Source of the DNA: Anaerolineae bacterium
Lineage (GTDB): Bacteria; Chloroflexota; Anaerolineae; Aggregatilineales; Phototrophicaceae
DNA length: 64,000 nt
Assembly (NCBI GenBank): GCA_023382675.1
Contig: JAHDWN010000001.1
Coordinates: 226,345-290,344 of the forward strand
Direction of reading: 5' to 3'
Part shown: piece after piece, positions 1 to 64,000 of the stretch
Numbering within the stretch: the first letter of the stretch is position 1
Layout of the letters: every line of letters begins with the position of its first letter
Notes under the pieces: model-generated
The model's database searches: none
The model's input: the letters and a program-made list of their open reading frames with translations, nothing else
Told to the model about the DNA's origin: nothing
Position numbers and translations under genes: made by a program

Positions 1-1
1 C

Positions 2-790
2 GGGGAGTTTCCGCAAGACGTGGACACGCTGCAAAGCTTGCCCGGCATCGGGCGCTACACCGCGGGCGCAATCAGCAGCATCGCCTTCGGCAAACCCACA
101 CCGGTTGTCGATGGCAATGTCATCCGCGTGTTGTCACGAATTGGCGACATCGCAGACGATGTGACGCTGCCAGAGACTCAAGCACAGATATGGACATTGG
201 CAGAAGCCTGTCTGCCGCAAGCGCGCGTGGGCGAATACAACCAGGCGCTGATGGATCTGGGGCGATTGATCTGCAGGTCACGCGCGCCTCAGTGTGATGC
301 CTGTCCAGTCCGCCGTCACTGCCAGGCATATGCCCACGGAACGACCCAGGAACGCCCGATCAAAGCGCCTAAAGCGGCAACACCGCACTATGACGTGACT
401 GCGGGGATCATCTGGAATGCCCACGGTGAACTCCTGATCGCCCAGCGACCGCTCGATGGTCTCTTGGGCGGACTGTGGGAATTTCCCGGCGGCAAACAAG
501 AACGCGGCGAGACGTTGCCGGATTGCCTCCGACGTGAACTGCGCGAAGAACTCGACATCGAGGTTGAAATTGGCGATTTGTTCGCCAGGGTGCGCCACGC
601 ATTCACGCACTTCAAGATCACCCTGCACGCCTTTACCTGCCGTTACATGGAGAACGGCGGAAATCCAAAAGCGCTCGGCGTGCGCGCTTGGGCGTGGGTC
701 GCGCCGCCTGGGCTGGATGACTACAGTTTTGGCAAAGCTGATCGCATGATCATCGCTGAACTCAAGAAACGTCCAACAATGCTCCTGTGA
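2..790 (+). CDS. mutY: A/G-specific adenine glycosylase with C-terminal NUDIX domain, 5' end outside window
   Basis: Base-excision repair enzyme that removes adenine mispaired with 8-oxoguanine. The frame is already open at the first bases (GEFPQDVDTL), so the N-terminal part lies left of the window. Visible in order: the helix-hairpin-helix LPGIGRYTAGAI; the catalytic Asp of the VVDGNVIRV motif; a 4Fe-4S loop with Cys spacing C-x6-C-x2-C-x5-C (LICRSRAPQCDACPVRRHC); then a linker and a MutT-like domain with a Nudix box from GGKQERGE to RELREELDI. The last Gly of the Nudix consensus is Asp here. In the MutY family the C-terminal domain recognises 8-oxoG rather than hydrolysing nucleotides. An internal GTG near base 20 could be mistaken for the start but falls inside the conserved fold. 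Confidence 0.95.
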   Translation, partial: GEFPQDVDTLQSLPGIGRYTAGAISSIAFGKPTPVVDGNVIRVLSRIGDIADDVTLPETQAQIWTLAEACLPQARVGEYNQALMDLGRLICRSRAPQCDACPVRRHCQAYAHGTTQERPIKAPKAATPHYDVTAGIIWNAHGELLIAQRPLDGLLGGLWEFPGGKQERGETLPDCLRRELREELDIEVEIGDLFARVRHAFTHFKITLHAFTCRYMENGGNPKALGVRAWAWVAPPGLDDYSFGKADRMIIAELKKRPTMLL

Positions 791-946
791 TCACGCGACA
801 TTCATATTCGCAAGCCTGATAGCTTCATTACGAGCACTGAAAGTGCAGCGTGTTCATAGAAACGCACAGAAAGTGATAGCCAGCGGTTACACTCTTTTTA
901 CAAATTCGTATTCATCCCCGGCATTCCCACCCCAACACGCGCACGT

Positions 947-952
947 TATAAT
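947..952 (+). promoter_or_regulatory. Candidate -10 box upstream of the Gld-type ABC operon
   Basis: A perfect TATAAT lies about 90 bases before the ATG at 1044. No convincing -35 hexamer is visible at the usual distance (bases near 924-929 match poorly), so this is a weak call. Between the mutY stop at 790 and 1043 I see no other gene. Confidence 0.35.
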
Positions 953-1043
953 GCTCTCCGCTAGAATCCGCGACTCAGCTTGATTCGCTGCTTTGCAGGT
1001 CTCTTCCGGTGAATCATCCGGCCGGAACGGGGAGAAACGCCAC

Positions 1044-2018
1044 ATGATAGAAGTCCAGAATCTGACCAAGCGCTACGGCGAGGTGCTCGCGATCAACGGC
1101 GTCTCGTTTATGGCGCAACCGGGACAGGTCACCGGCTTCCTGGGTCCTAACGGGGCTGGGAAAACGACCACCATGCGTATCCTGACCGGATTCATGCCGC
1201 CCACCGATGGCAAAGCCACGGTCGCGGGCTACGACGTGTTCGAGCACAGCATGGAAGTGCGCCGGCGCGTCGGTTATCTTCCGGAGACGGTGCCGCTCTA
1301 TCGGGATATGACCGCGCAAGACTATCTGACTTACATGGGCGAGATCCGGGGCGTAAAGAATCGCCGGACACGCGCGCAAGAAGTCCTTGAGCGCGTGGGG
1401 TTGATTCAACGCGCACACAGCCGCATCCGCACACTGTCCAAAGGGATGCGCCAGCGCGTGGGGTTGGCACAAGCGCTGATGCATAATCCGCCGGTGCTGA
1501 TCCTTGACGAACCGACCATCGGCCTCGATCCGATCCAGGTTCTGGAACTGCGCGATCTCGTTCGTGACCTGGGGCGCGATCACACGGTGCTTTTCAGCAC
1601 CCACATTCTGTCCGAGGCCGAGCAGGTTTGCGATAACGTCATCATCATCAACCAGGGTCATATCATCGCCGAGGGGTCGCCCGCGGGTTTGCGCGCCGAG
1701 TTGGAGCGTGGGGGTCGTGTCCTCGCACGCATCGATGGCGATTTAGAGCAAGCGCTGCCCGTCGTGCAGGGTGTGCCGGGGATTGCCAGCGCGGAAATCC
1801 GTATGGATGGCATTGTCGCTACACCGGCGAATCACGATGATCCGCGCGCACAGATTGCCCAGGCGCTGGTCAGCAACGGATTCAAACTACTGGAACTCCG
1901 ACCGCTGGCGGTCAATCTGGAGGAAATCTTCCTCGAACTGACGCGCCACGAGCGTAATGCCATGACAGAGGTATCGGATACGGCTACGCCTGAAGAAAGT
2001 GAGGTTGCATCCTCATGA
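1044..2018 (+). CDS. ABC transporter ATP-binding protein, GldA-like
   Basis: Cytoplasmic ATPase that would power the membrane proteins encoded directly downstream. Walker A GPNGAGKTT near residue 38, signature LSKGMRQRVGLAQAL, Walker B VLILDEPTIGLD and the switch His in STHILSEAEQ are all present, followed by a C-terminal extension usual for ABC-2 export ATPases. The ATG at 1044 is chosen because GGAG lies 9 bases upstream and the protein then begins MIEVQNLTKRYG, as in the family; the open frame extends 17 codons further but those look non-coding. Its stop overlaps the next start by 4 bases (ATGA), indicating translational coupling. GldA belongs to the gliding-motility ABC system of Bacteroidetes, but homologous sets occur widely without gliding, so the substrate is unknown. 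Confidence 0.9.
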   Translation: MIEVQNLTKRYGEVLAINGVSFMAQPGQVTGFLGPNGAGKTTTMRILTGFMPPTDGKATVAGYDVFEHSMEVRRRVGYLPETVPLYRDMTAQDYLTYMGEIRGVKNRRTRAQEVLERVGLIQRAHSRIRTLSKGMRQRVGLAQALMHNPPVLILDEPTIGLDPIQVLELRDLVRDLGRDHTVLFSTHILSEAEQVCDNVIIINQGHIIAEGSPAGLRAELERGGRVLARIDGDLEQALPVVQGVPGIASAEIRMDGIVATPANHDDPRAQIAQALVSNGFKLLELRPLAVNLEEIFLELTRHERNAMTEVSDTATPEESEVASS

Positions 2019-2824
2019 CAGATGCTCCTATGCCCTATGACGCACAAACTCATCATCTCTCAGAAGAGGTAACGACCGGCGGCTCAATCCCCTTTTGGGC
2101 CGTGTTCAAACGTGAAGTGTCGCTGTATTTCCGCTCACCGGTCGCTTATGCCATCGCGTTTGCGCTCTTCTTCTTCCTGAGTCTGGTTTTCAATGGCTAT
2201 ATCGCACAGGCCAACCAACGTGCCCCCGCTCAGCCAGCATTGATTCCCAATCTCGTCACCTTTCTGTTGTTCTTGATCGGCCCCCTGCTGACAATGCGCT
2301 TGATCGCCGAAGAAACACGCGAAGGCACGCTCGAAGTCTTGATGACGCTGCCCATGGGTGAATGGCATTTCATCGTAGGCAAGTTTCTGGCGGCCTGGGC
2401 CTATTACACAGTGTTGGTGCTCCTCTCGCTTGTCTATCAAATTATCTGGACGCAGGTCGGCGTGCCTGACCAGGGGGTCGCATTCGGCGCATACATCGGC
2501 GCATGGCTTTACGGCGGCGCGGTGCTGGCTGTTTGCATGATCTGGACAGCCGTGACCGAAGACCAGATCGTGGCAGCCTTTCTCAGCGCGGCGACGGTGC
2601 TCGTGCTCTACCTGGCGGACATTGCGGCTAGCGCACTCGCTGCCCAGCCGAACCTGAGCATGTTTGCCGAAATTCTGCGTGAGCTGGGATTGCAGGCCCA
2701 TTACGGCAGCACGCTGGCGCGTGGCGTCTTGCGCCTGCACGACATTCTCTATTTCATCTTCATCATTATCGGCGCGCTGTTCATCACGACGCGCATTGTG
2801 GAAACGCGACGTTGGAGAGCGTAA
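2015..2824 (+). CDS. ABC-2 type permease, GldF-like
   Basis: Integral membrane subunit of the ABC system encoded with the ATPase upstream. After about 25 cytoplasmic residues comes PFWAVFKREVSLYFRSPVAY, the typical entry to the first helix of ABC-2 permeases, then six predicted helices. The cytoplasmic loop RLIAEETREGTLEVLMTLP is the conserved amphipathic segment of this permease class. Its length of 269 residues matches GldF-type permeases. The start overlaps the ATPase stop by 4 bases, and the next gene begins 3 bases after its stop. Confidence 0.88.
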   Translation: MTDAPMPYDAQTHHLSEEVTTGGSIPFWAVFKREVSLYFRSPVAYAIAFALFFFLSLVFNGYIAQANQRAPAQPALIPNLVTFLLFLIGPLLTMRLIAEETREGTLEVLMTLPMGEWHFIVGKFLAAWAYYTVLVLLSLVYQIIWTQVGVPDQGVAFGAYIGAWLYGGAVLAVCMIWTAVTEDQIVAAFLSAATVLVLYLADIAASALAAQPNLSMFAEILRELGLQAHYGSTLARGVLRLHDILYFIFIIIGALFITTRIVETRRWRA

Positions 2825-2827
2825 GCT

Positions 2828-4519
2828 ATGAATGACCAAACGCCCAATACCACTCCTGAAACGGCGCAAGAACAGGAGCCGTTCATTCCACCGAGCTATT
2901 TGCTCATTCTTGCCATCATCGGTTTCGCGGTCGCACTGATTGTCCTGCTCACCCAACCGTCATTTGGCGTCGTCGGCTGGGGCAGCCTGATCTTCGGCGC
3001 GATCTTGTTCGTCGGCTGGCTGGTGATGACGCCACAGGGTGGCCGCAGCCCGATTCGTGGCCGCACCCTGCGCTATGGCGGCACCAGCGTGCTCATGACC
3101 ATCCTCGTCCTCGTAGCGCTCGGCGCGCTGTACGTGGTCGCACGCGGAATGAATGTCCGCCAAGACCTGACCGAGAGCGACGAGTTTTCACTGAGTGCAG
3201 AGTCACGCCAGGCGATGGAACTGCTCGGCGCAGACCCCACCGCGCCAAACGTTCGGCTGCTGGCGTTCTACGGCTTTGATCAAGTGAGCGACCGTGACCG
3301 GGATGCTCTGTTGTTTGACGAATACGTCGCGGCCAGCAACGGCAAGGTTAGCTATCAATTCCTCGATCCCGATCTTGACCTTCAGATTGCGGATCAGTAT
3401 GGAGTTACCCGTTCGGGCGCGATAGCCGTCGTGCCGCTCAAAGACGGCGAACCGGATGTCGAAAACGCCGAGACAATGAACGTCCTCAGCCAGACTACGC
3501 TGACCAACGACATACTCAAGGTCGCGGCACAAGGCAATTTCGCTGCCCTCTTCCTCGTCGTTGACGAAGGTCTTGGCGATTCGATGAGTTTAATCAAGGA
3601 AACCTTGACAACCACATTCGACTGGACGGTGCGCGACCTGCCATTGACGCAGCTCATGTCACCCGAAGCCGAGATCAGACTTGGCGACCCGGCGCGTGAC
3701 GGCGAAGTCGTCGTCATCCCTGGCGGCCGTCGTCCACTCTCGGCAGATGAACTGCAAGTCCTGGAAGACTACGTCAACAATGGCGGCGACCTCATTATCT
3801 TTGCCGGCGATCTCTTCAATGAAGATGCAGAGTCGCTGGCGACTGACCCGGCCTTGAATGACTTCCTGTTTGCCAACTTCGGGCTGCGCTTCAACAAAGA
3901 TATGGTCATCGACCAGGTGCAGGCATTCCGCAGACCGCAAACGCCCGTCGTGACCAATCTCGACTCCCAGAGCTTCATCACCAATTCCAGCGTCTTGCCG
4001 AATGGCGTCGTCGTCTTCGATCTCACCGATTCGATCACGGTGGCCGATACGCTTCCGCCGAACGTGGAAGTCAGCCGACTGGCACAAACCAGCCCGGATT
4101 CGTACACCAAGACTGACATCGCCAGCCTGCTCACAGGCGATCCCAATGCGCTGATCAAGACTGACAGCGACGCCAGCGGCCCGTTCGTCGTCGCCGCGTC
4201 CGCAGAGAACACACAGACCGGCGCGCGTATTGTCCTCTTCGGCAGCGTTTCGCCGGCATTAGACGCGATTGCGCAGCTTTCGGATCAGACCAGTCTGACC
4301 GTCGCTTTCAACAGTCTGTTCTGGACGACTCAGTTCAACGATTTCTTCCAGAGCATCAACGTGCCACAGCAGGATCGTCCGCAAGATCAGTTCTTCGTCG
4401 CCAGCCAGCAGCAGCTTCGCAACATCAGTTTCGTGACGCAGTGGCTGCTGCCGTTCGGCATCCTGGCGATTGGCGGCCTGGTGGTGTGGAGTCGGCGCGA
4501 ACGGCGTCATGAGGCATAG
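2828..4519 (+). CDS. GldG-like ABC-associated membrane protein
   Basis: Third component of the Gld-type transporter. The N-terminus holds two closely spaced helices (about residues 26-65) and a third near 88-108. A large extracytoplasmic region follows, starting with NVRQDLTESDEFSLSAESRQ, characteristic of GldG-like proteins (in them the fragment resembles 'DLT..K.FSLS..T'). The region then resembles the DUF4350-type alpha/beta fold, including VVIPGGRRPLSADELQVLEDYVNNGG. A C-terminal helix (WLLPFGILAIGGLVVWSRR) ends in a positive tail. GGAGAG sits about 8 bases before the ATG. The product probably sits on the outer face beside the permease; the family's cargo is not known. Confidence 0.85.
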   Translation: MNDQTPNTTPETAQEQEPFIPPSYLLILAIIGFAVALIVLLTQPSFGVVGWGSLIFGAILFVGWLVMTPQGGRSPIRGRTLRYGGTSVLMTILVLVALGALYVVARGMNVRQDLTESDEFSLSAESRQAMELLGADPTAPNVRLLAFYGFDQVSDRDRDALLFDEYVAASNGKVSYQFLDPDLDLQIADQYGVTRSGAIAVVPLKDGEPDVENAETMNVLSQTTLTNDILKVAAQGNFAALFLVVDEGLGDSMSLIKETLTTTFDWTVRDLPLTQLMSPEAEIRLGDPARDGEVVVIPGGRRPLSADELQVLEDYVNNGGDLIIFAGDLFNEDAESLATDPALNDFLFANFGLRFNKDMVIDQVQAFRRPQTPVVTNLDSQSFITNSSVLPNGVVVFDLTDSITVADTLPPNVEVSRLAQTSPDSYTKTDIASLLTGDPNALIKTDSDASGPFVVAASAENTQTGARIVLFGSVSPALDAIAQLSDQTSLTVAFNSLFWTTQFNDFFQSINVPQQDRPQDQFFVASQQQLRNISFVTQWLLPFGILAIGGLVVWSRRERRHEA

Positions 4520-4562
4520 AAGCGATTGCGCTACTGGAACACGATAAGGAGATAAATCGAAC

Positions 4563-5504
4563 ATGCGCCTCAATCGAGGAACGATTCTGCTCGCAATTGC
4601 ATTGATCGCCATCATTATCGTCGCGCTGTTGGTCAACAACAATCAACCCGATACGACGACCCCGACGGCGATTCCAACGCAGGAAACAGTGAGCGTCTTC
4701 AGTGGACTGGACAGCACCCATGCAGTCAGGCTGTCCGTCCAGAACAACACATCGAATAACGGCACAGTCCTCGAACGCGATGCGAATATGCAGTGGGCGG
4801 TGACGACGGCGACCGGCTCAGCGGAACCCACCGAAAACCGTGAGGTTGACCAGACGGTGATCCCAGGCCTGCTCAGCGCCTACGCGCAGCTTGCTTCGCC
4901 ACAGAGCTTCGACAGCGATCAGTTGGAGACGTATGGACTGGCAATCCCTGCCTATACCATCAGTTTGACGACCGACGACGGTACGGTCTACACGACCTAC
5001 GTTGGCAAGACGAACCTGAGCGGCGGACGTTACTATGCCGTCGTCAATACAGCACCTGGCAGCGGCGCACCGGCAGCGGCGCCGACGGCGAGCATTGAAG
5101 CGACCGAAGCTCCGACAGTTGAGCCGACAGAGATCAGTGCGGAAGCAACCGCCGCAGGTACGCTTGAGCCAACTGCGACCCCACAGCCCGCCGTCCTGCT
5201 GAGCGGCACCCAGACGATCTACCTGTTGTCGACCACAGACATCAGTTCGATCACGGCGCTCGTCTCGACACCGCCCTATTTGCCCCTGCCGACTTCGACG
5301 CCGACGCCATTCCCGACGCCGAATCCCTACAGCGAAGTTGAGCAAACGGCGACAGCCGCAGTCGAACAGACATCGACAGCCGAAATGATCATGGCGACGC
5401 TCACTGCCATGGCGACAACGACCCCGACTTCAACCGAAGCACCCGCCATGTCTACGCCTGAAGCGACCTTGGCACAGTCGTCACAGGCCACGGCCACACC
5501 ATAA
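4563..5504 (+). CDS. DUF4340 domain protein with Thr/Pro-rich tail
   Basis: Membrane-anchored protein that commonly follows gldG-like genes. One N-terminal helix (about residues 8-24) anchors it, and the start ATG has AAGGAG 11 bases upstream. Residues about 40-165 resemble the DUF4340 repeat (LDSTHAVRLSVQN, then DQLETYGLAIPAYTISLTTDDG and TYVGKTNLSGGRYYAVV). The domain is interrupted by an approximately 40-residue Ala/Thr/Pro/Glu-rich linker before TIYLLSTTDISSITALVSTPP, and ends in a long low-complexity Thr/Ala/Pro tail. Such linkers are typical of exported Chloroflexota proteins. It is the last gene of the four-gene operon, closed by the terminator just downstream. Function unknown. Confidence 0.8.
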   Translation: MRLNRGTILLAIALIAIIIVALLVNNNQPDTTTPTAIPTQETVSVFSGLDSTHAVRLSVQNNTSNNGTVLERDANMQWAVTTATGSAEPTENREVDQTVIPGLLSAYAQLASPQSFDSDQLETYGLAIPAYTISLTTDDGTVYTTYVGKTNLSGGRYYAVVNTAPGSGAPAAAPTASIEATEAPTVEPTEISAEATAAGTLEPTATPQPAVLLSGTQTIYLLSTTDISSITALVSTPPYLPLPTSTPTPFPTPNPYSEVEQTATAAVEQTSTAEMIMATLTAMATTTPTSTEAPAMSTPEATLAQSSQATATP

Positions 5505-5542
5505 TCCGAGATCCGAGGCGTCAATCGCGCACGGAATAACCA

Positions 5543-5572
5543 GGGCACACCGCACAAGTGTGCCCTTTTTTT
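5543..5572 (+). terminator. Rho-independent terminator of the Gld-type operon
   Basis: A perfect 7-bp stem (GGGCACA pairing with TGTGCCC, 9-base loop) is followed directly by seven T residues. It lies 38 bases after the DUF4340 stop. Confidence 0.9.
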
Positions 5573-5850
5573 CTTGCTGATCGAGCCGAGATTAACCGGG
5601 CGAAAATCATACTCGTCACGTCTGGACAACTGAGGCATGAACGCGATCAAACAGGAAATCACCTTGGCTTGAATCGCGAAATTAATCACAAGCGTGGAAA
5701 TCCCCTGCGCACTCCCTGCATAATAAAATCCATTCTCACGATAACTATCCACTGTGTACTGCATCTTGCAGATAGCACAGGGTTTTATTCGATACCGTCC
5801 AAACTGTGAACATTCAAACAGAGTGTTCCGAGTCACCACAGGTAGTTCTG
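5573..5850 (+). other. Non-coding leader before the iron transporter operon
   Basis: About 280 bases without a supported gene. An AT-rich stretch near 5718-5730 (TGCATAATAAAATCC) could supply a -10 box, and a small palindrome CTGCA-TCT-TGCAG lies at 5759-5771. I see no clear Fur-type operator. Confidence 0.3.
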
Positions 5851-6891
5851 ATGACCGTTTTGCGCTGGAAATTTCGACTGCTCCCCTTCGCCCTGCTCAC
5901 CCTACTCATGGCTCTGCCGGTTGGCGCACAAAATGCAGGCCCACAGGTGGTCAATATCTATTCCGCCCGGCACTATGGTGCGATGGAAGCGGCGTTCACT
6001 GCCTTCACCGAAGCCACCGGCATTGAGGTGCGCCTGTCTCAAGGCTCCGCACAGTCGATCCTCGAACGACTGCGCGCGGAAGGCGATCAGACGATTGCTG
6101 ACGTTTATTTCACGATTGATGCGGGTGGCCTGAGCCTGGCGGCGGAGGAAGGGCTGCTTCAGCCCATCGAGTCCGAAATCCTTGACGCGGCGATCCCTGC
6201 CGATATGCGCGATCCGGAAAATCGCTGGTTCGCCGTCAGCCAACGCATCCGCACGATTGTCTACAATCCCAATGCAGTTGACCCAACTGAGCTTTCGACC
6301 TATGAACAGCTTGCCGATCCGATGTGGAATGGCCGTTTGTGCCTGCGTCCGGCAACACATATCTACACAATTTCGCTGGTCGGCAGCCTGATTGCCGATC
6401 TGGGCGAAGAATCCGCGGAGAACGTCGTCGCCGGATGGGTCGCGAACAACCCGCACTATATCGACAGCGACACGCGCATTCTGGAGACGATTGCGGCGGG
6501 CGGCTGCGACGTTGGGCTGACGAATCACTACTATCTGGCAAGCGAGCTTGACCAGGACCCGGGATTCCCGGTGAAGTTGTTCTGGGCCAATCAGGGCGAA
6601 GATGAGCGCGGCGCTTTCCGCAACGTCAGCGGTGTCGGCGTTACGGCGGCAGCGCTCAATCGCGAAAACGCCGTCCGGCTGATCGAATGGATGGCAACAG
6701 ACGGGCAGGCAGCAGACGTGACCGGCATCCCCGGCGGCAATTACGAATACCCGGTCAATCCCGATGCCGAACTCAATCCGATCATCGAGGCCTTCGGTGA
6801 TTTCAAGATCGACCCGCTGCCGTTGAGCCACTATGGGCAGTATCAAGAGCAGGCGGTAGCGTTGCTGGAACGCACGGGCTACGGCTTCTAG
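5851..6891 (+). CDS. fbpA: Fe(III) ABC transporter substrate-binding protein
   Basis: Extracytoplasmic iron-binding protein of the FbpA/FutA family. The ATG at 5851 gives a classic signal peptide (positive MTVLRWKFR, hydrophobic core, cut near VGA-QN). A GTG 15 codons upstream would add a non-signal-like extension, so the later start is preferred although its SD is weak. The mature protein opens VVNIYSARHYGAMEAAFTAF, typical of the family. The tyrosine pair in TNHYYLASE is where FbpA-type proteins hold ferric iron, and the ending around NPIIEAFGDFKID is typical. Length of 346 residues is normal. The permease and ATPase genes follow in the same orientation, supporting an iron-uptake role. Thiamine or polyamine binding is less likely. 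Confidence 0.9.
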   Translation: MTVLRWKFRLLPFALLTLLMALPVGAQNAGPQVVNIYSARHYGAMEAAFTAFTEATGIEVRLSQGSAQSILERLRAEGDQTIADVYFTIDAGGLSLAAEEGLLQPIESEILDAAIPADMRDPENRWFAVSQRIRTIVYNPNAVDPTELSTYEQLADPMWNGRLCLRPATHIYTISLVGSLIADLGEESAENVVAGWVANNPHYIDSDTRILETIAAGGCDVGLTNHYYLASELDQDPGFPVKLFWANQGEDERGAFRNVSGVGVTAAALNRENAVRLIEWMATDGQAADVTGIPGGNYEYPVNPDAELNPIIEAFGDFKIDPLPLSHYGQYQEQAVALLERTGYGF

Positions 6892-6944
6892 GATGATGAG
6901 ATTGCCTGCCGCTCATAATATTGGTTGCCTGCGAGAATGACTTT

Positions 6945-8618
6945 ATGAGCATTGTCACACGATCCTTGACCACCATCACCAAACCGGTTGCCCCCGCCAT
7001 CACGGGCCGGGGCATTCGTGTATCCTGGCGCATCCCCCTTCTGCCCGTGCTCATAGCCGGGCTTATTTCCCTGCCGATACTGCTGCTGGCGGCGGAATTG
7101 CTCACACCCAAGCTCGATCTGTGGGCGCAGTTGTGGTCAACCGTCCTGCCGCGCATGTTGGGCAACACGCTGCTGCTGATGGCAGGCGTTGGCGCAGGCA
7201 CCTTGATCATCGGCACAGGTCTGGCCTGGCTGGTGACGATGTACCAGTTTCCTGGCTGCGCATTCTTCGACCGTGCCCTGCTGCTGCCGTTGGCGATGCC
7301 CGCGTTCATCATGGGCTTCATCTTCATGTCGTTGTTCGATTACGCCGGGCCTGTGCAAACCGCCTGGCGCGCGCTCTTTGGCCGCAGCGCACCTTTCCCG
7401 GACATCCACAGCGGCGGCGGCGCGATCATCGTCATGACGCTGGTGCTGTACCCCTACGTCTACATGCTGGCGCGCTCGGCCTTTCGCGAGCAAGCCGGTG
7501 TCACGCTGGAAGCCGCGCGCGCCCTGGGCTGCGGACGCAAGCGCGCCTTCTGGCGCATCGCCATTCCGATGGCACGGCCATCGCTGGCGGCGGGCGCGGC
7601 CCTCGCTCTCATGGAAGCGATGACCGACTTCGCAACGGTTCGCTTCTTCAGCTTCCCAACGATCAGCGAAGGCGTTGTCCGTCTCTGGGAAGGCCGCATG
7701 GATCGTGTCGCAGCCACCGAACTGGCCTCGCTGCTGATGATCGTGGCACTGGCGCTGCTGGTGGTCGAGCGTCAACTTCGCGGTCGCGCCCGTTATCACC
7801 AACAGGGTGGCAGCGGACGACGACCTGTGCGCGCGGCGCTCAAAGGTCAGTCCAAGTGGGGCGCATTTGCCGTCTGCGCACTGGTTTTGTTCGCTGCGTT
7901 TGTGCTCCCCATCGGGCAGTTGGTTCTGTGGGCCGTCCATGAGATCAACGGACATGTTCCGGGCACGTGGGAAACGGTCTACGGGCAGTATGTCGGCAAC
8001 AGCTTTGCCCTGGCAGGCATTGCCGCCGTACTCACGGTTGGATTGGCGCTGCTGCTGGCACACAGTGCGCGCATCTGGAAAAGCCGGTTCGTCCACGGCC
8101 TGACCCGGATCGGCACGATGGGCTATGCCCTGCCCGGCTCGGTGATCGCGGCTGGCGTGCTGCTCACGATTGCGCCGGTCGATCATACGCTGCACGAGTG
8201 GTTGGGCACGGGTCTGCTGCTGACTGGCTCGGTCGTAGGGCTGATGTATGCTTACGTCGTCCGTTTCCTGGCCGTAGCACACAAGAGCGTCGAGTCCAGC
8301 CTGGACAAGGTCAAGCCGAGTATGGATGAAGCGGCGCGGACACTGGGCGCACGACCGTGGGACGTACTACGCCGCATTCAGGCCCCGCTGGTCGCCAATG
8401 GCGTCTTGGCCGCGCTCATCCTGGTCTTCGTCGATGTCATGAAAGAACTCCCGGCCACGCTGCTGCTGCGCCCCTTCGGCCTGGATACTCTGGGTGTCTG
8501 GGCGTACATGCTGGCAGCAGAGTCCTTCTGGCAGGCAGCCTCTATCCCGGCGCTGACGATTGTCGCCGTCGGCCTGATCCCAGTCATCCTACTCATGCGC
8601 ACGGGCGACCGCGCATGA
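6945..8618 (+). CDS. fbpB: Fe(III) ABC transporter permease, two fused permease domains
   Basis: Inner-membrane channel of the iron importer. It has the duplicated architecture of FbpB/AfuB permeases: two modules of about six helices. Each carries an EAA loop for docking the ATPase (AARALGCGRKRAFWRIAIPM near residue 195, and AARTLGARPWDVLRRIQAPL near 465). The ATG at 6945 (MSIVTRSL) is chosen over a TTG 24 bases upstream; SD support is weak for both. The length of 557 residues fits the family. The stop overlaps the ATPase start by 4 bases. Confidence 0.9.
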   Translation: MSIVTRSLTTITKPVAPAITGRGIRVSWRIPLLPVLIAGLISLPILLLAAELLTPKLDLWAQLWSTVLPRMLGNTLLLMAGVGAGTLIIGTGLAWLVTMYQFPGCAFFDRALLLPLAMPAFIMGFIFMSLFDYAGPVQTAWRALFGRSAPFPDIHSGGGAIIVMTLVLYPYVYMLARSAFREQAGVTLEAARALGCGRKRAFWRIAIPMARPSLAAGAALALMEAMTDFATVRFFSFPTISEGVVRLWEGRMDRVAATELASLLMIVALALLVVERQLRGRARYHQQGGSGRRPVRAALKGQSKWGAFAVCALVLFAAFVLPIGQLVLWAVHEINGHVPGTWETVYGQYVGNSFALAGIAAVLTVGLALLLAHSARIWKSRFVHGLTRIGTMGYALPGSVIAAGVLLTIAPVDHTLHEWLGTGLLLTGSVVGLMYAYVVRFLAVAHKSVESSLDKVKPSMDEAARTLGARPWDVLRRIQAPLVANGVLAALILVFVDVMKELPATLLLRPFGLDTLGVWAYMLAAESFWQAASIPALTIVAVGLIPVILLMRTGDRA

Positions 8619-9691
8619 CAGACATTTCTGCCATGTTGACACAAACTGCCACACATACGCTCGAATGCAGCAGGCTGACCAAGCACTATGGCGCACAACA
8701 GGTACTGCGCGGGGTCGATCTGCACGTGCGCAGCGGGCAAATCGTCGCGCTCCTGGGGCCAAGTGGCTGCGGCAAAACGACCACCCTGCGTCTGATCGCC
8801 GGCTTCGAAGAGCCGGATCGCGGGCGCATTGCCATCGACGGGCGCGTGGTCACGGACGCGAAAACGGCGATCGCGGTGGAACAACGTCAGATCGGCATGG
8901 TCTTTCAGGAATATGCGCTGTTCCCGCATCTCAGCGTCGCTGACAACATCGGTTTCGGCCTGCCGGGGAATGCGCGCGACAAAGCAGGGCGCATTGGCGA
9001 GTTGCTGGCACTGGTCGGCCTGGCCGGGCTGGAAAAACGGATGCCGCACGAGCTTTCCGGCGGCCAGCAGCAGCGTGTTGCGCTGGCGCGAGCGCTCGCG
9101 CCCCAACCGCGCGTCCTGCTCCTAGACGAGCCGTTCTCAAATCTGGACACGGCCTTGCGCGCTCAAGTGCGCAGCGAAGTCAAAGCGATTCTACGTCAGG
9201 CGGGGATTACCTGTGTGCTTGTCACACATGACCAGGAAGAAGCGCTCAGCCTAGCCGACGAGATCGCCGTCATGTTTGACGGGCAAATCGCCCAGATGGC
9301 CGACGCGCAGACGCTCTATCACAAGCCCGCAACCCGCCAGGTGGCAGCGTTTGTCGGCGAAGCGAATTTCCTTCCTGCCATGGCGCACGGCGACCAGGCC
9401 GCCTGCGCCCTTGGAACGGTCGGCCTACACGAAGCCGCCACGGGCAGTGTGGACTTGATGATTCGCCCGGAACAACTCCAACTCCTGCCGGAAGTGAATG
9501 GTGTCCGTGCGGTCGTGCGCTGGCAAGAATTCTACGGTCACGATCAGCGCATTGGCATCGCGCTCGAAAGCGGCGAAGCACTGACCGTCAGAATGGATGG
9601 CGACGCCCATTTTGTTGTTGGCGAAACGTCAGGCGTGAAACTCCGCAGCGCCGCCCACGCTTTCGCGGGCGCAACCGTTCAAACCACGTAG
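8615..9691 (+). CDS. fbpC: Fe(III) ABC transporter ATP-binding protein
   Basis: Cytoplasmic ATPase of the importer. It carries Walker A GPSGCGKTTTLR, the Q-loop in IGMVFQEYALFPHLSV, signature LSGGQQQRVALARAL, Walker B VLLLDEPFSNLD and switch His in VTHDQEEA. A C-terminal TOBE-like regulatory domain follows (ANFLPAMAHG through MIRPEQLQLLP to the end). The start overlaps the permease stop as ATGA; the open frame upstream of it lies in the permease gene and is not coding. The 3' end overlaps the convergent MOSC gene by 13 bases, so the transcripts must terminate inside each other's coding sequence or run over. Confidence 0.92.
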   Translation: MTDISAMLTQTATHTLECSRLTKHYGAQQVLRGVDLHVRSGQIVALLGPSGCGKTTTLRLIAGFEEPDRGRIAIDGRVVTDAKTAIAVEQRQIGMVFQEYALFPHLSVADNIGFGLPGNARDKAGRIGELLALVGLAGLEKRMPHELSGGQQQRVALARALAPQPRVLLLDEPFSNLDTALRAQVRSEVKAILRQAGITCVLVTHDQEEALSLADEIAVMFDGQIAQMADAQTLYHKPATRQVAAFVGEANFLPAMAHGDQAACALGTVGLHEAATGSVDLMIRPEQLQLLPEVNGVRAVVRWQEFYGHDQRIGIALESGEALTVRMDGDAHFVVGETSGVKLRSAAHAFAGATVQTT

Positions 9692-10131
9692 ACACTATCG
9701 CCAATCATGATCTCTCCATCCTGCACGACGCGCGCCAGAACCCCCATTCGCTTCTGGGCAAGTGCCGGGGATAAGCCCTGAATGCGTTCGAACCGTTCAC
9801 AACCCGTCCGCGGTTTGATCACTTCGATGCGCGCCGTCGCCCCAAACTGCACAATTGTCCCAGGAAGCAGATCGACCAGTTCCAGCCCTTTGACGATAAT
9901 CTGCTCGCCCATCGCCCCTGGGTCGGTCCTAAACCCTTCGCTGCGCAGGCTTTCGAGCGTCTCCAGACACATGATATTCAACTGGCGGTCAGGATGTCCG
10001 CCTTTGCGATCACCGTCAATCCCCCAGCCGGTGCGCAGCGTCGCCTGTTGTATGGAAAGGCGCGTATAGGCATCTTCCCGGTCTTTTCCCGCAGACTCTG
10101 GTTTGTAGACAATACTATGAATTTCAGGCAT
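9679..10131 (-). CDS. MOSC domain protein
   Basis: Small MOSC (molybdenum cofactor sulfurase C-terminal-like) protein of about 150 residues. The family includes YiiM-like proteins thought to handle sulfur or detoxify hydroxylated amines. Recognisable segments are GDRKGGHPDRQLNIM near residue 40 and PGAMGEQIIVKGLEL in the middle, with the conserved Cys in IKPRTGCERFE. I start at MPEIHSIVYKPE, typical of stand-alone MOSC proteins; an upstream in-frame ATG at 10164 is possible. It converges on the iron transporter ATPase gene with a 13-base overlap of 3' ends. Confidence 0.82.
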   Translation of the reverse strand: MPEIHSIVYKPESAGKDREDAYTRLSIQQATLRTGWGIDGDRKGGHPDRQLNIMCLETLESLRSEGFRTDPGAMGEQIIVKGLELVDLLPGTIVQFGATARIEVIKPRTGCERFERIQGLSPALAQKRMGVLARVVQDGEIMIGDSVYVV

Positions 10132-10184
10132 AGTTGGATCACTTTCGTCTGCATAACCCTGCACATTGAAGAGAGTTGAAGCTC

Positions 10185-11738
10185 ATGAAGAAAGCGTTGT
10201 TCATTATTCTCCTGATGTGTCTCCTCGTGAGCGTCTTACCTGCTGCCGCGAAGGTCAGCCCGTGGTCAGTCTGGCTGTTCACGTCGGAGATCGGGCGGCT
10301 GCGCGAAGTCGATAGTACCGGCTCGGTTTTGCGCGATTTCACGCTGCCACTACCGGGCGATGCTGATCCGTCACAACCACCGCGCTCGGTCGCCATTTCG
10401 CATAACGGTAATCTCATGGCCTACGTGGTGCGCGGTGCTGACGGCACACCGTCGCTGGTCGTCTGGGATGCCTCACTTCTGACCTTCGTCGGCAATTATG
10501 CCATGCCTGCCAACGCCAATGTCAGCCTCGAATACAACGCAAGCCCGTTGAACTTCAGCGAAAACGACACGCAGATCGCTTTTGGCTATGGTACTGAACC
10601 GGTTGGCTGGCAGCTAATCATCTTTGACCTGCCAAGTGGCGATACCTATATTGTAAGTTCCGATAGTCCTGCCGCGATCACGCCCGGCTTGGACAATCTG
10701 CCCTTCAATGTGCCTATTGTGCGCATGTATCGCGGCGCTCAGGTCTATTTCACCATGCTGCCCGTGCCGAGCGACGCGCCAGGCGGGCCAGGCTACATCT
10801 GGGACACGATTCGAAACGTGATCGTGCCGACCGCCGCCTACTACAACATGGGTGGAGACACGCTCCTGATGTCCGGCGAAACGATCAGCGGCGTGAGCGA
10901 TTCGCGATTCGCCTACAGCGCGAACGTGGAGGCGTACCCGATGATCCAGTTCAACGCGCTCCACGTTTACGATCCGGCAGTCGATGGCGTCTTCCCCTTC
11001 TACGCTGACCCGGAATTCTCCGCCTGGACGCCGCGTTTCGTCCAGAATGGTGAACGTGTTGCCGTCATCGGCGAGCGCTCCAATGGGCAGGCTGAGACTC
11101 GGCTGCTGGAGCGCAATGGCGTTCTGGTGGGCAGCACCGGCGTCCGCATGACGAGTATGCAGGGCGTTTTCGACGGCTTCGTCTTCACGACCGACGATCC
11201 TGCGCTGGTCGGCACGGACGCTTCTGCCCTCTTTTACGCCGAAACACGCAGCGGGTTGCCCGCCGCCGCCGGTACATTCATCTGGGAAAGCCCGGCGGGT
11301 GAGAATGTCAGGATTGTGTGGAACAGCGACAATTTCACACCCGGGCCGAGCGTCCCGACGGCCTGGGCGATGCTGGCCGCGCCGATCACGGCTGAAGGCT
11401 TGACGGCACCAGCGCTCGGCGCGCCGCCACTGCCATCAGAAACCCCGGCGGTGTTTATTCCGCCAACGGTCGCGCCGGCTGCGGGCAGCTTAGCGGTGGG
11501 TGCGGATGCCATTGTCAACACGACCGAGGGTGACCGGCTGCGTCTGCGCAGCGGCGCTGGCCTGAGTTTCGCGGTGATCCGGGAACTGACGGATGAAACA
11601 CGGGTGACGTTGCTCGAAGGCCCACGCGCGAACGACGGCTACATCTGGTGGCGTGTCCAGTTGGCAGATGGCACGAACGGCTGGATCGTCGAATCAGCCG
11701 ATGGTATCCAAACGCTCCTGCCCGTCTTTGCCGGTTAG
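10185..11738 (+). CDS. Secreted beta-propeller-like protein with C-terminal SH3b domain
   Basis: Exported protein of 517 residues with no assigned function. The ATG at 10185 gives a signal peptide (MKKALFIILLMCLL, cut near AAAK), with GAGAG about 10 bases upstream. Residues about 25-390 hold repeated strands resembling TolB/WD40-like propeller blades (for example SVAISHNGNLMAYVVRGADG and ERVAVIGERSNGQAET). A Pro-rich linker leads to a bacterial SH3 domain from about 440 (NTTEGDRLRLRSGAGLSFAV, ending in GWIVE), a module that usually binds peptidoglycan or other envelope polymers. Its stop lies 2 bases from the stop of the convergent gene. Confidence 0.75.
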   Translation: MKKALFIILLMCLLVSVLPAAAKVSPWSVWLFTSEIGRLREVDSTGSVLRDFTLPLPGDADPSQPPRSVAISHNGNLMAYVVRGADGTPSLVVWDASLLTFVGNYAMPANANVSLEYNASPLNFSENDTQIAFGYGTEPVGWQLIIFDLPSGDTYIVSSDSPAAITPGLDNLPFNVPIVRMYRGAQVYFTMLPVPSDAPGGPGYIWDTIRNVIVPTAAYYNMGGDTLLMSGETISGVSDSRFAYSANVEAYPMIQFNALHVYDPAVDGVFPFYADPEFSAWTPRFVQNGERVAVIGERSNGQAETRLLERNGVLVGSTGVRMTSMQGVFDGFVFTTDDPALVGTDASALFYAETRSGLPAAAGTFIWESPAGENVRIVWNSDNFTPGPSVPTAWAMLAAPITAEGLTAPALGAPPLPSETPAVFIPPTVAPAAGSLAVGADAIVNTTEGDRLRLRSGAGLSFAVIRELTDETRVTLLEGPRANDGYIWWRVQLADGTNGWIVESADGIQTLLPVFAG

Positions 11739-11740
11739 AC

Positions 11741-13204
11741 TCAGCCAAAACGGCGGTTGACCACGACGCGATTGTCAAAAATGCGGGCGACGGTGCCGAG
11801 ATCAACCGCTTCAATCAAATCAAGATAGGCGTTCGGGTAGGGTAACGTCACCGCTCGGCGCAAGGTTCCCATCAACTCAGGCGGGCTGATAACCGTGATG
11901 GCTGCGCTCTGCTCAAACGGTATGTAATCAACCAGGCTGAGATCAGTTGTGACGATGGGCCGGAAACGTTCCCAATAGGCGCGCGAAGTATCGAAGAACC
12001 AGTCTGCGTCGAGGCCGGGAGCCAGCAACACAATGTGAAAATCCGCTTGCCCCTGGATCGGCCCAGGGCCATACTGTGGAACCGGTCGCGACCCTTCGAA
12101 AAAGCCACTCCCCATCACCTCGATAGCGGGCACTTGCTTGGTATACACCGGCAGCTCTCCCAGTCGTCCAATAGCGCGCACCGGGCCGGGGATATAGTAT
12201 TCATCTTCTTTCCACAGCGTCAGGCCGAAAAACCACGGCGGCGCTTGCTCGGCGCACCAGCGGAAGAGCGCCGCCGTCGCATCACCGTGATTGACCTCGC
12301 TGTAGGCGGGATACCGCGTATCCTGCTGGAAATCGCCCCCGCGGAACGGGAAGATTCCGCCCTCGGTGCCGACCACCGGGACCGCCTGTGTGCCAAAGTA
12401 CTGGCCGCAGCGCTCATTGAACATGCGACCCATCGCGATCAACCCGACGGGATCGCCGTTCGGCGTCAGGGCAGTGCCACCGTAGACAGTTCGCCCCGGA
12501 TCATTCCGTTGCGAGATTGGGTCGTAGGGATACTCGAAGTGCCAGCCGCCCTCTTCAGCACGCTGATCTTCGGCTCTGCGCGCGCTCCATGGGCCGCCGC
12601 CGGGCGTCTCCTGATAGAAGTGGTTGAGGATGTAGGGGTGTGTCGAACACCAGGCCCCATTCGCCAGCACGGCCTGAAATCGTTCGAGATGGGCGTCACG
12701 CTGATAGCTCAAAAAAGCATCCATCCAGCGCACGGCGGCATAACGCGGGTTATCGCTTTCAGCCAGCGGAATAAAACCCGGATAAGCACCTAATGTAATC
12801 GTGAACTCCGCCCACGTCAGCCAGTTATCCATGAGCGGGCGAATGACATTCTCGAAGTCGCGCCAATCCGGATCGAAGCCCTGCGGCCATTCGACATCGA
12901 GATTCGGCTCATTGTAGAATTCGAACCACTTCACCCCAACACTGGCAAACGAGAACATGATGTCGCGCCAGAAGCGATCCATCGGTCGCGCACCCCACCG
13001 CCCCAGATACAACCGCACAATCGGCGTGATTCCTTGGGCCAGCAGCGTCGCACAGTCATCCACATATTCGTAGCCCGCAGCGATAATCTTGCACCACCCA
13101 CAATTCATCGCCCGGTAGCGATCAATGGGCAATGGCGTCTCGTAGATGGTCGCAACATGCAATCCGCGCGGATTGTGCGACCATTGGTATTGGTCAAGGC
13201 GCAC
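11741..13204 (-). CDS. Glycoside hydrolase-like (beta/alpha)8 protein with extra C-terminal domain
   Basis: Predicted TIM-barrel glycosidase of 487 residues. The FEFYNEPN motif (Glu about 99) fits the acid/base Glu-Pro-Asn motif of clan GH-A, and Glu about 281 in PVVGTEGGIFP is a candidate nucleophile. The start is a GTG at 13204, fixed by AGGAG 6 bases upstream. No signal peptide or membrane segment is visible, odd for a polymer-degrading enzyme. Residues about 388-487 (from ADFHIVLLAPGL) are clearly related to the core of the neighbouring upstream protein (13243-13779). The two genes lie 38 bases apart and probably form an operon. Substrate unknown. Confidence 0.75.
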   Translation of the reverse strand: MRLDQYQWSHNPRGLHVATIYETPLPIDRYRAMNCGWCKIIAAGYEYVDDCATLLAQGITPIVRLYLGRWGARPMDRFWRDIMFSFASVGVKWFEFYNEPNLDVEWPQGFDPDWRDFENVIRPLMDNWLTWAEFTITLGAYPGFIPLAESDNPRYAAVRWMDAFLSYQRDAHLERFQAVLANGAWCSTHPYILNHFYQETPGGGPWSARRAEDQRAEEGGWHFEYPYDPISQRNDPGRTVYGGTALTPNGDPVGLIAMGRMFNERCGQYFGTQAVPVVGTEGGIFPFRGGDFQQDTRYPAYSEVNHGDATAALFRWCAEQAPPWFFGLTLWKEDEYYIPGPVRAIGRLGELPVYTKQVPAIEVMGSGFFEGSRPVPQYGPGPIQGQADFHIVLLAPGLDADWFFDTSRAYWERFRPIVTTDLSLVDYIPFEQSAAITVISPPELMGTLRRAVTLPYPNAYLDLIEAVDLGTVARIFDNRVVVNRRFG

Positions 13205-13242
13205 GCTAATCTCCTAAGAATCTGCTCGTTTCGCGGTCTGTG

Positions 13243-13779
13243 TTACCCACCGATCAGAGAGCCGGGCGTGGGTTGAACAGAGGGTATGGTTGCCCCCGGC
13301 TGCGTGGGTTCGCTGGCCGGTTGGGTCTGGGTCGGCGAGGGCGTTGGCGTCACAGTCACCCAGCCTTCGCCGGACTGCGTTGGCACCATCGGCGTCGGAA
13401 TGGACGGCAACAGCGACGACGTATCCGGTGTCGGCAGCGCCAGTGGCACACCAAAGGGTTGATTCGTCGCTGCGCGCTGATCAAGCATTTCGCGCACTTC
13501 CGCCGCCGTATCTCGCACGATGGGGTCGTAGAGCGCGTTCGGACGCAACAGCCCAAGCTGTACCCCCAGGGTCGGCGCAACATCACGCCGAGCAATCGTC
13601 GTTATGGCGATCCGGCGATCTGGCGGAGCCAGTTGGACAAAAGCCAGATCGGGAATGATCGTCGGGCGAAACCGGTCGAAATAGGCGCGCGCGGTATCAA
13701 ACAACCATTCTGCACCCAGACCCGGCGCAATCATGAGAAAGTGATATTCAGGTAGAATGTCAGGTGTTTGTGTCTGCAT
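13243..13779 (-). CDS. Stand-alone copy of the C-terminal domain of the adjacent glycosidase-like protein, with Pro/Thr tail
   Basis: Unknown protein of 178 residues. Residues about 12-110 match the last 100 residues of the downstream glycosidase-like protein: IAPGLGAEWLFDTARAY against LAPGLDADWFFDTSRAY, then FDRFRP against WERFRP, and a shared ending NQPFG against NRRFG. After that comes a Pro/Thr/Ser-rich tail ending PTPGSLIGG, of the kind common in exported Chloroflexota proteins, yet no signal peptide or transmembrane helix is visible. A TATAAT and a GAGG lie just ahead of the start codon, which favours this ATG. Function unknown. Confidence 0.7.
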   Translation of the reverse strand: MQTQTPDILPEYHFLMIAPGLGAEWLFDTARAYFDRFRPTIIPDLAFVQLAPPDRRIAITTIARRDVAPTLGVQLGLLRPNALYDPIVRDTAAEVREMLDQRAATNQPFGVPLALPTPDTSSLLPSIPTPMVPTQSGEGWVTVTPTPSPTQTQPASEPTQPGATIPSVQPTPGSLIGG

Positions 13780-13787
13780 TACGCCTC

Positions 13788-13793
13788 ATTATA
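13788..13793 (-). promoter_or_regulatory. -10 box very close to the start of the 13779 gene
   Basis: Read on the minus strand, TATAATGAGGCGTA precedes the ATG at 13779. The TATAAT ends 8 bases before the start codon and abuts a GAGG. If used, the transcript would begin almost at the start codon, giving a leaderless or nearly leaderless mRNA. No good -35 is visible. Confidence 0.4.
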
Positions 13794-13914
13794 CCGTTCA
13801 ATCTGCACGTCGCCCATTGTTATTCCAGCGCTCAATCATAGTCTTCTTAACTTCTTTCACAACAATTGCGCTATACTCATGAGGTATTCGCGATGCCTAT
13901 TTTGAGTGAAACTC

Positions 13915-14604
13915 GTGTCTTCTTCACGTGATACCATTCTCAGCAAACTTCGCTCAGCACGCAGACCTTTTGATGCTGCGCCACCGCGTCCGGCAAACTA
14001 CCTGCCCGTGCTTTCAATAGAGGATACAGGACGAGCAGCCCTGATCGCGCGTTTTGAAAGAGAAATGGAGACGCTCAAGGGCAGTGCACTTGTCGCGCAG
14101 GGAGATGATGCCGCAAGCGCAATTGTCATCGATTTGCTGCATAAACACAATGTCACCCACATCCTGGCCTGGGATTTTGCGCACATTCCGGTGGCCGATC
14201 TCGAAACAAAACTGCACGAGGCCGGAATCACCATCACTTTCCCGAATACGCACGAAGCGCGCTCCCCTGACACCATGCAATGGTATGGCAGCGCGGGCGC
14301 AGGCATAACGGGTGCAGATGCCGCAATTGCCGCTACGGGGACATTGGTGCTCAGTGCCAGCGCTGGCAAGGGACGTATTCCCACGGTGCTGCCGCCTGTT
14401 TGGATCAGTATTATCAACAGCGAACAAATCTTTGCGCGTTTGGAAGAATGGCTTGCGCACGAACGAACACAGGGTTTGACGACGATACAGGAACGTTCGA
14501 ATCTTGTCTTTGTCACCGGCCCGAGCCGCACAGGTGACATCGAAATGCAGCTTATCCTGGGTGTACACGGCCCTGGAACTCAGTACGTGGTGATAAAGCA
14601 ATGA
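13915..14604 (+). CDS. LUD domain protein (LutC/YkgG family)
   Basis: LutC-type protein, a family tied to lactate utilisation in which LutC acts beside iron-sulfur partners LutA and LutB. Diagnostic segments are GITGADAAIAATGTLVL, the following Gly/Pro-rich RIPTVLPPVWISII, and the C-terminal VTGPSRTGDIEMQLILGVHGP. No lutA or lutB gene is adjacent, so its role may differ. GTG at 13915 is chosen over GTG at 13906 because it leaves a normal SD distance to GAG at 13904; both are possible. A TATACT at 13872-13877 may be the -10. The next gene starts inside its stop codon (ATGA). Confidence 0.85.
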   Translation: MSSSRDTILSKLRSARRPFDAAPPRPANYLPVLSIEDTGRAALIARFEREMETLKGSALVAQGDDAASAIVIDLLHKHNVTHILAWDFAHIPVADLETKLHEAGITITFPNTHEARSPDTMQWYGSAGAGITGADAAIAATGTLVLSASAGKGRIPTVLPPVWISIINSEQIFARLEEWLAHERTQGLTTIQERSNLVFVTGPSRTGDIEMQLILGVHGPGTQYVVIKQ

Positions 14605-15056
14605 ATGAAGCCCTTCAAAGACTGATCGTGCGCTGGGAGTCATTTGCTCAGGAAGCCAATGCACAGCTCAGGCAGCCTTCCGCCGATCCGCATACGCGAA
14701 TTCATTACCATGCGGTGGCAGAGACATATCGGCAAGCGGCTAAAGATTTGCGTGCTGCCCTCGAAGGCATTTCGCCCACGTCTGACGATCAAATGCCCGC
14801 TCCAACCGCTTTTTTGCAGATCACGCTTGACCAAGCAAATGCGCTGCTGCGCCGGGCCGGGCTCAATATCAATACGATCTACATTCATGATGACGGCGCT
14901 ATGACCGCTGTATTTCCGCGTTTGCAGCCGTATTCGCAGGAAGAGCGCTCGCGGCGGCTTTATGCCGCAGAATCGCGTGTCACCATCCTGAACATGGGCA
15001 AGATGCCGGATACCGGTGATCCTTACATCGATTTTGCAGTAATTGATGAGCAGTAA
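14601..15056 (+). CDS. Unknown protein translationally coupled to the LUD gene
   Basis: A soluble protein of 151 residues that I do not recognise. The N-terminal half (about residues 1-58) is helical and charged (MNEALQRLIVRWESFAQEAN, then TYRQAAKDLRAALEG). The C-terminal half has short strands and ends GDPYIDFAVIDEQ. No signal peptide, helix anchor or known motif is visible. Its ATG overlaps the LUD stop and the response-regulator gene follows 15 bases later, so the three are probably co-transcribed and functionally linked. Confidence 0.7.
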   Translation: MNEALQRLIVRWESFAQEANAQLRQPSADPHTRIHYHAVAETYRQAAKDLRAALEGISPTSDDQMPAPTAFLQITLDQANALLRRAGLNINTIYIHDDGAMTAVFPRLQPYSQEERSRRLYAAESRVTILNMGKMPDTGDPYIDFAVIDEQ

Positions 15057-15071
15057 TCGCGAAGGCACGCT

Positions 15072-15530
15072 ATGACCACTTATATGATTGTCGAAGACGA
15101 ACCAGATCTCTACGACATGCTGATGGCAATGTCCAGTGTCCTGGGAGTCGACGAGGTTGCCTTCTCCACCGGCGAAGAGGCCGTCATGTGGATCGAGGAG
15201 GCAGAGGCCGGTCACTTCGAAGAAGAAATTCCGGTGTTAGCCTTGATCGATCTGCGCCTTCCCGGTGCGATCGACGGCGTCATGGTCGCGGAGCAGCTAC
15301 GTCAGAGCAAGCAGTTGAAGAATATAGCGGTGGTTCTTATGACTGCTTACCATCTGTCGCCCGCTGAAGAACGTGAGTTTATGGAACGTGCCGACGCCGA
15401 TCTGCTGATTTACAAGCCGCTGCCCTCTTTCCCCGAACTGCGTGATATTCTGCGCTCAATTGCCCGTGAGCGGAGGATCAGTCTGCATAGCAAAGCACCT
15501 CGTAGGCGCCGTGTGATGCGAAGGCATTAG
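15072..15530 (+). CDS. Single-domain response regulator (receiver only)
   Basis: CheY-like receiver protein of 152 residues. The acidic pocket (VEDEPD near residues 8-13), the phosphoacceptor Asp in ALIDLRLPG (about residue 60), the switch Thr in VLMTAYH and the Lys in LLIYKPLP are all present. After the receiver there is only a short basic tail (RRRRVMRRH) and no DNA-binding domain, so it must act through protein contact or the tail. No histidine kinase is adjacent. It is the last gene of the LUD operon, followed by a strong terminator. Confidence 0.88.
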   Translation: MTTYMIVEDEPDLYDMLMAMSSVLGVDEVAFSTGEEAVMWIEEAEAGHFEEEIPVLALIDLRLPGAIDGVMVAEQLRQSKQLKNIAVVLMTAYHLSPAEEREFMERADADLLIYKPLPSFPELRDILRSIARERRISLHSKAPRRRRVMRRH

Positions 15531-15552
15531 GGAATCGGTTTGTTCTGAAATG

Positions 15553-15589
15553 AAAACAGGGCTTCCTGAACCAAAGGAAGCCCTGTTTT
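15553..15589. terminator. Bidirectional terminator between the LUD operon and htpG
   Basis: A perfect 14-bp inverted repeat, AAAACAGGGCTTCC against GGAAGCCCTGTTTT, with a 9-base loop. Because the stem begins with A4 and ends with T4, it works as a terminator on either strand and serves both convergent genes. Confidence 0.92.
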
Positions 15590-15597
15590 GATCATCG

Positions 15598-17466
15598 TCA
15601 GTGCTGGGTCGCAGCTTGCATGATCTGTGTCAGCCGTTCAGCCATGCTCGCCGGATCTGGATGGATGCCGTCCTGCAGCAGCGCCGTCTCAAAGACTTGC
15701 TCCATCACCATATCGATGAGCGGATTATCAGGCTGCGAGGTGATCATGTCGCTCAAATTGTGTACCAGCGGGTGGCGTGGATTGAGTTCCAGGATTTTGA
15801 CTGGCAGTTCGTACTCCCGATCCAGCATCCGATTGATGCGATACATCTGGCGCTGTACGCCGCTGTCGCTGCTGATGAGACGCGCCGGACTGCCAACGAG
15901 ATTTTGGCTGCTGCGCACGTCGAGCACACGCTCACCCAGAAGATCAACAAAGCGCTGGCGAACCGTCGTGAAGGCGTCTTCGGGCAGCGGTTCTTGCGCT
16001 TGCGTATCGTCTTCCTTGAGTTCGCCGACATCGCTCAAATCGATGTCCGCTTCATCGACGTTGCGCAGCTTGTAGCCCTCATACTCGGTGAGTCCCATCA
16101 GCATGACCGGGTCAACCGGGTCAGAGAAATACAAGACCTCGATGCCGCGCTGACGGAATGGATCGAGATGAGGACTGCGGCTTGCCGCGAGATCGTCATC
16201 AGCGACGACATAATACATTTCCTTCTGCCCGCGCACCATCCGCGTCGCGTACTCACCCAGGGTCGTCAAATCATCTCCGATTGTCGCGGTGCTCTTGAAC
16301 AACAGCAGCGGCATGATGTCATCGGCATCGGGCGGGCTGGTGACGAGGCCCTGCTTGATGAAACGCCCAAAATCGTGGAAGATCTTGCGATAATCCTCCG
16401 GCTTGCTTTTCATCAGGCGCTTGAGTTCGCTCAAAACCTTGCTGGTCAGCGTCTTCTTCAGATTGACCATGATCCGGGTCGCTTGAACGCTCTCCCGGCT
16501 GACCGCCAGAGGCAGGTCTTCGCTATCGACCACGCCCTGCACGAATTGGAGATATTCCGGCAGCAGCTCTTTGTTGTAGTCTTCGATCAATATCTTGCGC
16601 GCAAAGAGCTTCAAGCCCGGTTCGCGCCTCAGATTGAAGACCGATTGCTGCGCGCTCCCAGGGATGTAAAGCAGCGCATAGAACTGCATCGGCGAATCGA
16701 CACGCATGTGAATCCGATGGCTGGGCGCTTCGAAGTCTAGCGTCAGCATCTTGTAGAATTCATCGTACTGCTCGTCGCTGATTTCTTTGCTGTCCTGCCG
16801 CCAGATCGCCACCTGCTTATTGGTCGGCTCTTCATCGTCGCCCACATGGATCGGAAATGCGACGTAGTTGGAATGATGGCGGATGATCTCCTTCAGCTTC
16901 CAGGGCTGCAAATATTCTTTCGCATCATCCTTAAGGTACAGGATGACATCGGTGCCGCGTGTCTCGCGTTCGGAAGTTTCGAGCGTGTAGCTATCACCGC
17001 CGCTCGACTCCCAGGCGAAGGCCGCCTCGTCAGGTCGATAGGACTTCGAGATGACGCGAATGCGATCAGCCACCATAAAGGCGGAATAGAAGCCGACGCC
17101 AAACTGACCGATCATATCAGCCGGATTGATGTCTTTGCGCTCGCGCATGGCCTGGATGAAAGCGCGTGCACCGCTGTGCGCGATCACGCCAAGGTTCTCG
17201 ATCAGCTCATCGCGCGTCATACCGATGCCCGTATCACGGATCGTCAGTGTACCCGCTGCCTCATCGGGAACGACATCAATGTAGAGATCGGCGGATGGGT
17301 CGGCGATTTCGTGCGTGGTCAGTTGCTCGAACTGAAGCCGGTTCAGAGCGTCTGACGCATTCGAAATCAACTCGCGCAAGAAGATGTCACGGTTTGTGTA
17401 GAGCGAATGGATCAGAATATCGAGGAGCTGTTGGATTTCGGCTCGAAATGCGTGTTGTTCTGTCAT
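15598..17466 (-). CDS. htpG: Molecular chaperone HtpG (Hsp90)
   Basis: Cytosolic ATP-dependent Hsp90 chaperone. The start at 17466 gives MTEQHAFRAEIQQLLDILIH, the conserved family N-terminus; a longer open frame upstream is not family-like. The GHKL ATPase domain shows RELISNASDALNRL, DTGIGMT and GQFGVGFYSAFMVAD. The middle domain carries GVVDSEDLPLAVSRE (usually 'GVVDSEDLPLNVSRE'), followed by a normal dimerisation domain. Its length of 622 residues matches bacterial HtpG. I see no CIRCE element upstream, so control by HrcA is not supported here. Confidence 0.95.
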   Translation of the reverse strand: MTEQHAFRAEIQQLLDILIHSLYTNRDIFLRELISNASDALNRLQFEQLTTHEIADPSADLYIDVVPDEAAGTLTIRDTGIGMTRDELIENLGVIAHSGARAFIQAMRERKDINPADMIGQFGVGFYSAFMVADRIRVISKSYRPDEAAFAWESSGGDSYTLETSERETRGTDVILYLKDDAKEYLQPWKLKEIIRHHSNYVAFPIHVGDDEEPTNKQVAIWRQDSKEISDEQYDEFYKMLTLDFEAPSHRIHMRVDSPMQFYALLYIPGSAQQSVFNLRREPGLKLFARKILIEDYNKELLPEYLQFVQGVVDSEDLPLAVSRESVQATRIMVNLKKTLTSKVLSELKRLMKSKPEDYRKIFHDFGRFIKQGLVTSPPDADDIMPLLLFKSTATIGDDLTTLGEYATRMVRGQKEMYYVVADDDLAASRSPHLDPFRQRGIEVLYFSDPVDPVMLMGLTEYEGYKLRNVDEADIDLSDVGELKEDDTQAQEPLPEDAFTTVRQRFVDLLGERVLDVRSSQNLVGSPARLISSDSGVQRQMYRINRMLDREYELPVKILELNPRHPLVHNLSDMITSQPDNPLIDMVMEQVFETALLQDGIHPDPASMAERLTQIMQAATQH

Positions 17467-17595
17467 AAGGATTGTCTCACGTGCCAGGATCAGGAAGCGT
17501 TTTTTCGCTCCTATTTCTAGCACGACCCTATAAGAACAGAATAAGAGCCACAGCCTGTTTTACGTGTAACACATACCCAGATTGGTGGTCTCACG

Positions 17596-19569
17596 TCAAT
17601 CGAGGCCTAGTTGTCGTAGTGAGATCCGATCCAGGTCATAGCGAGACGACAAATCCACCTGCGTCGCAATGATCGCTACAGCCTGTTCCACCTGCTGGAT
17701 AGTGCGATCATGCCTGGCAGCGGCAGATTCGATCACGTGCTCCCAGGATGAGTCCTGCTTGCGAATACGATAAGCACGCCCCAGATAGCGCATGACATCG
17801 GTCGGATCGTCGAGTGTACCAGCCATAGCCGTGAGCGACTCGAATGAATTCGGATTCACCGCTAAGCCTGCTGAAAACGCGACTCGCGCTTTATCACTCT
17901 CTTCTTGCTCCTGGTAGATCAACCCCATCTGGCGGAATGCCTGCGAAGCATGAATGCTGGGCATTCCCTGGGCGTCCATGTTGAAAAGTATCTCGTGGCG
18001 CAGACACTGCAGCGCCTGTTCATAATTCCCGACTAACCGGTGGATCAATCCCATTTCCTGATAAATCCCGGTCGCCGGCAGCCCGTCTTTGATCGGAGCC
18101 TCTAGCAGCGTGAGTAGGTGATGGGCTTCTTGTTCACTCAACCCGGCATTATCCTGCACAAACCGGCGGCGCAGGAAGCGGACAACCCCGGTGATACCGC
18201 GCCAATCCAGAACGTAGGGATCAAATAGTCCTGGCAGCGGCACGCGTCTGCGTTTACCAAATGGGCCACCTTCTTTGCTTTCCAGGAAGATCGACAGGCG
18301 GCGTGTCTCACGGTTGGCATATTCAAGGAGGTCATGCTGATCATCGGGAATGACCAGTCTATCGAGCAGCACGTTGGGCAGCAGATCGTGAAGCGACCAT
18401 TCAACAAAGATCTGACCGCCACGAGGCAGCATGAGAGTCTCATCGCCCAATTGCAACATACCAGGGATGCTAATTGCCAGGGGAGATAGGCGAAACAGAT
18501 TGAGTAATGTCTCTGCGCGATCAAGATAGCGTGTTTGCAGGACGAATATCGCTTCCTGCGCACCGTGCTCGATGGCGGTTTCGATGTGGATAGCCTGGAC
18601 AAGATCGGGTGGGCAATCGGTGGTTTCCGGCGGGGTGGGGTTGCTGTGGACAACCGCATGAGCAGATGGCTCTGCTGGTGCCGGAACACTCACGAGCGCA
18701 TTGACATCCGCCTGATTAGTATCGACCGTGATGATGCTAACAGGTTTCATACTTTCAGCTTCGTGCTGCTGAAACATCTGTTGCGCGCGTGCCAGCGCCC
18801 GCTCATCACTGGCGAGATCGGCATAGCTGGTCTCACGACCGATAGAGACAATCCGCTCAAGTTCGGCAAGCATTTCCTCCAGATGCCCTGTGCGCCCGTA
18901 GGCTTGAGCCAGATAGCGTCGCGCGACAATTTCACGCGCAGGTTGGGGATCAAGCGCATTGAGCTGGAGCATCCGCTCGGCGTGCGCGCACAATTCGTGC
19001 CACCGACTGAGAGTCTGTTGTTCACTTGCCATGGCATTGAGCGCCCGCCAGGCAAGATCAATGTTTTCCATGGCTTGTGCGATTTTGAAAGCGCGCTTGA
19101 AATAATTGACTGAGAGATCCCACTCCTCGCGCATTCCATAGACCTGCCCGAAAGCCTGATAAATATCCGTCAAGAGCAGGCGCAAATCATCGTCAGTGTT
19201 ATAGAGGGCGATATGAAATTGAGTCCGCACCTCACGGATCTTCTGCTTGTCGCGCATCAAAATGCCTTCTGCCAGGCGATAGTGATAGAGCGCGTCATCG
19301 ATCTCGCCGAGAGCGGCCATACTCAAACCGCTACGTGTAAGCAGTGCGCCGACGAAGCCTTCCGGCAAGGGCACAGCACGCTGCTCGGCGTTCTTTAAGC
19401 AGCGTTTGCACACGTCGATGGCCTGCCGGTGTTTGCCTTGCTCGGCCAGGCGCATCGCTTTTACAAGTTCATCACGAATAAGATCGAGCTCGCGATCCTG
19501 CATAGTATGATCAACGTCCATTTTTAGCGCTGCCATAGCCAAACCGCCGTACTTCTGATCATATTGCAT
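17596..19569 (-). CDS. Tetratricopeptide-repeat protein of unknown role
   Basis: Cytosolic protein of up to 657 residues. Two helical-repeat regions flank a mixed region. The N-terminal TPR-like part covers about residues 30-260 (AEQGKHRQAIDVCKRCLK, DALYHYRLAEGIL, LSVNYFKRAFKIAQAMENID). A less regular middle covers about 320-470. The C-terminal TPR part covers about 485-620 (GNYEQALQCLRHEIL, DKARVAFSAGLAVNPNSFES). There is no signal peptide. Alternative starts lie at 19536 (MAALKMDV) and 19503 (MQDREL); none has a good SD, so the 5' end is uncertain. It follows no obvious partner; htpG is downstream on the same strand. Confidence 0.8.
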   Translation of the reverse strand: MQYDQKYGGLAMAALKMDVDHTMQDRELDLIRDELVKAMRLAEQGKHRQAIDVCKRCLKNAEQRAVPLPEGFVGALLTRSGLSMAALGEIDDALYHYRLAEGILMRDKQKIREVRTQFHIALYNTDDDLRLLLTDIYQAFGQVYGMREEWDLSVNYFKRAFKIAQAMENIDLAWRALNAMASEQQTLSRWHELCAHAERMLQLNALDPQPAREIVARRYLAQAYGRTGHLEEMLAELERIVSIGRETSYADLASDERALARAQQMFQQHEAESMKPVSIITVDTNQADVNALVSVPAPAEPSAHAVVHSNPTPPETTDCPPDLVQAIHIETAIEHGAQEAIFVLQTRYLDRAETLLNLFRLSPLAISIPGMLQLGDETLMLPRGGQIFVEWSLHDLLPNVLLDRLVIPDDQHDLLEYANRETRRLSIFLESKEGGPFGKRRRVPLPGLFDPYVLDWRGITGVVRFLRRRFVQDNAGLSEQEAHHLLTLLEAPIKDGLPATGIYQEMGLIHRLVGNYEQALQCLRHEILFNMDAQGMPSIHASQAFRQMGLIYQEQEESDKARVAFSAGLAVNPNSFESLTAMAGTLDDPTDVMRYLGRAYRIRKQDSSWEHVIESAAARHDRTIQQVEQAVAIIATQVDLSSRYDLDRISLRQLGLD

Positions 19570-19701
19570 TCAGCATATAACGATCAACTAACATTCCAAT
19601 AAATCTGGCTGCGGGCGTGGCCCATGTTCCTAACGCGCGCCTATCCGTTCGCCAAGTGTGTAAAAAGCGCCCGTGACCGATGCCGTCAGCGTCTGCACTG
19701 C

Positions 19702-19732
19702 TTGACACAGGCAAATGATTTCAGTAGCCTGT
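19702..19732 (+). promoter_or_regulatory. Promoter region with inverted-repeat operator ahead of the ArsR-type gene
   Basis: A consensus -35 TTGACA is at 19702-19707. A perfect inverted repeat ACAGGC (19707-19712) and GCCTGT (19727-19732) with a 14-base spacer follows, spanning the space up to a weak -10 (TAGCCT at 19725-19730). This geometry suits a dimeric ArsR regulator blocking its own promoter 39 bases before the gene. Confidence 0.5.
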
Positions 19733-19770
19733 AAAGTGTTGAAGTAGAGCCGTGTCAAGACATCGCCGTT

Positions 19771-20100
19771 ATGTCTCTACCTTATCGCTATCCAAGTGAT
19801 GAAATCTCGGTGCTCAATCTGGAAGATGCGCGTACCGTCGCGCGGTTCTTCCAGGTTCTGGCCGATCCTACACGTGTGCGAATGATCAAGGCGCTGGCAG
19901 ACGGTGAGTGGTGCGTGTCTGAGTTAACGCACGCGCTCAAAATGGATCAGCCCGCGGTATCGCATCAACTGAAGTATTTGCGTGAGCTTCGGCTCGTCCG
20001 CTGGAAAAAGGCCGGTCGCCACGTCTACTATACGCTGGCCGACAGCCATGTGCGCGAAACACTGCTCGCCAGCATCGCCCGTCTAGAGTGTGAAGTCTAG
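19771..20100 (+). CDS. ArsR/SmtB-family transcriptional regulator
   Basis: Winged-helix repressor of 109 residues. The family core is plain: FFQVLADPTRVRMIKALADG, then WCVSELTHALKMDQPAVSHQ (recognition helix), LKYLRELRLVRWKKAGRHVYYTLAD (wing). A Cys in the CVSEL helix lies where the alpha-3 metal site of ArsR proteins sits, but only one Cys is there, and the second Cys (LECEV) is at the C-terminus, so metal sensing is unproven. No SD is evident. The gene stands alone, so it may act on itself or on genes elsewhere. An imperfect GGGCAC hairpin without a T-run follows at 20104-20124. Confidence 0.88.
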   Translation: MSLPYRYPSDEISVLNLEDARTVARFFQVLADPTRVRMIKALADGEWCVSELTHALKMDQPAVSHQLKYLRELRLVRWKKAGRHVYYTLADSHVRETLLASIARLECEV

Positions 20101-20163
20101 TAGGGGCACGCCGCTGGTGTGCCCTGGACGGCGGCGAGCGGTCAAATTAGTCGTGTCGATGCG

Positions 20164-21660
20164 CTAGCTTTTCGGTATCGTCGTAGAAGTCGTTCGGCGG
20201 ATAATGTTGATGCGTGGGCGAGTGACTTCCGAATGTGGCGTTTTCGGCTTTTCTTCGATGTGAGGAATCAGCACAGCGAAGGTTGTGCCTTTGCCCAGAT
20301 CGCTTGAGACTTCGATCTGGCCGTTGTGCGCATCAACAATCCACTTTGCAATCGATAGCCCCAATCCAGACCCCTCGCCTTTGCGGACACGCGCTGGATC
20401 AGCCTGATAAAAGCGGTCGAATACGTGCGGCAAGTCTTCAGGCGCAATACCAATCCCGGTATCGATCACTTCGACAATGGCATCGTCATAGGATCGTCGC
20501 AGATTGACGATGACATTCCCACCTTCTGGCGTGAACTTAATGGCATTGCTCACCAGATTGAGGAACAATTGCTTCAATCGATCCGGGTCGCCTTGGACGC
20601 GCACAGGTTGAAAATCATGGATCGCGAACGTGATATTGCGTGTACTTGCCAGTACCTTGGCGTCGCGATAAACCTCACTGATGGTCGTATCGAGATCAAG
20701 CGGCTCAAGATCTAATGTCAGTCCGCCATAGTCCGCACGCGCCAGCAAGAGCAAGTCGCTGACAAGACGCGACATACGTTCGACTTCACTTTCGACCGCC
20801 TCCAGCGATTCCTTGTCCACGCCGTAACGTTTGATCAGATCGAGATTGCCGCGAATGGCGGTTAGCGGCGTGCGCAGTTCATGAGAAACGTCGGCGACAA
20901 AACGTTGTTGAACATGGAACAGATTTTCGAGTCGATCCATCATGCGGTTGAAAACCGAGTTCATGCGGCCAATTTCATCCATCGGGCCGTCGTAATCCAG
21001 GCGCGTCTTCAAATCATCAGTGGCAGCGATGCGCGAAGCCGCCTGGGCGACATGATCAATCGGCGTGAGGGCGCGGCGCGAAAAAGCGAGCGCCATCGCC
21101 ACCGAGCCGATCATGGCAATCGCCATACCCCCGGCAATAATGACGATCAGTTCCCGGCTGGCCTTGTTGATGGTCTCGAGCGATGTCGCCGCCTGGACTG
21201 CAAAGCGACCACTCATATAACTGAAAGAGCGTGTCAAAACCCGATACGAGCCGTTGTTGATCAGCGAGTTCGTCAAAATATCGCCCGACTGTGTTCCCGA
21301 CTCGCTCGCCATCTGGGACAGGCTGTTCTCGTCCAGCGGGGCCGCATACGTCGATAAATTGTTCGTCTGCCCGGCCAGCGTGTGCTCATCGCCCAGTTCC
21401 CAGACCTGGACAAAGACCCCCGGCGCGCGGAACAGATCCAACTCCGGCAGACGCATACGGACTTCGGTAGGCGCGCCAAACTGCGCCCGGATATAGGCTC
21501 CGCTGTTTTGTAGAACGACATCAGCCGTTTCGATCAACGTCGTATCGACCGTGTTGATCAGCGCCCAGCGCGTGACTCCATACAGCGCCCCACCGAAAAG
21601 AATGAGAATGCCGCCTAGCAATCCCGAATACCAGAGGACAAGCTTACTGCGAAGGGTCAT
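20164..21660 (-). CDS. Membrane sensor histidine kinase
   Basis: Two-component sensor of 498 residues. There are two helices (about residues 8-30 and 172-193) around a periplasmic-type sensing domain, then a HAMP domain. The kinase follows: H-box FVADVSHELRTPLTAI, N-box NLVSNAIKFTPEGG, G1 DTGIGIAPED, F-box HVFDRFYQAD and G2 GEGSGLGLSIAKWIV. The C-terminal tail of about 30 residues is basic and Thr-rich. Its partner response regulator gene ends 9 bases upstream, and both are on one transcript. The architecture is that of the MprB/BaeS/PhoR-like class; the signal is unknown. Confidence 0.93.
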   Translation of the reverse strand: MTLRSKLVLWYSGLLGGILILFGGALYGVTRWALINTVDTTLIETADVVLQNSGAYIRAQFGAPTEVRMRLPELDLFRAPGVFVQVWELGDEHTLAGQTNNLSTYAAPLDENSLSQMASESGTQSGDILTNSLINNGSYRVLTRSFSYMSGRFAVQAATSLETINKASRELIVIIAGGMAIAMIGSVAMALAFSRRALTPIDHVAQAASRIAATDDLKTRLDYDGPMDEIGRMNSVFNRMMDRLENLFHVQQRFVADVSHELRTPLTAIRGNLDLIKRYGVDKESLEAVESEVERMSRLVSDLLLLARADYGGLTLDLEPLDLDTTISEVYRDAKVLASTRNITFAIHDFQPVRVQGDPDRLKQLFLNLVSNAIKFTPEGGNVIVNLRRSYDDAIVEVIDTGIGIAPEDLPHVFDRFYQADPARVRKGEGSGLGLSIAKWIVDAHNGQIEVSSDLGKGTTFAVLIPHIEEKPKTPHSEVTRPRINIIRRTTSTTIPKS

Positions 21661-21669
21661 ACCAACCCG

Positions 21670-22353
21670 TTATTCCTCTTCACGGAGCACGTAGCCCACG
21701 CCACGAACGGTATGGATCAGGCGCGTTTCATTCTCTTGTTCAGTTTTCTGGCGTAAGTAGCGCACGTAGACTTCGATGATATTGCTCTCACCGCCGAAAT
21801 CGTAGCCCCAGACGCGATCAAAAATGACATCGCGCGTGAGCACTTGGCGCGGATTGCGCATAAAGAGTTCCAGCAATTCGTACTCTTTCGCCGTCAGGTC
21901 GATGGCGCGTTCGCCCCGGTAAGCACGGTGCGTGCCAGTATCGAGGGTGAGATCGCTGAAGCGCAAGATTTCCGGGCGTGAATTCGGTGTTGAACGACGA
22001 AAGAGCGCCCGCACGCGCGCCATCAGTTCGTCAACCGAGAAGGGTTTAACCAGATAATCGTCTGCGCCCGCATCCAGGCCAGAAACCCGATCCCGGATGT
22101 CATCTTTGGCAGTCAGCATCAAGATCGGCACATCGCTGGCCGCGCGCAGCCGTTTGCACACTTCCAGACCATCCAGGCCGGGAAGCATCCAATCGAGAAT
22201 CACGAGATCCGGCGGATTGTCACGAGCGACTCCCAGGCCGCTCTGTCCGTCGCGCGCAACGCTGACCCTATATCCTTCATAAATCAACCCACGCTCGATG
22301 AATTGCGCAATCCGCGCTTCATCTTCAATGAGTAAGATTCGTTCACCAGACAT
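21670..22353 (-). CDS. OmpR/PhoB-family response regulator
   Basis: DNA-binding response regulator of 227 residues. The receiver shows IEDEARI, phosphoacceptor Asp in [13 protein letters not shown], Thr in LMLTAKD and Lys in [11 protein letters not shown]. The winged-helix domain shows [22 protein letters not shown], then [14 protein letters not shown] and the closing [19 protein letters not shown] lies 8 bases before the ATG. It pairs with the histidine kinase just downstream and probably controls envelope-related genes, but no target site was identified. Confidence 0.94.
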
Positions 22354-22395
22354 GGAGAGGTCTCCCCTTGCACATCAGACCAAACTCAGGCCAAC

Positions 22396-22401
22396 ATTAT
22401 A
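22396..22401 (-). promoter_or_regulatory. -10 box of the two-component operon
   Basis: On the minus strand a perfect TATAAT lies 42 bases before the response-regulator ATG. The best -35 candidates (ACTTGC or TTGCTT, at 17 or 15 bases) are weak. Confidence 0.45.
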
Positions 22402-22423
22402 CGTGGGCTAAATAAGAAGCAAG

Positions 22424-24463
22424 TTAGCGTGCCCACTGAAATGACCAAACAGTCGCCGGGCTGCTGAGCAGCACCTGTGTGCCAGTGCCAGCATTGAAGA
22501 TCGTCAGCGGCCCCTGGCGCACGCCATTGATCTCAACGAGATTCAAATACCCGGCAAGAAATGCACCATCGAACGACAGCCGAGGTGCGATGACGGATGG
22601 CAACACCGTGATCGTCGCCTGAGCGCCACTGCCGTAAGCCACATCGATCATTTGCGGGGCATCACCCTCCGCCTCACGCACGATCAGCCGGACTTCGCCG
22701 AGTACGCCTTCGATGGCAGTTTCAATAATCGCGCCAACTGGGAGTGTGTAAACAGTGTCGGGGTTATCCAGGACGCCGGGCAGAAAGCGTTCGACGGTCT
22801 GTTCGACAAGTGCATCGTCTTGCAGCGAGCGGCCATAGGTGACAATGCTGCCATCACTGAGCCAGAATGCCTGCGCGCCAAAATCGGTTTGCAGCATTTG
22901 ATAGTTACCATCACTCAGCGTGATCACGCCATGCACCCCGTTTGTTCCGGGGCGAAGCTCGCTCACAAGCAGATGCGTGCCGTCAGGGGAAAAGGCAGGT
23001 TCACCATAGAAGATGCCTTCGTCTTCGGAATCAGCGCGAACAATGCGCAGATTCGCGCCAGTGATGTCGATAAGCTGGATACCGCCATCAGTAAAGGCAA
23101 TCTGTTTGGCATCCGGGCTGAACGCGGGTGAGACAAAACCCGCGTTTTCCAATGTCGCCAGCGAGAGCGGACGTCCGCCGGTGAGAAGTTGCACCCACAG
23201 TTGCCCCACACTGACGTAAGCCACTGCCGATAAATCAGGCGCGATGGCATATTCGACTACGTCATCATGTGTGGACGTGACCTGAACTGCGTTGGCTCCA
23301 TCGGCGGGCAAGCGCCAGAGTTGAGCGACGCCAGCCGGATCGTTCGCCAGGAAAAAGGCATCGTAGCGCATCGGCAGCCCGCTCACAATCTCGATAGGAG
23401 CGTTCGCGGATTCAGTGACGTCAAGCGAAGCGGGCGTGGGCACAATCGGCTGCGGGGTTGGCTGCAAGGCGAAAAACGCCTGAGCGTCGAACCGCCCCCA
23501 CGAATATGTCGCGACTGAACTGATCGGCAGCGGAAACCCCTGCCCGCTGATCGGGTCATACAGCGCCAGGACACCGCCATCGAAAGCTGTAAGCAGCGCA
23601 GCGCCAGGTGCCCAACGCAAACCGGCAGTTTGCACCGCCGTCTGGCTGCGCGTGATGACCTCTGACGCGCCGCGCGCTATCGATTGCAGGCGTCCATACC
23701 CTGGCGGCGTGGCTTCATCGGTTTTGTCACGGCCAAAGAAAACGAGCTCGTCCGCAGCATTCAGGTAGGGCAAATGGTATTCCCACTGCGAGTCCAGAAT
23801 GACGAACTGTTCGTTAGCAAGTTCCAAATCCATCAAAACCAAACCGCCGTCCGGTGGCGTAAACACAATCTGCGATCCTGTCACCCACGCGATCCCATCC
23901 GTCTGCGTAATGACGCTCGCCAGCGACATCGCCGAATCCAATCGCCGGTAAATCCACCAGACACCGGCATCTGTGTGCGCGGCCAGGTATTGTGAACTGG
24001 GCGACCAGATCAGATCGACAAACAAGCCCTCTCGGAGTTCGCTGTACGCTGCGACATCACCAAGATCGTGATAAACGCGTGCGCCATAAGTCGTGGTGTA
24101 AGCAATCGCGCGCTGATCTGGCGACCAGGCGATGGTCTCGCCCAACCCACGATATGGCGGCACGTCAGCCTGGCGCTCGATGACACGCGGTTCGTTTGCG
24201 CCGATCATACTCACGACACTGATGCTGGTCTCGGTGCGATAGGCGATCTGATTGCCGTCCGGAGCCACACCAAAATCGACGACAAACTCATCATCTGGCG
24301 TAGTCTGCGTAATACCTTCGGCACCCAGTCCATAGCGCTGAACCATGCCCGTATTGAGCAAAACGTAAAGCTCAGCCGGTAGATTGAGCGCATCCTGGGC
24401 AACCAGCCGCGTCGTCCACAGGGATAGAAGCGCAAACGTCAAAAACAGGATTGGGCGGCGCAT
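22424..24463 (-). CDS. Secreted TolB-like beta-propeller protein
   Basis: Exported protein of 679 residues. A signal peptide (MRRPILFLTFALLSL, cut near VAQ-DA) and AGGAGG close to the ATG support the start. Repeated blade motifs of the WD40-like/PD40 type recur through the protein: DFGVAPDGNQIAYRTE, AWSPDQRAIAYTT, IWSPSSQYLAAH, PAFSPDAKQIAFTDGG, PAFSPDGTHLLVSE. A short Pro/Thr linker near residue 335 (QPTPQPIVPTPASLD) divides it into two propeller halves. No enzyme motif is visible. It precedes the two-component genes but has its own spacing, so co-regulation is only possible, not shown. Confidence 0.78.
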   Translation of the reverse strand: MRRPILFLTFALLSLWTTRLVAQDALNLPAELYVLLNTGMVQRYGLGAEGITQTTPDDEFVVDFGVAPDGNQIAYRTETSISVVSMIGANEPRVIERQADVPPYRGLGETIAWSPDQRAIAYTTTYGARVYHDLGDVAAYSELREGLFVDLIWSPSSQYLAAHTDAGVWWIYRRLDSAMSLASVITQTDGIAWVTGSQIVFTPPDGGLVLMDLELANEQFVILDSQWEYHLPYLNAADELVFFGRDKTDEATPPGYGRLQSIARGASEVITRSQTAVQTAGLRWAPGAALLTAFDGGVLALYDPISGQGFPLPISSVATYSWGRFDAQAFFALQPTPQPIVPTPASLDVTESANAPIEIVSGLPMRYDAFFLANDPAGVAQLWRLPADGANAVQVTSTHDDVVEYAIAPDLSAVAYVSVGQLWVQLLTGGRPLSLATLENAGFVSPAFSPDAKQIAFTDGGIQLIDITGANLRIVRADSEDEGIFYGEPAFSPDGTHLLVSELRPGTNGVHGVITLSDGNYQMLQTDFGAQAFWLSDGSIVTYGRSLQDDALVEQTVERFLPGVLDNPDTVYTLPVGAIIETAIEGVLGEVRLIVREAEGDAPQMIDVAYGSGAQATITVLPSVIAPRLSFDGAFLAGYLNLVEINGVRQGPLTIFNAGTGTQVLLSSPATVWSFQWAR

Positions 24464-24560
24464 GCCCCCTCCTCACGGTCAGCCGATCCGAATTCAGTAT
24501 AGCCGTTGATAGGTTTCCTCACCACTTCCACATGTTCTGAAACAGAGCAGCAAAACAGGC

Positions 24561-26960
24561 TCAGTCAGATAGCGACGGCGCTGCTTCCGCCAGCGTGAAA
24601 TTCCCAAGTGAAACATCACCAGCACGGCCATCGTCATTAAGGGCGTGGAATGGCGCGATCTCCGGATAGGTGTACCAGCCAGCAATGACCTGGTACTCAC
24701 CCGGAGCGAGATCATCCGGCAGCGGGATAATAACCTCTTCGCTTCGCGTACTGTCCGCCGGGATCATGCCCAACGGGACATCCTGCTGTGCCATCAATGT
24801 GCCCGTCCCATCAAGCAGGTGTACGAAGCGAATGTCATTCTCGGTGCGCGCCTCGGCAAACTCCCACCAGAGCCAGACCTGCACTGACCGCTCCTGGTCG
24901 GTGCGCGTCGCGATCAAGTGTCCCGCCAGCGTGATGCCGCCTTCGAAGAGGATGGGTGCAGCAAAATCCCCTGCCACAAAATTGCCGATTTCCAGCGACT
25001 CGACCTGCAACGAGCGGCAGATCTCTCCCGGCGCAATCTGTGGCTGGCAGGGCGGCTCTACATCCAGGCTGATGGTGTAGAAGCCCGCATCTGGAAAAGG
25101 CAGCGGGATATGCATTTGCGTAGCATCGTCAAGAAAACCACTCGCGAGCGTTTCGCCATTCAGCCGAATCCGAATGTCGCGACCATCGGCATTCAGGGTC
25201 GTTTCGAGCAGTGCCCAGCCAGCGGCAGGCGCAAAAACATACGAGTCCGCCTGACTGTTGACGACAGATTGCGTCGATAGTGTGGACGTAAAAGCCGGGT
25301 CTGCCTGCGAACTCGGCGTCTCGAACAACGCGAACCGATCATCTTCAAACCCTGGCGCACCGAGGTGTTGCTCTAGCTGAGACAAAGCGCCATCGTCAAG
25401 CTGCTGCTTATGCACAATGATCACGTCAACGCCCGCCTCATTCAGCAGCGCAGGATCAAGTGTCGTCTCCAGAATCGTGAGGAGTGCGGGACTGACAGGC
25501 GTTCGGCGCGTCACCTGCCCGGCGATCAGGGGGTGCTGGTGCGCAGTCTGCAAATACAAGCCGGATTTCGCGCTGACGAGATTATCCCAGGGGACATCCA
25601 TGACCGCGCGTACATCCTCTCGATCCCGCAGTTCGGTGATGGCAGCGGGAATTTCGGCGGAAGTTGTCGGCAGCGGGAAAAACGTCTGATAGTCGAACAG
25701 GATCAGCCCGATGCCGACCAGCGTGGCAGTCCAACGGAAATTCTGATTCCTGACGTAGCGCTCAAGCAGCCAGGAAGCGCCCCAACCAGCCAGAACCGCA
25801 ATGCACAATGCCAGCGCGAAGTTGAAGCGCCCAGGCGTGCGAACAAGATTGAAGATGGGTAAATCCTGCAGCAGGGCCCAGGGCAGCACGATATGACTGC
25901 TGTAGCCATCCACGCCGAAGCTGACCGGTTGATCGAACACTTTGAGCAGCGGCCCCAGCGACAGCCCATACGCCACGAGCGCGAGCACGAGCCAGCCGCG
26001 CGCCAGCCGGAAATGCCATAAGCCAATCGCTGCCAGCATCCCGCCGATAATGCCGACGTAAGCAGCGCCCTCATCGATGTTGATGCCGAGCACGCGATGC
26101 GTGTATTCCATCTGTCCATAGAGCGGATGGAAAAACGACGGCGTGAATGGTGCGAGCAAGTCCGCGCTGTAGCGCACACTGCCGCCTTCATCGGCATATG
26201 TTACAGCCGAGGAGAAAGCAGGCAGCAAGTAGAGGCCGAGCACAAACAGCGCCAGTACACATGCGATTATCATGTGCCTGAGCGCGTTCCAACAGCGGCG
26301 GACGCCCCAGCGGATCGCGAAAAAGACTGTTAACGGCAGCAAGGCCCAGACGATCTGGAGCGTGTGCCCCAAGGCAGCGAGCACGAAGCATACGGTAGTG
26401 AATAACAGACTGCCTGGCTGCCAGCGCCGCTCCGGCAGCGATTCAAGGCGCAGCAAAGCCAGGCCATACAACGCGAACGGCCACTGTACGATCAACCCTG
26501 AATGGGCGGCGGCCAGGTGTCCCTGCATCGTCGGGAACGCCATGAAGATCACACCAGCAATCAGTGCGGGGCGCCGCTTGCCGATCAGCGCGTGTGCGAG
26601 CAGGTACATGGCCCAACCGTTGAGCGCCATCGTCAGCAGCATATGCAGATTGTGAGCGGCGGGCAAGGGCATGACGAACGCAAACAGCCAGGCCGGGAAA
26701 TACTGCAACAGGTTAGCTTGCAGGGTTACGCCTTCCATGCCATGGGGATAGGCAAGCAGTGGCTGAAAGAACAGCGACTGCCCCTGGCGCAAGGCATAGG
26801 TGAACCACCAGATGTGGCGGGCATCTTCGTAGGCGTCGCTGTACTCGAATCCGGCGAACACCGACGAGAAGTTGAGGATGAGCGGGTACGTGATGATGAT
26901 AGCGAGCAAGAAGTAGAACAGCACCACCGCCCCGTGGCGGACGAATCGGCTCTTAAGCAC
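24561..26960 (-). CDS. Multi-pass glycosyltransferase-like membrane protein with C-terminal beta domain
   Basis: Integral membrane protein of 799 residues resembling GT-C-fold or YfhO-like proteins. About 11 helices fill residues 10-425. The first external loop contains EYSDAYEDARHIWWFTYALR, placed where GT-C enzymes carry catalytic acidic residues. The soluble C-terminal part (about 430-799) ends in a beta domain with QVWLWWEFAEARTENDIRFV and LAPGEYQVIAGWYTYPEIA. The same domain closes the protein at 31358-33340. The GTG start at 26960 has GGAGG 6 bases upstream. It probably transfers a lipid-linked sugar or modifies surface glycans; the substrate is unknown. Confidence 0.72.
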   Translation of the reverse strand: MLKSRFVRHGAVVLFYFLLAIIITYPLILNFSSVFAGFEYSDAYEDARHIWWFTYALRQGQSLFFQPLLAYPHGMEGVTLQANLLQYFPAWLFAFVMPLPAAHNLHMLLTMALNGWAMYLLAHALIGKRRPALIAGVIFMAFPTMQGHLAAAHSGLIVQWPFALYGLALLRLESLPERRWQPGSLLFTTVCFVLAALGHTLQIVWALLPLTVFFAIRWGVRRCWNALRHMIIACVLALFVLGLYLLPAFSSAVTYADEGGSVRYSADLLAPFTPSFFHPLYGQMEYTHRVLGINIDEGAAYVGIIGGMLAAIGLWHFRLARGWLVLALVAYGLSLGPLLKVFDQPVSFGVDGYSSHIVLPWALLQDLPIFNLVRTPGRFNFALALCIAVLAGWGASWLLERYVRNQNFRWTATLVGIGLILFDYQTFFPLPTTSAEIPAAITELRDREDVRAVMDVPWDNLVSAKSGLYLQTAHQHPLIAGQVTRRTPVSPALLTILETTLDPALLNEAGVDVIIVHKQQLDDGALSQLEQHLGAPGFEDDRFALFETPSSQADPAFTSTLSTQSVVNSQADSYVFAPAAGWALLETTLNADGRDIRIRLNGETLASGFLDDATQMHIPLPFPDAGFYTISLDVEPPCQPQIAPGEICRSLQVESLEIGNFVAGDFAAPILFEGGITLAGHLIATRTDQERSVQVWLWWEFAEARTENDIRFVHLLDGTGTLMAQQDVPLGMIPADSTRSEEVIIPLPDDLAPGEYQVIAGWYTYPEIAPFHALNDDGRAGDVSLGNFTLAEAAPSLSD

Positions 26961-27015
26961 GCATCACCTCCGCCTCTTGCCGCATGCGCATATCATCGGC
27001 TTTGACAGGCTGCGA

Positions 27016-28044
27016 TTAGCCTGAACTGTCGGGCGGCAGTTGGATGACATCAAGCGCGAAAGGCAGCGATGGCCGGTAGAGCGGCACCACCAGCGATGTC
27101 TGGTCGAAATTGGCGACGAACAGACGGTCATTAGCATAAGCAACATCGCTTGAGCCGCGAAACAACCCGGCAATGTAATCCAAATCGCCATCCTCGACCC
27201 TGGCAATGCCGTTTTGGCCCAGTGCCGCGACGTAGATCATTCCGTCAGGTGTCACTGTCACACCATCAAAGCCCGGCGGATTGGGGCGCTCCCCGTGGCG
27301 ATAGAGCACCTCGGTCTCGCCCTCGGCAATCAAAACCCGAAAGATATCGTTCGCCTCTGGATCGGTCACAATGATCGCATCGCGCGCAGAATCGTAGGCG
27401 AGACCGGTGATCGCGCGCTGAGCGATGGCAGCATCCATCGGCGGCACCCACCAGACCGCGCCATTCGCGCCGTCGGCGTCGAAGCGCCAGATCTCGTTGC
27501 GCCCCCGGTCGCTGATATAGACGTATCCCTGCGCGTCAACTGCCGCATCATCCGGCGCAACCCAACCGCGCTCGTCGTCAAGCGCGGCAAACGTCGTCAC
27601 TTGCCCATCCAGCGTCACACTCCAGACTGCCCCGCCGGCTGTTCGCGGATCGGTATCGCCATTATCGACGACCACGAGCGTGCCATCCATCAACACAGCG
27701 ATGCCGGACACCCCGCCGATCTGCTCGCGGGTATTGGGGATTTCTGTCACCGTCAAGTCGGGCGTAATCTGCCAGACAACGCCGGTGGCATAACTACCTG
27801 TGAACAACGTGTCGTCCGCCATAGCGGCGACGGTGGGCAGATAGGCATCATCATCGGGCAGCGCGACGTATTCTGCCACCTGCGCGTCAGGCAGCAAAGC
27901 CACAGCCATGGAACGATCAACCCGAATCGTGAGCGCGATCAGCACCAGTGTGAGCAGAATAAGCAGCAAGATGACGCCGCCGAAGATGAAGAAGAAGACG
28001 ACGCGGCGCTGAAACGGCGTAAGGGTTTGCAGACCTCGTAACAT
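27016..28044 (-). CDS. Membrane-anchored NHL/SMP-30-like beta-propeller
   Basis: Protein of 342 residues with one N-terminal helix (about residues 17-40). The rest is an extracytoplasmic six-bladed-propeller-like domain. Blades carry phrases typical of NHL/SMP-30 folds: GVSGIAVLMDGTLVVVDNGD, DDAAVDAQGYVYISDRGRNE, ITGLAYDSARDAIIVTDPEA, FDGVTVTPDGMIYVAALGQN. Whether it is a lactonase-like enzyme or a binding scaffold cannot be told. It starts 15 bases after the small membrane protein gene and likely shares its transcript. Confidence 0.75.
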   Translation of the reverse strand: MLRGLQTLTPFQRRVVFFFIFGGVILLLILLTLVLIALTIRVDRSMAVALLPDAQVAEYVALPDDDAYLPTVAAMADDTLFTGSYATGVVWQITPDLTVTEIPNTREQIGGVSGIAVLMDGTLVVVDNGDTDPRTAGGAVWSVTLDGQVTTFAALDDERGWVAPDDAAVDAQGYVYISDRGRNEIWRFDADGANGAVWWVPPMDAAIAQRAITGLAYDSARDAIIVTDPEANDIFRVLIAEGETEVLYRHGERPNPPGFDGVTVTPDGMIYVAALGQNGIARVEDGDLDYIAGLFRGSSDVAYANDRLFVANFDQTSLVVPLYRPSLPFALDVIQLPPDSSG

Positions 28045-28059
28045 ACGGCTCCGGAATGT

Positions 28060-28416
28060 CTAGCGTGCGAAAAAACCCAACCAGAAACCCAGCAGCAGGA
28101 TAATGCCCCAGCCCAGATAGCTGGCGACCAACATCGGCACCAGCGACCAGCCGCTGCGCGCTGTGAAATACAGAATAACTACGAAAAACAGCGATGGGAC
28201 AATGGCGACCAGCATCTGCTGTGTCACCGGTAGAAAATCGTTCTGCTTGAAATCATCGCCTGTCGAAAGAACCCAGAGTGCCAGCGGAATATTGATCGGC
28301 ATCGTCGCCAGAATGGCAGCCAGCAACCGGGATTGGTTACGTAGAATCGCCACCCCGATGATGATCAAGATCGACACAATCACGGGCAGGACACGCCCAA
28401 GCATGGTCTGCGACAT
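28060..28416 (-). CDS. Small four-helix membrane protein
   Basis: Protein of 118 residues made of about four hydrophobic helices with short loops (LPVIVSILIIIGVAILR; LLAAILATMPINIPLALWVL; MLVAIVPSLFFVVILYFTA; VASYLGWGIILLLGFWLGFF). The ATG at 28416 has AGAGGA 9 bases upstream, so it is preferred over a TTG three codons earlier. It somewhat resembles GlpM-like or DUF3147-type small membrane proteins, but I cannot assign it. It is first in a two-gene unit with the propeller. Confidence 0.7.
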   Translation of the reverse strand: MSQTMLGRVLPVIVSILIIIGVAILRNQSRLLAAILATMPINIPLALWVLSTGDDFKQNDFLPVTQQMLVAIVPSLFFVVILYFTARSGWSLVPMLVASYLGWGIILLLGFWLGFFAR

Positions 28417-28443
28417 GGCGCTCAATCCTCTGGCAATTAAGAA

Positions 28444-28466
28444 GGGCAGGTATTTGTGACCTGCCC
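28444..28466 (-). terminator. Terminator of the tRNA-Ser transcript
   Basis: A perfect 7-bp stem GGGCAGG/CCTGCCC with a 9-base loop starts 13 bases after the tRNA 3' end, followed on the minus strand by TTCTT. The T-run is short and interrupted. Confidence 0.65.
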
Positions 28467-28479
28467 CTCAGCACATGAG

Positions 28480-28564
28480 CGGAGAGGGCGGGATTCGAAC
28501 CCGCGAAGGGTTGCCCCTTACTCGCTTTCCAAGCGAGCGCGCTAGGCCACTACGCGACCTCTCC
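28480..28564 (-). tRNA. tRNA-Ser, anticodon GGA
   Basis: An 85-base class II tRNA. The acceptor stem GGAGAGG pairs with CCTCTCC and the discriminator base is G, as for serine tRNAs. The anticodon stem CTCGC/GCGAG encloses the loop TTGGAAA, giving anticodon GGA (reads UCC/UCU). There is a long variable arm (AAGGGGCAACCCTT), and the T arm is CGGGTTCGAATCCCG. CCA is not encoded. Confidence 0.97.
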
Positions 28565-28655
28565 AAGACATGAATTGTGGTGGGATTATATCAGCATAAT
28601 CTGGCTTTGTGGAGTGTCGGGCTCAGCGTAGGTGCTCACACGCCGAGATCGAGCG

Positions 28656-28997
28656 CTATCCATCGTGCGCTAGCTCTGCAATAAACCCATGTTTGAGCAG
28701 CCAGCGCGACAATTCTTCGGCACCAGGCTCGGTGATCATCGAGCCGCGGTCAAGCCCACGGGGGCTGCGTCCACGCTCCAGAAACGCGGGTTCGCTCACT
28801 GGCAGATCGTCGCCCGGCTCAGCCACCACCAGCGTCGGCACAGACAGGAAGCCTGTCCACTCCATCACGCGGCGCTTGGCCTCCGCATTTTGATCAATGT
28901 AGATCTCTCGATAGGGTATTCCGTAATCGTCCAACACACGTTTCGCCAGCGTGACAAACGGACAGCCGGTTGAACGTGAGTACATCACCAATTCCAT
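28656..28997 (-). CDS. Glutaredoxin-like protein with monothiol CPFV site
   Basis: Thioredoxin-fold protein of 113 residues. From MELVMYSRSTGCPFVTLAKR the first strand, active-site helix and the next strand (YREIYIDQNAEAKRRV) are recognisable, as is the cis-Pro region FLSVPTLVVA. The active site is C-P-F-V with only the first Cys, unlike the dithiol CPYC of NrdH or classical glutaredoxins, so it may work as a monothiol redoxin. A C-terminal extension of about 35 residues follows the fold. The start at 28997 is favoured by the family N-terminus over one 15 codons upstream. Confidence 0.82.
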   Translation of the reverse strand: MELVMYSRSTGCPFVTLAKRVLDDYGIPYREIYIDQNAEAKRRVMEWTGFLSVPTLVVAEPGDDLPVSEPAFLERGRSPRGLDRGSMITEPGAEELSRWLLKHGFIAELAHDG

Positions 28998-29068
28998 CAC
29001 GATCCCATTTCTCCCTCTCTGCTCTACCAGCGCGGCGCACAAAAATCCATATACGCCGCACTATCGCG

Positions 29069-30208
29069 TCAAAGCCCTTCGGCGGGGGCGGGTCGAGTTG
29101 GCGCAATAACTGGATCGACAAAACACAAGATACCGTTGACGATGGCTTGCGCCAGCAAATCGGGCTGATCCGCCAGCAAATCGTGATCGGCGCGCATGAA
29201 ACCGAGTTCGATAATCGCAGCAGGGGTGCGGACATCGATCTCGCGGAAATTGTGATAGTCCGACATATCCAATGTAACTCCGGGGCGACGCAACAGCCCG
29301 GTCATGTTGCCATAATGATCGGCGATGCAGCCGACAAGCAGTTCGTCATTGCCTCGCATACTCGTCCGCGCTGCCGGGCCTGAGATCAAGAACCCGGACA
29401 CCACCTCCCCGCCCGGCCATTCGGCACACGTATTCGAGTGGATCGAGACGAGCGCCGCGCCTTTATATTGATTAAGGCGCGGGTCGAACTCGTCAAGCAA
29501 ATCGACGCTGTAACCCAACCCACGCAAGCTGTCCACCACGCGCTCAGCAACGTTGAAGTTGATCTCGTTCTCGGTCGGTGGAATGAGATTGCCACTGGCA
29601 TCCTCACAGACAGCGCCCGGATCGTCCTGCGGGCCGCGATGGCCGCTGACAACACCGATTTGCTTCAACCAGTTGGGTGTCGGCTGCGAAGTCGGCGCAA
29701 ACGTCGCGAAATCCGAGGTCGCAATCGCCGCACTGAGATCATCACGCACATCTTCGCGGATGAGCGCCTGGGGCGTAAACCAGGTCAGGATCATCGCTGT
29801 CAGTCCCGCTGCCACCGTGATGATGATGAGCGAGCGCAGCATTCCCCCAAGAAAGGTCACGCGGCGTTTTTCGCGTACCCGTTTGCGGCGCACACGGCGC
29901 ACTTCAGAAGGCGCTGCAGATTGACCATCGTCAATTTCAGAAGCGTTGACGCCCGTTGCGCTCGCTGGCGGCTTATCGGCCTGGCGCGCATCGTCGAACG
30001 GCGCGGCTTGCCTGGCATCTGCCGCCGGCATGTGAGAAACCCGCTCTTCTTGGTCAAGTGCTTGCCTTCGACTGGCACGGGATGACGCCTGGCGCATCAT
30101 CTCCATGAAGGCTATCGAAGCCGGAATATCGTTATCCGATGCAGAATCGTCATAGTGCGGTTGATCTGGCTCGTCATCATCGCGGCGCGGAGGGAAAGAA
30201 TCGGACAT
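29069..30208 (-). CDS. N-acetylmuramoyl-L-alanine amidase (Amidase_3) with long cytoplasmic N-terminus
   Basis: Zinc amidase that cuts the amide bond between peptidoglycan glycan and stem peptide. Catalytic features are all visible: His in VVSGHRGPQDDPGA, Glu in ENEINFNVAE, His in ALVSIHSNTC and the Glu in AAIIELGFM. Before the enzyme, residues 1-120 are acidic then strongly basic (RRVRRKRVREKRR), followed by one helix near 125-147. The catalytic domain is therefore external and tethered by its N-terminus. The ATG at 30208 has GAG 8 bases upstream. The long cytoplasmic tail is unusual and may recruit the enzyme to a division or growth site; that is inference. Confidence 0.88.
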   Translation of the reverse strand: MSDSFPPRRDDDEPDQPHYDDSASDNDIPASIAFMEMMRQASSRASRRQALDQEERVSHMPAADARQAAPFDDARQADKPPASATGVNASEIDDGQSAAPSEVRRVRRKRVREKRRVTFLGGMLRSLIIITVAAGLTAMILTWFTPQALIREDVRDDLSAAIATSDFATFAPTSQPTPNWLKQIGVVSGHRGPQDDPGAVCEDASGNLIPPTENEINFNVAERVVDSLRGLGYSVDLLDEFDPRLNQYKGAALVSIHSNTCAEWPGGEVVSGFLISGPAARTSMRGNDELLVGCIADHYGNMTGLLRRPGVTLDMSDYHNFREIDVRTPAAIIELGFMRADHDLLADQPDLLAQAIVNGILCFVDPVIAPTRPAPAEGL

Positions 30209-30313
30209 GATCAAAACTCAGAGAAAGCCCATTCGGCAGTATGTGAGAGTATACAATTCTCAGTCTACTGTCGAAAGTGTTTGGCAGAGGTTGTGTTTTC
30301 GCTTCAGATGTGA

Positions 30314-30335
30314 ACCGGGGACGTGCATCCCCGGT
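30314..30335 (-). terminator. Hairpin after the TIGR01777 gene
   Basis: A perfect 8-bp inverted repeat ACCGGGGA/TCCCCGGT with a 6-base loop lies 18 bases after the stop codon of the minus-strand gene. No clear T-run follows, so termination strength is uncertain. Confidence 0.5.
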
Positions 30336-30353
30336 CATCTTGAAGACAGCAGG

Positions 30354-31253
30354 CTATTTCTTCAGCAAATCGCGCAGGGCAGGTTCCAACGTTGGAAACT
30401 TGAATTCGAAGCCGAGATCGAGCAGCTTTTGAGCGACCACACGTTGACTATCCAGAACCAGAGGGGCCAGCCCGCCCAATGCGACACGCAGCGCCAACTC
30501 TGGCGCTGGGAAGATGGCTGCGGTGCCCTGTACGCGCGCCAGTGTCTTGACGAATTCCTTATTGCGAACCGGATTTGGCGCTACCAGGTTGAACGGGCCG
30601 GTGGCTTTTTCCGTGTCGATAAGAAAGCGAATGGCGCGGCATTCATCTTCGTTGTGAATCCATGACATCCACTGGCGTCCGTTCCCTAGCGAACCGCCAT
30701 AGACGCGCGCTGCCAGCAGAAACGGCTGCAGCGCCCCGCCCGCCTTGTCGAGAACCAGGCCCGTTCGTATCTTGACGATCCGCGTCGGCGCGCCATCGAC
30801 GGCATCTTCCCACGCAGAGCAAACATTCCCGAACCAGTCATCCGCAGGCAGGGCCCCTTCCGTCAGCATTTCGTCGCCGCGATTGCCATAGTAGCCAATC
30901 GCGCCGGACTGAATGACAACGCGCGGTCTTTCCGCTGCCTGTTCGACCGCCATCTTGACGGCACGGCCTGCTGCCACTCGGCTTTCAAGCACCTGTTGTT
31001 TGTGGTCATTGGTGAACGGGAACTGCATGATCGGCTTGCCTGCCAGATTGACAATCGCCGTATCGCCATTGACCAACTCGCCCCATCCGTCCGCAGTCTT
31101 AGCGTCCCACTTCACTGCCCGCGCGCCTTGCGTCAGTTTCGCAGAATCCTCCGGGCTACGCGTGAGAATGATGACTTCGTGACCGTCAGACAGAAGCTGG
31201 GCAGTCAAACGGCGGCCAATCAAGCCAGTACCGCCCGTAATCATGACACGCAT
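30354..31253 (-). CDS. TIGR01777-family NAD(P)-dependent epimerase (SDR39U1-like)
   Basis: Extended short-chain dehydrogenase-like protein of 299 residues. The nucleotide-binding motif MITGGTGLIGRRL begins at residue 4. The family mark GAIGYYGNRGDE, IKIRTGLVLDKAGGAL (here VKIRTGLVLD) and the C-terminal DUF1731 region (FPAPELALRVALGG, ending LEPALRDLL) are all present. Family members are named after the plant division-site/epimerase-like proteins, and their substrate is not settled. AAGGGAGAG precedes the ATG. A palindrome at 31296-31311 lies 43 bases upstream. Confidence 0.9.
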   Translation of the reverse strand: MRVMITGGTGLIGRRLTAQLLSDGHEVIILTRSPEDSAKLTQGARAVKWDAKTADGWGELVNGDTAIVNLAGKPIMQFPFTNDHKQQVLESRVAAGRAVKMAVEQAAERPRVVIQSGAIGYYGNRGDEMLTEGALPADDWFGNVCSAWEDAVDGAPTRIVKIRTGLVLDKAGGALQPFLLAARVYGGSLGNGRQWMSWIHNEDECRAIRFLIDTEKATGPFNLVAPNPVRNKEFVKTLARVQGTAAIFPAPELALRVALGGLAPLVLDSQRVVAQKLLDLGFEFKFPTLEPALRDLLKK

Positions 31254-31295
31254 GTCTGAACTCTCCCTTACAACGCACGATGCATATTCACATCG

Positions 31296-31311
31296 TTCAA
31301 TACAAATTGAA
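31296..31311. promoter_or_regulatory. Perfect 6-bp palindrome upstream of the TIGR01777 gene
   Basis: TTCAAT-ACAA-ATTGAA forms a perfect inverted repeat with a 4-base centre. It could be an operator for a dimeric regulator or a weak terminator of the gene ending upstream; no T-run supports the latter. Confidence 0.3.
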
Positions 31312-31357
31312 TGATTCCATTTTAGGCAGCGCAGATGAGGGCATGATGAGATAGGCT

Positions 31358-33340
31358 TTATCGCACTGTGATCTTCGCAATTTCGATGTAATCTTCGCCT
31401 CCACTGGTGCGCAACCGTTCATATGGCGGATCGAGCGCATAAAGCCCGACGATGAGCGTGTAGTCCCCTGCTGGCCCATCCGCGGGGATGAGCAAGGCAT
31501 GATGATCTTCGATGATTTCATCCGGCTGCCACGCAATTGTGGGCAGGCTGTTACCAACAGGTTCCCCGTCGTGCTGGGTTGCCAACGTACCATCAGGATA
31601 AAGTAGCTGCACAAACACCTTGTAACGGTTCGTCACGGCTGTCTCTGCCTGCCACGTCAGCGCCACAAGCACAGCCTCACCCGGCGCGAGAGCTGTGCCC
31701 CCATCAGACCAGCGCACGCCGGTGAGTTGGATGCCGTACTCGAATGTTACATCGAGATCGCGTGCACTCATGCCGCCCGGCTGAAGATACCGCGCCAGCC
31801 GCACATCGCCATACCACACATCATCCAGCAAGTAGGCCTGGCGGTCGAGCGTCAGTTCAACCACGTGATTTGGGTCGCGTTCGGCATCGCCCCAGAAAAT
31901 CGCATAGATGGCCTCCGCGCCGGTCAGTACTGCCTCTGTCTCGGCAAGCGTCAGAGCGTCATCACCGCCCAGTCCCGGCGGCAACCCGTAGACAGACGCC
32001 ACCCCGTCATAGTAGTAGTCGAAGACCTCGGCCTGATTTGGACCATTCAGAACAATCGCATCGTTCGCGCCAAGTTCCGCCTCTGCCCTGGCGGCGATGG
32101 CACGATAATCCGCCCGCTGATAAGCCGGATCGTGATAGAGCGGCTCGAACCCCTGATAGAGCGCAAACACAAGCGTGAGCGCCGCTGCAATCGCCGCGAG
32201 CCGCACTATCCAGGCTGTCGGCAGCCAGCCCAGGCGATTGACGCGCGCCTCTCGCAGCGACAATCCCTGCCAGAGCACCCAGACGCCGCGCCCCAGCCAC
32301 AAGGCCATGCCGATCTGCGCAGGCAGCAGGAACTTGAGATTGTTCGGGCGAAACAAGCCTTGCGCCAGAAACAAGCCGATCGAGATCAGCACCCAGACAG
32401 CGGGCAGCAGGGTCTTCCAGGCCCGCCCGCGTCGCACCTGAAGCAGGCCAAACAGCAGCAGCAGCCAGGCCACGGCCAGACTCGCATTCTGCGACGTGAT
32501 GCCGAAGATCAGCCAGTTGAGGATCACGCTCAGCGACTCGAAGATCGGCGTAGTCTGGCCGGTGTTGGGCCAGGTCGCGATCTGTTGGAGCGCGACCGGC
32601 AGCCAGGGCAAGAACAACACCAGCGCCAACAGGCTGGCAGCTACGTAGATCGCGAGCGTGTTCAACACAGTGGCTGGTCGATCAAGCTTTCGTGATCTAG
32701 CCAGTGCGCTGACAAGCCAGAGCAGCACGATCACGCCCTGGGCCAGCAAGACGTACACATAGGCATACTGCGTGTACAGGCCCGCGGCGTTGATCAAGGC
32801 CAACGGCAATATACGAAGGACAAGCTTGCGCACACGCGCGCCGGCAATAGCCTCGTGGCTCATCAGGATGCGTGCCAATGCCCACATGCTCGCCACGCTC
32901 CAGAGCGCCAACATCGCGTACATGCGCGCTTCCTGTGCGTAGTAAATGCTGAAGGCGTTGAGCGCAACCAGCAGCGCCGCTGTTAGCCCGGCGACGACGC
33001 CATACAGGTGCTTACCCAGCGCAAAGGCAAAAGCGACGCTCAGCACGCTGGCGAACGCCGACAACGCCCTCAGCGCGAACTCCGTCTCGCCTACCAATGC
33101 GCGCCACCCGGCGAGCAGCCAGTAATATCCGGGCGGGTGAATATCGCGCGCGGCATGTTCGGCGATTTCCGTGAATGAGCGCGTCGCCTGCACGTAAGCG
33201 TTGCCTTCGTCGTTCCAGAACGACTGCGCGCCGAGCAGGTGAATACGCAGCGCCAGCGCCAGCAGCAAAATCACGACTGTCAGCGCGATGCCGATCAGCG
33301 TGGATGTGCGAAAAACCGATGGCGACGATAGGCGCTGCAC
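31358..33340 (-). CDS. GT39/ArnT-like membrane glycosyltransferase with C-terminal beta domain
   Basis: Integral membrane protein of about 660 residues. The first external loop has SFWNDEGNAYV, the acidic Asp-Glu pair typical of GT-C enzymes. DIHPPGYYWLLAGW matches the 'HPP' segment of the ArnT/PMT superfamily. About 11 helices follow, then a soluble part ending in a beta domain (VLVALTWQAETAVTNRYKVF; PAGDYTLIVGLYAL) related to the end of the 24561-26960 protein. The GTG at 33340 is chosen because GAGAG is about 9 bases upstream and it avoids overlap with the gene before it; a longer frame to 33418 exists. It likely glycosylates proteins or envelope polymers from a lipid-linked donor. Confidence 0.78.
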   Translation of the reverse strand: MQRLSSPSVFRTSTLIGIALTVVILLLALALRIHLLGAQSFWNDEGNAYVQATRSFTEIAEHAARDIHPPGYYWLLAGWRALVGETEFALRALSAFASVLSVAFAFALGKHLYGVVAGLTAALLVALNAFSIYYAQEARMYAMLALWSVASMWALARILMSHEAIAGARVRKLVLRILPLALINAAGLYTQYAYVYVLLAQGVIVLLWLVSALARSRKLDRPATVLNTLAIYVAASLLALVLFLPWLPVALQQIATWPNTGQTTPIFESLSVILNWLIFGITSQNASLAVAWLLLLFGLLQVRRGRAWKTLLPAVWVLISIGLFLAQGLFRPNNLKFLLPAQIGMALWLGRGVWVLWQGLSLREARVNRLGWLPTAWIVRLAAIAAALTLVFALYQGFEPLYHDPAYQRADYRAIAARAEAELGANDAIVLNGPNQAEVFDYYYDGVASVYGLPPGLGGDDALTLAETEAVLTGAEAIYAIFWGDAERDPNHVVELTLDRQAYLLDDVWYGDVRLARYLQPGGMSARDLDVTFEYGIQLTGVRWSDGGTALAPGEAVLVALTWQAETAVTNRYKVFVQLLYPDGTLATQHDGEPVGNSLPTIAWQPDEIIEDHHALLIPADGPAGDYTLIVGLYALDPPYERLRTSGGEDYIEIAKITVR

Positions 33341-33356
33341 GACTGCTTCTCTCGAT

Positions 33357-35102
33357 CTACGTTCGCGAACGCGCACGCAGGCTGGCGACGACGGCGTGCA
33401 AAAGAACGACACCAGCAATGCCCACGGTCACGACCAGCGGAATCAAATGCTGTGCGCTTCGGTCAAGCACCGTAAAAGAATCAATTGCGACCGGGCTGCC
33501 GGATGCGCCGGAGATACGCAGCGTATGCGCCTGCGCCAGGAAGGACATCGGCAGGCGCATGTCTGACCATTCCCCCTGAGCATCCGATGCTGCGCGTATG
33601 GGCTGCCCATCCCACACCGTACCGTCAAGCGTTACCTCTGGCGGAGAACCGGCGCTGGCAAAACGCACGATCACATCCGTGCCGTAGGCCATCAGAGCAA
33701 CTTCCGAGCTGGAGATATATGCGCCGAACTGGGCGGTGGCGGACTGTCCAACGGCAGTATCCTGTGCGCGTTCAATCGCCCAATCTTCTGCCTGATGCAC
33801 ACCGGAATACAGCACAGGCTGCGCATCAGCGATGTATTCGCGCATAGCAACATAGATTGGCAGCGGCGTGAAATCCGGCTCGATCATGCGGAAGTAATAC
33901 CAGGATTGGTTGCGCCGGCTGTCATCGGCCTGTTTGAAAAACCAGTAGTTGATCACGCCCAGCCAGGGCCATTCCTGCTGCGCCCGCGCGTAGGCGAGCG
34001 GCATGTAGCGCGCGGCCTCATCCTCGGAGACGATGCCGAAATCACCATACTGGCTGGTCACGAGCGCCGGATCTTCAGGCTGCGCATTCCAGGCAGCCTC
34101 CGCCAGCCAGATCGGCTTGGCGGCGTCGCCATTGGCGACCATGATATCACGAATGTAGAGATGGTGGCTGAAGGTCAACGTGGTCGGGCGCATCCGCTGG
34201 TCGTCAGGCCCGCTGAAGAAGCCGTAGCCCTGTGTGCTCATCACGTCGAAACAGCGCGCACCACCGGCGTCATACATCCGTTGAAGAAAGACATAATCGC
34301 TCAGATTGCGGTCGGTCAGGTTGATCGTCGGCGCAAGCGCGGCGCTGATGACGACGATTTTTGGATCGACCGCTTTGAGCGCATCGTAGGTGCGACACAG
34401 CAGATCGATGTAAGCCAGCGGATCGACGGGCTGTTCACCCCATTCGGGATAGATGTTCGGCTCGTTCCAGATCTGATAGTGCTGGATGCGCCCCTTGTAG
34501 CGCTCGGCGACCGCCACCGCGTAATTGACGAAATCCTGCACATCATCGGGCGGTGCTTTGTCGCCAATGGCAGGATCGGCGTGTGTCCACGCAGGCGGAT
34601 TGCTCAGGCGCGCCTGGATGCGCAGACCATATTGTTGAGCCACATCGACAATGTGATCGTACTTGTCCCAGGCGCTGATCACATCGGCGGAGTCAATGTC
34701 GCCGTCGCCGTCGCGGTCATTGCGCCGATCTTCGAAATCGCCGCGCGCGTGGATTTCGATGTCCTCCCAGGGAAACTCCTGCCGAATCCAGCCAAAGCCT
34801 GCCTCCGCGATCATCTCCACCTGACGGTCACGCTTGGCGACCTCGACCTCCTGCTCTAGAAACGTGTTCACGCCGTAAGGATTCGCATCCACGTATTGGA
34901 TCGGCGTCAGTGGTTCAGTGCGTAGTTGTGGTCGTGTGATGTTTCCCAGCCATTCGACCAGGCCACGCAGTTGTGCTACCGGCGCTTCTTCCCCGGTCAG
35001 CGACTCCATCCAGCTCCAGGCGAGGCCGTGAGTAGCAAGATCAGCGGCGAACAAAATCGCGAGCGCAAGCAATACAGCAAGGATGAGGCGTAGTCTGCGC
35101 AA
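33357..35102 (-). CDS. Membrane-anchored clan GH-A glycosidase-like protein with EF-hand-type loop
   Basis: Extracytoplasmic TIM-barrel glycosidase of about 581 residues. The N-terminal helix (LILAVLLALAILFAADLA) and a C-terminal helix (IPLVVTVGIAGVVLLHAVVA) with basic tail anchor it at both ends. QIWNEPNIYPEW (Glu about 214) and PIWLAEAAWN (Glu about 335) fit the acid/base and nucleophile of GH-A enzymes, closest in look to GH39/GH5-type barrels. Inserted early in the barrel is DRDGDGDIDSAD, a calcium-binding EF-hand/dockerin-like loop. The TTG start at 35102 is chosen because AGGAG lies 9 bases upstream; a TTG at 35108 would sit too close. The GT39-like gene follows 16 bases later. Confidence 0.78.
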   Translation of the reverse strand: MRRLRLILAVLLALAILFAADLATHGLAWSWMESLTGEEAPVAQLRGLVEWLGNITRPQLRTEPLTPIQYVDANPYGVNTFLEQEVEVAKRDRQVEMIAEAGFGWIRQEFPWEDIEIHARGDFEDRRNDRDGDGDIDSADVISAWDKYDHIVDVAQQYGLRIQARLSNPPAWTHADPAIGDKAPPDDVQDFVNYAVAVAERYKGRIQHYQIWNEPNIYPEWGEQPVDPLAYIDLLCRTYDALKAVDPKIVVISAALAPTINLTDRNLSDYVFLQRMYDAGGARCFDVMSTQGYGFFSGPDDQRMRPTTLTFSHHLYIRDIMVANGDAAKPIWLAEAAWNAQPEDPALVTSQYGDFGIVSEDEAARYMPLAYARAQQEWPWLGVINYWFFKQADDSRRNQSWYYFRMIEPDFTPLPIYVAMREYIADAQPVLYSGVHQAEDWAIERAQDTAVGQSATAQFGAYISSSEVALMAYGTDVIVRFASAGSPPEVTLDGTVWDGQPIRAASDAQGEWSDMRLPMSFLAQAHTLRISGASGSPVAIDSFTVLDRSAQHLIPLVVTVGIAGVVLLHAVVASLRARSRT

Positions 35103-35177
35103 AGGCAATCACTCCTCTGAAGACGAGACTTCGCGCATTATAGCCGGGGCAGGGGTGCAGAGCTATGTGATTCGCAG

Positions 35178-35183
35178 TATAAT
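35178..35183 (+). promoter_or_regulatory. -10 box of the DUF883-like gene
   Basis: A perfect TATAAT lies 39 bases before the ATG at 35223. The expected -35 position reads GTGCAG and is poor. Confidence 0.45.
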
Positions 35184-35222
35184 AAGATAAGCGTCAGGTT
35201 GTCAGAGAAATGAGAGGACAAT

Positions 35223-35597
35223 ATGGCGGAAAATGGACACAAACACGCAGATGAACTGCGCGAAGACGCCAATCGCGAGTTGCGTGAGTTTGGGCGCGAA
35301 GTCCGGCACAAGGCAGACGACGCCAAGAAAGAAGTGGTCGCGCGTCTGTTCGATGCAGCAGACACGATTCGACGTGAAGCGCGCGAGGCCAAGGCCGGCG
35401 ATGACGCCGAAAAGGCCGCCGATAATGTCGCGAAGGGGCTGGAAAAAGCCGCACATTATCTTAAGCGCCACAGCTATGAAGACATGGGAGACGATGTCGA
35501 GCGAGCGGTCAAGCGCAGACCGATGCGCGCACTCTCCATCGCACTCGTCGCAGGGATCGTCATTGGCCTGATTCTCCGTGGCAACCCGCGCGATTGA
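35223..35597 (+). CDS. DUF883/ElaB-like tail-anchored protein
   Basis: Small protein of 124 residues. Residues 1-95 are highly charged and helical (HADELREDANRELREFGREV, then TIRREAREAKAGDDAEKAAD), followed by RRPMRALSIALVAGIVIGLI, a single C-terminal helix. This layout matches the ElaB/YqjD/DUF883 group, inner-membrane proteins that bind ribosomes or respond to stress in E. coli; similarity here is of pattern. GAGAGGA sits 4 bases before the ATG. It is a single-gene unit with its own terminator. Confidence 0.72.
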   Translation: MAENGHKHADELREDANRELREFGREVRHKADDAKKEVVARLFDAADTIRREAREAKAGDDAEKAADNVAKGLEKAAHYLKRHSYEDMGDDVERAVKRRPMRALSIALVAGIVIGLILRGNPRD

Positions 35598-35621
35598 GCG
35601 GTACAGTTTAACGGTACAATC

Positions 35622-35658
35622 GAGAAGCCAGGCAATAAACCTGGCTTCTCTCTTATTT
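35622..35658 (+). terminator. Rho-independent terminator after the DUF883-like gene
   Basis: A perfect 11-bp stem GAGAAGCCAGG/CCTGGCTTCTC with a 7-base loop is followed by TCTTATTT. Confidence 0.92.
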
Positions 35659-35698
35659 GCAGCGTTATGCAGAGCAGAGATAGCGTTCCTCAGACGAT

Positions 35699-36022
35699 AT
35701 GGTCAAATTCAGTATTCTCTTCCGCAAATCAGCGGAAAAAAACTTCGAGAACATCTACAATGACTTTCTGGCGCTCGTCGAACGGATGCCGGATATTCAG
35801 CGGCGTCAGGTGAACACCGTCCTGGGCAGCCCTCTGGGTGAAGCACAGTACTATCGCATCCTGGAGGTCTATTTCAACGACTACGAACAGATGAATGCTT
35901 CACTCCGTTCACCGGCTGGGCAGGAAGCCGGCGGTGAATTACGGCGGCTGGCAAGTGGATCTTTCGAGATGTTTTTCGCGGAGGTCTATGAAGAGGCTGG
36001 TGGCCGCACCGCGACATCCTGA
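35699..36022 (+). CDS. EthD family protein
   Basis: Small ferredoxin-like-fold protein of 107 residues. The family pattern is clear: MVKFSILFRKSAE, FENIYNDFLALVERMPDIQR, then YYRILEVYFNDYEQMNASLR and the ending FEMFFAEVYEE. EthD proteins occur with ether-degrading P450 systems and as stand-alone dimeric proteins of unknown role. No P450 or ferredoxin gene is near, so a degradative role is not supported. It is flanked by terminators on both sides and appears to be transcribed alone. Confidence 0.85.
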   Translation: MVKFSILFRKSAEKNFENIYNDFLALVERMPDIQRRQVNTVLGSPLGEAQYYRILEVYFNDYEQMNASLRSPAGQEAGGELRRLASGSFEMFFAEVYEEAGGRTATS

Positions 36023-36032
36023 GGTCCTTCCG

Positions 36033-36062
36033 GGGCGCACACGAGTGCGCCCTTTTCTTTTT
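36033..36062 (+). terminator. Rho-independent terminator after the EthD gene
   Basis: A perfect 8-bp stem GGGCGCAC/GTGCGCCC with a 4-base loop is followed by TTTTCTTTTT. Confidence 0.93.
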
Positions 36063-36090
36063 CCTTCATGTTCAGGGAGATGAATGAGCA

Positions 36091-36681
36091 ATGAAAGCAC
36101 TGGTGGAACGCATCCGTGTCGAAGGTCGCAACCTCGGCAATGGCATTCTCAAGGTTGACAGCATCTTGAATCATCAGATCGATCCCGGCTTGATGTTCGA
36201 GATGGGCCAGGAAATGGCGCGTCGCTTTTCTGGCATTCACGTTGACCGCATTCTGACTGTGGAGATCAGCGGCATCGCCCCGGCGTTTGCAACCGGGTTG
36301 GCGCTCGGCGTTCCTGTCGTGTATGCCCGCAAATTCAAACCGATCACGATGGCCGGGCCTGTCTATCTCGAAACCGCGCCCAGCCACACCAAAGGCGGCG
36401 AGGTCAATCTGCTGGTATCGGCGGAATTCCTGCCTGGACATGAGAACATCCTCGTCATTGACGACTTCCTCGCCACCGGACAGACTCTGCTGGCGCTGGC
36501 GCGGATGGTCGCCAGTGCAGAATGCAATCTGGCAGGGGTAGGTGTCGTGGTCGAGAAGACCTTCGAGGGCGGGCGGGACGCCATGATCAAAGCGGGATAC
36601 AGGGACATCCCGATCCGCGCGCTGGCGACGATCACCAACATGGACAACGGCAAAATTGAATTTATGGAACCGGAAGCGTGA
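36091..36681 (+). CDS. xpt: Xanthine phosphoribosyltransferase
   Basis: Purine salvage enzyme that makes XMP from xanthine and PRPP. The protein starts [20 protein letters not shown] and carries [12 protein letters not shown] early. The PRPP-binding loop is [15 protein letters not shown] (about residues 120-134). Its length of 196 residues and the ending [10 protein letters not shown] suit Xpt of the Bacillus type. It sits 4 bases ahead of guaA, so XMP made here can pass to GMP synthase. I see no purine riboswitch: only about 30 bases separate the previous terminator from the start. Confidence 0.93.
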
Positions 36682-36685
36682 TTCG

Positions 36686-38251
36686 ATGACCGATCCACGC
36701 GCTGGCGGCATCGCCGTTCTCGATTTCGGGTCACAATACACGCAGCTGATCGCGCGCCGCGTGCGTGAGCAGGGTGTGTACGCGGAAGTCTTCCCGCATG
36801 ATGCCAGCGAAGCGACCGTGCGCCAGCACAATCCTCGCGGCTTCATCTTGTCTGGCGGGCCGAACAGCATCTACGAGCCGGACGCGCCCCAGGTGCCTGG
36901 CTGGTTCTGGCATGATGGCGTGCCCGGCGGTCCAACCCTCGGTATCTGCTACGGTATGCAAGCGCTGACACACGCCCTCGGCGGCGTTGTCGCGTCATCG
37001 CAAACGCGTGAATATGGCATGGCACAGGTCGAGGTCACGCAGGGCAATCCGTTGTTCGCAGGGCTTGAAAGCAGCTTGTCGGTATGGATGTCCCATGGCG
37101 ACCGTATCGAGCAGCCGCCCTCTGGTTTCACCGGGCTGGCGCAATCGACCAACTCCCCCTACGCGGCGATGGGCGACCCGACACGCGGATTATATGGTGT
37201 CCAGTTCCATCCGGAAGTCGCGCACACGCCCCACGGCATCGACATCCTGCGCAATTTTCTCTTTCACATCTGCGGCTGCGCTGCCAATTGGTCACCTATC
37301 GCCTTCATCGAAGATTCTGTGGAGAACCTCCGCGCACAGATCGGCGGCGAGCGCGTGCTGCTGGCGCTGAGCGGCGGCGTCGATTCTGCGGTGGCGGGCG
37401 CGCTGCTGCACCGGGCAATCGGCGAGCAATTGACTTCTGTCTTCGTCAACACCGGGATGCTGCGCAAAGGCGAACCGGAACAGGTTGTGCGCACGTTTCA
37501 GGAAGAGCGCGGCATGACCCTGCGCGCGGTCGATGCTACAGAGATGTTTCTTGATGCGCTGCAAGACGTGACCGAGCCGGAGCAAAAGCGCAAGATCATC
37601 GGCAAGCTGTTCATTGACGTATTCGCCGAGGAAGCGCGCCAGTTGGAAGCAACGGGCGTCAAGTTTCTGGCCCAGGGGACGATCTATCCCGACGTGATCG
37701 AAAGCGCCGGGAGCAGCAAGTCCGCGCGAGTCATCAAAAGCCATCACAACGTCGGTGGCCTGCCGGATGATCTGCATTTTAGCCTCGTCGAGCCGCTGCG
37801 CGATCTGTTCAAAGACGAGGTGCGCAAAGTCGGTGAGGCGCTTGGCCTGCCCGACAACATCGTCTGGCGGCAGCCATTCCCCGGCCCCGGCCTGGCAGTG
37901 CGCTGCCTGGGCAACCTGACCTGGCAGCGGCTGGAGGCGCTGCGCGAAGCCGACGCGATCTTCATTGACGAACTCGCACGTGCCGGATTGCTGCGCGGTG
38001 AAACGGCGCAGTGTTTCGCCGTGCTGCTACCAGTCAAAAGCGTGGGCGTCATGGGCGATAACCGCACCTATGAAGAAGTGATCGCTTTGCGGGCGGTGCA
38101 GACCGATGACTTCATGACGGCGGATTGGGTACGCCTGCCCTATGACCTGCTCGCGCGCGTGAGTAATCGCATCGTCAACGAGGTCAAGGGCGTCAACCGG
38201 GTCGTTTACGACGTGAGCAGCAAACCGCCGGCAACCATTGAGTGGGAGTAG
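36686..38251 (+). CDS. guaA: GMP synthase (glutamine-hydrolysing)
   Basis: Converts XMP, ATP and glutamine to GMP. The class I amidotransferase domain has the nucleophile Cys in GICYGMQ (about residue 88) and the His/Glu of FHPEV. The ATP-pyrophosphatase domain has the P-loop [10 protein letters not shown] (about 229-238), then [10 protein letters not shown] and [10 protein letters not shown]. The C-terminal dimer domain ends [25 protein letters not shown], invariant in the family. The start at 36686 gives [20 protein letters not shown]; the upstream open frame overlaps xpt and is not coding. Length of 521 residues is normal. Confidence 0.97.
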
Positions 38252-38256
38252 CCAAC

Positions 38257-38910
38257 TTAGAGGCCGCGCTTGGCTTTGACGGGGATGATTTCGCCATCGT
38301 CATCCAGGTAGTAGCGCGGCTCTTCATATTCATAGACAGTTTCCAGACGGCTGACATCGCGTTCGCGTTCATGGCCGCGTTTGGGCAGCAGCAGCCCCAT
38401 CACGCGGTGCGTGCCCAACGCCAGGAAGTGCAGTAGCCGCACCGATACGAGGCGCATGTCGATGGTCAACGGCGCAAGAATGAGCAATTCGACGAAGATC
38501 AGCGGCAGCAGCAGCAGCGCCACAGAAAACGTAATTGCACCCACTGGCAGAGTCAACCCCAGGTAGATCAAGCTGCGCCACGTCTGCCCACTGCCGAGAT
38601 AGAGACCCAACCGCTCGCCCAGATTCGCACCGTCGGTATCGACATCGTTCGCCAGTTCTGGCGGCGGTTGATCCAGCAGCGCCAGCATCATTTGATGGTC
38701 GAGAGCAGCCAGAGCGCGTATCCCCGCCAGGACGAACAGCAACAGCGGTATACCAATCAGCACCGGCAGGAGCATCACGCTCAGCGCCAGGCCGCCAAGG
38801 ACGAGCGACCAGTGTATGGTGCCAAAAAACAGCGGCGCGCCCAAAGCCAGCCAATCTCGCAGCATCTGCCCATTCGTCAGCGCATCCAGCCATTGGTGAT
38901 TACGCGCCAT
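38257..38910 (-). CDS. Putative-sensor (PF13796-like) membrane protein
   Basis: Membrane protein of 217 residues. Two helix pairs (about residues 33-65 and 108-150) carry the pattern of the 'putative sensor' domain often found N-terminal to histidine kinases: IGIPLLLFVLAGIRALAALD, then WRSLIYLGLTLPVGAITFSV. Here it stands alone with a charged cytoplasmic tail of about 45 residues and no kinase. GAGGGG lies 6 bases before the ATG at 38910. It converges on guaA with 5 bases between the stops. The neighbouring pspC gene suggests an envelope-stress theme. Confidence 0.7.
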   Translation of the reverse strand: MARNHQWLDALTNGQMLRDWLALGAPLFFGTIHWSLVLGGLALSVMLLPVLIGIPLLLFVLAGIRALAALDHQMMLALLDQPPPELANDVDTDGANLGERLGLYLGSGQTWRSLIYLGLTLPVGAITFSVALLLLPLIFVELLILAPLTIDMRLVSVRLLHFLALGTHRVMGLLLPKRGHERERDVSRLETVYEYEEPRYYLDDDGEIIPVKAKRGL

Positions 38911-38942
38911 GATCACCCCTCAATGCAAATCCATATCGAACG

Positions 38943-38974
38943 AAAAAGCGGAGCTTGGCGCGCTGCCAAGCTCC
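38943..38974 (-). terminator. Rho-independent terminator of the pspC gene
   Basis: A perfect 10-bp stem GGAGCTTGGC/GCCAAGCTCC with a 5-base loop is followed on the minus strand by GCTTTTTCG. It lies 27 bases past the pspC stop. Confidence 0.88.
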
Positions 38975-39001
38975 GATGACTATCTCAATACGACGACAGT
39001 T

Positions 39002-39229
39002 TCACGCGATATCATCGTTTTTCGATTTCTCGATCACCGAGTCGCTGCTCTCTTCTGGCATGACGATTGCCAGCACGATATAGATGAGCAGGCCAGGGCC
39101 ACCTAGTATCGTCGCGACGACAAAGATGAGGCGGACGACGGTCGGATCGAGTTCGAAGTACTGCGCTATCCCCGCGCAAACACCCGAGATCTGCCGGTCA
39201 GTTTTGGAACGCACGAGGCGCTTTTTCAT
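39002..39229 (-). CDS. pspC: PspC domain protein
   Basis: Short membrane protein of 75 residues consisting of one PspC domain. It reads MKKRLVRSKTDRQISGVCAG, then AQYFELDPTVVRLIFVVATI and LGGPGLLIYIVLAIVMPEE, the whole of the conserved unit including its single hydrophobic hairpin. The charged tail is short. PspC proteins sense or relay envelope stress in phage-shock systems; no pspA or pspB is adjacent. GAGG about 8 bases before the ATG supports the start. Confidence 0.9.
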   Translation of the reverse strand: MKKRLVRSKTDRQISGVCAGIAQYFELDPTVVRLIFVVATILGGPGLLIYIVLAIVMPEESSDSVIEKSKNDDIA

Positions 39230-39282
39230 GAGATTTCCTCCATGATTGATTTCTGAATTCTAGAAGGTTTATACGCAGACGA

Positions 39283-39311
39283 TTGACAAAAGTTGCATAC
39301 TCGCCTATAAA
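39283..39311 (+). promoter_or_regulatory. Near-consensus sigma-70 promoter upstream of the MFS gene
   Basis: TTGACA (39283-39288), a 17-base spacer and TATAAA (39306-39311) match the housekeeping consensus at 11 of 12 positions. Transcription would start near 39318, about 187 bases before the MFS start codon, so a long leader is predicted. Confidence 0.8.
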
Positions 39312-39353
39312 GTCGATCAGGTTCCCCCGAGATTCTGGGAAGGCAGGTTTGCC

Positions 39354-39380
39354 ATGAGCAATACCATCATCAATCGCTAA
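39354..39380 (+). other. Possible 8-codon leader peptide in the MFS leader
   Basis: ATG-AGC to TAA encodes MSNTIINR, with a purine-rich AAGGCAGG about 7 bases upstream. It lies within the predicted 5' leader. Drug-efflux genes in other bacteria can be controlled by such leader peptides; here that is conjecture. The rest of 39230-39504 shows no supported gene. Confidence 0.25.
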
Positions 39381-39504
39381 GACCGGGACCCCCAATCGGA
39401 TACGTTTGCGCAGCGCACGAACACCCGTGTGTTGTTTGTGTATTGGCGTAAGCGGTTCTAACCCACTTGACGATTGATGACATTGCACATGGAGACCGCT
39501 TCCA

Positions 39505-40737
39505 ATGGAATATCCCAGTTCCGGGCTGCTTGCCAACCCGGATTTTGTCAAACTCTGGATCGGCCAGACAATCTCAGAATTTGGTTCGCGGATCACACGC
39601 GATGCGCTGCCGATACTGGCCGTCAGCCTGCTCGATGCGACTCCAACCCAGATGGGTTGGCTAAGCGCCGCAACATCCATTCCGGTCCTGTTACTCGGCC
39701 TGCTGGCTGGCGTCTGGGTTGACCGTCTGCGCCGCCGCCCCATCATGATCGCAGCGGACTGCGCGCGCATCGGCCTGCTGCTGCTGATCCCGCTGGCTTT
39801 TCTCGGCGGTTGGCTCAGTTTGCCCATCGTCTTCCTGGTCGCCGGCGGCATGAGCATCCTCGGCTTATTGTTCGAGACTGCCTATCGCGCGCTGCTGCCT
39901 GCCATCGTGCGCCGCGAGCATCTCCTGCAAGCCAATGCTCGCCTCTCCACCACCGACTCGCTGGCTGAGATCGGCGGGCCAGCGCTGACGGGCTTGCTCG
40001 TGCAGGCCGTCGGCGCACCCCTGGCGATCCTCGTGGATGCCGTGTCGTATCTGGCGTCGATCACCAGCCTTTCGGTTATGCGCGCGCAGGAACTGCCACC
40101 TGCGCCGCGACAGCGCGATACGCGCATCTGGCATGAGATCGTCCGCGGGTTTGCTGCAGTACACCACGACCCTGTGCTTCAGAGCCTGGCGGTGATCACG
40201 GCCATGCGAGCGTTCTTCGGCGCAGGCATCGGTGCGTTGTATGACCTGCTGGCGCTGCGCGAACTGGGCTTCACCCCTGCCCTGCTGGGCTTACTGGTCG
40301 CGACCGGAGGGATCGGCGCGCTCGGCGGTGCGGCGCTGGCGGAATGGCTACCACGTCGTCTCGGCGTCGGCAGAGCGACCACAGGGGCACTGCTCTTGAA
40401 TGGCGCGATCAGCTTCTGTCTGCCATTGGCGGCTGGCGCGCCAGGAATGGCGCTCTTCTTGCTTGTGCTGGGCCAGATCGCAGGCGATGGCGCAATGATG
40501 GTCTATTTCGTCAACAAGACGAGTCTCCAACAAATGCGAACACCAGATCACGTGCTGGGACGCGTCAACGCCAGTATGGGATTTCTCGCGGAAGGTATCG
40601 CGCCGGTTGGGGCTATCATCGCCGGGTCGATAGCCGAACGAGTGGGTATTCAGCCAACGCTATGGGTGATCGCCTTGGGGCTTTTGACCACAGCCATCTA
40701 TGGATTGGCATCGCCGCTGAGGCGAGCCAGCGCGTAA
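39505..40737 (+). CDS. Major facilitator superfamily exporter (EntS/drug-efflux type)
   Basis: Membrane transporter of 410 residues with 12 predicted helices. The opening LLANPDFVKLWIGQTISEFG and ITRDALPILAVSLLDATPTQ are typical of the EntS/macrolide-efflux MFS branch, as is the cytoplasmic loop GVWVDRLRRRPIMIAADCAR after helix 2 (motif A). The second half has MRTPDHVLGRVNASMGFLAE, the matching loop. GGAG lies 10 bases before the ATG. Family members expel siderophores or antibiotics; the substrate is not predictable. The strong promoter and long leader upstream suggest regulated high expression. Confidence 0.88.
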   Translation: MEYPSSGLLANPDFVKLWIGQTISEFGSRITRDALPILAVSLLDATPTQMGWLSAATSIPVLLLGLLAGVWVDRLRRRPIMIAADCARIGLLLLIPLAFLGGWLSLPIVFLVAGGMSILGLLFETAYRALLPAIVRREHLLQANARLSTTDSLAEIGGPALTGLLVQAVGAPLAILVDAVSYLASITSLSVMRAQELPPAPRQRDTRIWHEIVRGFAAVHHDPVLQSLAVITAMRAFFGAGIGALYDLLALRELGFTPALLGLLVATGGIGALGGAALAEWLPRRLGVGRATTGALLLNGAISFCLPLAAGAPGMALFLLVLGQIAGDGAMMVYFVNKTSLQQMRTPDHVLGRVNASMGFLAEGIAPVGAIIAGSIAERVGIQPTLWVIALGLLTTAIYGLASPLRRASA

Positions 40738-40744
40738 AACAAAC

Positions 40745-40771
40745 AGAGGCATGGTGGTTCGCCATGCCTCT
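40745..40771. terminator. Hairpin between convergent MFS and LPDTG-protein genes
   Basis: A perfect 10-bp stem AGAGGCATGG/CCATGCCTCT with a 7-base loop. On the minus strand it is followed by TGTTTGTTTTAC, so it best serves the minus-strand gene; on the plus strand no T-run follows. Confidence 0.75.
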
Positions 40772-40797
40772 ACAGTATTATTGGCTTTCAGCGCGGT

Positions 40798-41745
40798 TTA
40801 TTGCTGCTGGTCTTGCGACTTGTCACTGCGAGAGCGCATCCGGCGCGAAACGACAATTACGCCGACGAGACCGACCACCGCCAATGCCAGCAGGCCAAGT
40901 CCATCGCGACCGCCACCAGTTATATCGTCGAACAAACCTGTATCGGGCAGTGCCGTTGGCCGGGCGATTGGCTCGAAACCACCTTCGGCGGTCGGGGCGA
41001 CTTCGCTGGTAGCGGTCAATAAGACAGCCTGCTGCGTCAACGCCTGGAAAGTGACCGCGAGGGCGGTACCGGTTTGCTCAATGCTGTTCAGGCCAGGAGC
41101 AACCGTGGGGACAACCTCAGTCGGCCCAACGGTCGGCGCTTCTGCCGAGGCAGTCGCAGCAGCCGACGTCTGGAGTGCAATCGCTGTGCCGGTGGCGTCC
41201 GCCGCCTGCGCGGCACTGACGATAGCCGTCTGTGTCGCCTCGACAAATTGCGTCGCCGCAAGCAGTGTCGCATCCAGCGTAGCTGTTGGTGAAGGCGTCG
41301 GACTGGCCGCAGCAGCTGTCGCTGTTTGCGCTTCGAAACGCGCCTGCGCGGTTTGCGAGGCAAAAGCGTTAACGGCGATCTGCGTTTCCGTTGCATTGGC
41401 AAAGATCACAGCCTGCGTCGCGGTTTGCGCAGCCAGTGCCTCCGTGGTTTGATTCAGCTGTACCACGTAGGTTGCTGTCAACTGCGGCCCCGACGGCCCC
41501 TGGTTGAGCGCAAGGAACAACACCGCCGCCAGACCAATCAGGAACAGAATGATCATCACCGCAGCTAAGATGACGAACGTTCGATTACCGCCCTGACGCT
41601 CTGGCTCCGGCTCAAACCCGGGCATATCGCTATCGAAGTCACCTTCAAAGTCAGAAGGAAACTCATCTTCATCCGGTAACGGGGGTTCGTCATCGCGCCC
41701 GAAAAAATCGTCATCATCAAAATCGAACTCATTGCGGTCGCTCAT
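40798..41745 (-). CDS. Thr/Ala-rich membrane protein with C-terminal LPDTG sorting-like signal
   Basis: Protein of 315 residues, unknown function. Residues 1-50 are very acidic, with many Asp and Phe (NEFDFDDDDFFGRDDEPP). A helix follows near 56-81. Then comes a low-complexity region rich in Thr, Ala and Gln with repeated short phrases such as ATQTAIV and TATAAAA. The C-terminus reads LPDTG (residues 266-270), about 15 residues, a hydrophobic helix and RRMRSRSDK, the order of a sortase signal. Both ends can span the membrane, so it would be a loop protein unless cleaved at LPDTG. No sortase gene is in the window. Confidence 0.72.
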   Translation of the reverse strand: MSDRNEFDFDDDDFFGRDDEPPLPDEDEFPSDFEGDFDSDMPGFEPEPERQGGNRTFVILAAVMIILFLIGLAAVLFLALNQGPSGPQLTATYVVQLNQTTEALAAQTATQAVIFANATETQIAVNAFASQTAQARFEAQTATAAAASPTPSPTATLDATLLAATQFVEATQTAIVSAAQAADATGTAIALQTSAAATASAEAPTVGPTEVVPTVAPGLNSIEQTGTALAVTFQALTQQAVLLTATSEVAPTAEGGFEPIARPTALPDTGLFDDITGGGRDGLGLLALAVVGLVGVIVVSRRMRSRSDKSQDQQQ

Positions 41746-41797
41746 GTAGACCTCCCCTGTACGGCGGTGCGACTGCGATTATAGCAGGAAATAGCAA

Positions 41798-42883
41798 CTA
41801 ACTGAAAACCTCAAGGTTCTCTAGCGGAACATACAACGTTTCCCCGGTAAACAGGTGGATTTGAGCAGCGTGAACCCGCAATCCATTCTCCAATACAATC
41901 GGGGTATTTGGCAAGCCAATGATCTGTCCCACATTGCCGGCAAAATTACCACGTGTCACGCGCACCTGCATATCCACCTGCAGAATCAGATCATTACGTG
42001 GCGCTGGCGGCTTCTCTCCAGATTGCAGCGGGACATTCACAATGACTTCGGGACGCCTCGCCTCTAAAATACCGGGATGTACACCATCCAGCGTCGCCTG
42101 CCGGCCTTCCAGATTGGATAAGAAAGTATACAGAATAGCACTCATTCGCTGAGATCCAAATCCCTCGGTCAAGAGGATGGCGGCAGGCGAAGCCCGGACA
42201 GCGTCAATCAGTTCTGGTTCGATGCTTGGCGCAATCACGCCCAACAAGTCTTGATTTATGATCACCTGGAGCGAGGTCATGTTGAGAGGGCGTCGCGTGA
42301 CGACGATAGCGTTATGGAAGGGTGAATCCAGAGCCTCTCTGGAAACCTGCTCGAAACCATTGCTCGGCTCCATGCGCAGTGTCCCGGTGGCTCGTCTGTC
42401 GTTGCCCCAGACGCCTTGCAGAACAGCGCCGATCCCCTCGACCAGCGCGCCGCGCCCACGCCGCAAATCGACGACATGCCCATTCACGCCAGCTTCGACG
42501 ATGAGGTTTTCTCCCTCTTCCTGAAGGATAATACGGCCATCGCCGATATGAACCACAGTTCCCGTGATCGGAGAAAGCACGCCGCGTCTGCGACGACCAG
42601 CCTTCCCGGCGAGCAGTTCACCCGCTTGAACGGGCTCACCTACCTGCACCTGCAATTGTTCCTCCAGTTGTTCGGGCCTGCGTAAGCGCAGCACCCTGGC
42701 GGCTTCGATGATCGTGAAAGGGGCCAACGTCGCGCCCCGCGCCACGACCGTATGAAGATCCACCCGATCTCCGCGCGCGACTTCAATACTACCCGTTGCA
42801 TCAACAGGCAGCAGACGATCTCGCCGGAAGATCGTGAGTGGCAGCAGATGCCTCTGCTCAGGAAAATAGGTTTCGTAGTTCAT
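41798..42883 (-). CDS. Barrel-sandwich/KOW-like protein, last gene of the seven-gene membrane cluster
   Basis: Soluble protein of 361 residues. N-terminal segments (about residues 30-145) contain VGEPVQAGELLAGKAG and VLSPITGTVVHIGDGRIILQ, the pattern of a biotinyl/lipoyl-like barrel-sandwich hybrid but without a lysine acceptor site. The middle (about 180-265) looks alpha/beta. Near residue 320, VRVTRGNFAGNVGQIIGLPN resembles a KOW motif of the type that binds RNA or proteins. The ATG at 42883 is favoured by AAGGA 8 bases upstream; it lies inside the end of the preceding ATPase-like gene (26-base overlap), so the two are coupled. The family is not recognised by name. Confidence 0.72.
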   Translation of the reverse strand: MNYETYFPEQRHLLPLTIFRRDRLLPVDATGSIEVARGDRVDLHTVVARGATLAPFTIIEAARVLRLRRPEQLEEQLQVQVGEPVQAGELLAGKAGRRRRGVLSPITGTVVHIGDGRIILQEEGENLIVEAGVNGHVVDLRRGRGALVEGIGAVLQGVWGNDRRATGTLRMEPSNGFEQVSREALDSPFHNAIVVTRRPLNMTSLQVIINQDLLGVIAPSIEPELIDAVRASPAAILLTEGFGSQRMSAILYTFLSNLEGRQATLDGVHPGILEARRPEVIVNVPLQSGEKPPAPRNDLILQVDMQVRVTRGNFAGNVGQIIGLPNTPIVLENGLRVHAAQIHLFTGETLYVPLENLEVFS

Positions 42884-44861
42884 CAATGTCATCCTTGCCG
42901 CGCTGGCTGTCGTCCTGAACATCAGCCGCCTGAGGCGATCCACCCGAATGGAAGCGCTCGCGAACTTTTCTTTCCTGGGCTTCCTTGGCGCGCTGTTCGG
43001 TTTTCGCGTCTCTTTCGCCGCCGCGCCGCTGTTTCGACCGTTCCTTTCTGGGCGGCATTACGTCTTGCGATGACTCTTTCTTGCGCGCGGTGGCTTCCAA
43101 CCATTCAGGATTGATTGGACGGACTTCGTCACCGGTTGCCTGCGCATACCATGTGGGCATCTGCCCGGCTCGATCAGCCGCTGTGAGGGCAAGCGGCAAC
43201 GGTCGCCCACGAGCATCAAAAATAATACCTGCCGTGCCGCCGATTACTTCCCGACGGATCTTGCGTTTTCCGCCAATCGTGATCCCGCGACCGACCACAC
43301 GCACATCGATCAACGCTCGTACACCCAGGCTCAGTGGATACATCCAGAGAGTCCCACCCATGACCTCCTGTCTCACCACCTCTCCGTCAGGCAGTGTAAT
43401 GCGCACCCGGAGCGCGGATTTCCCTGGCCGCGGTTGGCCACTGACACTGAAGCACGTGCCGAGCGCGATGATGCCACCCGCTTCCAAAAGCTGCACGAAC
43501 GCCGCCTGCTGCACGCGCGCCAACGCCCCTAACGCAGGGATAAGCGCATTTCCATCCAATAGCAATTCGCTCATACCCTGTGGTTGCAGAGCATCGAGCA
43601 GCAACATGGCGGATAGCCCCGGACGCCCGGTATTGGCGAAGACCGCGCCGGCACCGATGATCACCCGGAAAGGCGGCAGCGAAGCATCTGGATTGGCGTT
43701 TGCCTCGTCCGTCCACAATGGCCGAGCCGTCTGCACCAGCATTTCTGCGCCAGCGCGCATCAACGCATGTTCCAGATACAACTCGCGCAGATTCTCTGGC
43801 ACAGTGCCTGGGCGAAGCGACTTGTTCAAACTAAAAGCGAGAAGCTCATTGTCATCTATGACAAACGGCAACCAGCGCTGCACTCGCGCAAAACCGCTGG
43901 CTTCAATCAGCGAGCCAGCGCTGTGTCCCAGACCAATATCGTTGCGAATGGTGGTTGTGCTGCGATCCCCGATCGCGGCGGAGAGTGTACTGACGGCACT
44001 CCCCACGTCGAGAGCGAGTGCGCTTCCCTGCACGCGCGCCAGATAGCGCGTGATCAGCCCATAACTTTGCGCCGTCGGCAAAACACCGAGCGCACTGCTG
44101 GCGGCAACTCTGTCAAAACCCGCGCCGCGTTGTTCCGCTACGCTGTCGTACGCGCTGGCAAGTTGTGCCGATGCCTGAGCAGGCTGTTCGCGTTCCGATG
44201 TCGGGCGAACGTTGTCGGCGGTCAAAACAATGGCGTATGGGCCAAAAAGCTCGCGGAGTTGCGGTTCAACATCAGAATTCCCGGCAAAAAGCACAAGACG
44301 GCGACGGTCATCGCCCATCAAGCGCATCGCCAGCGCTGCCCGGCTGGCCATCTGCAAAAGCGTCGATTGTGCGCCAGCTTCAGTGCCGCCAACCAGGAAA
44401 AACAGATCAGGGCGACTAAGGATGATGGCGTTGATCTGCGCCGATTCATCGCGATCATCTTCCAGCGTGAGCGTCTCTACCACCTGGACATACGTCCCGG
44501 CGACCGCTCGCAGCGCACTGGCTACGCTCATATCGCGGGTCAGGCCAATCATGACCGTGCGCATAGGCCGCCCGATACTGGTTGTCACCAGAAACGAGTC
44601 GACTCCAGAGCGATCCGGCAGTTCAGGGCTGAGCACCGTTTGATCTGGATGAAGCAACTGCCGCCCGGTGCCGTGGCTAATCTGGTGCAGCGCTCGCACC
44701 ATCCCGACATTCACGTCGCCGTGGGGAAATCCCGCCGTTGTCATCACCTCGCCATAGCCAACAGGACGGTAGGTTCCATCGACAAGATCGATCAAGACTG
44801 CGCGCGTATGCACATTGCCAAAGTCCACTGCCAGGATCGAGCCGGCGCGATTTTCCGCCAT
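42858..44861 (-). CDS. Actin-fold (ASKHA) ATPase-like protein, glutamate mutase L-like
   Basis: Protein of 667 residues resembling the MutL/GlmL-like group, which is related to sugar kinase/Hsp70/actin ATPases and unrelated to mismatch-repair MutL. Visible motifs are phosphate-1 ILAVDFGNVHTRAVLID (9-25), phosphate-2 ALALDVGSAVSTLSAA (281-296) and adenosine RVIIGAGAVFANTG (399-412). A C-terminal tail from about 590 is extremely charged (RKERSKQRRGGERDAK). GlmL helps coenzyme-B12 mutases, but no mutase is in this window, so a different role with the adjacent membrane proteins is likelier. GGAGG 8 bases upstream fixes the ATG at 44861. Confidence 0.82.
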   Translation of the reverse strand: MAENRAGSILAVDFGNVHTRAVLIDLVDGTYRPVGYGEVMTTAGFPHGDVNVGMVRALHQISHGTGRQLLHPDQTVLSPELPDRSGVDSFLVTTSIGRPMRTVMIGLTRDMSVASALRAVAGTYVQVVETLTLEDDRDESAQINAIILSRPDLFFLVGGTEAGAQSTLLQMASRAALAMRLMGDDRRRLVLFAGNSDVEPQLRELFGPYAIVLTADNVRPTSEREQPAQASAQLASAYDSVAEQRGAGFDRVAASSALGVLPTAQSYGLITRYLARVQGSALALDVGSAVSTLSAAIGDRSTTTIRNDIGLGHSAGSLIEASGFARVQRWLPFVIDDNELLAFSLNKSLRPGTVPENLRELYLEHALMRAGAEMLVQTARPLWTDEANANPDASLPPFRVIIGAGAVFANTGRPGLSAMLLLDALQPQGMSELLLDGNALIPALGALARVQQAAFVQLLEAGGIIALGTCFSVSGQPRPGKSALRVRITLPDGEVVRQEVMGGTLWMYPLSLGVRALIDVRVVGRGITIGGKRKIRREVIGGTAGIIFDARGRPLPLALTAADRAGQMPTWYAQATGDEVRPINPEWLEATARKKESSQDVMPPRKERSKQRRGGERDAKTEQRAKEAQERKVRERFHSGGSPQAADVQDDSQRGKDDIDELRNLFS

Positions 44862-44865
44862 GCAC

Positions 44866-45519
44866 TTAACCTCCGGTGATGCGCGCAATGACAGCCGCAA
44901 CGCGCTCACTGAAAATGGTCAGGCTGCTCAAGAGCGCACCCGCATAGAGCGCGCTCAACGTAACCACGATGAAGCCTTTGCCCACCACACTGATCACCTG
45001 AACCAGAAGCCCTCTGCGTCCTGTCGGCGCCAACTGACCTGGAATGCGCCGGGCGACATACATGAAATAGATCAAGGTGGCAATCACACCAATCAACACG
45101 ATCACGGCTGACAGCCTATCATCGGTGATGCTATCTGCCGTAACATTTGCCAGCGGAATCAGCGTACCGCTCACGACGCCGACCATAGCGACCGCCGTGC
45201 CGACACCAATAATGAAGGCCAGCGCCAGGTTGCCCAAACGCCCAAAACGGGGCGAAATCTTGAGCAGGAGCAGCGCGCCGAGAATGACCGGCGTTAGGCC
45301 AAAGGCGCGTTCCGCGACCCCAAGATTCGGCGCTAAAACCGTCGTCCTCAGCCACGGCAAGATCGCACTCTGAAGCGCGACGATAAAGACGAAACCAGCA
45401 GCGACCCCCGCAAAAATGTAGATCGCCAACCGATATAGAAAATTATCACCCAGTAGATAGCTGAAGATCATAAGGGTGAAGACGACCCCGGCCCACAGCC
45501 CGATTTGATCAAGACTCAC
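44866..45519 (-). CDS. Multi-helix membrane protein of the seven-gene cluster
   Basis: Protein of 217 residues with about six hydrophobic segments, beginning near residue 5 (IGLWAGVVFTLMIFSYLL) and ending near 205. The GTG start at 45519 overlaps the stop of the giant acidic protein as GTGA, with AGGAGG about 9 bases upstream. A longer frame reaches into the preceding gene but is not favoured. Its stop is 4 bases from the ATPase-like start. I do not recognise a family; location inside the tightly packed cluster implies it is a subunit of the same complex. Confidence 0.75.
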   Translation of the reverse strand: MSLDQIGLWAGVVFTLMIFSYLLGDNFLYRLAIYIFAGVAAGFVFIVALQSAILPWLRTTVLAPNLGVAERAFGLTPVILGALLLLKISPRFGRLGNLALAFIIGVGTAVAMVGVVSGTLIPLANVTADSITDDRLSAVIVLIGVIATLIYFMYVARRIPGQLAPTGRRGLLVQVISVVGKGFIVVTLSALYAGALLSSLTIFSERVAAVIARITGG

Positions 45520-48500
45520 GAGCTCTTCCTCCTCAGGAAGACGGCGCGCAAAATTCCCGTCAATGCGCCAAAACTCACCACTAGGAAAGCTCCCACGAGG
45601 CCAGTATTCATGGCATACCACTGTAGTGCTTGCGCATCAGGCTCACCTTCGCGATTTGCCAGCGTGCTATCTTCAGTCTGCGTGGCTGGTTCTTGTAGAA
45701 ATGTGCGTTTGCCGTTGGTCGATTCGTCTGGCACCGGTGTCTCTTCGACAATGACGATCAAACCTGAGGACACCCAGCCTTCAGTGCCATCTTCGAGACG
45801 GATATTCACCCAGTCTCCAGTATCGTTGTAACCCAGTACCAAGACCTGCGTGTTTCGCGCAATTCCGGTCACACGGCGGAAATCGGTACCAGGGCCAGCG
45901 CGCAAATTCGCCCCATCCGCCGAGATCACAATTGCACTCAGGAGCGGCTGTCCCGCTGGCTCAGATGTCGGAGCAGCGCCAGGCGTCTGCTGATTCTCTG
46001 GGGTAAGCGCCGCAGACGGTTCCGGTGTTCCAGTAACTTCTCCCTGTGAGTCCGGTTGTTCGACCGCCGGCGCAACAATGGTGGGGCGTATTGGCCGCGC
46101 ACCACGCCTGACAGCATCGACAGCTCCTAACAGGTTGCCATAGGTATAGGCATCTTCATAGCCCACCAACAGCCCCCGCACGACACTTTCATTACGTGCA
46201 TAGGGTTCCGCCAGTGGCGCAGCGGCATAACTGACGCCCACGACCAGCGGGCGAGATGCTAGCGGCGCGATCTGCTCTGCATAGGCCCGCACATCTTCAG
46301 CCCGATCTGTCACCATGACGATCAAGGCCAGATTCGATAGTGATTCCAGATTCAAATTTTCGGTCTGACCGTTGATGTCATAGGTCAATAGTCCGGAAGT
46401 GGCTTCGCTGAATGCGCGCAGACCGACAGCGCCGCCAGGCAGGAACCGCGCGGCATAGTATTCAATATTGGGTTCTATTGGCGTGCGCTGATTGATCCGC
46501 TGGAGAAAAGCCCGGTCAGCATTCACCCCATCAACAAAATGCTCCGCCCGCAGGACACCAAAGGTATTTTCACTCACAAATATTGGTCTGGCACCGCGAA
46601 GCAGCACATGTCTGACCAGTGCATCCGCCAGCGGATCGAGTTCGCCAGCAGACGCAGCGCCATACTCCAACCCAATCATCACCAGATCGTATTCTTGAAG
46701 CTTGTCAATCTGATCGAATGCCTGGCGTTCCTGGCTGCCAAAAGCGAACTGCGTCGGCGGAAGGGCGCCGATGCGCAACTCTCTTACGAAGAACGGCGCT
46801 ATGATGCCTGCTGCCAGCAGCAGTGACAGAAGCAGCCGGTCGATGCGATAGGTGCGTTTGCGTCTAACGCGGCGTTTTCTCCGGGCTTCTGCCATTGTGG
46901 CGGCACGTTCGCCGGCCGCGCCGTCTTCATCCTGAAGGCTTATGCCTTCATAAGTTAGGTCGATGGCCGATAATCGGTTCGTACCCTGCATCTGAATCGG
47001 CTCATCGCTGCTGCCGACCAGTTCACCCAACAGAGCGACCTGTGCTCGCTGCTGATCGCTGAGGTTTACGCCGCCAAAGAACTCACCCGGGTCTATCGTC
47101 ACTGGCACAGGGACCAATGCATCATCCACACCAGGCAATACCTTCGAGACGTTATCCTCCTCACCCTGAGGCGCAATCTGCACTGCGCGCATCTCGTCTG
47201 TGCTGCGCTTGCGCAGCTTTTGCAGGCGCTCCGAAAGCTCTGTTTCAGGCCGATCTTTCATCTGACGGGCCAGCGCCGCTGCCGAAACCGCCCCTACCGA
47301 AGCCTGCAATTCACCGAGTATGTCTGACTGTTCAAGACCCGGTGGTTCCGGCAGAGTCTCATCTGTAGACGTATCCGGCAGCGCCTGATCGAACATGGCT
47401 TCGAGATCGAACTCGTCAATACCCGATCTTAAGCCGGAGAATTCGTTGCTTCGCGACAGGACCGCCTCCGGTGCGTCCAAACCGGCGAGAAAGCTGTCCA
47501 GATCGCCGACCGGGGTTTCGTCGCCGAAAAGCGCGGCAGCCGCCTCGCTCGCCGTTTCGTCTGTAGCGGACGGCAGCGCAGAAGCATCAATCTCTTGCAG
47601 CCAGCCCGGCACTTGTTCGGCGGCACTATCTTCAGCGGTCATCTCGAAATCGAGATCACCGTGCTCAAGCGGCGCAGGCGCAAAGTCATCAATGGGCGTT
47701 TCGAATGACCAATCATCCTGGCTCTCGGTATCCGATGGGAGGCTGTCAGCATCGAATGTGAAAGCAGCAACTGCCGGCAGATCTTCCTGCGGCAATTCCT
47801 CCGTCATCTCCGGTGCCTCCCACAGTGAGGGGTTGTCTTCGCCGGAAATGTCTGTGGTTTCACTCATTTCCGGCTGACCAAAACCCTCAAGGAAATCCAG
47901 ATTGGGTCCGGTCGTATCCTCTGGCGGCGATTGCGCCTCATCTGGCGGAGGCGATTCTCCAGGGAGAGGCGCATCTCCTAATCCCATCGCCGCAAAGAAA
48001 TCATCGTTATCGGCAAAATCCATTGATGCGTCAACTGGCGCGCCTTGTCCGGAAGCATCGCCCAGATGCTCATCCTCAAACGCTGCAAAGAGCGCTTCGA
48101 GATCAGCTTCTTCGGCCTCATCACTTTGCGCCTGCCCCTGAGGGTCTCCCTGCCCGAAAAGCATCGCCGTCGATGGCGGAAGATCGGCTTGATCTTCGAG
48201 AGAGGCGTCAAGACTGGCGAAAAGTTCATCCAGATCCTCATCGGCACCCGCATTGAGGCCATCATCAGGCAACGACTCAGACCCGTCTTCCGGCGGCTCA
48301 TTCATTCCGCCGAAGACCGCGTCGAAATCATCGTTTTGTGGCATAAGTTGCTCCGGTTGTGCTGTTTGTTGTTCCCGCACATTATGTACGGACGACCCGG
48401 TTCCAACGACAGATGGAGACTGGGCTTGGTCTTCGGAAATATCCTCAATCAAGCCTGTTGATGTATTCTCTTCATCGACTTCAGATTCGCCAAACAAAAG

Positions 48501-50621
48501 ATCCAATTCATTAGTTTGCACTAGATACCGAGGTGTGCTGATTACCTGGGCAACATCCAGGGGTTCTTCCTCCAAATCGGCAACGAGCGCATCAAACGCC
48601 GCCTCAGGATCGTCACCTGCCGCGCCAGGAGCGGCCAGGTTGTCCAGAAGAGAACCAAGATCATCCATCTGGGCAGATGTGGACGGCGACCTCGAAGGCT
48701 CAACGCCTACCCCGGAAAAGTCATTCGGAACCGCGTGCGTGTGATCGATTTCTGACGGCGCGCTGTCATGAAACGCCGCATTTCCGCTCTCGTCTTCATC
48801 CGGCAAAAGATCATCGAAAGAGACGTGCTGCAGCCAGGCGAGATCATCATCTGCCCTGGCCGATTCGGACTGATCTTTCAAGGTTGCACCGCTCGCCAAC
48901 CGTTCGAGAATTAAGTATTCGTCGTCGAGCCTGGTTGCAGCGTCCGTATTCGTGTCGGGGAACTCGGTTTCGGTGGATGCCAGTGTCTCTTTAGAAGCTA
49001 GCGCTTCCTCACCGAACGACAATGGATCGATTTCGTCGGTGACGAGGCTGGCTAACTGCTCACGCGGGTCAGTCTCTTGGGGCGGGGACGTAATCTGTTC
49101 GTCAAATAAATCAGCATTGGCAGACGGCAACGGATCCAGGTCGAGGATGACAGTGGCACCTGCCGTAGTGCCTGCCTTACGTGTGGGATCGACAGCGTTG
49201 TCCTGCCTATCGAAGTAAGTGTCTTCAATCGGAGATGTGTCAAATTCCTCATCACCGGAATCGCTGTCCGGCGATACACCTCTCGCGAAGTTCCCGGTAT
49301 TTGATGCAGTAGGCAGAGCATCCGTGTCCAACGGCCCTAATTCTGACAGCCAATCGGGCGCTGCTGATTTCGAATCGTCAGCAAAAAAGAAGTCCTGCCC
49401 TGCCTCGCCACGATCTCCCGACTCATCGGAACTCGCTTGTTTCTCCCCAGATGTGTCTTCGGGGTGGCTCGTGACCGACTTCACCATAGAGTTGATCTCA
49501 TTGAGCCAGCTCAAGCTGTCGGCATCAAGCGCGATCTCAGCAGTGCCTCCGGCGTTTGGCGATGTTGTATCAGGGCTGGTTCTCCCCGTATCCGCATTGG
49601 CAAAGGCGTTCAAATCCGGCTCATCGAAATCCGACTCGCGAGCCAAATCAGCAGGCAATTCTTGATTGAGAGAGGCTGTGTCTACTGGTGGAGGCGCACC
49701 GGCCAACTCTGCTGGGACGGACACTTCCATGGAGTCTTGCCGATGATCGGAGAGCGCCGCACCTGGAACAGCATCGTTCGCCGCTGCGGAATCTTCACCA
49801 AGCGACGCATAAGCAGCATAAAAGTCATCATCGGGAAGTGCTTGAGGGAATGGTTCCGCTGCCGGTTCCCAATCTGACACGAAGCCTTGATCAGCCTCAA
49901 AACTCTGTCCGGCAGCCTCATTCATGGACGTTTCTGGTTGCTGCCAGTTGAATTCATTCAGAAATGTATCCGTCGCATCACCCGCTGCTGGCGCGTCTTC
50001 GGCAGAACCACCAAACAAATCGGGCATCATCGCAGCGACATCATTTAGATCAGGTGGCAGTTCCCAGGCTTCGCTGTCGGGCGGTGTCTCATCAACCGCC
50101 GGTTGATCCACTGTGCCTTGCGCCAGGAACCAGTCTGGTGCCTGGCTTTCGTCTAGTTCTTCTAACCCAAGAAACCAGTTCGGGAGTTCACCTGTTGCAG
50201 CGGGCGCAGCAGCCGCCTCTTCCAGGAAAGGCGAAGTGGCTGCCGTATCTTCTGATAAGAGATCGGGCACTTCCTCATCGACACTGCGTTCGCGATTGGC
50301 TTCCTGCTGGATTTGCAGCCACTCATCGTAGGAAAGCTCGCTCTGCACGGTATCCGGCAGCGCATCCGCAGAATCGAAGAAGTCCGGCGAAAGTTCTTTA
50401 GTTGCACGGAGAAGCGCTTCAGAAATCGGCGCTTCTTCATCCTCTGGTTCTTCATCCGCCAGCCATGGGGGCAGAGTCACCCCCGATGATGGCGGTTGGG
50501 CATGATCAATCCCCTCGGCAGGTTCAACGCGATCCGTTTCCCGCCGAGTATCGACATCATCGTCAGGTTCGTCCGCCCCTTTCAACCATGGGGGCAGAAA
50601 ATTGTCTGACTCACCACCCAT
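45516..50621 (-). CDS. 1701-residue acidic modular protein with extracytoplasmic domain and SH3b
   Basis: Very long membrane protein. Residues 1-1240 are acidic and predicted disordered (rich in Asp, Glu, Ser, Pro, Ala), studded with short linear motifs: W-L/F motifs (LPPWL at 9 and 50, APDWFLAQ 161, DSLSWLNEI 368, APDWLSELG 421, LAWLQHV 594, VPGWLQEID 1004) and acidic-L-x-x-L/M-F motifs (DELFASLD 798, DLEALFAAFE 840, DLEAMFDQA 1072). A basic stretch and one helix (about 1246-1280) lead to an external alpha/beta-like domain (about 1285-1540: YDLVMIGLEYGAASAGELDP, RGARPIFVSENTFGVLRA). A Pro/Thr linker, an SH3b domain (DGANLRAGPGTDFRRVTG) and a C-terminal helix near 1675-1695 follow. Function unknown; cluster position suggests the scaffold of the complex. 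Confidence 0.78.
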   Translation of the reverse strand: MGGESDNFLPPWLKGADEPDDDVDTRRETDRVEPAEGIDHAQPPSSGVTLPPWLADEEPEDEEAPISEALLRATKELSPDFFDSADALPDTVQSELSYDEWLQIQQEANRERSVDEEVPDLLSEDTAATSPFLEEAAAAPAATGELPNWFLGLEELDESQAPDWFLAQGTVDQPAVDETPPDSEAWELPPDLNDVAAMMPDLFGGSAEDAPAAGDATDTFLNEFNWQQPETSMNEAAGQSFEADQGFVSDWEPAAEPFPQALPDDDFYAAYASLGEDSAAANDAVPGAALSDHRQDSMEVSVPAELAGAPPPVDTASLNQELPADLARESDFDEPDLNAFANADTGRTSPDTTSPNAGGTAEIALDADSLSWLNEINSMVKSVTSHPEDTSGEKQASSDESGDRGEAGQDFFFADDSKSAAPDWLSELGPLDTDALPTASNTGNFARGVSPDSDSGDEEFDTSPIEDTYFDRQDNAVDPTRKAGTTAGATVILDLDPLPSANADLFDEQITSPPQETDPREQLASLVTDEIDPLSFGEEALASKETLASTETEFPDTNTDAATRLDDEYLILERLASGATLKDQSESARADDDLAWLQHVSFDDLLPDEDESGNAAFHDSAPSEIDHTHAVPNDFSGVGVEPSRSPSTSAQMDDLGSLLDNLAAPGAAGDDPEAAFDALVADLEEEPLDVAQVISTPRYLVQTNELDLLFGESEVDEENTSTGLIEDISEDQAQSPSVVGTGSSVHNVREQQTAQPEQLMPQNDDFDAVFGGMNEPPEDGSESLPDDGLNAGADEDLDELFASLDASLEDQADLPPSTAMLFGQGDPQGQAQSDEAEEADLEALFAAFEDEHLGDASGQGAPVDASMDFADNDDFFAAMGLGDAPLPGESPPPDEAQSPPEDTTGPNLDFLEGFGQPEMSETTDISGEDNPSLWEAPEMTEELPQEDLPAVAAFTFDADSLPSDTESQDDWSFETPIDDFAPAPLEHGDLDFEMTAEDSAAEQVPGWLQEIDASALPSATDETASEAAAALFGDETPVGDLDSFLAGLDAPEAVLSRSNEFSGLRSGIDEFDLEAMFDQALPDTSTDETLPEPPGLEQSDILGELQASVGAVSAAALARQMKDRPETELSERLQKLRKRSTDEMRAVQIAPQGEEDNVSKVLPGVDDALVPVPVTIDPGEFFGGVNLSDQQRAQVALLGELVGSSDEPIQMQGTNRLSAIDLTYEGISLQDEDGAAGERAATMAEARRKRRVRRKRTYRIDRLLLSLLLAAGIIAPFFVRELRIGALPPTQFAFGSQERQAFDQIDKLQEYDLVMIGLEYGAASAGELDPLADALVRHVLLRGARPIFVSENTFGVLRAEHFVDGVNADRAFLQRINQRTPIEPNIEYYAARFLPGGAVGLRAFSEATSGLLTYDINGQTENLNLESLSNLALIVMVTDRAEDVRAYAEQIAPLASRPLVVGVSYAAAPLAEPYARNESVVRGLLVGYEDAYTYGNLLGAVDAVRRGARPIRPTIVAPAVEQPDSQGEVTGTPEPSAALTPENQQTPGAAPTSEPAGQPLLSAIVISADGANLRAGPGTDFRRVTGIARNTQVLVLGYNDTGDWVNIRLEDGTEGWVSSGLIVIVEETPVPDESTNGKRTFLQEPATQTEDSTLANREGEPDAQALQWYAMNTGLVGAFLVVSFGALTGILRAVFLRRKSS

Positions 50622-50624
50622 AGC

Positions 50625-51227
50625 CTACTCGCGATACGAACGATCTTGTCCTACCAGAACGCGCACACCAGTGACAATCGTTGCCAGCGCAATGCCGAAC
50701 AGGATTCCACGTGCGCCGGCACTGACAGGTACCGACAAAACCCAATCTCGAATCTGCCTGGCCGGCGCAAATTGCTCCAAGGGGAGCGCGCCAACCAACA
50801 AAATCAGCAGCACGATGACAAACAACAGGCCTGCCCAGGTAAACCGTTTGTGCAGCAGGCGATAAGCGCCATAGACAAGCGCAAAAAAGAGCAGTCCCGC
50901 TAAAGCGGATTCAACCGGCACTTGCACAGAATTAAGCAAAAGATTGGTGGCGTCCGTCTGTCCAGCCAGCCAGAAGCCAACTGTCGCAAAGGCACTTATC
51001 AAGAGCACCAGGCTGTAAACCCAACCGCGTCTTAGACGGAGAATGCGCCCGACATGCACAATGATCAGGTTGATGACACCCGCTGCGATCATCAGGGCCA
51101 GCGTAGCAGCCGCCAGGCGCAAGAACGCCGCAGCCAGCGCGCCATCGCCAATGGTGAGGTCATAGATGGTGACCAGCCCAACGCCAATCGTGATGACCGA
51201 CGCAAGGATCGCCAGCAGACGCCGCAT
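50625..51227 (-). CDS. Six-helix membrane protein of the seven-gene cluster
   Basis: Protein of 200 residues that is mostly membrane-embedded. Hydrophobic segments lie near residues 4-24, 30-60, 68-90, 105-123, 130-148 and 173-192. It ends VRVLVGQDRSYRE. The start codon shares one base with the stop of the DUF6754-like gene (TGATG), indicating coupled translation, and the giant gene starts 3 bases after its stop. No motif points to a transport substrate. Family not recognised. Confidence 0.75.
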   Translation of the reverse strand: MRRLLAILASVITIGVGLVTIYDLTIGDGALAAAFLRLAAATLALMIAAGVINLIIVHVGRILRLRRGWVYSLVLLISAFATVGFWLAGQTDATNLLLNSVQVPVESALAGLLFFALVYGAYRLLHKRFTWAGLLFVIVLLILLVGALPLEQFAPARQIRDWVLSVPVSAGARGILFGIALATIVTGVRVLVGQDRSYRE

Positions 51228-52018
51228 CAGCCGCCTCCCCGCAACAGGGCGCTTAGATAAACGCCACCGGTAAGCCGATCCGCAACCATCAGCAAAAGCC
51301 CTGCGATCAACAGGACACGCAGCATGTCCAGCGCGACCACACCGCCGACCTGTGCTGCGCTGCCACCCAGATATGCGCCACCGGCAAACATTTCCTCGCC
51401 GATAAGTTCTTCATCAGACAGAGCATAAGCGACAGCTTGGCCTTCAAGTTGATCGCTGGCAGCAATTGCGCCCTGCCCGCGCCGGTGGGCCGCATCCATG
51501 ATCAAGGCGAGTTCAGGCCCGAAGCTGCCCATGAAGATATTTGCGCTCACTTTTTCGTCGCTGATTGCGGCCGTCAAAGCCGCTGCGAATGCGAGCGAAC
51601 GCGGGCCATCGGGATACCACTGAACGGCCGTATTTCTGAACTGATCCGTGCGCCCACGCAAACGATAAGCGCGCCGCAATACGTCATAGGCTAGAGGGAG
51701 CGCAGATACCTCGCTCATCGTGAGCAGGGGTGTTTGGGCGCCAACAGCAGCGCGTGTCGCTAGCAGAGTGAAGACTTCGGCAGCGGCGACCATCAAGGGC
51801 GTGGTAGTGCCCGACGGGATGACACTGCCAAATGAAAAATGGAGGGTGCGATCTGCTTCGAGGGATTCACTCACCAGCAGCGGCATCGCTGCGTAGGCAG
51901 GATGATGGCGGAGCACAATGCTCTGGCGACGAATACGAGCGACTGCGGTCGCGAGCAAGCTTACAACCAATGTCACCAGTAGAATGATGATGGTGAGAAT
52001 TCCGGCATCAACTTGCAA
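51227..52018 (-). CDS. DUF6754-like membrane protein
   Basis: Protein of 263 residues. It has an N-terminal helix (LTIIILLVTLVVSLLATAVA), a soluble alpha/beta domain with LHFSFGSVIPSGTTTPLMVA, SALPLAYDVLRRAYRLRG, ANIFMGSFGPELALIMDAA and LIGEEMFAGGAYLGGSAAQV, then a C-terminal helix. This order and wording recall the DUF6754 proteins of Chloroflexota and related phyla, an assignment from memory and not a search. Start is TTG at 52018 with GGAGG 7 bases upstream. It shares one base with the next gene. The function of the family is not known to me. Confidence 0.75.
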   Translation of the reverse strand: MQVDAGILTIIILLVTLVVSLLATAVARIRRQSIVLRHHPAYAAMPLLVSESLEADRTLHFSFGSVIPSGTTTPLMVAAAEVFTLLATRAAVGAQTPLLTMSEVSALPLAYDVLRRAYRLRGRTDQFRNTAVQWYPDGPRSLAFAAALTAAISDEKVSANIFMGSFGPELALIMDAAHRRGQGAIAASDQLEGQAVAYALSDEELIGEEMFAGGAYLGGSAAQVGGVVALDMLRVLLIAGLLLMVADRLTGGVYLSALLRGGG

Positions 52019-52050
52019 GAGATCGCCTCCATCATTTGCGGTTTGCGCGC

Positions 52051-52305
52051 TCAGTCGGACGTTTCATCACGAAGATAGTGCCTTATTCTGGCAATGCCTT
52101 CAGGCGTCTCCAACGCACGCGCCAACGTTTCCAAACGTTCAAGACTTACCCACCCACCAACGAGGGGTTGAGCCACGCGAATGATTTGTGCGCCCAGTGG
52201 AGCCAATGGTTCAAAGGCATCAAGCCCGGTGAGAATCCATCCACCCCACTCACGCTGTTTCCAGGAACGCAACCACGACAGATCATCACGATAGTCATCT
52301 GGCAT
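52051..52305 (-). CDS. Small protein opening the seven-gene cluster
   Basis: Protein of 84 residues: MPDDYRDDLSWLRSWKQRE, a weakly hydrophobic amphipathic middle (GWILTGLDAFEPLAPLGAQI) and a charged end. It contains a W-L motif (DLSWLRSW) like those repeated in the giant protein. It could be a peripheral membrane or assembly subunit. An extended -10 element lies so close to its ATG that translation may begin at the 5' end of the mRNA. The DUF6754-like gene follows 32 bases later. Family not recognised. Confidence 0.6.
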   Translation of the reverse strand: MPDDYRDDLSWLRSWKQREWGGWILTGLDAFEPLAPLGAQIIRVAQPLVGGWVSLERLETLARALETPEGIARIRHYLRDETSD

Positions 52306-52311
52306 AAGCCC

Positions 52312-52320
52312 AGTATAACA
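52312..52320 (-). promoter_or_regulatory. Extended -10 promoter of the seven-gene cluster, likely leaderless
   Basis: Minus strand TG-T-TATACT (52320 to 52312) ends 6 bases before the ATG at 52305. With normal spacing, transcription would start at or next to the A of the ATG. No -35 is needed for an extended -10. No Shine-Dalgarno can fit between, consistent with leaderless translation. Confidence 0.55.
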
Positions 52321-52509
52321 CGGCTTACATACATCGATATACCAGTACGATTGGGCTTAAAGCTTAAGGATTCTGCGTATTCAGAGCTTCACAGGGGCAC
52401 ATCTAAGCCATTCAACAATCGCGAAATCAGACAGACTTGTATAGCAATCGACAAATCTCCGGGATAGACTCGCAACCGAATAAAGATTTGATTTGCTGGA
52501 GTTCGGGAA

Positions 52510-54033
52510 ATGAATGCAGCCAGTGTTTCTGAAAATGCGTCGATTGAAGACCGCCCGGACATTGTCGTTCGCAACCCAGTTACAGGCGAGACGGTCGGCG
52601 CTGTTCCGAACCTGTCAGCCGCCCAGATCGCCGCCCTAGCAGAACGTGTACGCGCCGCGCAACCTGAATGGGAAAATCTTGGCGTGCGCAAACGGGCGCA
52701 TCTTTTGCGTGCCTGGGCGGATTTGCTCTGGGAGCGGCGCGATGAGATGGTACGGATCATCCGTTCAGAAACAGGCAAAAACAAAACCGGTGCCCTCAGC
52801 GAAATCTTCGGTACGGACTTCACCGTCACCTATTACTTTCATCGGGCAGCGCATTTCTTGCGCCCAAGGCGTGCCCAACCGCTTTTTCCTGTATTTCAGC
52901 GGCTGACGGTGCATTATCGCGCTCATGGCCTGGTGGGTATCATCGCGCCGTGGAACTATCCGCTCTTGTTGGTAGCATCTGAGCTTGTCCCCGCCTTGAT
53001 TGCGGGCAACGCGGTATTGCTGAAACCGAGCGAGCTGACACCGCATACCTCGCTCTTTCTCGCCGATCTGATGTATCGCGTGGGCGTGCCTAAAGAGATC
53101 TTCCACGTCGTTACGGGTGACGGCGTGACCGGCGCTGGCGTGATCGACGTGGTCGATTATGTTCACGTCACGGGCAGTACAGCGACAGGCCGCAAAGTCG
53201 CCATACGTGCGGCGGAACGGTTAATCCCCTATAGCCTGGAGTTGGGCAGCAAAGACCCGCTGATCATTTTGCGGGACAGCAATCTTGATCTGGCCGTGAC
53301 GGGCGCGATGAAGGGTGCCTTCGAGAATGCCGGGCAGGCCTGCGTCAGCACCGAGCGCGTCTATGTCGAGGACGCGATCTATGAATCCTTTGTCGAGCGT
53401 GTGCGCCATTTCACGCAAAAAATGAAGGTTGGCGCTGAAGATGGCATGGGTGTTCACATGGGCAGCATGACCCATGAACGCGAGCTTATTCGTGTCGAGC
53501 GGCATCTGGACGAAGCCGTGGCGAAGGGCGCGAAAATCATCGTCGGTGGAAAACGCCGGCCTGACCTGGGTCCGCTGTTCTTCGAGCCGACCGTTGTGGT
53601 CGATGTCGATCACACGATGGCGCTCATGCATGAGGAGACTTTCGGCCCGATTCTGCCTATCATGCGCGTCCGCGATGCAGACGAGGCGATCCGCCTCGCG
53701 AACGACAGCGACTTTGGACTGTCGAGCAGTATCTATACGCGCGACTTCCAGCGTGCGGAAGAGCTTGCAAAACGGATACGCACCGGGGATGTCGGCATTA
53801 ACCGCACCGGGCTTGTGACCATCGGCACGCCCACCTTGCCCAGCGGCGGTGAAAAGGAGAGCGGCATTGGGCGGCGCAATGGCGAACAAGGCCTCATGCG
53901 CTTCGTCAAGTCACAGTCGATTTTGACCGATAAGCTGATTTACAATCCGGCGCGCATTGAATTCATCGACCCTCTCACCCTGTTGGGGGTTCATCTGATA
54001 CGCATCTTGCGCCGTTGGCTGCCGTTCATATGA
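52510..54033 (+). CDS. NAD(P)-dependent aldehyde dehydrogenase
   Basis: Oxidises an aldehyde to the acid. The cofactor and active-site features are complete: PWNYPLLLVASELVPALIAG, the Lys of VLLKPSELTPH, the glycine motif VHVTGSTATGRKVA, the general base Glu in YSLELGSKDP, the catalytic Cys in GQACVSTERVYVED, and EETFGPILPIMRV. Residues beyond about 480 form a C-terminal extension (NPARIEFIDPLTLLGVHLIR) not needed for catalysis and typical of a membrane-associated or succinate-semialdehyde-like branch; the substrate is uncertain. GGAG lies 9 bases before the ATG. Length 507 residues. Confidence 0.93.
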   Translation: MNAASVSENASIEDRPDIVVRNPVTGETVGAVPNLSAAQIAALAERVRAAQPEWENLGVRKRAHLLRAWADLLWERRDEMVRIIRSETGKNKTGALSEIFGTDFTVTYYFHRAAHFLRPRRAQPLFPVFQRLTVHYRAHGLVGIIAPWNYPLLLVASELVPALIAGNAVLLKPSELTPHTSLFLADLMYRVGVPKEIFHVVTGDGVTGAGVIDVVDYVHVTGSTATGRKVAIRAAERLIPYSLELGSKDPLIILRDSNLDLAVTGAMKGAFENAGQACVSTERVYVEDAIYESFVERVRHFTQKMKVGAEDGMGVHMGSMTHERELIRVERHLDEAVAKGAKIIVGGKRRPDLGPLFFEPTVVVDVDHTMALMHEETFGPILPIMRVRDADEAIRLANDSDFGLSSSIYTRDFQRAEELAKRIRTGDVGINRTGLVTIGTPTLPSGGEKESGIGRRNGEQGLMRFVKSQSILTDKLIYNPARIEFIDPLTLLGVHLIRILRRWLPFI

Positions 54034-54049
54034 GCTATGACTATCAGAC

Positions 54050-54514
54050 ATGATGAATACGCGTGGTTTCTCGATCTGGCGGTGGGTCTGCGGCTTGCTG
54101 CTGTGTGTGAGTCTGGTGCGCTGTGTCCCTGCCCAAGTCCCGGTACAACTCGCGGCGACGCCCGGCCCAATCGCTGTGATCGAGCGTGATGTCTACAACA
54201 CCAACTTGTTCAGTGTCTCGATCCCCGAAGGCTGGCGCGTGATCACCGGGTCGGCGCTGTTTCCACCATCGGTTACGTTGGTCGCGCCTGGCGACTGTAT
54301 GCTGATCGTGATCAGTCTCGAAAGCAATGTACAGACACCGTCCGCTCCCAACTGCGCCGCCGAAACCATGCGCACCTGGAATGAAACCATCGACCAGAAC
54401 AGCCTTTCCGTCCACATTGCAGGGCTGGCACCCGTGGACGGTAGTACAGTGTTCGCCCCTGTGTTCGCAGCGGTCACTCAGGGCATCACGATTCATGCGC
54501 GGTCAGGAAGTTAA
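54050..54514 (+). CDS. Small exported protein, possible lipoprotein
   Basis: Protein of 154 residues with an N-terminal hydrophobic segment (WRWVCGLLLCVSLVRCVPAQ). The SLVRC sequence resembles a lipobox but has Arg before the Cys, so lipid attachment is doubtful. The body (residues about 40-150) looks like a beta-rich domain starting FSVSIPEGWRVITG, a phrase common in small PsbP-like or DUF1795-like proteins. It lies 16 bases after the aldehyde dehydrogenase stop, so both may share a transcript. Function unknown. Confidence 0.65.
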   Translation: MMNTRGFSIWRWVCGLLLCVSLVRCVPAQVPVQLAATPGPIAVIERDVYNTNLFSVSIPEGWRVITGSALFPPSVTLVAPGDCMLIVISLESNVQTPSAPNCAAETMRTWNETIDQNSLSVHIAGLAPVDGSTVFAPVFAAVTQGITIHARSGS

Positions 54515-54584
54515 GCCTGACGAACGGCGATTGCCCGCTATGATGAAGTGAAGCATACGAGCTGATCAAGCGAGAACACGGCTT

Positions 54585-56219
54585 ATGCCAGCTATTTCGA
54601 ACCACCGCAGCTTTTGGGCTGCGCTAGGTGCGGCGCTTATCCTGGCAGTGATTGCGCGCGCCTTACTCCTCATGAGCGGCAGCGTCTCCTTTCACTCCGA
54701 CGAGGCCATCGTCGGCCTGATGGCGCGCCACATCCTCGCAGGCGACCGACCGACCTTCTTTTTCGGTCAGGCGTACATGGGCAGTCTGGACGCATGGCCG
54801 GTCGCAATCGGCTTCCAAGTGCTGGGTGAGTCGGTGCAAACCATCCGCATCGTGCAGTCATCGCTGTATCTCCTCGTCGTCGCAAGTGCATATTACGCGG
54901 CCTGGGTTTTGTCACATCGGATCATCGTGGCACTGGTGACGGCGCTGACGTTCGCCGTCGCATCGCCACTCCTCGCCCTTTACACCACAGCCACGCTCGG
55001 TGGATATAACGAGACGCTGATCTTCGGCCATCTGCTCGTCGCGCTGGGCTTTGGCGCACAGATGGGGTATCGACCGGTCGATCGCTGGCGCTGGGGCGCC
55101 ATGGGCTTGATCGCCGGAGCCGGCTGGTGGGCAAACGCGTTGATCGTCGTCTATGCTCTGCCGGTCGGCATCTATCTGCTCTGGCGACTCTGGAAAACGA
55201 ACGCCGGTGCCCCTCGTTCCACGTCTCGCATCATCCCTATCCTGATCGGCCTTGCGGGCTTCGTAATTGGCAGTGCGCCCTGGTGGATTTACGCACTCCA
55301 AAACGACCTCACGCCGATCCGTTTCTTTCTGCCGGAGGTGTTTGGTGGGCGCGAAATCGTGGGCGCGGTCATCCCAACCGTTTCTTTAGAGACACGTCTT
55401 GTCGGATTGTTTCTCTTTGGGCTGCCCGCAGTCGTCGGCGCACGCTTCCCCTGGGCAGGTGATTACTTTGCGCCCGTCGCCGGGATGGTCGTCGCCGCCA
55501 TTTTTCTGTTTGCGCTGGCTCACCTCGCACGCCAGGCACGGGCAAATTCCGGGCTGCGACCGGGCGCACCTGCGCTGCTCTGGGGCATCATTCTGGTGCT
55601 GTGCGCACTCTTCTTGCTCACCCGCTTTGCCAGTGACCCCAGCGGGCGCTACTTCTTGCCGCTGACGCTGCCTTTGGGAATCGCGCTGGGCACACTGGCG
55701 GCGTCGATGCCGCGCAAGCTGATCGGCCTCGCTTTCGCCGCTGTGCCGCTCCTTTACTTCGCGGCTGGACAGGTGGTTGCCGCCAGCACGCCACCCGGTT
55801 TCACGACGCAGTTCGTTGCCCAAACGCACCTGCCCAACACTGACGATGCCCGCTTGATCGCATGGTTCGAAGATCACCATATCGAACACGGCTACACGAC
55901 CTACTGGCTGAGCTTCCGGCTCGCTTTCCTGAGTGGCGAACGCCTGCGCTTCAGCGCGGCGCTGCCGGATAAATCTTCGCTCGACTATACCCCGGCCTTC
56001 GAGCGCTACCCGCCTTACCGAGAAGCGACCGACCAGGCCGAGCAGATTGCCTATCTCGTCCCAAGCATCAATATCCCGGAGCTAGATGCGGCGCTCATCG
56101 GCTGGTTCGGTGATCAGGGCGTGACCTTCCAGAGTGCCCAGGTGGGCGACTACCGCATTTACTATGACTTTCAGCCATTTACACCCCGACCACCGCTGCC
56201 TTTTCTCCAGGGCGCATAG
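54585..56219 (+). CDS. GT39/ArnT-like membrane glycosyltransferase
   Basis: Integral membrane protein of 544 residues with about 11 helices. The first loop carries SFHSDEAIVGLMARHILAGD, the Asp-Glu motif of GT-C enzymes, followed by FFFGQAYMGSLDAWPVAIGF. The C-terminal 150 residues are soluble. Unlike the two minus-strand proteins of this class in the window it lacks the extra beta domain. It is likely to move a sugar from a polyprenyl donor to an external acceptor. A terminator shared with the convergent gene follows. Confidence 0.8.
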   Translation: MPAISNHRSFWAALGAALILAVIARALLLMSGSVSFHSDEAIVGLMARHILAGDRPTFFFGQAYMGSLDAWPVAIGFQVLGESVQTIRIVQSSLYLLVVASAYYAAWVLSHRIIVALVTALTFAVASPLLALYTTATLGGYNETLIFGHLLVALGFGAQMGYRPVDRWRWGAMGLIAGAGWWANALIVVYALPVGIYLLWRLWKTNAGAPRSTSRIIPILIGLAGFVIGSAPWWIYALQNDLTPIRFFLPEVFGGREIVGAVIPTVSLETRLVGLFLFGLPAVVGARFPWAGDYFAPVAGMVVAAIFLFALAHLARQARANSGLRPGAPALLWGIILVLCALFLLTRFASDPSGRYFLPLTLPLGIALGTLAASMPRKLIGLAFAAVPLLYFAAGQVVAASTPPGFTTQFVAQTHLPNTDDARLIAWFEDHHIEHGYTTYWLSFRLAFLSGERLRFSAALPDKSSLDYTPAFERYPPYREATDQAEQIAYLVPSINIPELDAALIGWFGDQGVTFQSAQVGDYRIYYDFQPFTPRPPLPFLQGA

Positions 56220-56244
56220 CCGAAATGACCCGCGACAAATAAAA

Positions 56245-56279
56245 AGAGGAGCGACCCTCATCAGGTCGTTCCTCTCTTT
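56245..56279. terminator. Bidirectional terminator between the GT39-like and PA14/SH3b genes
   Basis: A 12-bp stem, AGAGGAGCGACC against GGTCGTTCCTCT, with a single G-U-type mismatch and a 7-base loop. It is flanked by AAAAA on the left and CTTTC on the right, so it can serve both convergent genes. Confidence 0.88.
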
Positions 56280-56302
56280 CGTTGTAACTGGAACTCGTCG
56301 TT

Positions 56303-57733
56303 CTACTGGACTACGGGCACACTGTTGATGTTAGCGCCTGCCGGCAGCACCACATACTCTGCCGACACCCAGCCGACGATACCGTTATAGTTGACCTGAT
56401 ACCACTGGTTCGCCGCGTTGCGCCCAAGCAGGGCAGCGGTGCGCCCAGCGGGCAGACGACCAAGACGGCTGAACTGCGTGCCCGGCCCCTGGCGGATGTT
56501 GACCGTGTAGGGTGTTGCCGTCACGGCCAGGCCTGTGTTGGCGGAGCCACCACCTTGATTGGGCGTCGGGCTCGATCCATCGACGACAGGCACGGACGTA
56601 GCGTTGTAGGGCGTCACAAAGCGCGCCGATACCCAACCGGTCTGGCCGTTGACATTGATCTGGTACCACGTGCTGTCGCTGTTGCGACCGGTGATCGGGT
56701 AGGTCTCATTGCGATTGATGCGCGTCAAAATCGCGCCGCCAGTCACACTCGGTGCGCTGCGCACATTCAATCGGAAGGCACCGGTGACGGTCAGCGATGG
56801 CCCGGAGATCGCCCCCGGCCCGACCGGGATCGCGGTGGCAGCAGTCGCATTGAACTGCGTAAGCCGGTAATCGAGAAAGGCCTGCCCGCCAAATTCTGCG
56901 AATTCGACGACGAAGTTGTTGTTGCCCTGTGGGAGATTCAAACTCGTGGTATAAGTTTGGCCGGTCGCCCCGCCCATCTGATTGATCACCAGCGCGCCGT
57001 TGACATAAACGCGCACACCGTCATCTGCACGCACACTGATCTGGTACTGGCCTGCGTTGAGATTCTGGGTACTCGTCCAGCGTGCCGACCAGTTATCCGC
57101 CGGTACGGACGACAGCGGCGACCCACTGCCCCAATCGCGCCCTGGCACACTCTCGGTCAGGATCGCTGCCGGGTCGCCCAGGAAATTGGGGTTACTGTAA
57201 TACTGTACCGTCCAGGCCGCAGTATTGATCGGCACAGTGACCGGGGGTACGAGTATTGGCCCCTGGGGATTGGTCGCGAGATCGGCCCACGACAGATACA
57301 GGTAAGCATCGCCTGTGATCTCGACATAGTCGATCTGCACGTGCGTCGGGCCGTTCAATTGCACGTCGGCAGACACCGTCTGGCCTGCGCGCCCCTGGCC
57401 GAGCGTGTTGATCAACGGGATAGGCTGGAAGTTGATCGTTACCCGCGCTTCATCATCCGCGAGCATGTAGAAACGATACGTCCCTGCCGGGAAAACATAG
57501 TCGGTCGCGAAGCGCACCGAGAATCCATCGCCGGGAATTCCCGCTGATGGCGACCCCGCGCCCCAATTGAAACTGATCGCGCTTTCATTGCGCGTCATCA
57601 CCGATGAGCCGGTCAGCGTCGGATTGTCGTAATACTGTCCAATCCAGATTGGCCCCTGTGCAGCCGCAGGTTGGACAAGCAGTACGCTGAACAGCATGAG
57701 CGTCGCCAAAATAACGACCACTCTACGCGTCAT
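56303..57733 (-). CDS. Secreted surface protein with two PA14-like and two SH3b domains
   Basis: Exported protein of 476 residues. The ATG at 57733 has GGAGG 9 bases upstream and gives a signal peptide ending AAA-QG. Two PA14-like modules follow (about residues 28-150 and 165-295), each with the ADDxxRV phrase (MLADDEARVTINFQPIPLIN; SVRADDGVRVYVNGALVINQ) typical of carbohydrate-binding PA14 domains. Two SH3b modules (about 305-385 and 405-470) carry FRLNVRSAPSVTGGAIL and YTVNIRQGPGTQFSRLGRLP, each closing with GWVSA. The whole looks like a glycan and peptidoglycan-binding envelope protein with no catalytic domain. A strong promoter lies upstream. Confidence 0.88.
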   Translation of the reverse strand: MTRRVVVILATLMLFSVLLVQPAAAQGPIWIGQYYDNPTLTGSSVMTRNESAISFNWGAGSPSAGIPGDGFSVRFATDYVFPAGTYRFYMLADDEARVTINFQPIPLINTLGQGRAGQTVSADVQLNGPTHVQIDYVEITGDAYLYLSWADLATNPQGPILVPPVTVPINTAAWTVQYYSNPNFLGDPAAILTESVPGRDWGSGSPLSSVPADNWSARWTSTQNLNAGQYQISVRADDGVRVYVNGALVINQMGGATGQTYTTSLNLPQGNNNFVVEFAEFGGQAFLDYRLTQFNATAATAIPVGPGAISGPSLTVTGAFRLNVRSAPSVTGGAILTRINRNETYPITGRNSDSTWYQINVNGQTGWVSARFVTPYNATSVPVVDGSSPTPNQGGGSANTGLAVTATPYTVNIRQGPGTQFSRLGRLPAGRTAALLGRNAANQWYQVNYNGIVGWVSAEYVVLPAGANINSVPVVQ

Positions 57734-57780
57734 GGTTGTGTGCCTCCGCATCATTTACAAGTGCTGAATTGTCGTTATTC

Positions 57781-57809
57781 ATTATAACGACGCTCATTTC
57801 TTATGTGAA
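57781..57809 (-). promoter_or_regulatory. Sigma-70-type promoter of the PA14/SH3b gene
   Basis: On the minus strand TTCACA (57809 to 57804), a 17-base spacer and TATAAT (57786 to 57781) match the consensus at 11 of 12 positions. The predicted start near 57774 leaves a leader of about 40 bases that includes the GGAGG ribosome binding site. Confidence 0.8.
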
Positions 57810-57997
57810 CGTAGCGTAGGGCTACCGTCAGCCGAGCGCCCTAATTGCGTATCCTTATGCGGCAAAATCCATGTGTCATGGGCTTGTTTGCCCAACCGCG
57901 GCAGGGAACACATTGCAACTAGGCACCGTTGTGCATAATCTTGATGTGGGCCGGTTGATTGTGACAAGTGCTTACCACCATTCTGGAGTGTCAGTCG

Positions 57998-58921
57998 ATG
58001 TTGAGGCGCATCCTACTCTATCTTTCCTCGGCTATATGGGCACGCCGCATCGTGACTCATTGGGGCGTGGCACGGCGCATGGCCCGACGGTTCGTAGCGG
58101 GTGAAACGTTAGCAGAGGCGATTGCAGCGGCACAAACGCTCAACAATCGTGGCTTGCTCGTCTCGCTGGATTACCTGGGCGAAAGTGTCAAGAATGCGCA
58201 GGATACAGCCGATGTTGTTGCAATGTATGGTCGGCTGCTGGCGCGCATTAAAGCAACCGAGACGCAGGCGAGCGTTTCGCTAAAACTGACTCATCTGGGT
58301 CTGGACATCAGTGAAGAGCTGTGTGTGACCAACCTGCGCCGGATTCTGACCGATGCCCAGGCGCGCAACATCCTGGTGACCATCGACATGGAAAGCAGCG
58401 CCTACACAGAGCGCACCCTGCGTATCTATCGGACGATGCACGACGAATACGATTTCAAAAACGTCGGCACGGTGCTCCAGGCCTATCTTTACCGCACCGC
58501 CGAAGATGCACGCACATTGGCTACCGAGGGTGCGCATGTCCGCCTGTGTAAAGGCGCATATCTGGAGCCGCCAGCGGTCGCTTTCCCACAAAAGGCGGAT
58601 GTAGATCGCAACTTCGTCACCATCATGACCGAGTTTCTGCATACGCCTGGGACTGCCTATCTGTGCATCGCGTCGCATGATGAAGGCATCATCCAGCAGG
58701 CAGAAGCGCTCCTGGCACAAGACTCGTCATTGACCAGCCGGAGCGAGTTTCAGATGCTCTATGGTGTACGGTCAGCCCGGCAAGACACGCTGGCAAAAGC
58801 CGGTTATCCAGTGCGTGTCTACATGCCGTTCGGCGAAGCATGGTATCCCTATTTCATGCGCAGGCTGGCAGAGCGCCCTGCCAACCTGTGGTTCATGGTC
58901 AAGAATCTGCTGCGGAATTGA
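57998..58921 (+). CDS. Proline dehydrogenase
   Basis: FAD enzyme that oxidises proline to pyrroline-5-carboxylate, the first step of proline catabolism. It is the monofunctional form of 307 residues. Family motifs are SVSLKLTHLGLD, VTIDMESSAYTERTL, VLQAYLYRTAEDA, VRLCKGAYLEP (Lys-Gly-Ala-Tyr), CIASHDE, and VRVYMPFGEAWYPYFMRRLA near the end. GGAG 10 bases before the ATG at 57998 decides the start over one ten codons earlier. The pyrroline-5-carboxylate dehydrogenase partner is not adjacent; the aldehyde dehydrogenase at 52510 is a different subfamily. Confidence 0.93.
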   Translation: MLRRILLYLSSAIWARRIVTHWGVARRMARRFVAGETLAEAIAAAQTLNNRGLLVSLDYLGESVKNAQDTADVVAMYGRLLARIKATETQASVSLKLTHLGLDISEELCVTNLRRILTDAQARNILVTIDMESSAYTERTLRIYRTMHDEYDFKNVGTVLQAYLYRTAEDARTLATEGAHVRLCKGAYLEPPAVAFPQKADVDRNFVTIMTEFLHTPGTAYLCIASHDEGIIQQAEALLAQDSSLTSRSEFQMLYGVRSARQDTLAKAGYPVRVYMPFGEAWYPYFMRRLAERPANLWFMVKNLLRN

Positions 58922-58942
58922 CGGACGCAGAGAGCACGTGTC

Positions 58943-59599
58943 TCAAACCAGACGCGGCACGGGGAAGGTGATCCGAAACCGGGATGCACGGACGACGCCA
59001 ATGGGCTGAATGCCAGCAACGTCCGGGAAATACTCAGGATCGACGTGCAAGTCGTCGATACGCGCCAATTTGCAGACACCGTGGCCGGTGATGCGCGTGA
59101 CGAACGTCTGACTGTCAAGATGCTGGAGCAGCGGCGCGAAAAACGGCCACGTCCAGACGCGAAAGGCGACTCTCCCTGGTGTATACGACACGCGAAAGAT
59201 ATCACGCTCACCACTGCTCACGCGCCAATGCTGCGTATCGCCCTCGAACGTGCGTTGGAAATCGGCGCGCTCCTTTGGAATGCCCCAATTGGCGCGCCCG
59301 CTCGCAAGGCTGGCCTGAGTCGAAACGTAGATTTTGCTGATCGAGTGCGCTTTCTTGCCCGCCAGTTCGAAGCGTCCCGGTATGAATAACAACTCGCGAT
59401 AGGGGCCAACGCCGCTGTCCTGGTAATCGACCAGCATGATCGCGCCCAGGCCACCCAGAAAGCGCCCCATTTCCGGCGTGGCAAAGCCCTGCGTTTGTAA
59501 GAACCTGGAGGAAAATCGATACAGCAACACCAGGCCATCGCCATGAAGCTTCCATGGCGGCGGTGCAATTTGCGTCTCGGAATGTGGCGCTGCGGTCAT
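58943..59599 (-). CDS. Acetoacetate decarboxylase-like protein
   Basis: Protein of 218 residues resembling the ADC family. Segments include APPPWKLHGDGLVLLYRF, GAIMLVDYQDSGVGPYRELL and SLASGRANWGIPKERADF. In true acetoacetate decarboxylase a Lys in the corresponding 'PKK' forms the Schiff base and a second Lys lowers its pKa. Here the first Lys is kept (PKE) and the second is Glu, so decarboxylase activity may be altered or lost. ADC-like relatives without this activity are known. The ATG at 59599 has AGGA 10 bases upstream; an ATG at 59617 is possible. It converges on the proline dehydrogenase gene. Confidence 0.75.
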   Translation of the reverse strand: MTAAPHSETQIAPPPWKLHGDGLVLLYRFSSRFLQTQGFATPEMGRFLGGLGAIMLVDYQDSGVGPYRELLFIPGRFELAGKKAHSISKIYVSTQASLASGRANWGIPKERADFQRTFEGDTQHWRVSSGERDIFRVSYTPGRVAFRVWTWPFFAPLLQHLDSQTFVTRITGHGVCKLARIDDLHVDPEYFPDVAGIQPIGVVRASRFRITFPVPRLV

Positions 59600-59677
59600 C
59601 GCTATCGATCCTATCATGTCAGACAGCCGCCTGTATCCACGGCCAACTTATACAGACTGCATCGCGCCGAGTACAGG

Positions 59678-59998
59678 CTAACGTTTGCGCGCTTCGTCAC
59701 CCGATCTACGCGCTGTACTTTCGACAACGTCGAGCGGTCGTTCAGCCCCTTCTATGGCCTGACGGTGCTCGTGCGCGATGTACTCTGGCGTCATCGCTTC
59801 GAACAAGCGCATCCCCGCCACGATCAGCGTGAGATCATCCAACTGACCAATCACAGGGATGAAATCCGGCAGAATATCGATCGGCGACAGCAGATAAACC
59901 AGAGGCAGAAATGGGATCGCCTTTACCCACAGAGGCACACGCGGATCGCGCAGCAAACGATAGGTCAGGCGTATTTGATGGATCAAGCCCTTGATCAT
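59678..59998 (-). CDS. YkvA family protein (DUF1232)
   Basis: Small membrane protein of 106 residues. The DUF1232 core is obvious: RLTYRLLRDPRVPLWVKAIP, then PLVYLLSPIDILPDFIPVIG and QLDDLTLIVAGMRLF. The hydrophobic segment around residues 35-55 probably spans the membrane. GAGG 6 bases before the ATG at 59998 supports that start over one seven codons earlier. Function of YkvA is not known beyond a general association with envelope genes. Confidence 0.87.
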   Translation of the reverse strand: MIKGLIHQIRLTYRLLRDPRVPLWVKAIPFLPLVYLLSPIDILPDFIPVIGQLDDLTLIVAGMRLFEAMTPEYIAHEHRQAIEGAERPLDVVESTARRSGDEARKR

Positions 59999-60034
59999 GG
60001 AACCCTCACTGATAGTCACGCATACAAATTATCA

Positions 60035-60853
60035 TTACGTTGAATTGGCGTCCAGGGTTGCCATTTTGACTCGACGTTGCACAAAATCCGTCACAAACTG
60101 AAACACGTCTTCTCGCTCGACATCCTGCGGCAGAATGTGGCCGCTCTGTTCGAGTATGGCGCGTTCGACCGCCGAGCTGCTGACACGTTCAGCGACATAA
60201 TCGGCCAGATGTACTGGAACGGTTGGATCGGCTTTCGAATAGATCAGCAGCAGCGGTGCGCGAATCTGTGACAAGCGCCCATCAACCACACGCGCCAGCG
60301 CATAAAGCTGCGCCAGTGCAGCCGTTGACCAGACATCGTAGCGTACACGGCCAATGACAGGTTCGCCCCGGCGCGCTTGCTCTGCCCGAACGGTTTCCTG
60401 CAAGCCGCTCGTATCGGATTGATCAGAATAGGGGTAGACGTAGCGTAGCCAACGTGCCAGGGCGACCTGCCGCCCCAACTTGATCGGTGCAGCCAGCGCG
60501 ACCACAGCATCGACAGTCTGATCTGCCGCCAGCGCCAGCGCGACCAGCCCGCCCATCGAATGCCCGATGACGACGACGCTTTCGCATTGTGCCCGCAGCA
60601 ACGCATAACCATCGAGCGCGCTAGCGATCCAGTCTCGCCAATGAATACGCGCTACATCGGTGGGATGTGTGCCATGCCCGGCGAAACGCGCCCCGTAGAC
60701 GGTGTAGCCCTGCCCGGCCAGATGCTCGCCCAACCAGCGCACTTCCGCAGGGCTGGCTGTGAAACCATGCAAACACAAACAGCCGACAGAGCCACCTGGA
60801 AGAAAAAAAGGCTCCGCGCCCTGCATCAATTGAACGGGAGGCTGTGTATTCAT
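60035..60853 (-). CDS. Alpha/beta hydrolase (carboxylesterase-like)
   Basis: Esterase or lipase of 272 residues. The oxyanion motif CLCLHGFTASPAEVRWLGEH, the nucleophile elbow GHSMGGL (Ser), the Asp in IYSKADPTVPVH and the His in EQSGHILPQDVER complete the triad. The middle lid region (LGRQVALARWLRYVYPYSDQ) is like that of Est30-type thermostable carboxylesterases and monoglyceride lipases. I start at the ATG MNTQPPVQLMQGAEPFFLPG; a TTG at 60895 touching the preceding glycosyltransferase stop is an alternative, and neither has a good SD. Confidence 0.9.
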   Translation of the reverse strand: MNTQPPVQLMQGAEPFFLPGGSVGCLCLHGFTASPAEVRWLGEHLAGQGYTVYGARFAGHGTHPTDVARIHWRDWIASALDGYALLRAQCESVVVIGHSMGGLVALALAADQTVDAVVALAAPIKLGRQVALARWLRYVYPYSDQSDTSGLQETVRAEQARRGEPVIGRVRYDVWSTAALAQLYALARVVDGRLSQIRAPLLLIYSKADPTVPVHLADYVAERVSSSAVERAILEQSGHILPQDVEREDVFQFVTDFVQRRVKMATLDANST

Positions 60854-60891
60854 GCGCGCAAGTGTACCATGGCTATGTGCCGCAAAGCGCG

Positions 60892-61992
60892 TCAACCCAT
60901 CATCAACACCTGGTACACTTTCACTGTCGACGCTGCCACCTGCTTCTGCGTGAAATGAGCCAGTGCGCGGGCGCGTCCTTTCGCTGCCAATGACTGGCGC
61001 AGGTCGGCATTCTGCTGCAAACGTTCCAGCGCATCCGCCAGCGCCGCCACATCGCCTTCGGGCACGATCAGGCCGCCATCGCCAACGACGCCGGGGATCG
61101 CCGCGCTGTCCGAGCCGACGACCGCAACGCTGCTCATCATCGCTTCAACCAGCACCCGGCCAAACTGCTCTTTCCAGTTGCGGCGCGTCAGCGAGGGCAG
61201 CGCCAGCACGTCGATACGATGATACAGCGCCGGCATCTGCATTGACGCCACCTGCGGCATGAACGACAACCGCTGCTCGATGCCGAGCCGAGCCGCCCGC
61301 TCCATCAGCGCCGCCTGCATTGGCCCACCGCCAACCAGCAGCAGCCGCCAGTTGCCCGTCAGCCGCGCGGCAGCATCCAGCAGCAGATGAACGCCTTTCT
61401 CCTCGACCAACCGCCCGAAGTAGCCGATTGTGAAGGGTCGATCCCCAGCCTGATCCACTGGCGGATGAAACAATGCGGCGTCGGTGCCGAACTGCGGAAT
61501 GACGGTGATGCCGCGCCGGTAGCCCTTCTCGCGCCAGACCTCAGCGGCGCTCTCCGTACCGGCAATCACGTGATCGACTTTATGCAGCACCCACGCCTCG
61601 CCCCAGCCAAACGGCGGTGGGTAGCGGCGCAGGATGTTCTGCCAGCTAAAGAAGAGCGTCTTTGCCCGGCAGTGTTTTGCCTCGAACATAGCCTGCCAGG
61701 TCGCCAGATTGTAGGGTTCTTCGTCGATATGCACGATCTCCGGCTGAAACCGGCGCATGACATCGCCCAGGCCGCGGTAGAAATGCAGGTGGAAATCACC
61801 ATTGTTGACCAGCGGCAGCACCTTCAATTCATAGCCGTTTGTGTAGACGCGCTCCAGGGGCGAATCGCCGCGCTCATCGCGCCAGGAAGACGGCACTACC
61901 GCCAATAGTTCGACGTTCAGGCGGGCGATCTCCTCCAGCTTGCGCTGGTAAATACCCACGACCAGAGCCTTTGAGATCATCAGCACGCGCAT
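60892..61992 (-). CDS. GT4-family glycosyltransferase
   Basis: Cytosolic GT-B-fold glycosyltransferase of 366 residues. The N-terminal domain opens MRVLMISKALVVGIYQRKLE. The C-terminal domain has TIGYFGRLVEEKGVHLLLDA, RLLLVGGGPMQAALMERAA, and the donor-binding LPSLTRRNWKEQFGRVLVEA with the conserved Glu, then GVVGDGGLIVPEGDVAALAD. This family builds lipid-linked oligosaccharides, exopolysaccharide or capsule; donor and acceptor are unknown. It is the last member of a run of minus-strand glycosyltransferase genes. Confidence 0.92.
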   Translation of the reverse strand: MRVLMISKALVVGIYQRKLEEIARLNVELLAVVPSSWRDERGDSPLERVYTNGYELKVLPLVNNGDFHLHFYRGLGDVMRRFQPEIVHIDEEPYNLATWQAMFEAKHCRAKTLFFSWQNILRRYPPPFGWGEAWVLHKVDHVIAGTESAAEVWREKGYRRGITVIPQFGTDAALFHPPVDQAGDRPFTIGYFGRLVEEKGVHLLLDAAARLTGNWRLLLVGGGPMQAALMERAARLGIEQRLSFMPQVASMQMPALYHRIDVLALPSLTRRNWKEQFGRVLVEAMMSSVAVVGSDSAAIPGVVGDGGLIVPEGDVAALADALERLQQNADLRQSLAAKGRARALAHFTQKQVAASTVKVYQVLMMG

Positions 61993-62074
61993 TGGCGAAT
62001 GTCTTCCAGATTGAGCATTGCGGTCAGGCGATCCGCCGCTTGAGATAATAGACCGAACACAATTCCTTGATATG

Positions 62075-62668
62075 CTAGCGAACCTGCTCGTGCAGATCGA
62101 GCCAGACCTCTGGCTTGCGGTCGCGCACGGCGATCAGCTCCCAGCCATCAGCGCCCACTCGCATCAAGTGCGCGCGCACAGCGATCCCGAGCAGTTGATT
62201 CAACTCGCGCAGAATGACTGGCTGCAGCGCGCGAAAGGCCTCGCGCTGTTCACGAAAGAGCTTTTCGAAGTCCTGTGTGTCCGGGTCAAAACGCGAGCGA
62301 AAGGCGCTGGTATCGGTTTCGGTATACACGCCGAGATTGCGCCCGATACGAAAATCGATGGATGACAGTTCGAGCGCATTCGGATTCAGTTCGGCATAAT
62401 CGTGCGCGATCAACGCAAAGCGGTGAAAAACGGCGTCTGCCGGGCTATAGCTATCGGGAATGCCTTCGACAAAGCCGATCATGCGCCAACTCAATTCGCT
62501 GTACTCCCACTGGATGAACGGGCGTGCGTCGCCTGTCAGTTCATTCAGTTGATCCAGGAGCCGCAGCGCTGTCGGGTCGTCGCGAATTGTGCCGAGCAGA
62601 ATGCGCGCTGCCGTGTAGTGCTCTTCCAGCATGAGTTCCTGCGCTGCCTGTAACTTCGCCTGTGACAT
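62075..62668 (-). CDS. Unknown protein within the glycosyltransferase cluster
   Basis: Protein of 197 residues. The N-terminus (AKLQAAQELMLEEHYTAARI) is TPR-like and might be one repeat. The rest is a compact alpha/beta-like domain with conserved-looking phrases FIQWEYSELSWRMIGFVEGI and RRIGRNLGVYTETD (here FRIGRNLGVYTETD). No signal peptide or helix anchor is visible. GGGGAG 7 bases before the ATG at 62668 fixes the start. It lies 36 bases after the glycosyltransferase at 62705 and probably shares its transcript. Confidence 0.68.
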   Translation of the reverse strand: MSQAKLQAAQELMLEEHYTAARILLGTIRDDPTALRLLDQLNELTGDARPFIQWEYSELSWRMIGFVEGIPDSYSPADAVFHRFALIAHDYAELNPNALELSSIDFRIGRNLGVYTETDTSAFRSRFDPDTQDFEKLFREQREAFRALQPVILRELNQLLGIAVRAHLMRVGADGWELIAVRDRKPEVWLDLHEQVR

Positions 62669-62704
62669 CAACCATCTCCCCGGCACGAGCGCCGAGCATA
62701 GCGT

Positions 62705-63904
62705 TCATGCGCCAATTTCGCGAAACAGCGCTTCGTAGGCATCGGCCACGCGCGCCCAACTGTAATGCGTTTCGATCAGTGCGCGCCCGCGCATAGCCAG
62801 GGCCGCGCGCAGTGAATCATCCTGCAAAAGCTGCACCGCCCGATCCGCAAAGGCATCCGGCGCAGCCAGCGCAACTTCCTGCCCATCGCTTGCGGCGATG
62901 CCATCCACGCTCAATGGGGAGGCAAGCACAGGGCAGCCCATTGCCAGCGCCTCCAGAACCTTGTTCTTGATGCCTGCGCCGAAACGCAGCGGGCAGGCGA
63001 ACAACGTCGCACGCGCCAGATACGGACGGACATCATCTACGCGCCCCGTCACCAGGACGTGATCGGATGCAAGCGCCTGCATCTCCGGCGCTGGTGCATT
63101 GCCGACCAACCACAGTTTCGCGTCGGGTATCTTGAGCCGCACCAGGGGCAGCACGTCGCGCGCCAGCAGCAGCGCCGCATCGATATTGGGCGCATATTCA
63201 TAGTTGCCTGTGAAGAGGAGCGTTGCCGGTTCGCGTTCGATAGTTTCCGGCTGGAAATATGCCAGGTCGATGCCATTCGGGATGACATCGACACGCAATT
63301 GCGGGTTGATTGACAAAAGCTCGTCGCGATCCTGCGCCGAGACCACCACCACGCGTTGGTAGGGCGTAAACATGAAACGCTCGTAGGCGCGCGCCAGCCA
63401 GCGCTGCGCTCTCGTCTGAATGTGAGCAATGATCCCACCTTGACGAGCAGCGATCACACGCTTCAGGTAGAGACTGTAGCTTTCGTATGGTGTGATAATC
63501 GCAGGCAGGCTGCCCAGAACGTGCACGTATTCGTAGACCGAGATACCGCCGAAAACCAGCGCGGCGTCATAGGCGTTCGCCTCCAGGCTGTGCTCCACCG
63601 CGCGCCACAGGGCGGGCGACCAGGCGGCATCGGCGCGGCGCGGGAAGCGCGCCGACCGTCTCAGCAATCGCGTCAGATAATCTGACAAGCGGCGCGGGCG
63701 CTCGTGGATCAATTCGACGTGGCGAAACATGGGCGCGTAGGCTGCTTGAGCCTCAGGCGTAGAGTCTTCATCACGATCGTAAAACGCCAGCAGATCGATC
63801 TCGTGGCCTCGTGCGCTCAATTCGTCCGCCAGATGATAGACAATCAGCCGATCACCCAAATGCAGCGGATACGGCGGGCAGCGCGAGATCAACAGAATCT
63901 GCAT
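62705..63904 (-). CDS. GT4-family glycosyltransferase (TIGR03087-like)
   Basis: Glycosyltransferase of 399 residues. It begins MQILLISRCPPYPLHLGDRL, typical of the TIGR03087/exopolysaccharide sugar-transferase branch. The C-terminal domain has LLFTGNYEYAPNIDAALLLA, KLWLVGNAPAPEMQALASDH, and the donor site ATLFACPLRFGAGIKNKVLE with the catalytic Glu, followed by LEALAMGCPVLASPLSVDGI. TIGR03087 enzymes often sit in PEP-CTERM/EPS loci, but no exosortase gene is seen here. It starts 5 bases after the stop of the partial gene at the right edge. Confidence 0.93.
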   Translation of the reverse strand: MQILLISRCPPYPLHLGDRLIVYHLADELSARGHEIDLLAFYDRDEDSTPEAQAAYAPMFRHVELIHERPRRLSDYLTRLLRRSARFPRRADAAWSPALWRAVEHSLEANAYDAALVFGGISVYEYVHVLGSLPAIITPYESYSLYLKRVIAARQGGIIAHIQTRAQRWLARAYERFMFTPYQRVVVVSAQDRDELLSINPQLRVDVIPNGIDLAYFQPETIEREPATLLFTGNYEYAPNIDAALLLARDVLPLVRLKIPDAKLWLVGNAPAPEMQALASDHVLVTGRVDDVRPYLARATLFACPLRFGAGIKNKVLEALAMGCPVLASPLSVDGIAASDGQEVALAAPDAFADRAVQLLQDDSLRAALAMRGRALIETHYSWARVADAYEALFREIGA

Positions 63905-63909
63905 AGCGG

Positions 63910-64000
63910 TTAGCTTTGCCGCGTCTGCGCCGAACGCGCATTCATGACACGTTCGAGCGTTTGCGCAAACTTCTCGGCCATCGAGCGCGCTGAGAAGAGC
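63910..64000 (-). CDS. Partial glycosyltransferase, C-terminal end only
   Basis: On the minus strand the last 30 codons of a gene enter the window from the right and end at a TAA (63912 to 63910). They read LFSARSMAEKFAQTLERVMN and a short tail ending RQS. This resembles the final helix of GT4 enzymes (the 'FS...A....E..L' ending), and the downstream gene starts 5 bases later. The family call rests on these few residues and the context. Confidence 0.55.
   Translation of the reverse strand, partial: LFSARSMAEKFAQTLERVMNARSAQTRQS

Follow-up and report, generated by a model that had tools for sequence, protein, structure and literature searches.

The window analysed here, a stretch of 64,000 nucleotides from an Anaerolineae bacterium (contig JAHDWN010000001.1), carries eight closely spaced genes on its minus strand, listed in Table 1. 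The first-pass annotation had described seven coupled genes at this position. All seven are real, as judged from reading frames and junctions, and the set was incomplete, because an eighth gene on the same strand also belongs to it. The overlapping or nearly touching ends were confirmed at five junctions: a TGATG one-base overlap joins genes 2 and 3, a gap of 3 nt separates genes 3 and 4, the GTG start of gene 5 overlaps the stop of gene 4 (GTGA), genes 5 and 6 are 4 nt apart, and genes 6 and 7 overlap by 26 bases. The description does not extend to genes 1 and 2, which are separated by 32 nt. Shine-Dalgarno-like purine runs lie upstream of genes 2, 3, 5, 6 and 8; the run of gene 4 is weak, so the earlier description of strong sequences does not apply throughout. 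Gene 8 begins 52 nt downstream of gene 7 and is followed by a hairpin whose 12-pair stem is the longest among 15 terminator-like sites, where shuffling predicts 12.1. That scan listed no consensus promoter immediately before gene 1. Gene 8 was counted with the others because of this close downstream start, its retention in related loci and the terminator-like hairpin after it.

Table 1. Features of the eight-gene locus, in positions of the window
Feature	Position	Strand	Basis or detail
Gene 1, 84-aa protein, no family, no transmembrane (TM) segment	52051..52305	-	Pfam, hydropathy
Gene 2, DUF6754 (PF20539)	51227..52018	-	Pfam
Gene 3, 200-aa polytopic protein, six hydrophobic segments, no family	50625..51227	-	Pfam, hydropathy
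Gene 4, 1701-aa scaffold	45516..50621	-	Pfam, hydropathy
Gene 4, region with six P-x-W-[LF] motifs	47598..50594	-	Residues 10, 51, 147, 162, 422, 1005
Gene 4, first TM segment	46788..46844	-	Hydropathy
Gene 4, SH3b (SH3_3) domain	45756..45917	-	Pfam, E 7e-12
Gene 4, C-terminal TM segment	45534..45590	-	Hydropathy
Gene 5, polytopic protein, six hydrophobic segments, no family	44866..45519	-	Pfam, hydropathy; GTG start 45519
Gene 6, MutL-family ASKHA protein	42858..44861	-	Pfam, NCBIfam, alignment; ATG 44861
Gene 7, barrel-sandwich/KOW-like protein	41798..42883	-	Relatives' alignment, family and PDB searches
Gene 8	40798..41745	-	Related loci, hydropathy, tail pattern
Gene 8, LPDTG sorting-signal-like motif	40936..40950	-	Tail pattern
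Terminator-like hairpin with T-rich tail, after gene 8	40743..40773	-	Terminator scan, sequence

Genes 1, 3 and 5 have no Pfam match at E ≤ 1. The gene 2 product has hydrophobic segments near both ends and a conserved middle, and is a member of DUF6754 (E 5e-22; 78.7 bits, cut-off 27), a family itself without function. No mention of DUF6754 by name was found in the literature searched, the family is absent from 14 control genomes outside Chloroflexota, and a PDB sequence search with gene 2 found nothing. The gene 4 scaffold consists of an acidic N-terminal region, a TM segment, an external domain carrying SH3b and a C-terminal TM segment. Common ancestry was considered for genes 3 and 5, for the gene 2 domain and the gene 4 external domain, and for genes 7 and 4, and profile comparison was negative in each case.

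Conservation and reduced forms of the locus

With the ASKHA gene as anchor, 20 loci of relatives were compared: 19 have genes 1 to 7 in the order seen here, and the twentieth is cut by a contig end. Among 40 relatives' loci, 28 have genes 1 to 7, six lack gene 7 and six reach a contig end; none is reordered. In most of the related loci gene 2 is preceded by gene 1. Of 80 named loci, 47 have genes 1 to 7 contiguous, 31 were scored as truncated by an end and two are otherwise incomplete. A scan of genome contigs confirmed at least 515 of 591 candidate stretches, and the best 80 of those confirmed are all titled Chloroflexota or its groups, some of the group names being ones that we take to be part of this phylum. 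The most widespread flanking family is present in just 7 of 41 loci, and flanking genes were therefore dropped as a functional clue.

The first-pass annotation had proposed that scattered, unlinked homologues would argue against a single system. The order kept in 19/20 and 47/80 loci answers this in favour of linkage, with exceptions: gene 7 is unlinked in all 13 genomes tested from four families (f30, f40, f66 and f69), and other families have a reduced set only. Reduced loci keep the ASKHA (gene 6) and barrel-sandwich/KOW (gene 7) genes. In 20 extra loci, gene 7 lies within 300 nt of gene 6 in 17, and genes 1, 2, 3 and 5 were not detected beside these 17 pairs, so the gene 6-7 core does not depend on the membrane part. 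This distribution, together with the unlinked gene 7 copies, would suit a co-regulated operon of separate functions, in which genes 6 and 7 form a cytoplasmic pair and the membrane genes are another device on a shared transcript. We consider that arrangement unlikely on balance, as the genes keep their order across large distances with changing flanks, and a membrane-tethered-looking protein with P-x-W-L (PxWL) repeats precedes gene 6 in seven of the 20 extra loci. The seven reduced-form proteins with at least two motifs end in a TM segment or a basic/aromatic tail, and thus the array apparently remains membrane-associated.

The products of genes 6 and 7

The gene 6 product matches Pfam MutL (PF13941) over about 450 residues (E 7e-54; 183.7 bits, cut-off 27). 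In a 22-row alignment the ASKHA sites G15, D285, G287 and G405 are invariant and T19 is nearly so; D13, the aspartate of the first motif, is not invariant. GlmL, which shares this ASKHA-type domain, is a proposed chaperone or reactivase of a B12-dependent mutase. Gene 6 differs from it in scoring far under the NCBIfam GlmL equivalog cut-off (61.5 bits against 475), in a C-terminal extension with a conserved DARGRPL motif, and in having gene 7 as partner instead of glutamate mutase. Glutamate mutase subunit E exceeded its cut-off in none of 33 genomes with a module-type protein, six of which gave weak sub-threshold matches, and in the window's own genome it had no match at E ≤ 0.001. Both genomes with a classical GlmL (G149 and G238) have subunit E over the cut-off, and in one of them a gene read as GlmS-like lies directly upstream. 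The earlier claim that no B12 mutase is present thus stands for glutamate mutase, the one enzyme covered. A tree of 57 rows places the two classical GlmL rows among module-type ones, a position that is weakly supported; the deep forks are likewise weak, and the tree neither separates GlmL cleanly nor orders the full and reduced forms by age. This placement and the MutL membership are what a mutase chaperone role for gene 6 would have in its favour; given the GlmL score and the distribution of subunit E, the role is disfavoured and we regard it as very improbable. A PDB sequence search with gene 6 found nothing.

The best start of gene 7 is the ATG at 42883, as in its relatives. The copy in the window has only sub-threshold Pfam matches (RnfC_N, NQRA_N and KOW), and among 22 family members, E ≤ 0.05 was reached to NQRA_N in nine, to RnfC_N in nine and to Biotin_lipoyl_2 in four. 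In the PDB search the best E value belonged to a lysozyme-repeat match that looks like chance, followed by KOW and NqrA chains. From these similarities, the barrel-sandwich part, resembling the N-domains of NqrA and RnfC, might carry or couple a cofactor in a transport or redox device. The matches of the window's own gene 7 stay under the cut-offs and no redox partner was recognised nearby among the 18 window proteins scanned, which leaves such a device improbable.

In PilM-PilN-PilO, an actin-like cytoplasmic protein lies beneath membrane proteins that reach the wall, and the general plan here, a cytoplasmic ASKHA protein with wall-reaching membrane proteins, is alike. By analogy, the locus might encode a platform that aligns or assembles an appendage or a secreted polymer. 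Such a platform finds a parallel in PMC13319060, whose PilMNO passages propose that PilN/PilO act as a scaffold aligning the archaellum in one species of Chloroflexota. It is nonetheless quite unlikely here, since gene 6 matches MutL and not PilM (Pfam, NCBIfam), and no pilin, secretion ATPase or other appendage gene was recognised in the 18 window proteins scanned with Pfam or in the flanking families read. An anti-phage defence reading was rejected, PADLOC models matching none of the eight proteins at E ≤ 0.01.

Scaffold motifs and the cell wall

The acidic region of the scaffold carries a recurrent [DE]-[LV]-P-x-W-L motif, with six copies here and up to 63 elsewhere. For P-x-W-[LF] in gene 4, the six copies compare with 0.36 expected, a number matched in 0 of 200 shuffles. 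Across relatives there are 455 PxWL instances in 37 of 41 scaffolds; the four without the motif are short (294, 299, 436 and 527 aa).

Actin-fold proteins also act at the membrane in FtsA/FtsZ and MreB-MreC-MreD. No MreB, MreC or MreD family match was found in the window proteins (Pfam). The FtsZ tail peptide partly resembles the array motif: each of the 30 FtsZ tails examined closes with P-x-F-L-R and 97% have D/E at position -2, and the motifs of membrane scaffolds have D/E at -2 in 63%, V/L/I at -1 in 66% and R/K at +4 in 36%. All three features occur together at 84 of about 455 scaffold sites, against 1 of 52 unrelated PxWL sites, and the flanks fit the FtsZ profile better than shuffled flanks (0/1000). 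FtsA is present in 31 of 31 genomes, and SepF in none of the 31. The arrays might imitate the C-terminal peptide of FtsZ and so bind FtsA or some other protein that reads this peptide, as a division or morphogenesis accessory. On the other side, the arrays use W (515) over F (27) where FtsZ tails have F in 30/30, the reduced arrays have mostly A rather than D/E at -2, the mean FtsZ-profile scores are negative, with the 52 unrelated sites close to the arrays (-6.2 against -5.6), and no division gene was recognised in the flanking families read. With W replacing F and mean scores that do not separate arrays from unrelated sites, FtsZ-tail mimicry is a weak lead, and a division accessory has a low probability. 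Gene 6 itself is not recognised as the FtsA of this genome: model TIGR01174 matches four places, none at gene 6, and the FtsA over the cut-off is located elsewhere.

Gene 8 has an acidic N-terminus, a TM segment, a Thr/Ala-rich stretch and the same tail as LPxTG sortase substrates (LPDTG, hydrophobic segment, basic residues). Its only Pfam match is sub-threshold (E 0.8). The N-terminal TM segment and acidic N-terminus distinguish it from those substrates, and it could thus bridge membrane and wall, with sortase processing predicted. With a relaxed pattern, 68 of 96 family members, the window's copy included, carry LPx[TS][GAS] in their last 75 residues. A sortase pattern scan of relatives' loci gave two matches, of which one (L152) reads as a sortase.

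In 31 genomes that lack a strong murA match and are at least 90% complete, no module-type gene 6 was found; with a strong match it was present in up to 131 of 186. The murA-lacking genomes are mostly small and probably represent few lineages, and the association is confounded by ancestry, as one loss or genome reduction may lie behind it. At least 55 of the 186 murA-bearing genomes have no gene 6 match, and a wall therefore does not require the module. The earlier proposal of a set spanning cytoplasm to wall gains support from SH3b, the LPxTG-type tail of gene 8 and this absence in murA-lacking genomes.

A candidate envelope module

From the conserved linkage and the domain and motif anatomy we infer, tentatively and at somewhat below even probability, that genes 1 to 8 form one Chloroflexota envelope module. 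Gene 6 would be a cytoplasmic, ASKHA-fold (actin-like) nucleotide-binding protein, and gene 4 would extend a long acidic tail with repeated P-x-W-L docking motifs into the cytoplasm, cross the membrane and expose the SH3b wall-binding domain outside. Genes 2, 3 and 5 would provide the membrane part, and gene 8 would span the membrane and probably be joined to peptidoglycan by sortase. At the cytoplasmic face, gene 6 may switch assembly through ATP binding or hydrolysis, in concert with gene 7. The resulting physical complex, its topology extrapolated beyond hydropathy, would tie a cytoplasmic platform to the wall and so help to organise envelope growth or mechanics. The statement that the function is not described agrees with our searches, in which no described system was matched.

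A bolder version, speculative and rather unlikely as a whole, is that walled Chloroflexota have a machine of a new class, built on an actin fold and switched by ATP, that would physically join a cytoplasmic platform with peptidoglycan. Multivalent PxWL arrays would gather the ASKHA and KOW proteins beneath the membrane, the polytopic proteins would pass on the state, the SH3b scaffold and a sortase-anchored gene 8 strut would grip peptidoglycan, and the reduced three-protein form would be the minimal core.

To our knowledge, envelope organisation in the monoderm Chloroflexota, which have unusual envelopes, is poorly known. An ordered module of mostly uncharacterised genes, present in many lineages and showing recognisable connections between cytoplasm and wall, would offer a concrete candidate for an envelope machine specific to this phylum. 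Both the linear-motif arrays and the reduced form lend themselves to simple binding tests, and the module would give DUF6754 and a non-mutase branch of MutL/GlmL a testable role.

The gene cluster and its order in relatives

The window comes from the Chloroflexota, class Anaerolineae, and its assembly has 6.4 Mb in 110 contigs. The first-pass annotation had claimed seven coupled minus-strand genes, and translation and a reading of the junctions confirmed them (table). An eighth gene on the same strand, beginning 52 nt beyond gene 7 and followed on its 3' side by a hairpin with a T-rich tail, enlarges the set, and the unit is counted here as eight genes. Pfam matches identify gene 2 as DUF6754, gene 6 as MutL and a part of gene 4 as an SH3_3 domain; there was no Pfam match for genes 1, 3 and 5 and none above chance for gene 8, and the barrel-sandwich and KOW matches of gene 7 are all sub-threshold. 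Nearby in the window are a divergent aldehyde dehydrogenase, beyond it a protein that matches PA14 and SH3b in two stretches each, and a proline dehydrogenase.

Positions of the features discussed (window coordinates unless a locus is named)
Feature	Position or form	Strand	Basis or remark
Genes 1-7	52305 to 41798	-	translation and sequence reading
Junction 1/2	32-nt gap	-	sequence reading
Junction 2/3	TGATG	-	sequence reading
Junction 3/4	3-nt gap	-	sequence reading
Junction 4/5	GTGA	-	sequence reading
Junction 5/6	4-nt gap	-	sequence reading
Junction 6/7	26-base overlap	-	sequence reading
Gene 8	40798-41745	-	
Hairpin with T-rich tail	40773-40743		
Aldehyde dehydrogenase	52510-54033	+	divergent
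PA14 and SH3b protein	56303-57754	-	
Proline dehydrogenase	57968-58921	+	
PxWL protein preceding gene 6	L220 8081-9901	+	reduced locus
PxWL protein preceding gene 6	L221 9469-11385	-	reduced locus
PxWL protein preceding gene 6	L222 6289-9843	+	reduced locus
PxWL protein preceding gene 6	L223 9383-11524	-	reduced locus
PxWL protein preceding gene 6	L224 9569-11356	-	reduced locus
Classical GlmL	L236, around 8295-10144	-	

Gene 6 is present in 55 of 61 genomes (the window's own and 60 relatives). Twenty of these 55 places were fetched and searched for the gene families with profiles derived from those same loci. This neighbourhood search upheld the linkage: genes 1-7 keep order and strand in 19 of the 20 loci, the exception being L064, whose contig begins within gene 4, and gene 8 is found in all 20. 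Among 20 loci anchored on DUF6754, nine have genes 1-7, six have genes 1-6 without gene 7, and five reach a contig end (in one of these, L087, gene 1 was also undetected). No altered order was seen in the 40 loci. Using the well-conserved DARGRPL stretch of gene 6 as the sole search pattern, we obtained a best 80 named loci, with which the two sets of 20 partly overlap; genes 1-7 are contiguous by profile in 47, 31 count as truncated by the script's rule for contig or locus ends (among them L122, which is complete and has an additional gene 2 match), and two are incomplete in another way (a split scaffold in L137, an undetected gene 1 in L179). The order is kept while the flanking families vary (outside the core, 7 of 41 loci share the commonest one), so the set moves as one unit through changing surroundings. 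In G027, G037, G042 and G050, four of the 55 genomes with gene 6, stop codons interrupt the match, which may reflect a pseudogene, an assembly error or run-over of the match; G042 yields an ORF of normal length.

The scaffold array and the other proteins

Residues 1-1240 of the gene 4 scaffold are acidic (D+E 24%, K+R 3.5%) and contain six P-x-W-[LF] motifs where 0.36 would be expected, a number reached in 0 of 200 shuffles. PxWL counts were matched by no shuffle in 33 of 38 scaffold ORFs; four short scaffolds (294-527 aa) have no motif, and the partial ORF of L064 has a single one, a count reached in 13 of 200 shuffles. Motif number rises to 63 in the largest array. With three ORFs added by hand, 37 of 41 scaffolds hold 455 instances, with the consensus [DE]-[VL]-P-[DA]-W-L-[RQ]-[EDG]; two arrays contribute about 106 of them, and the locus-weighted consensus is similar. 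The transmembrane (TM) segments of gene 4, at 1260-1278 and 1678-1696, presumably flank an external domain with SH3b.

A resemblance of these arrays to FtsZ C-terminal tails is kept only as a rival reading. FtsZ tails end in P-x-F-L-R in 30 of 30 loci, and the array motif is similar around the core; the flank arrangement of the scaffolds also fits better than shuffles (0 of 1000 as good), and the combination of D/E at -2, L/I/V/M at -1 and R/K at +4 is present at 84 of about 455 sites in the scaffolds and at 1 of 52 unrelated PxWL sites. However, W outnumbers F in the array motif by 515 to 27, position -2 differs in the reduced arrays (those of loci where genes 1, 2, 3 and 5 were not detected beside genes 6 and 7), and the 52 unrelated sites have a similar mean profile score (-6.2 versus -5.6). 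Two gene 6 proteins of family f40 (L089, L093) carry PxWL motifs within their own tails, and at least one P-x-W-hydrophobic site occurs in 12 gene 6 proteins examined, the window's included. Candidate readers of the motif are therefore FtsA and the products of genes 1, 6 and 7.

In gene 6, G15, D285, G287 and G405 are invariant over 22 rows and T19 nearly so, positions that we take to be ASKHA nucleotide-site motifs; D13, in the first motif, is not invariant in these rows. Genes 3 and 5 have six hydrophobic segments each; in gene 2 there is one near either terminus, with a weaker one between them. Gene 8 combines an acidic N-terminus, a TM segment (58-76), a Thr/Ala-rich part, LPDTG at 266, a second TM segment (282-300) and basic residues. 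In 68 of 96 family members, counting the window's, the last 75 residues include a relaxed LPx[TS][GAS] pattern; some of the 96 are truncated and some genomes are counted twice. An ORF reading as a sortase lies on the minus strand of L152, in a fetched stretch that also holds a module copy; a second sortase-pattern match, in L238, does not look like a sortase.

Distribution and comparison with known proteins

Among 301 evenly drawn Chloroflexota genomes, DUF6754 occurs in 67, the gene 5 family in 74, including four f25 matches that are probably false (E between 6e-5 and 6e-4), and the gene 6 family in 180 when classical GlmL is counted with it. Part of this gene 6 excess is explained by reduced loci. 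We took 20 further loci from gene 6 matches, mostly without gene 5; in 17 of them genes 6 and 7 are no more than 300 nt apart, and genes 1, 2, 3 and 5 were not detected beside these 17 pairs. In seven of the 20 (L220-L224, L229 and L234) the gene upstream of gene 6 has at least two PxWL motifs, and all seven proteins end in a TM segment or a basic/aromatic tail. Those of L220-L224 lack a predicted TM segment and have zinc-ribbon-like cysteine pairs at the start (directly visible in L220, L221 and L224), 7-15 LPxW[LM]-type repeats and basic/aromatic or amphipathic-looking C-terminal tails. Six reduced-locus proteins were scanned, with zinc-ribbon matches in L222, L223, L229 and also L233, which has one motif. 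In families f30, f40, f66 and f69, gene 7 is present but unlinked in all 13 genomes, where it is followed within three genes by what reads as a receiver-domain regulator in all 13 loci (L264-L276) and, in several, by apparent ATP synthase subunit genes further downstream.

The two classical GlmL loci among the 20, L236 and L237, differ in lacking gene 7; the gene directly upstream of GlmL in L236 reads as GlmS-like, and that genome has two glutamate mutase E matches over the cut-off. A role of gene 6 as a glutamate-mutase factor is disfavoured: both GlmL genomes have subunit E over the cut-off, but none of the 33 module-type genomes does, although weak sub-threshold matches occur in six of these. 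Gene 6 is not FtsA either: FtsA is over the cut-off in 31 of 31 genomes, and its four matching places in the window's own genome exclude gene 6. PADLOC matched none of the module's eight proteins. The literature search, over titles and abstract openings on Chloroflexota signature genes, FtsA, SepF and FtsZ, sortases, and envelope or ASKHA proteins, found no description of the module, and no paper naming DUF6754 was found. For GlmL in connection with glutamate mutase or actin-like proteins it gave a single paper, on mesaconase/fumarases.

Relation to the wall and proposed role

We searched murA in 301 genomes, drawn as for gene 6, and compared the 217 with completeness of 90% or more and contamination of 5% or less. 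Counted by hand, 31 have no strong match (none, or one with E weaker than 1e-38, attributed to other EPSP-type enzymes). Module-type gene 6 occurs in 0 of these 31, whereas up to 131 of the 186 genomes with murA have it, some of the 131 perhaps holding classical GlmL (Fisher 7e-15, treating genomes as independent though they are related); the gene 6 family match in G238, one of the 31, is a classical GlmL, with glutamate mutase E. The murA-lacking genomes, mostly small, may derive from one or a few losses. A published study gives peptidoglycan as ancestral in Dehalococcoidia and lost before the marine radiation of that group (PMC10284905), and the murA-lacking families here may correspond to that loss. 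Against a strict wall link, gene 6 is absent from at least 55 of the 186 murA-bearing genomes; it also occurs without strong murA in five incomplete genomes (73-88%; G062, G089, G189, G288 and G296).

The first interpretation, an ATP-using envelope complex reaching from cytoplasm to wall, is supported in part, by conserved linkage and by membrane and wall anatomy; from these we infer assembly into a complex, ATP use and the module's purpose. Most likely the module forms an envelope complex: gene 6, together with gene 7, would act at a docking array tethered to the membrane and control a membrane assembly, which would grip the wall via SH3b and gene 8. Because no tested system fits the whole of it, we regard the module as categorically new, with a putative function.
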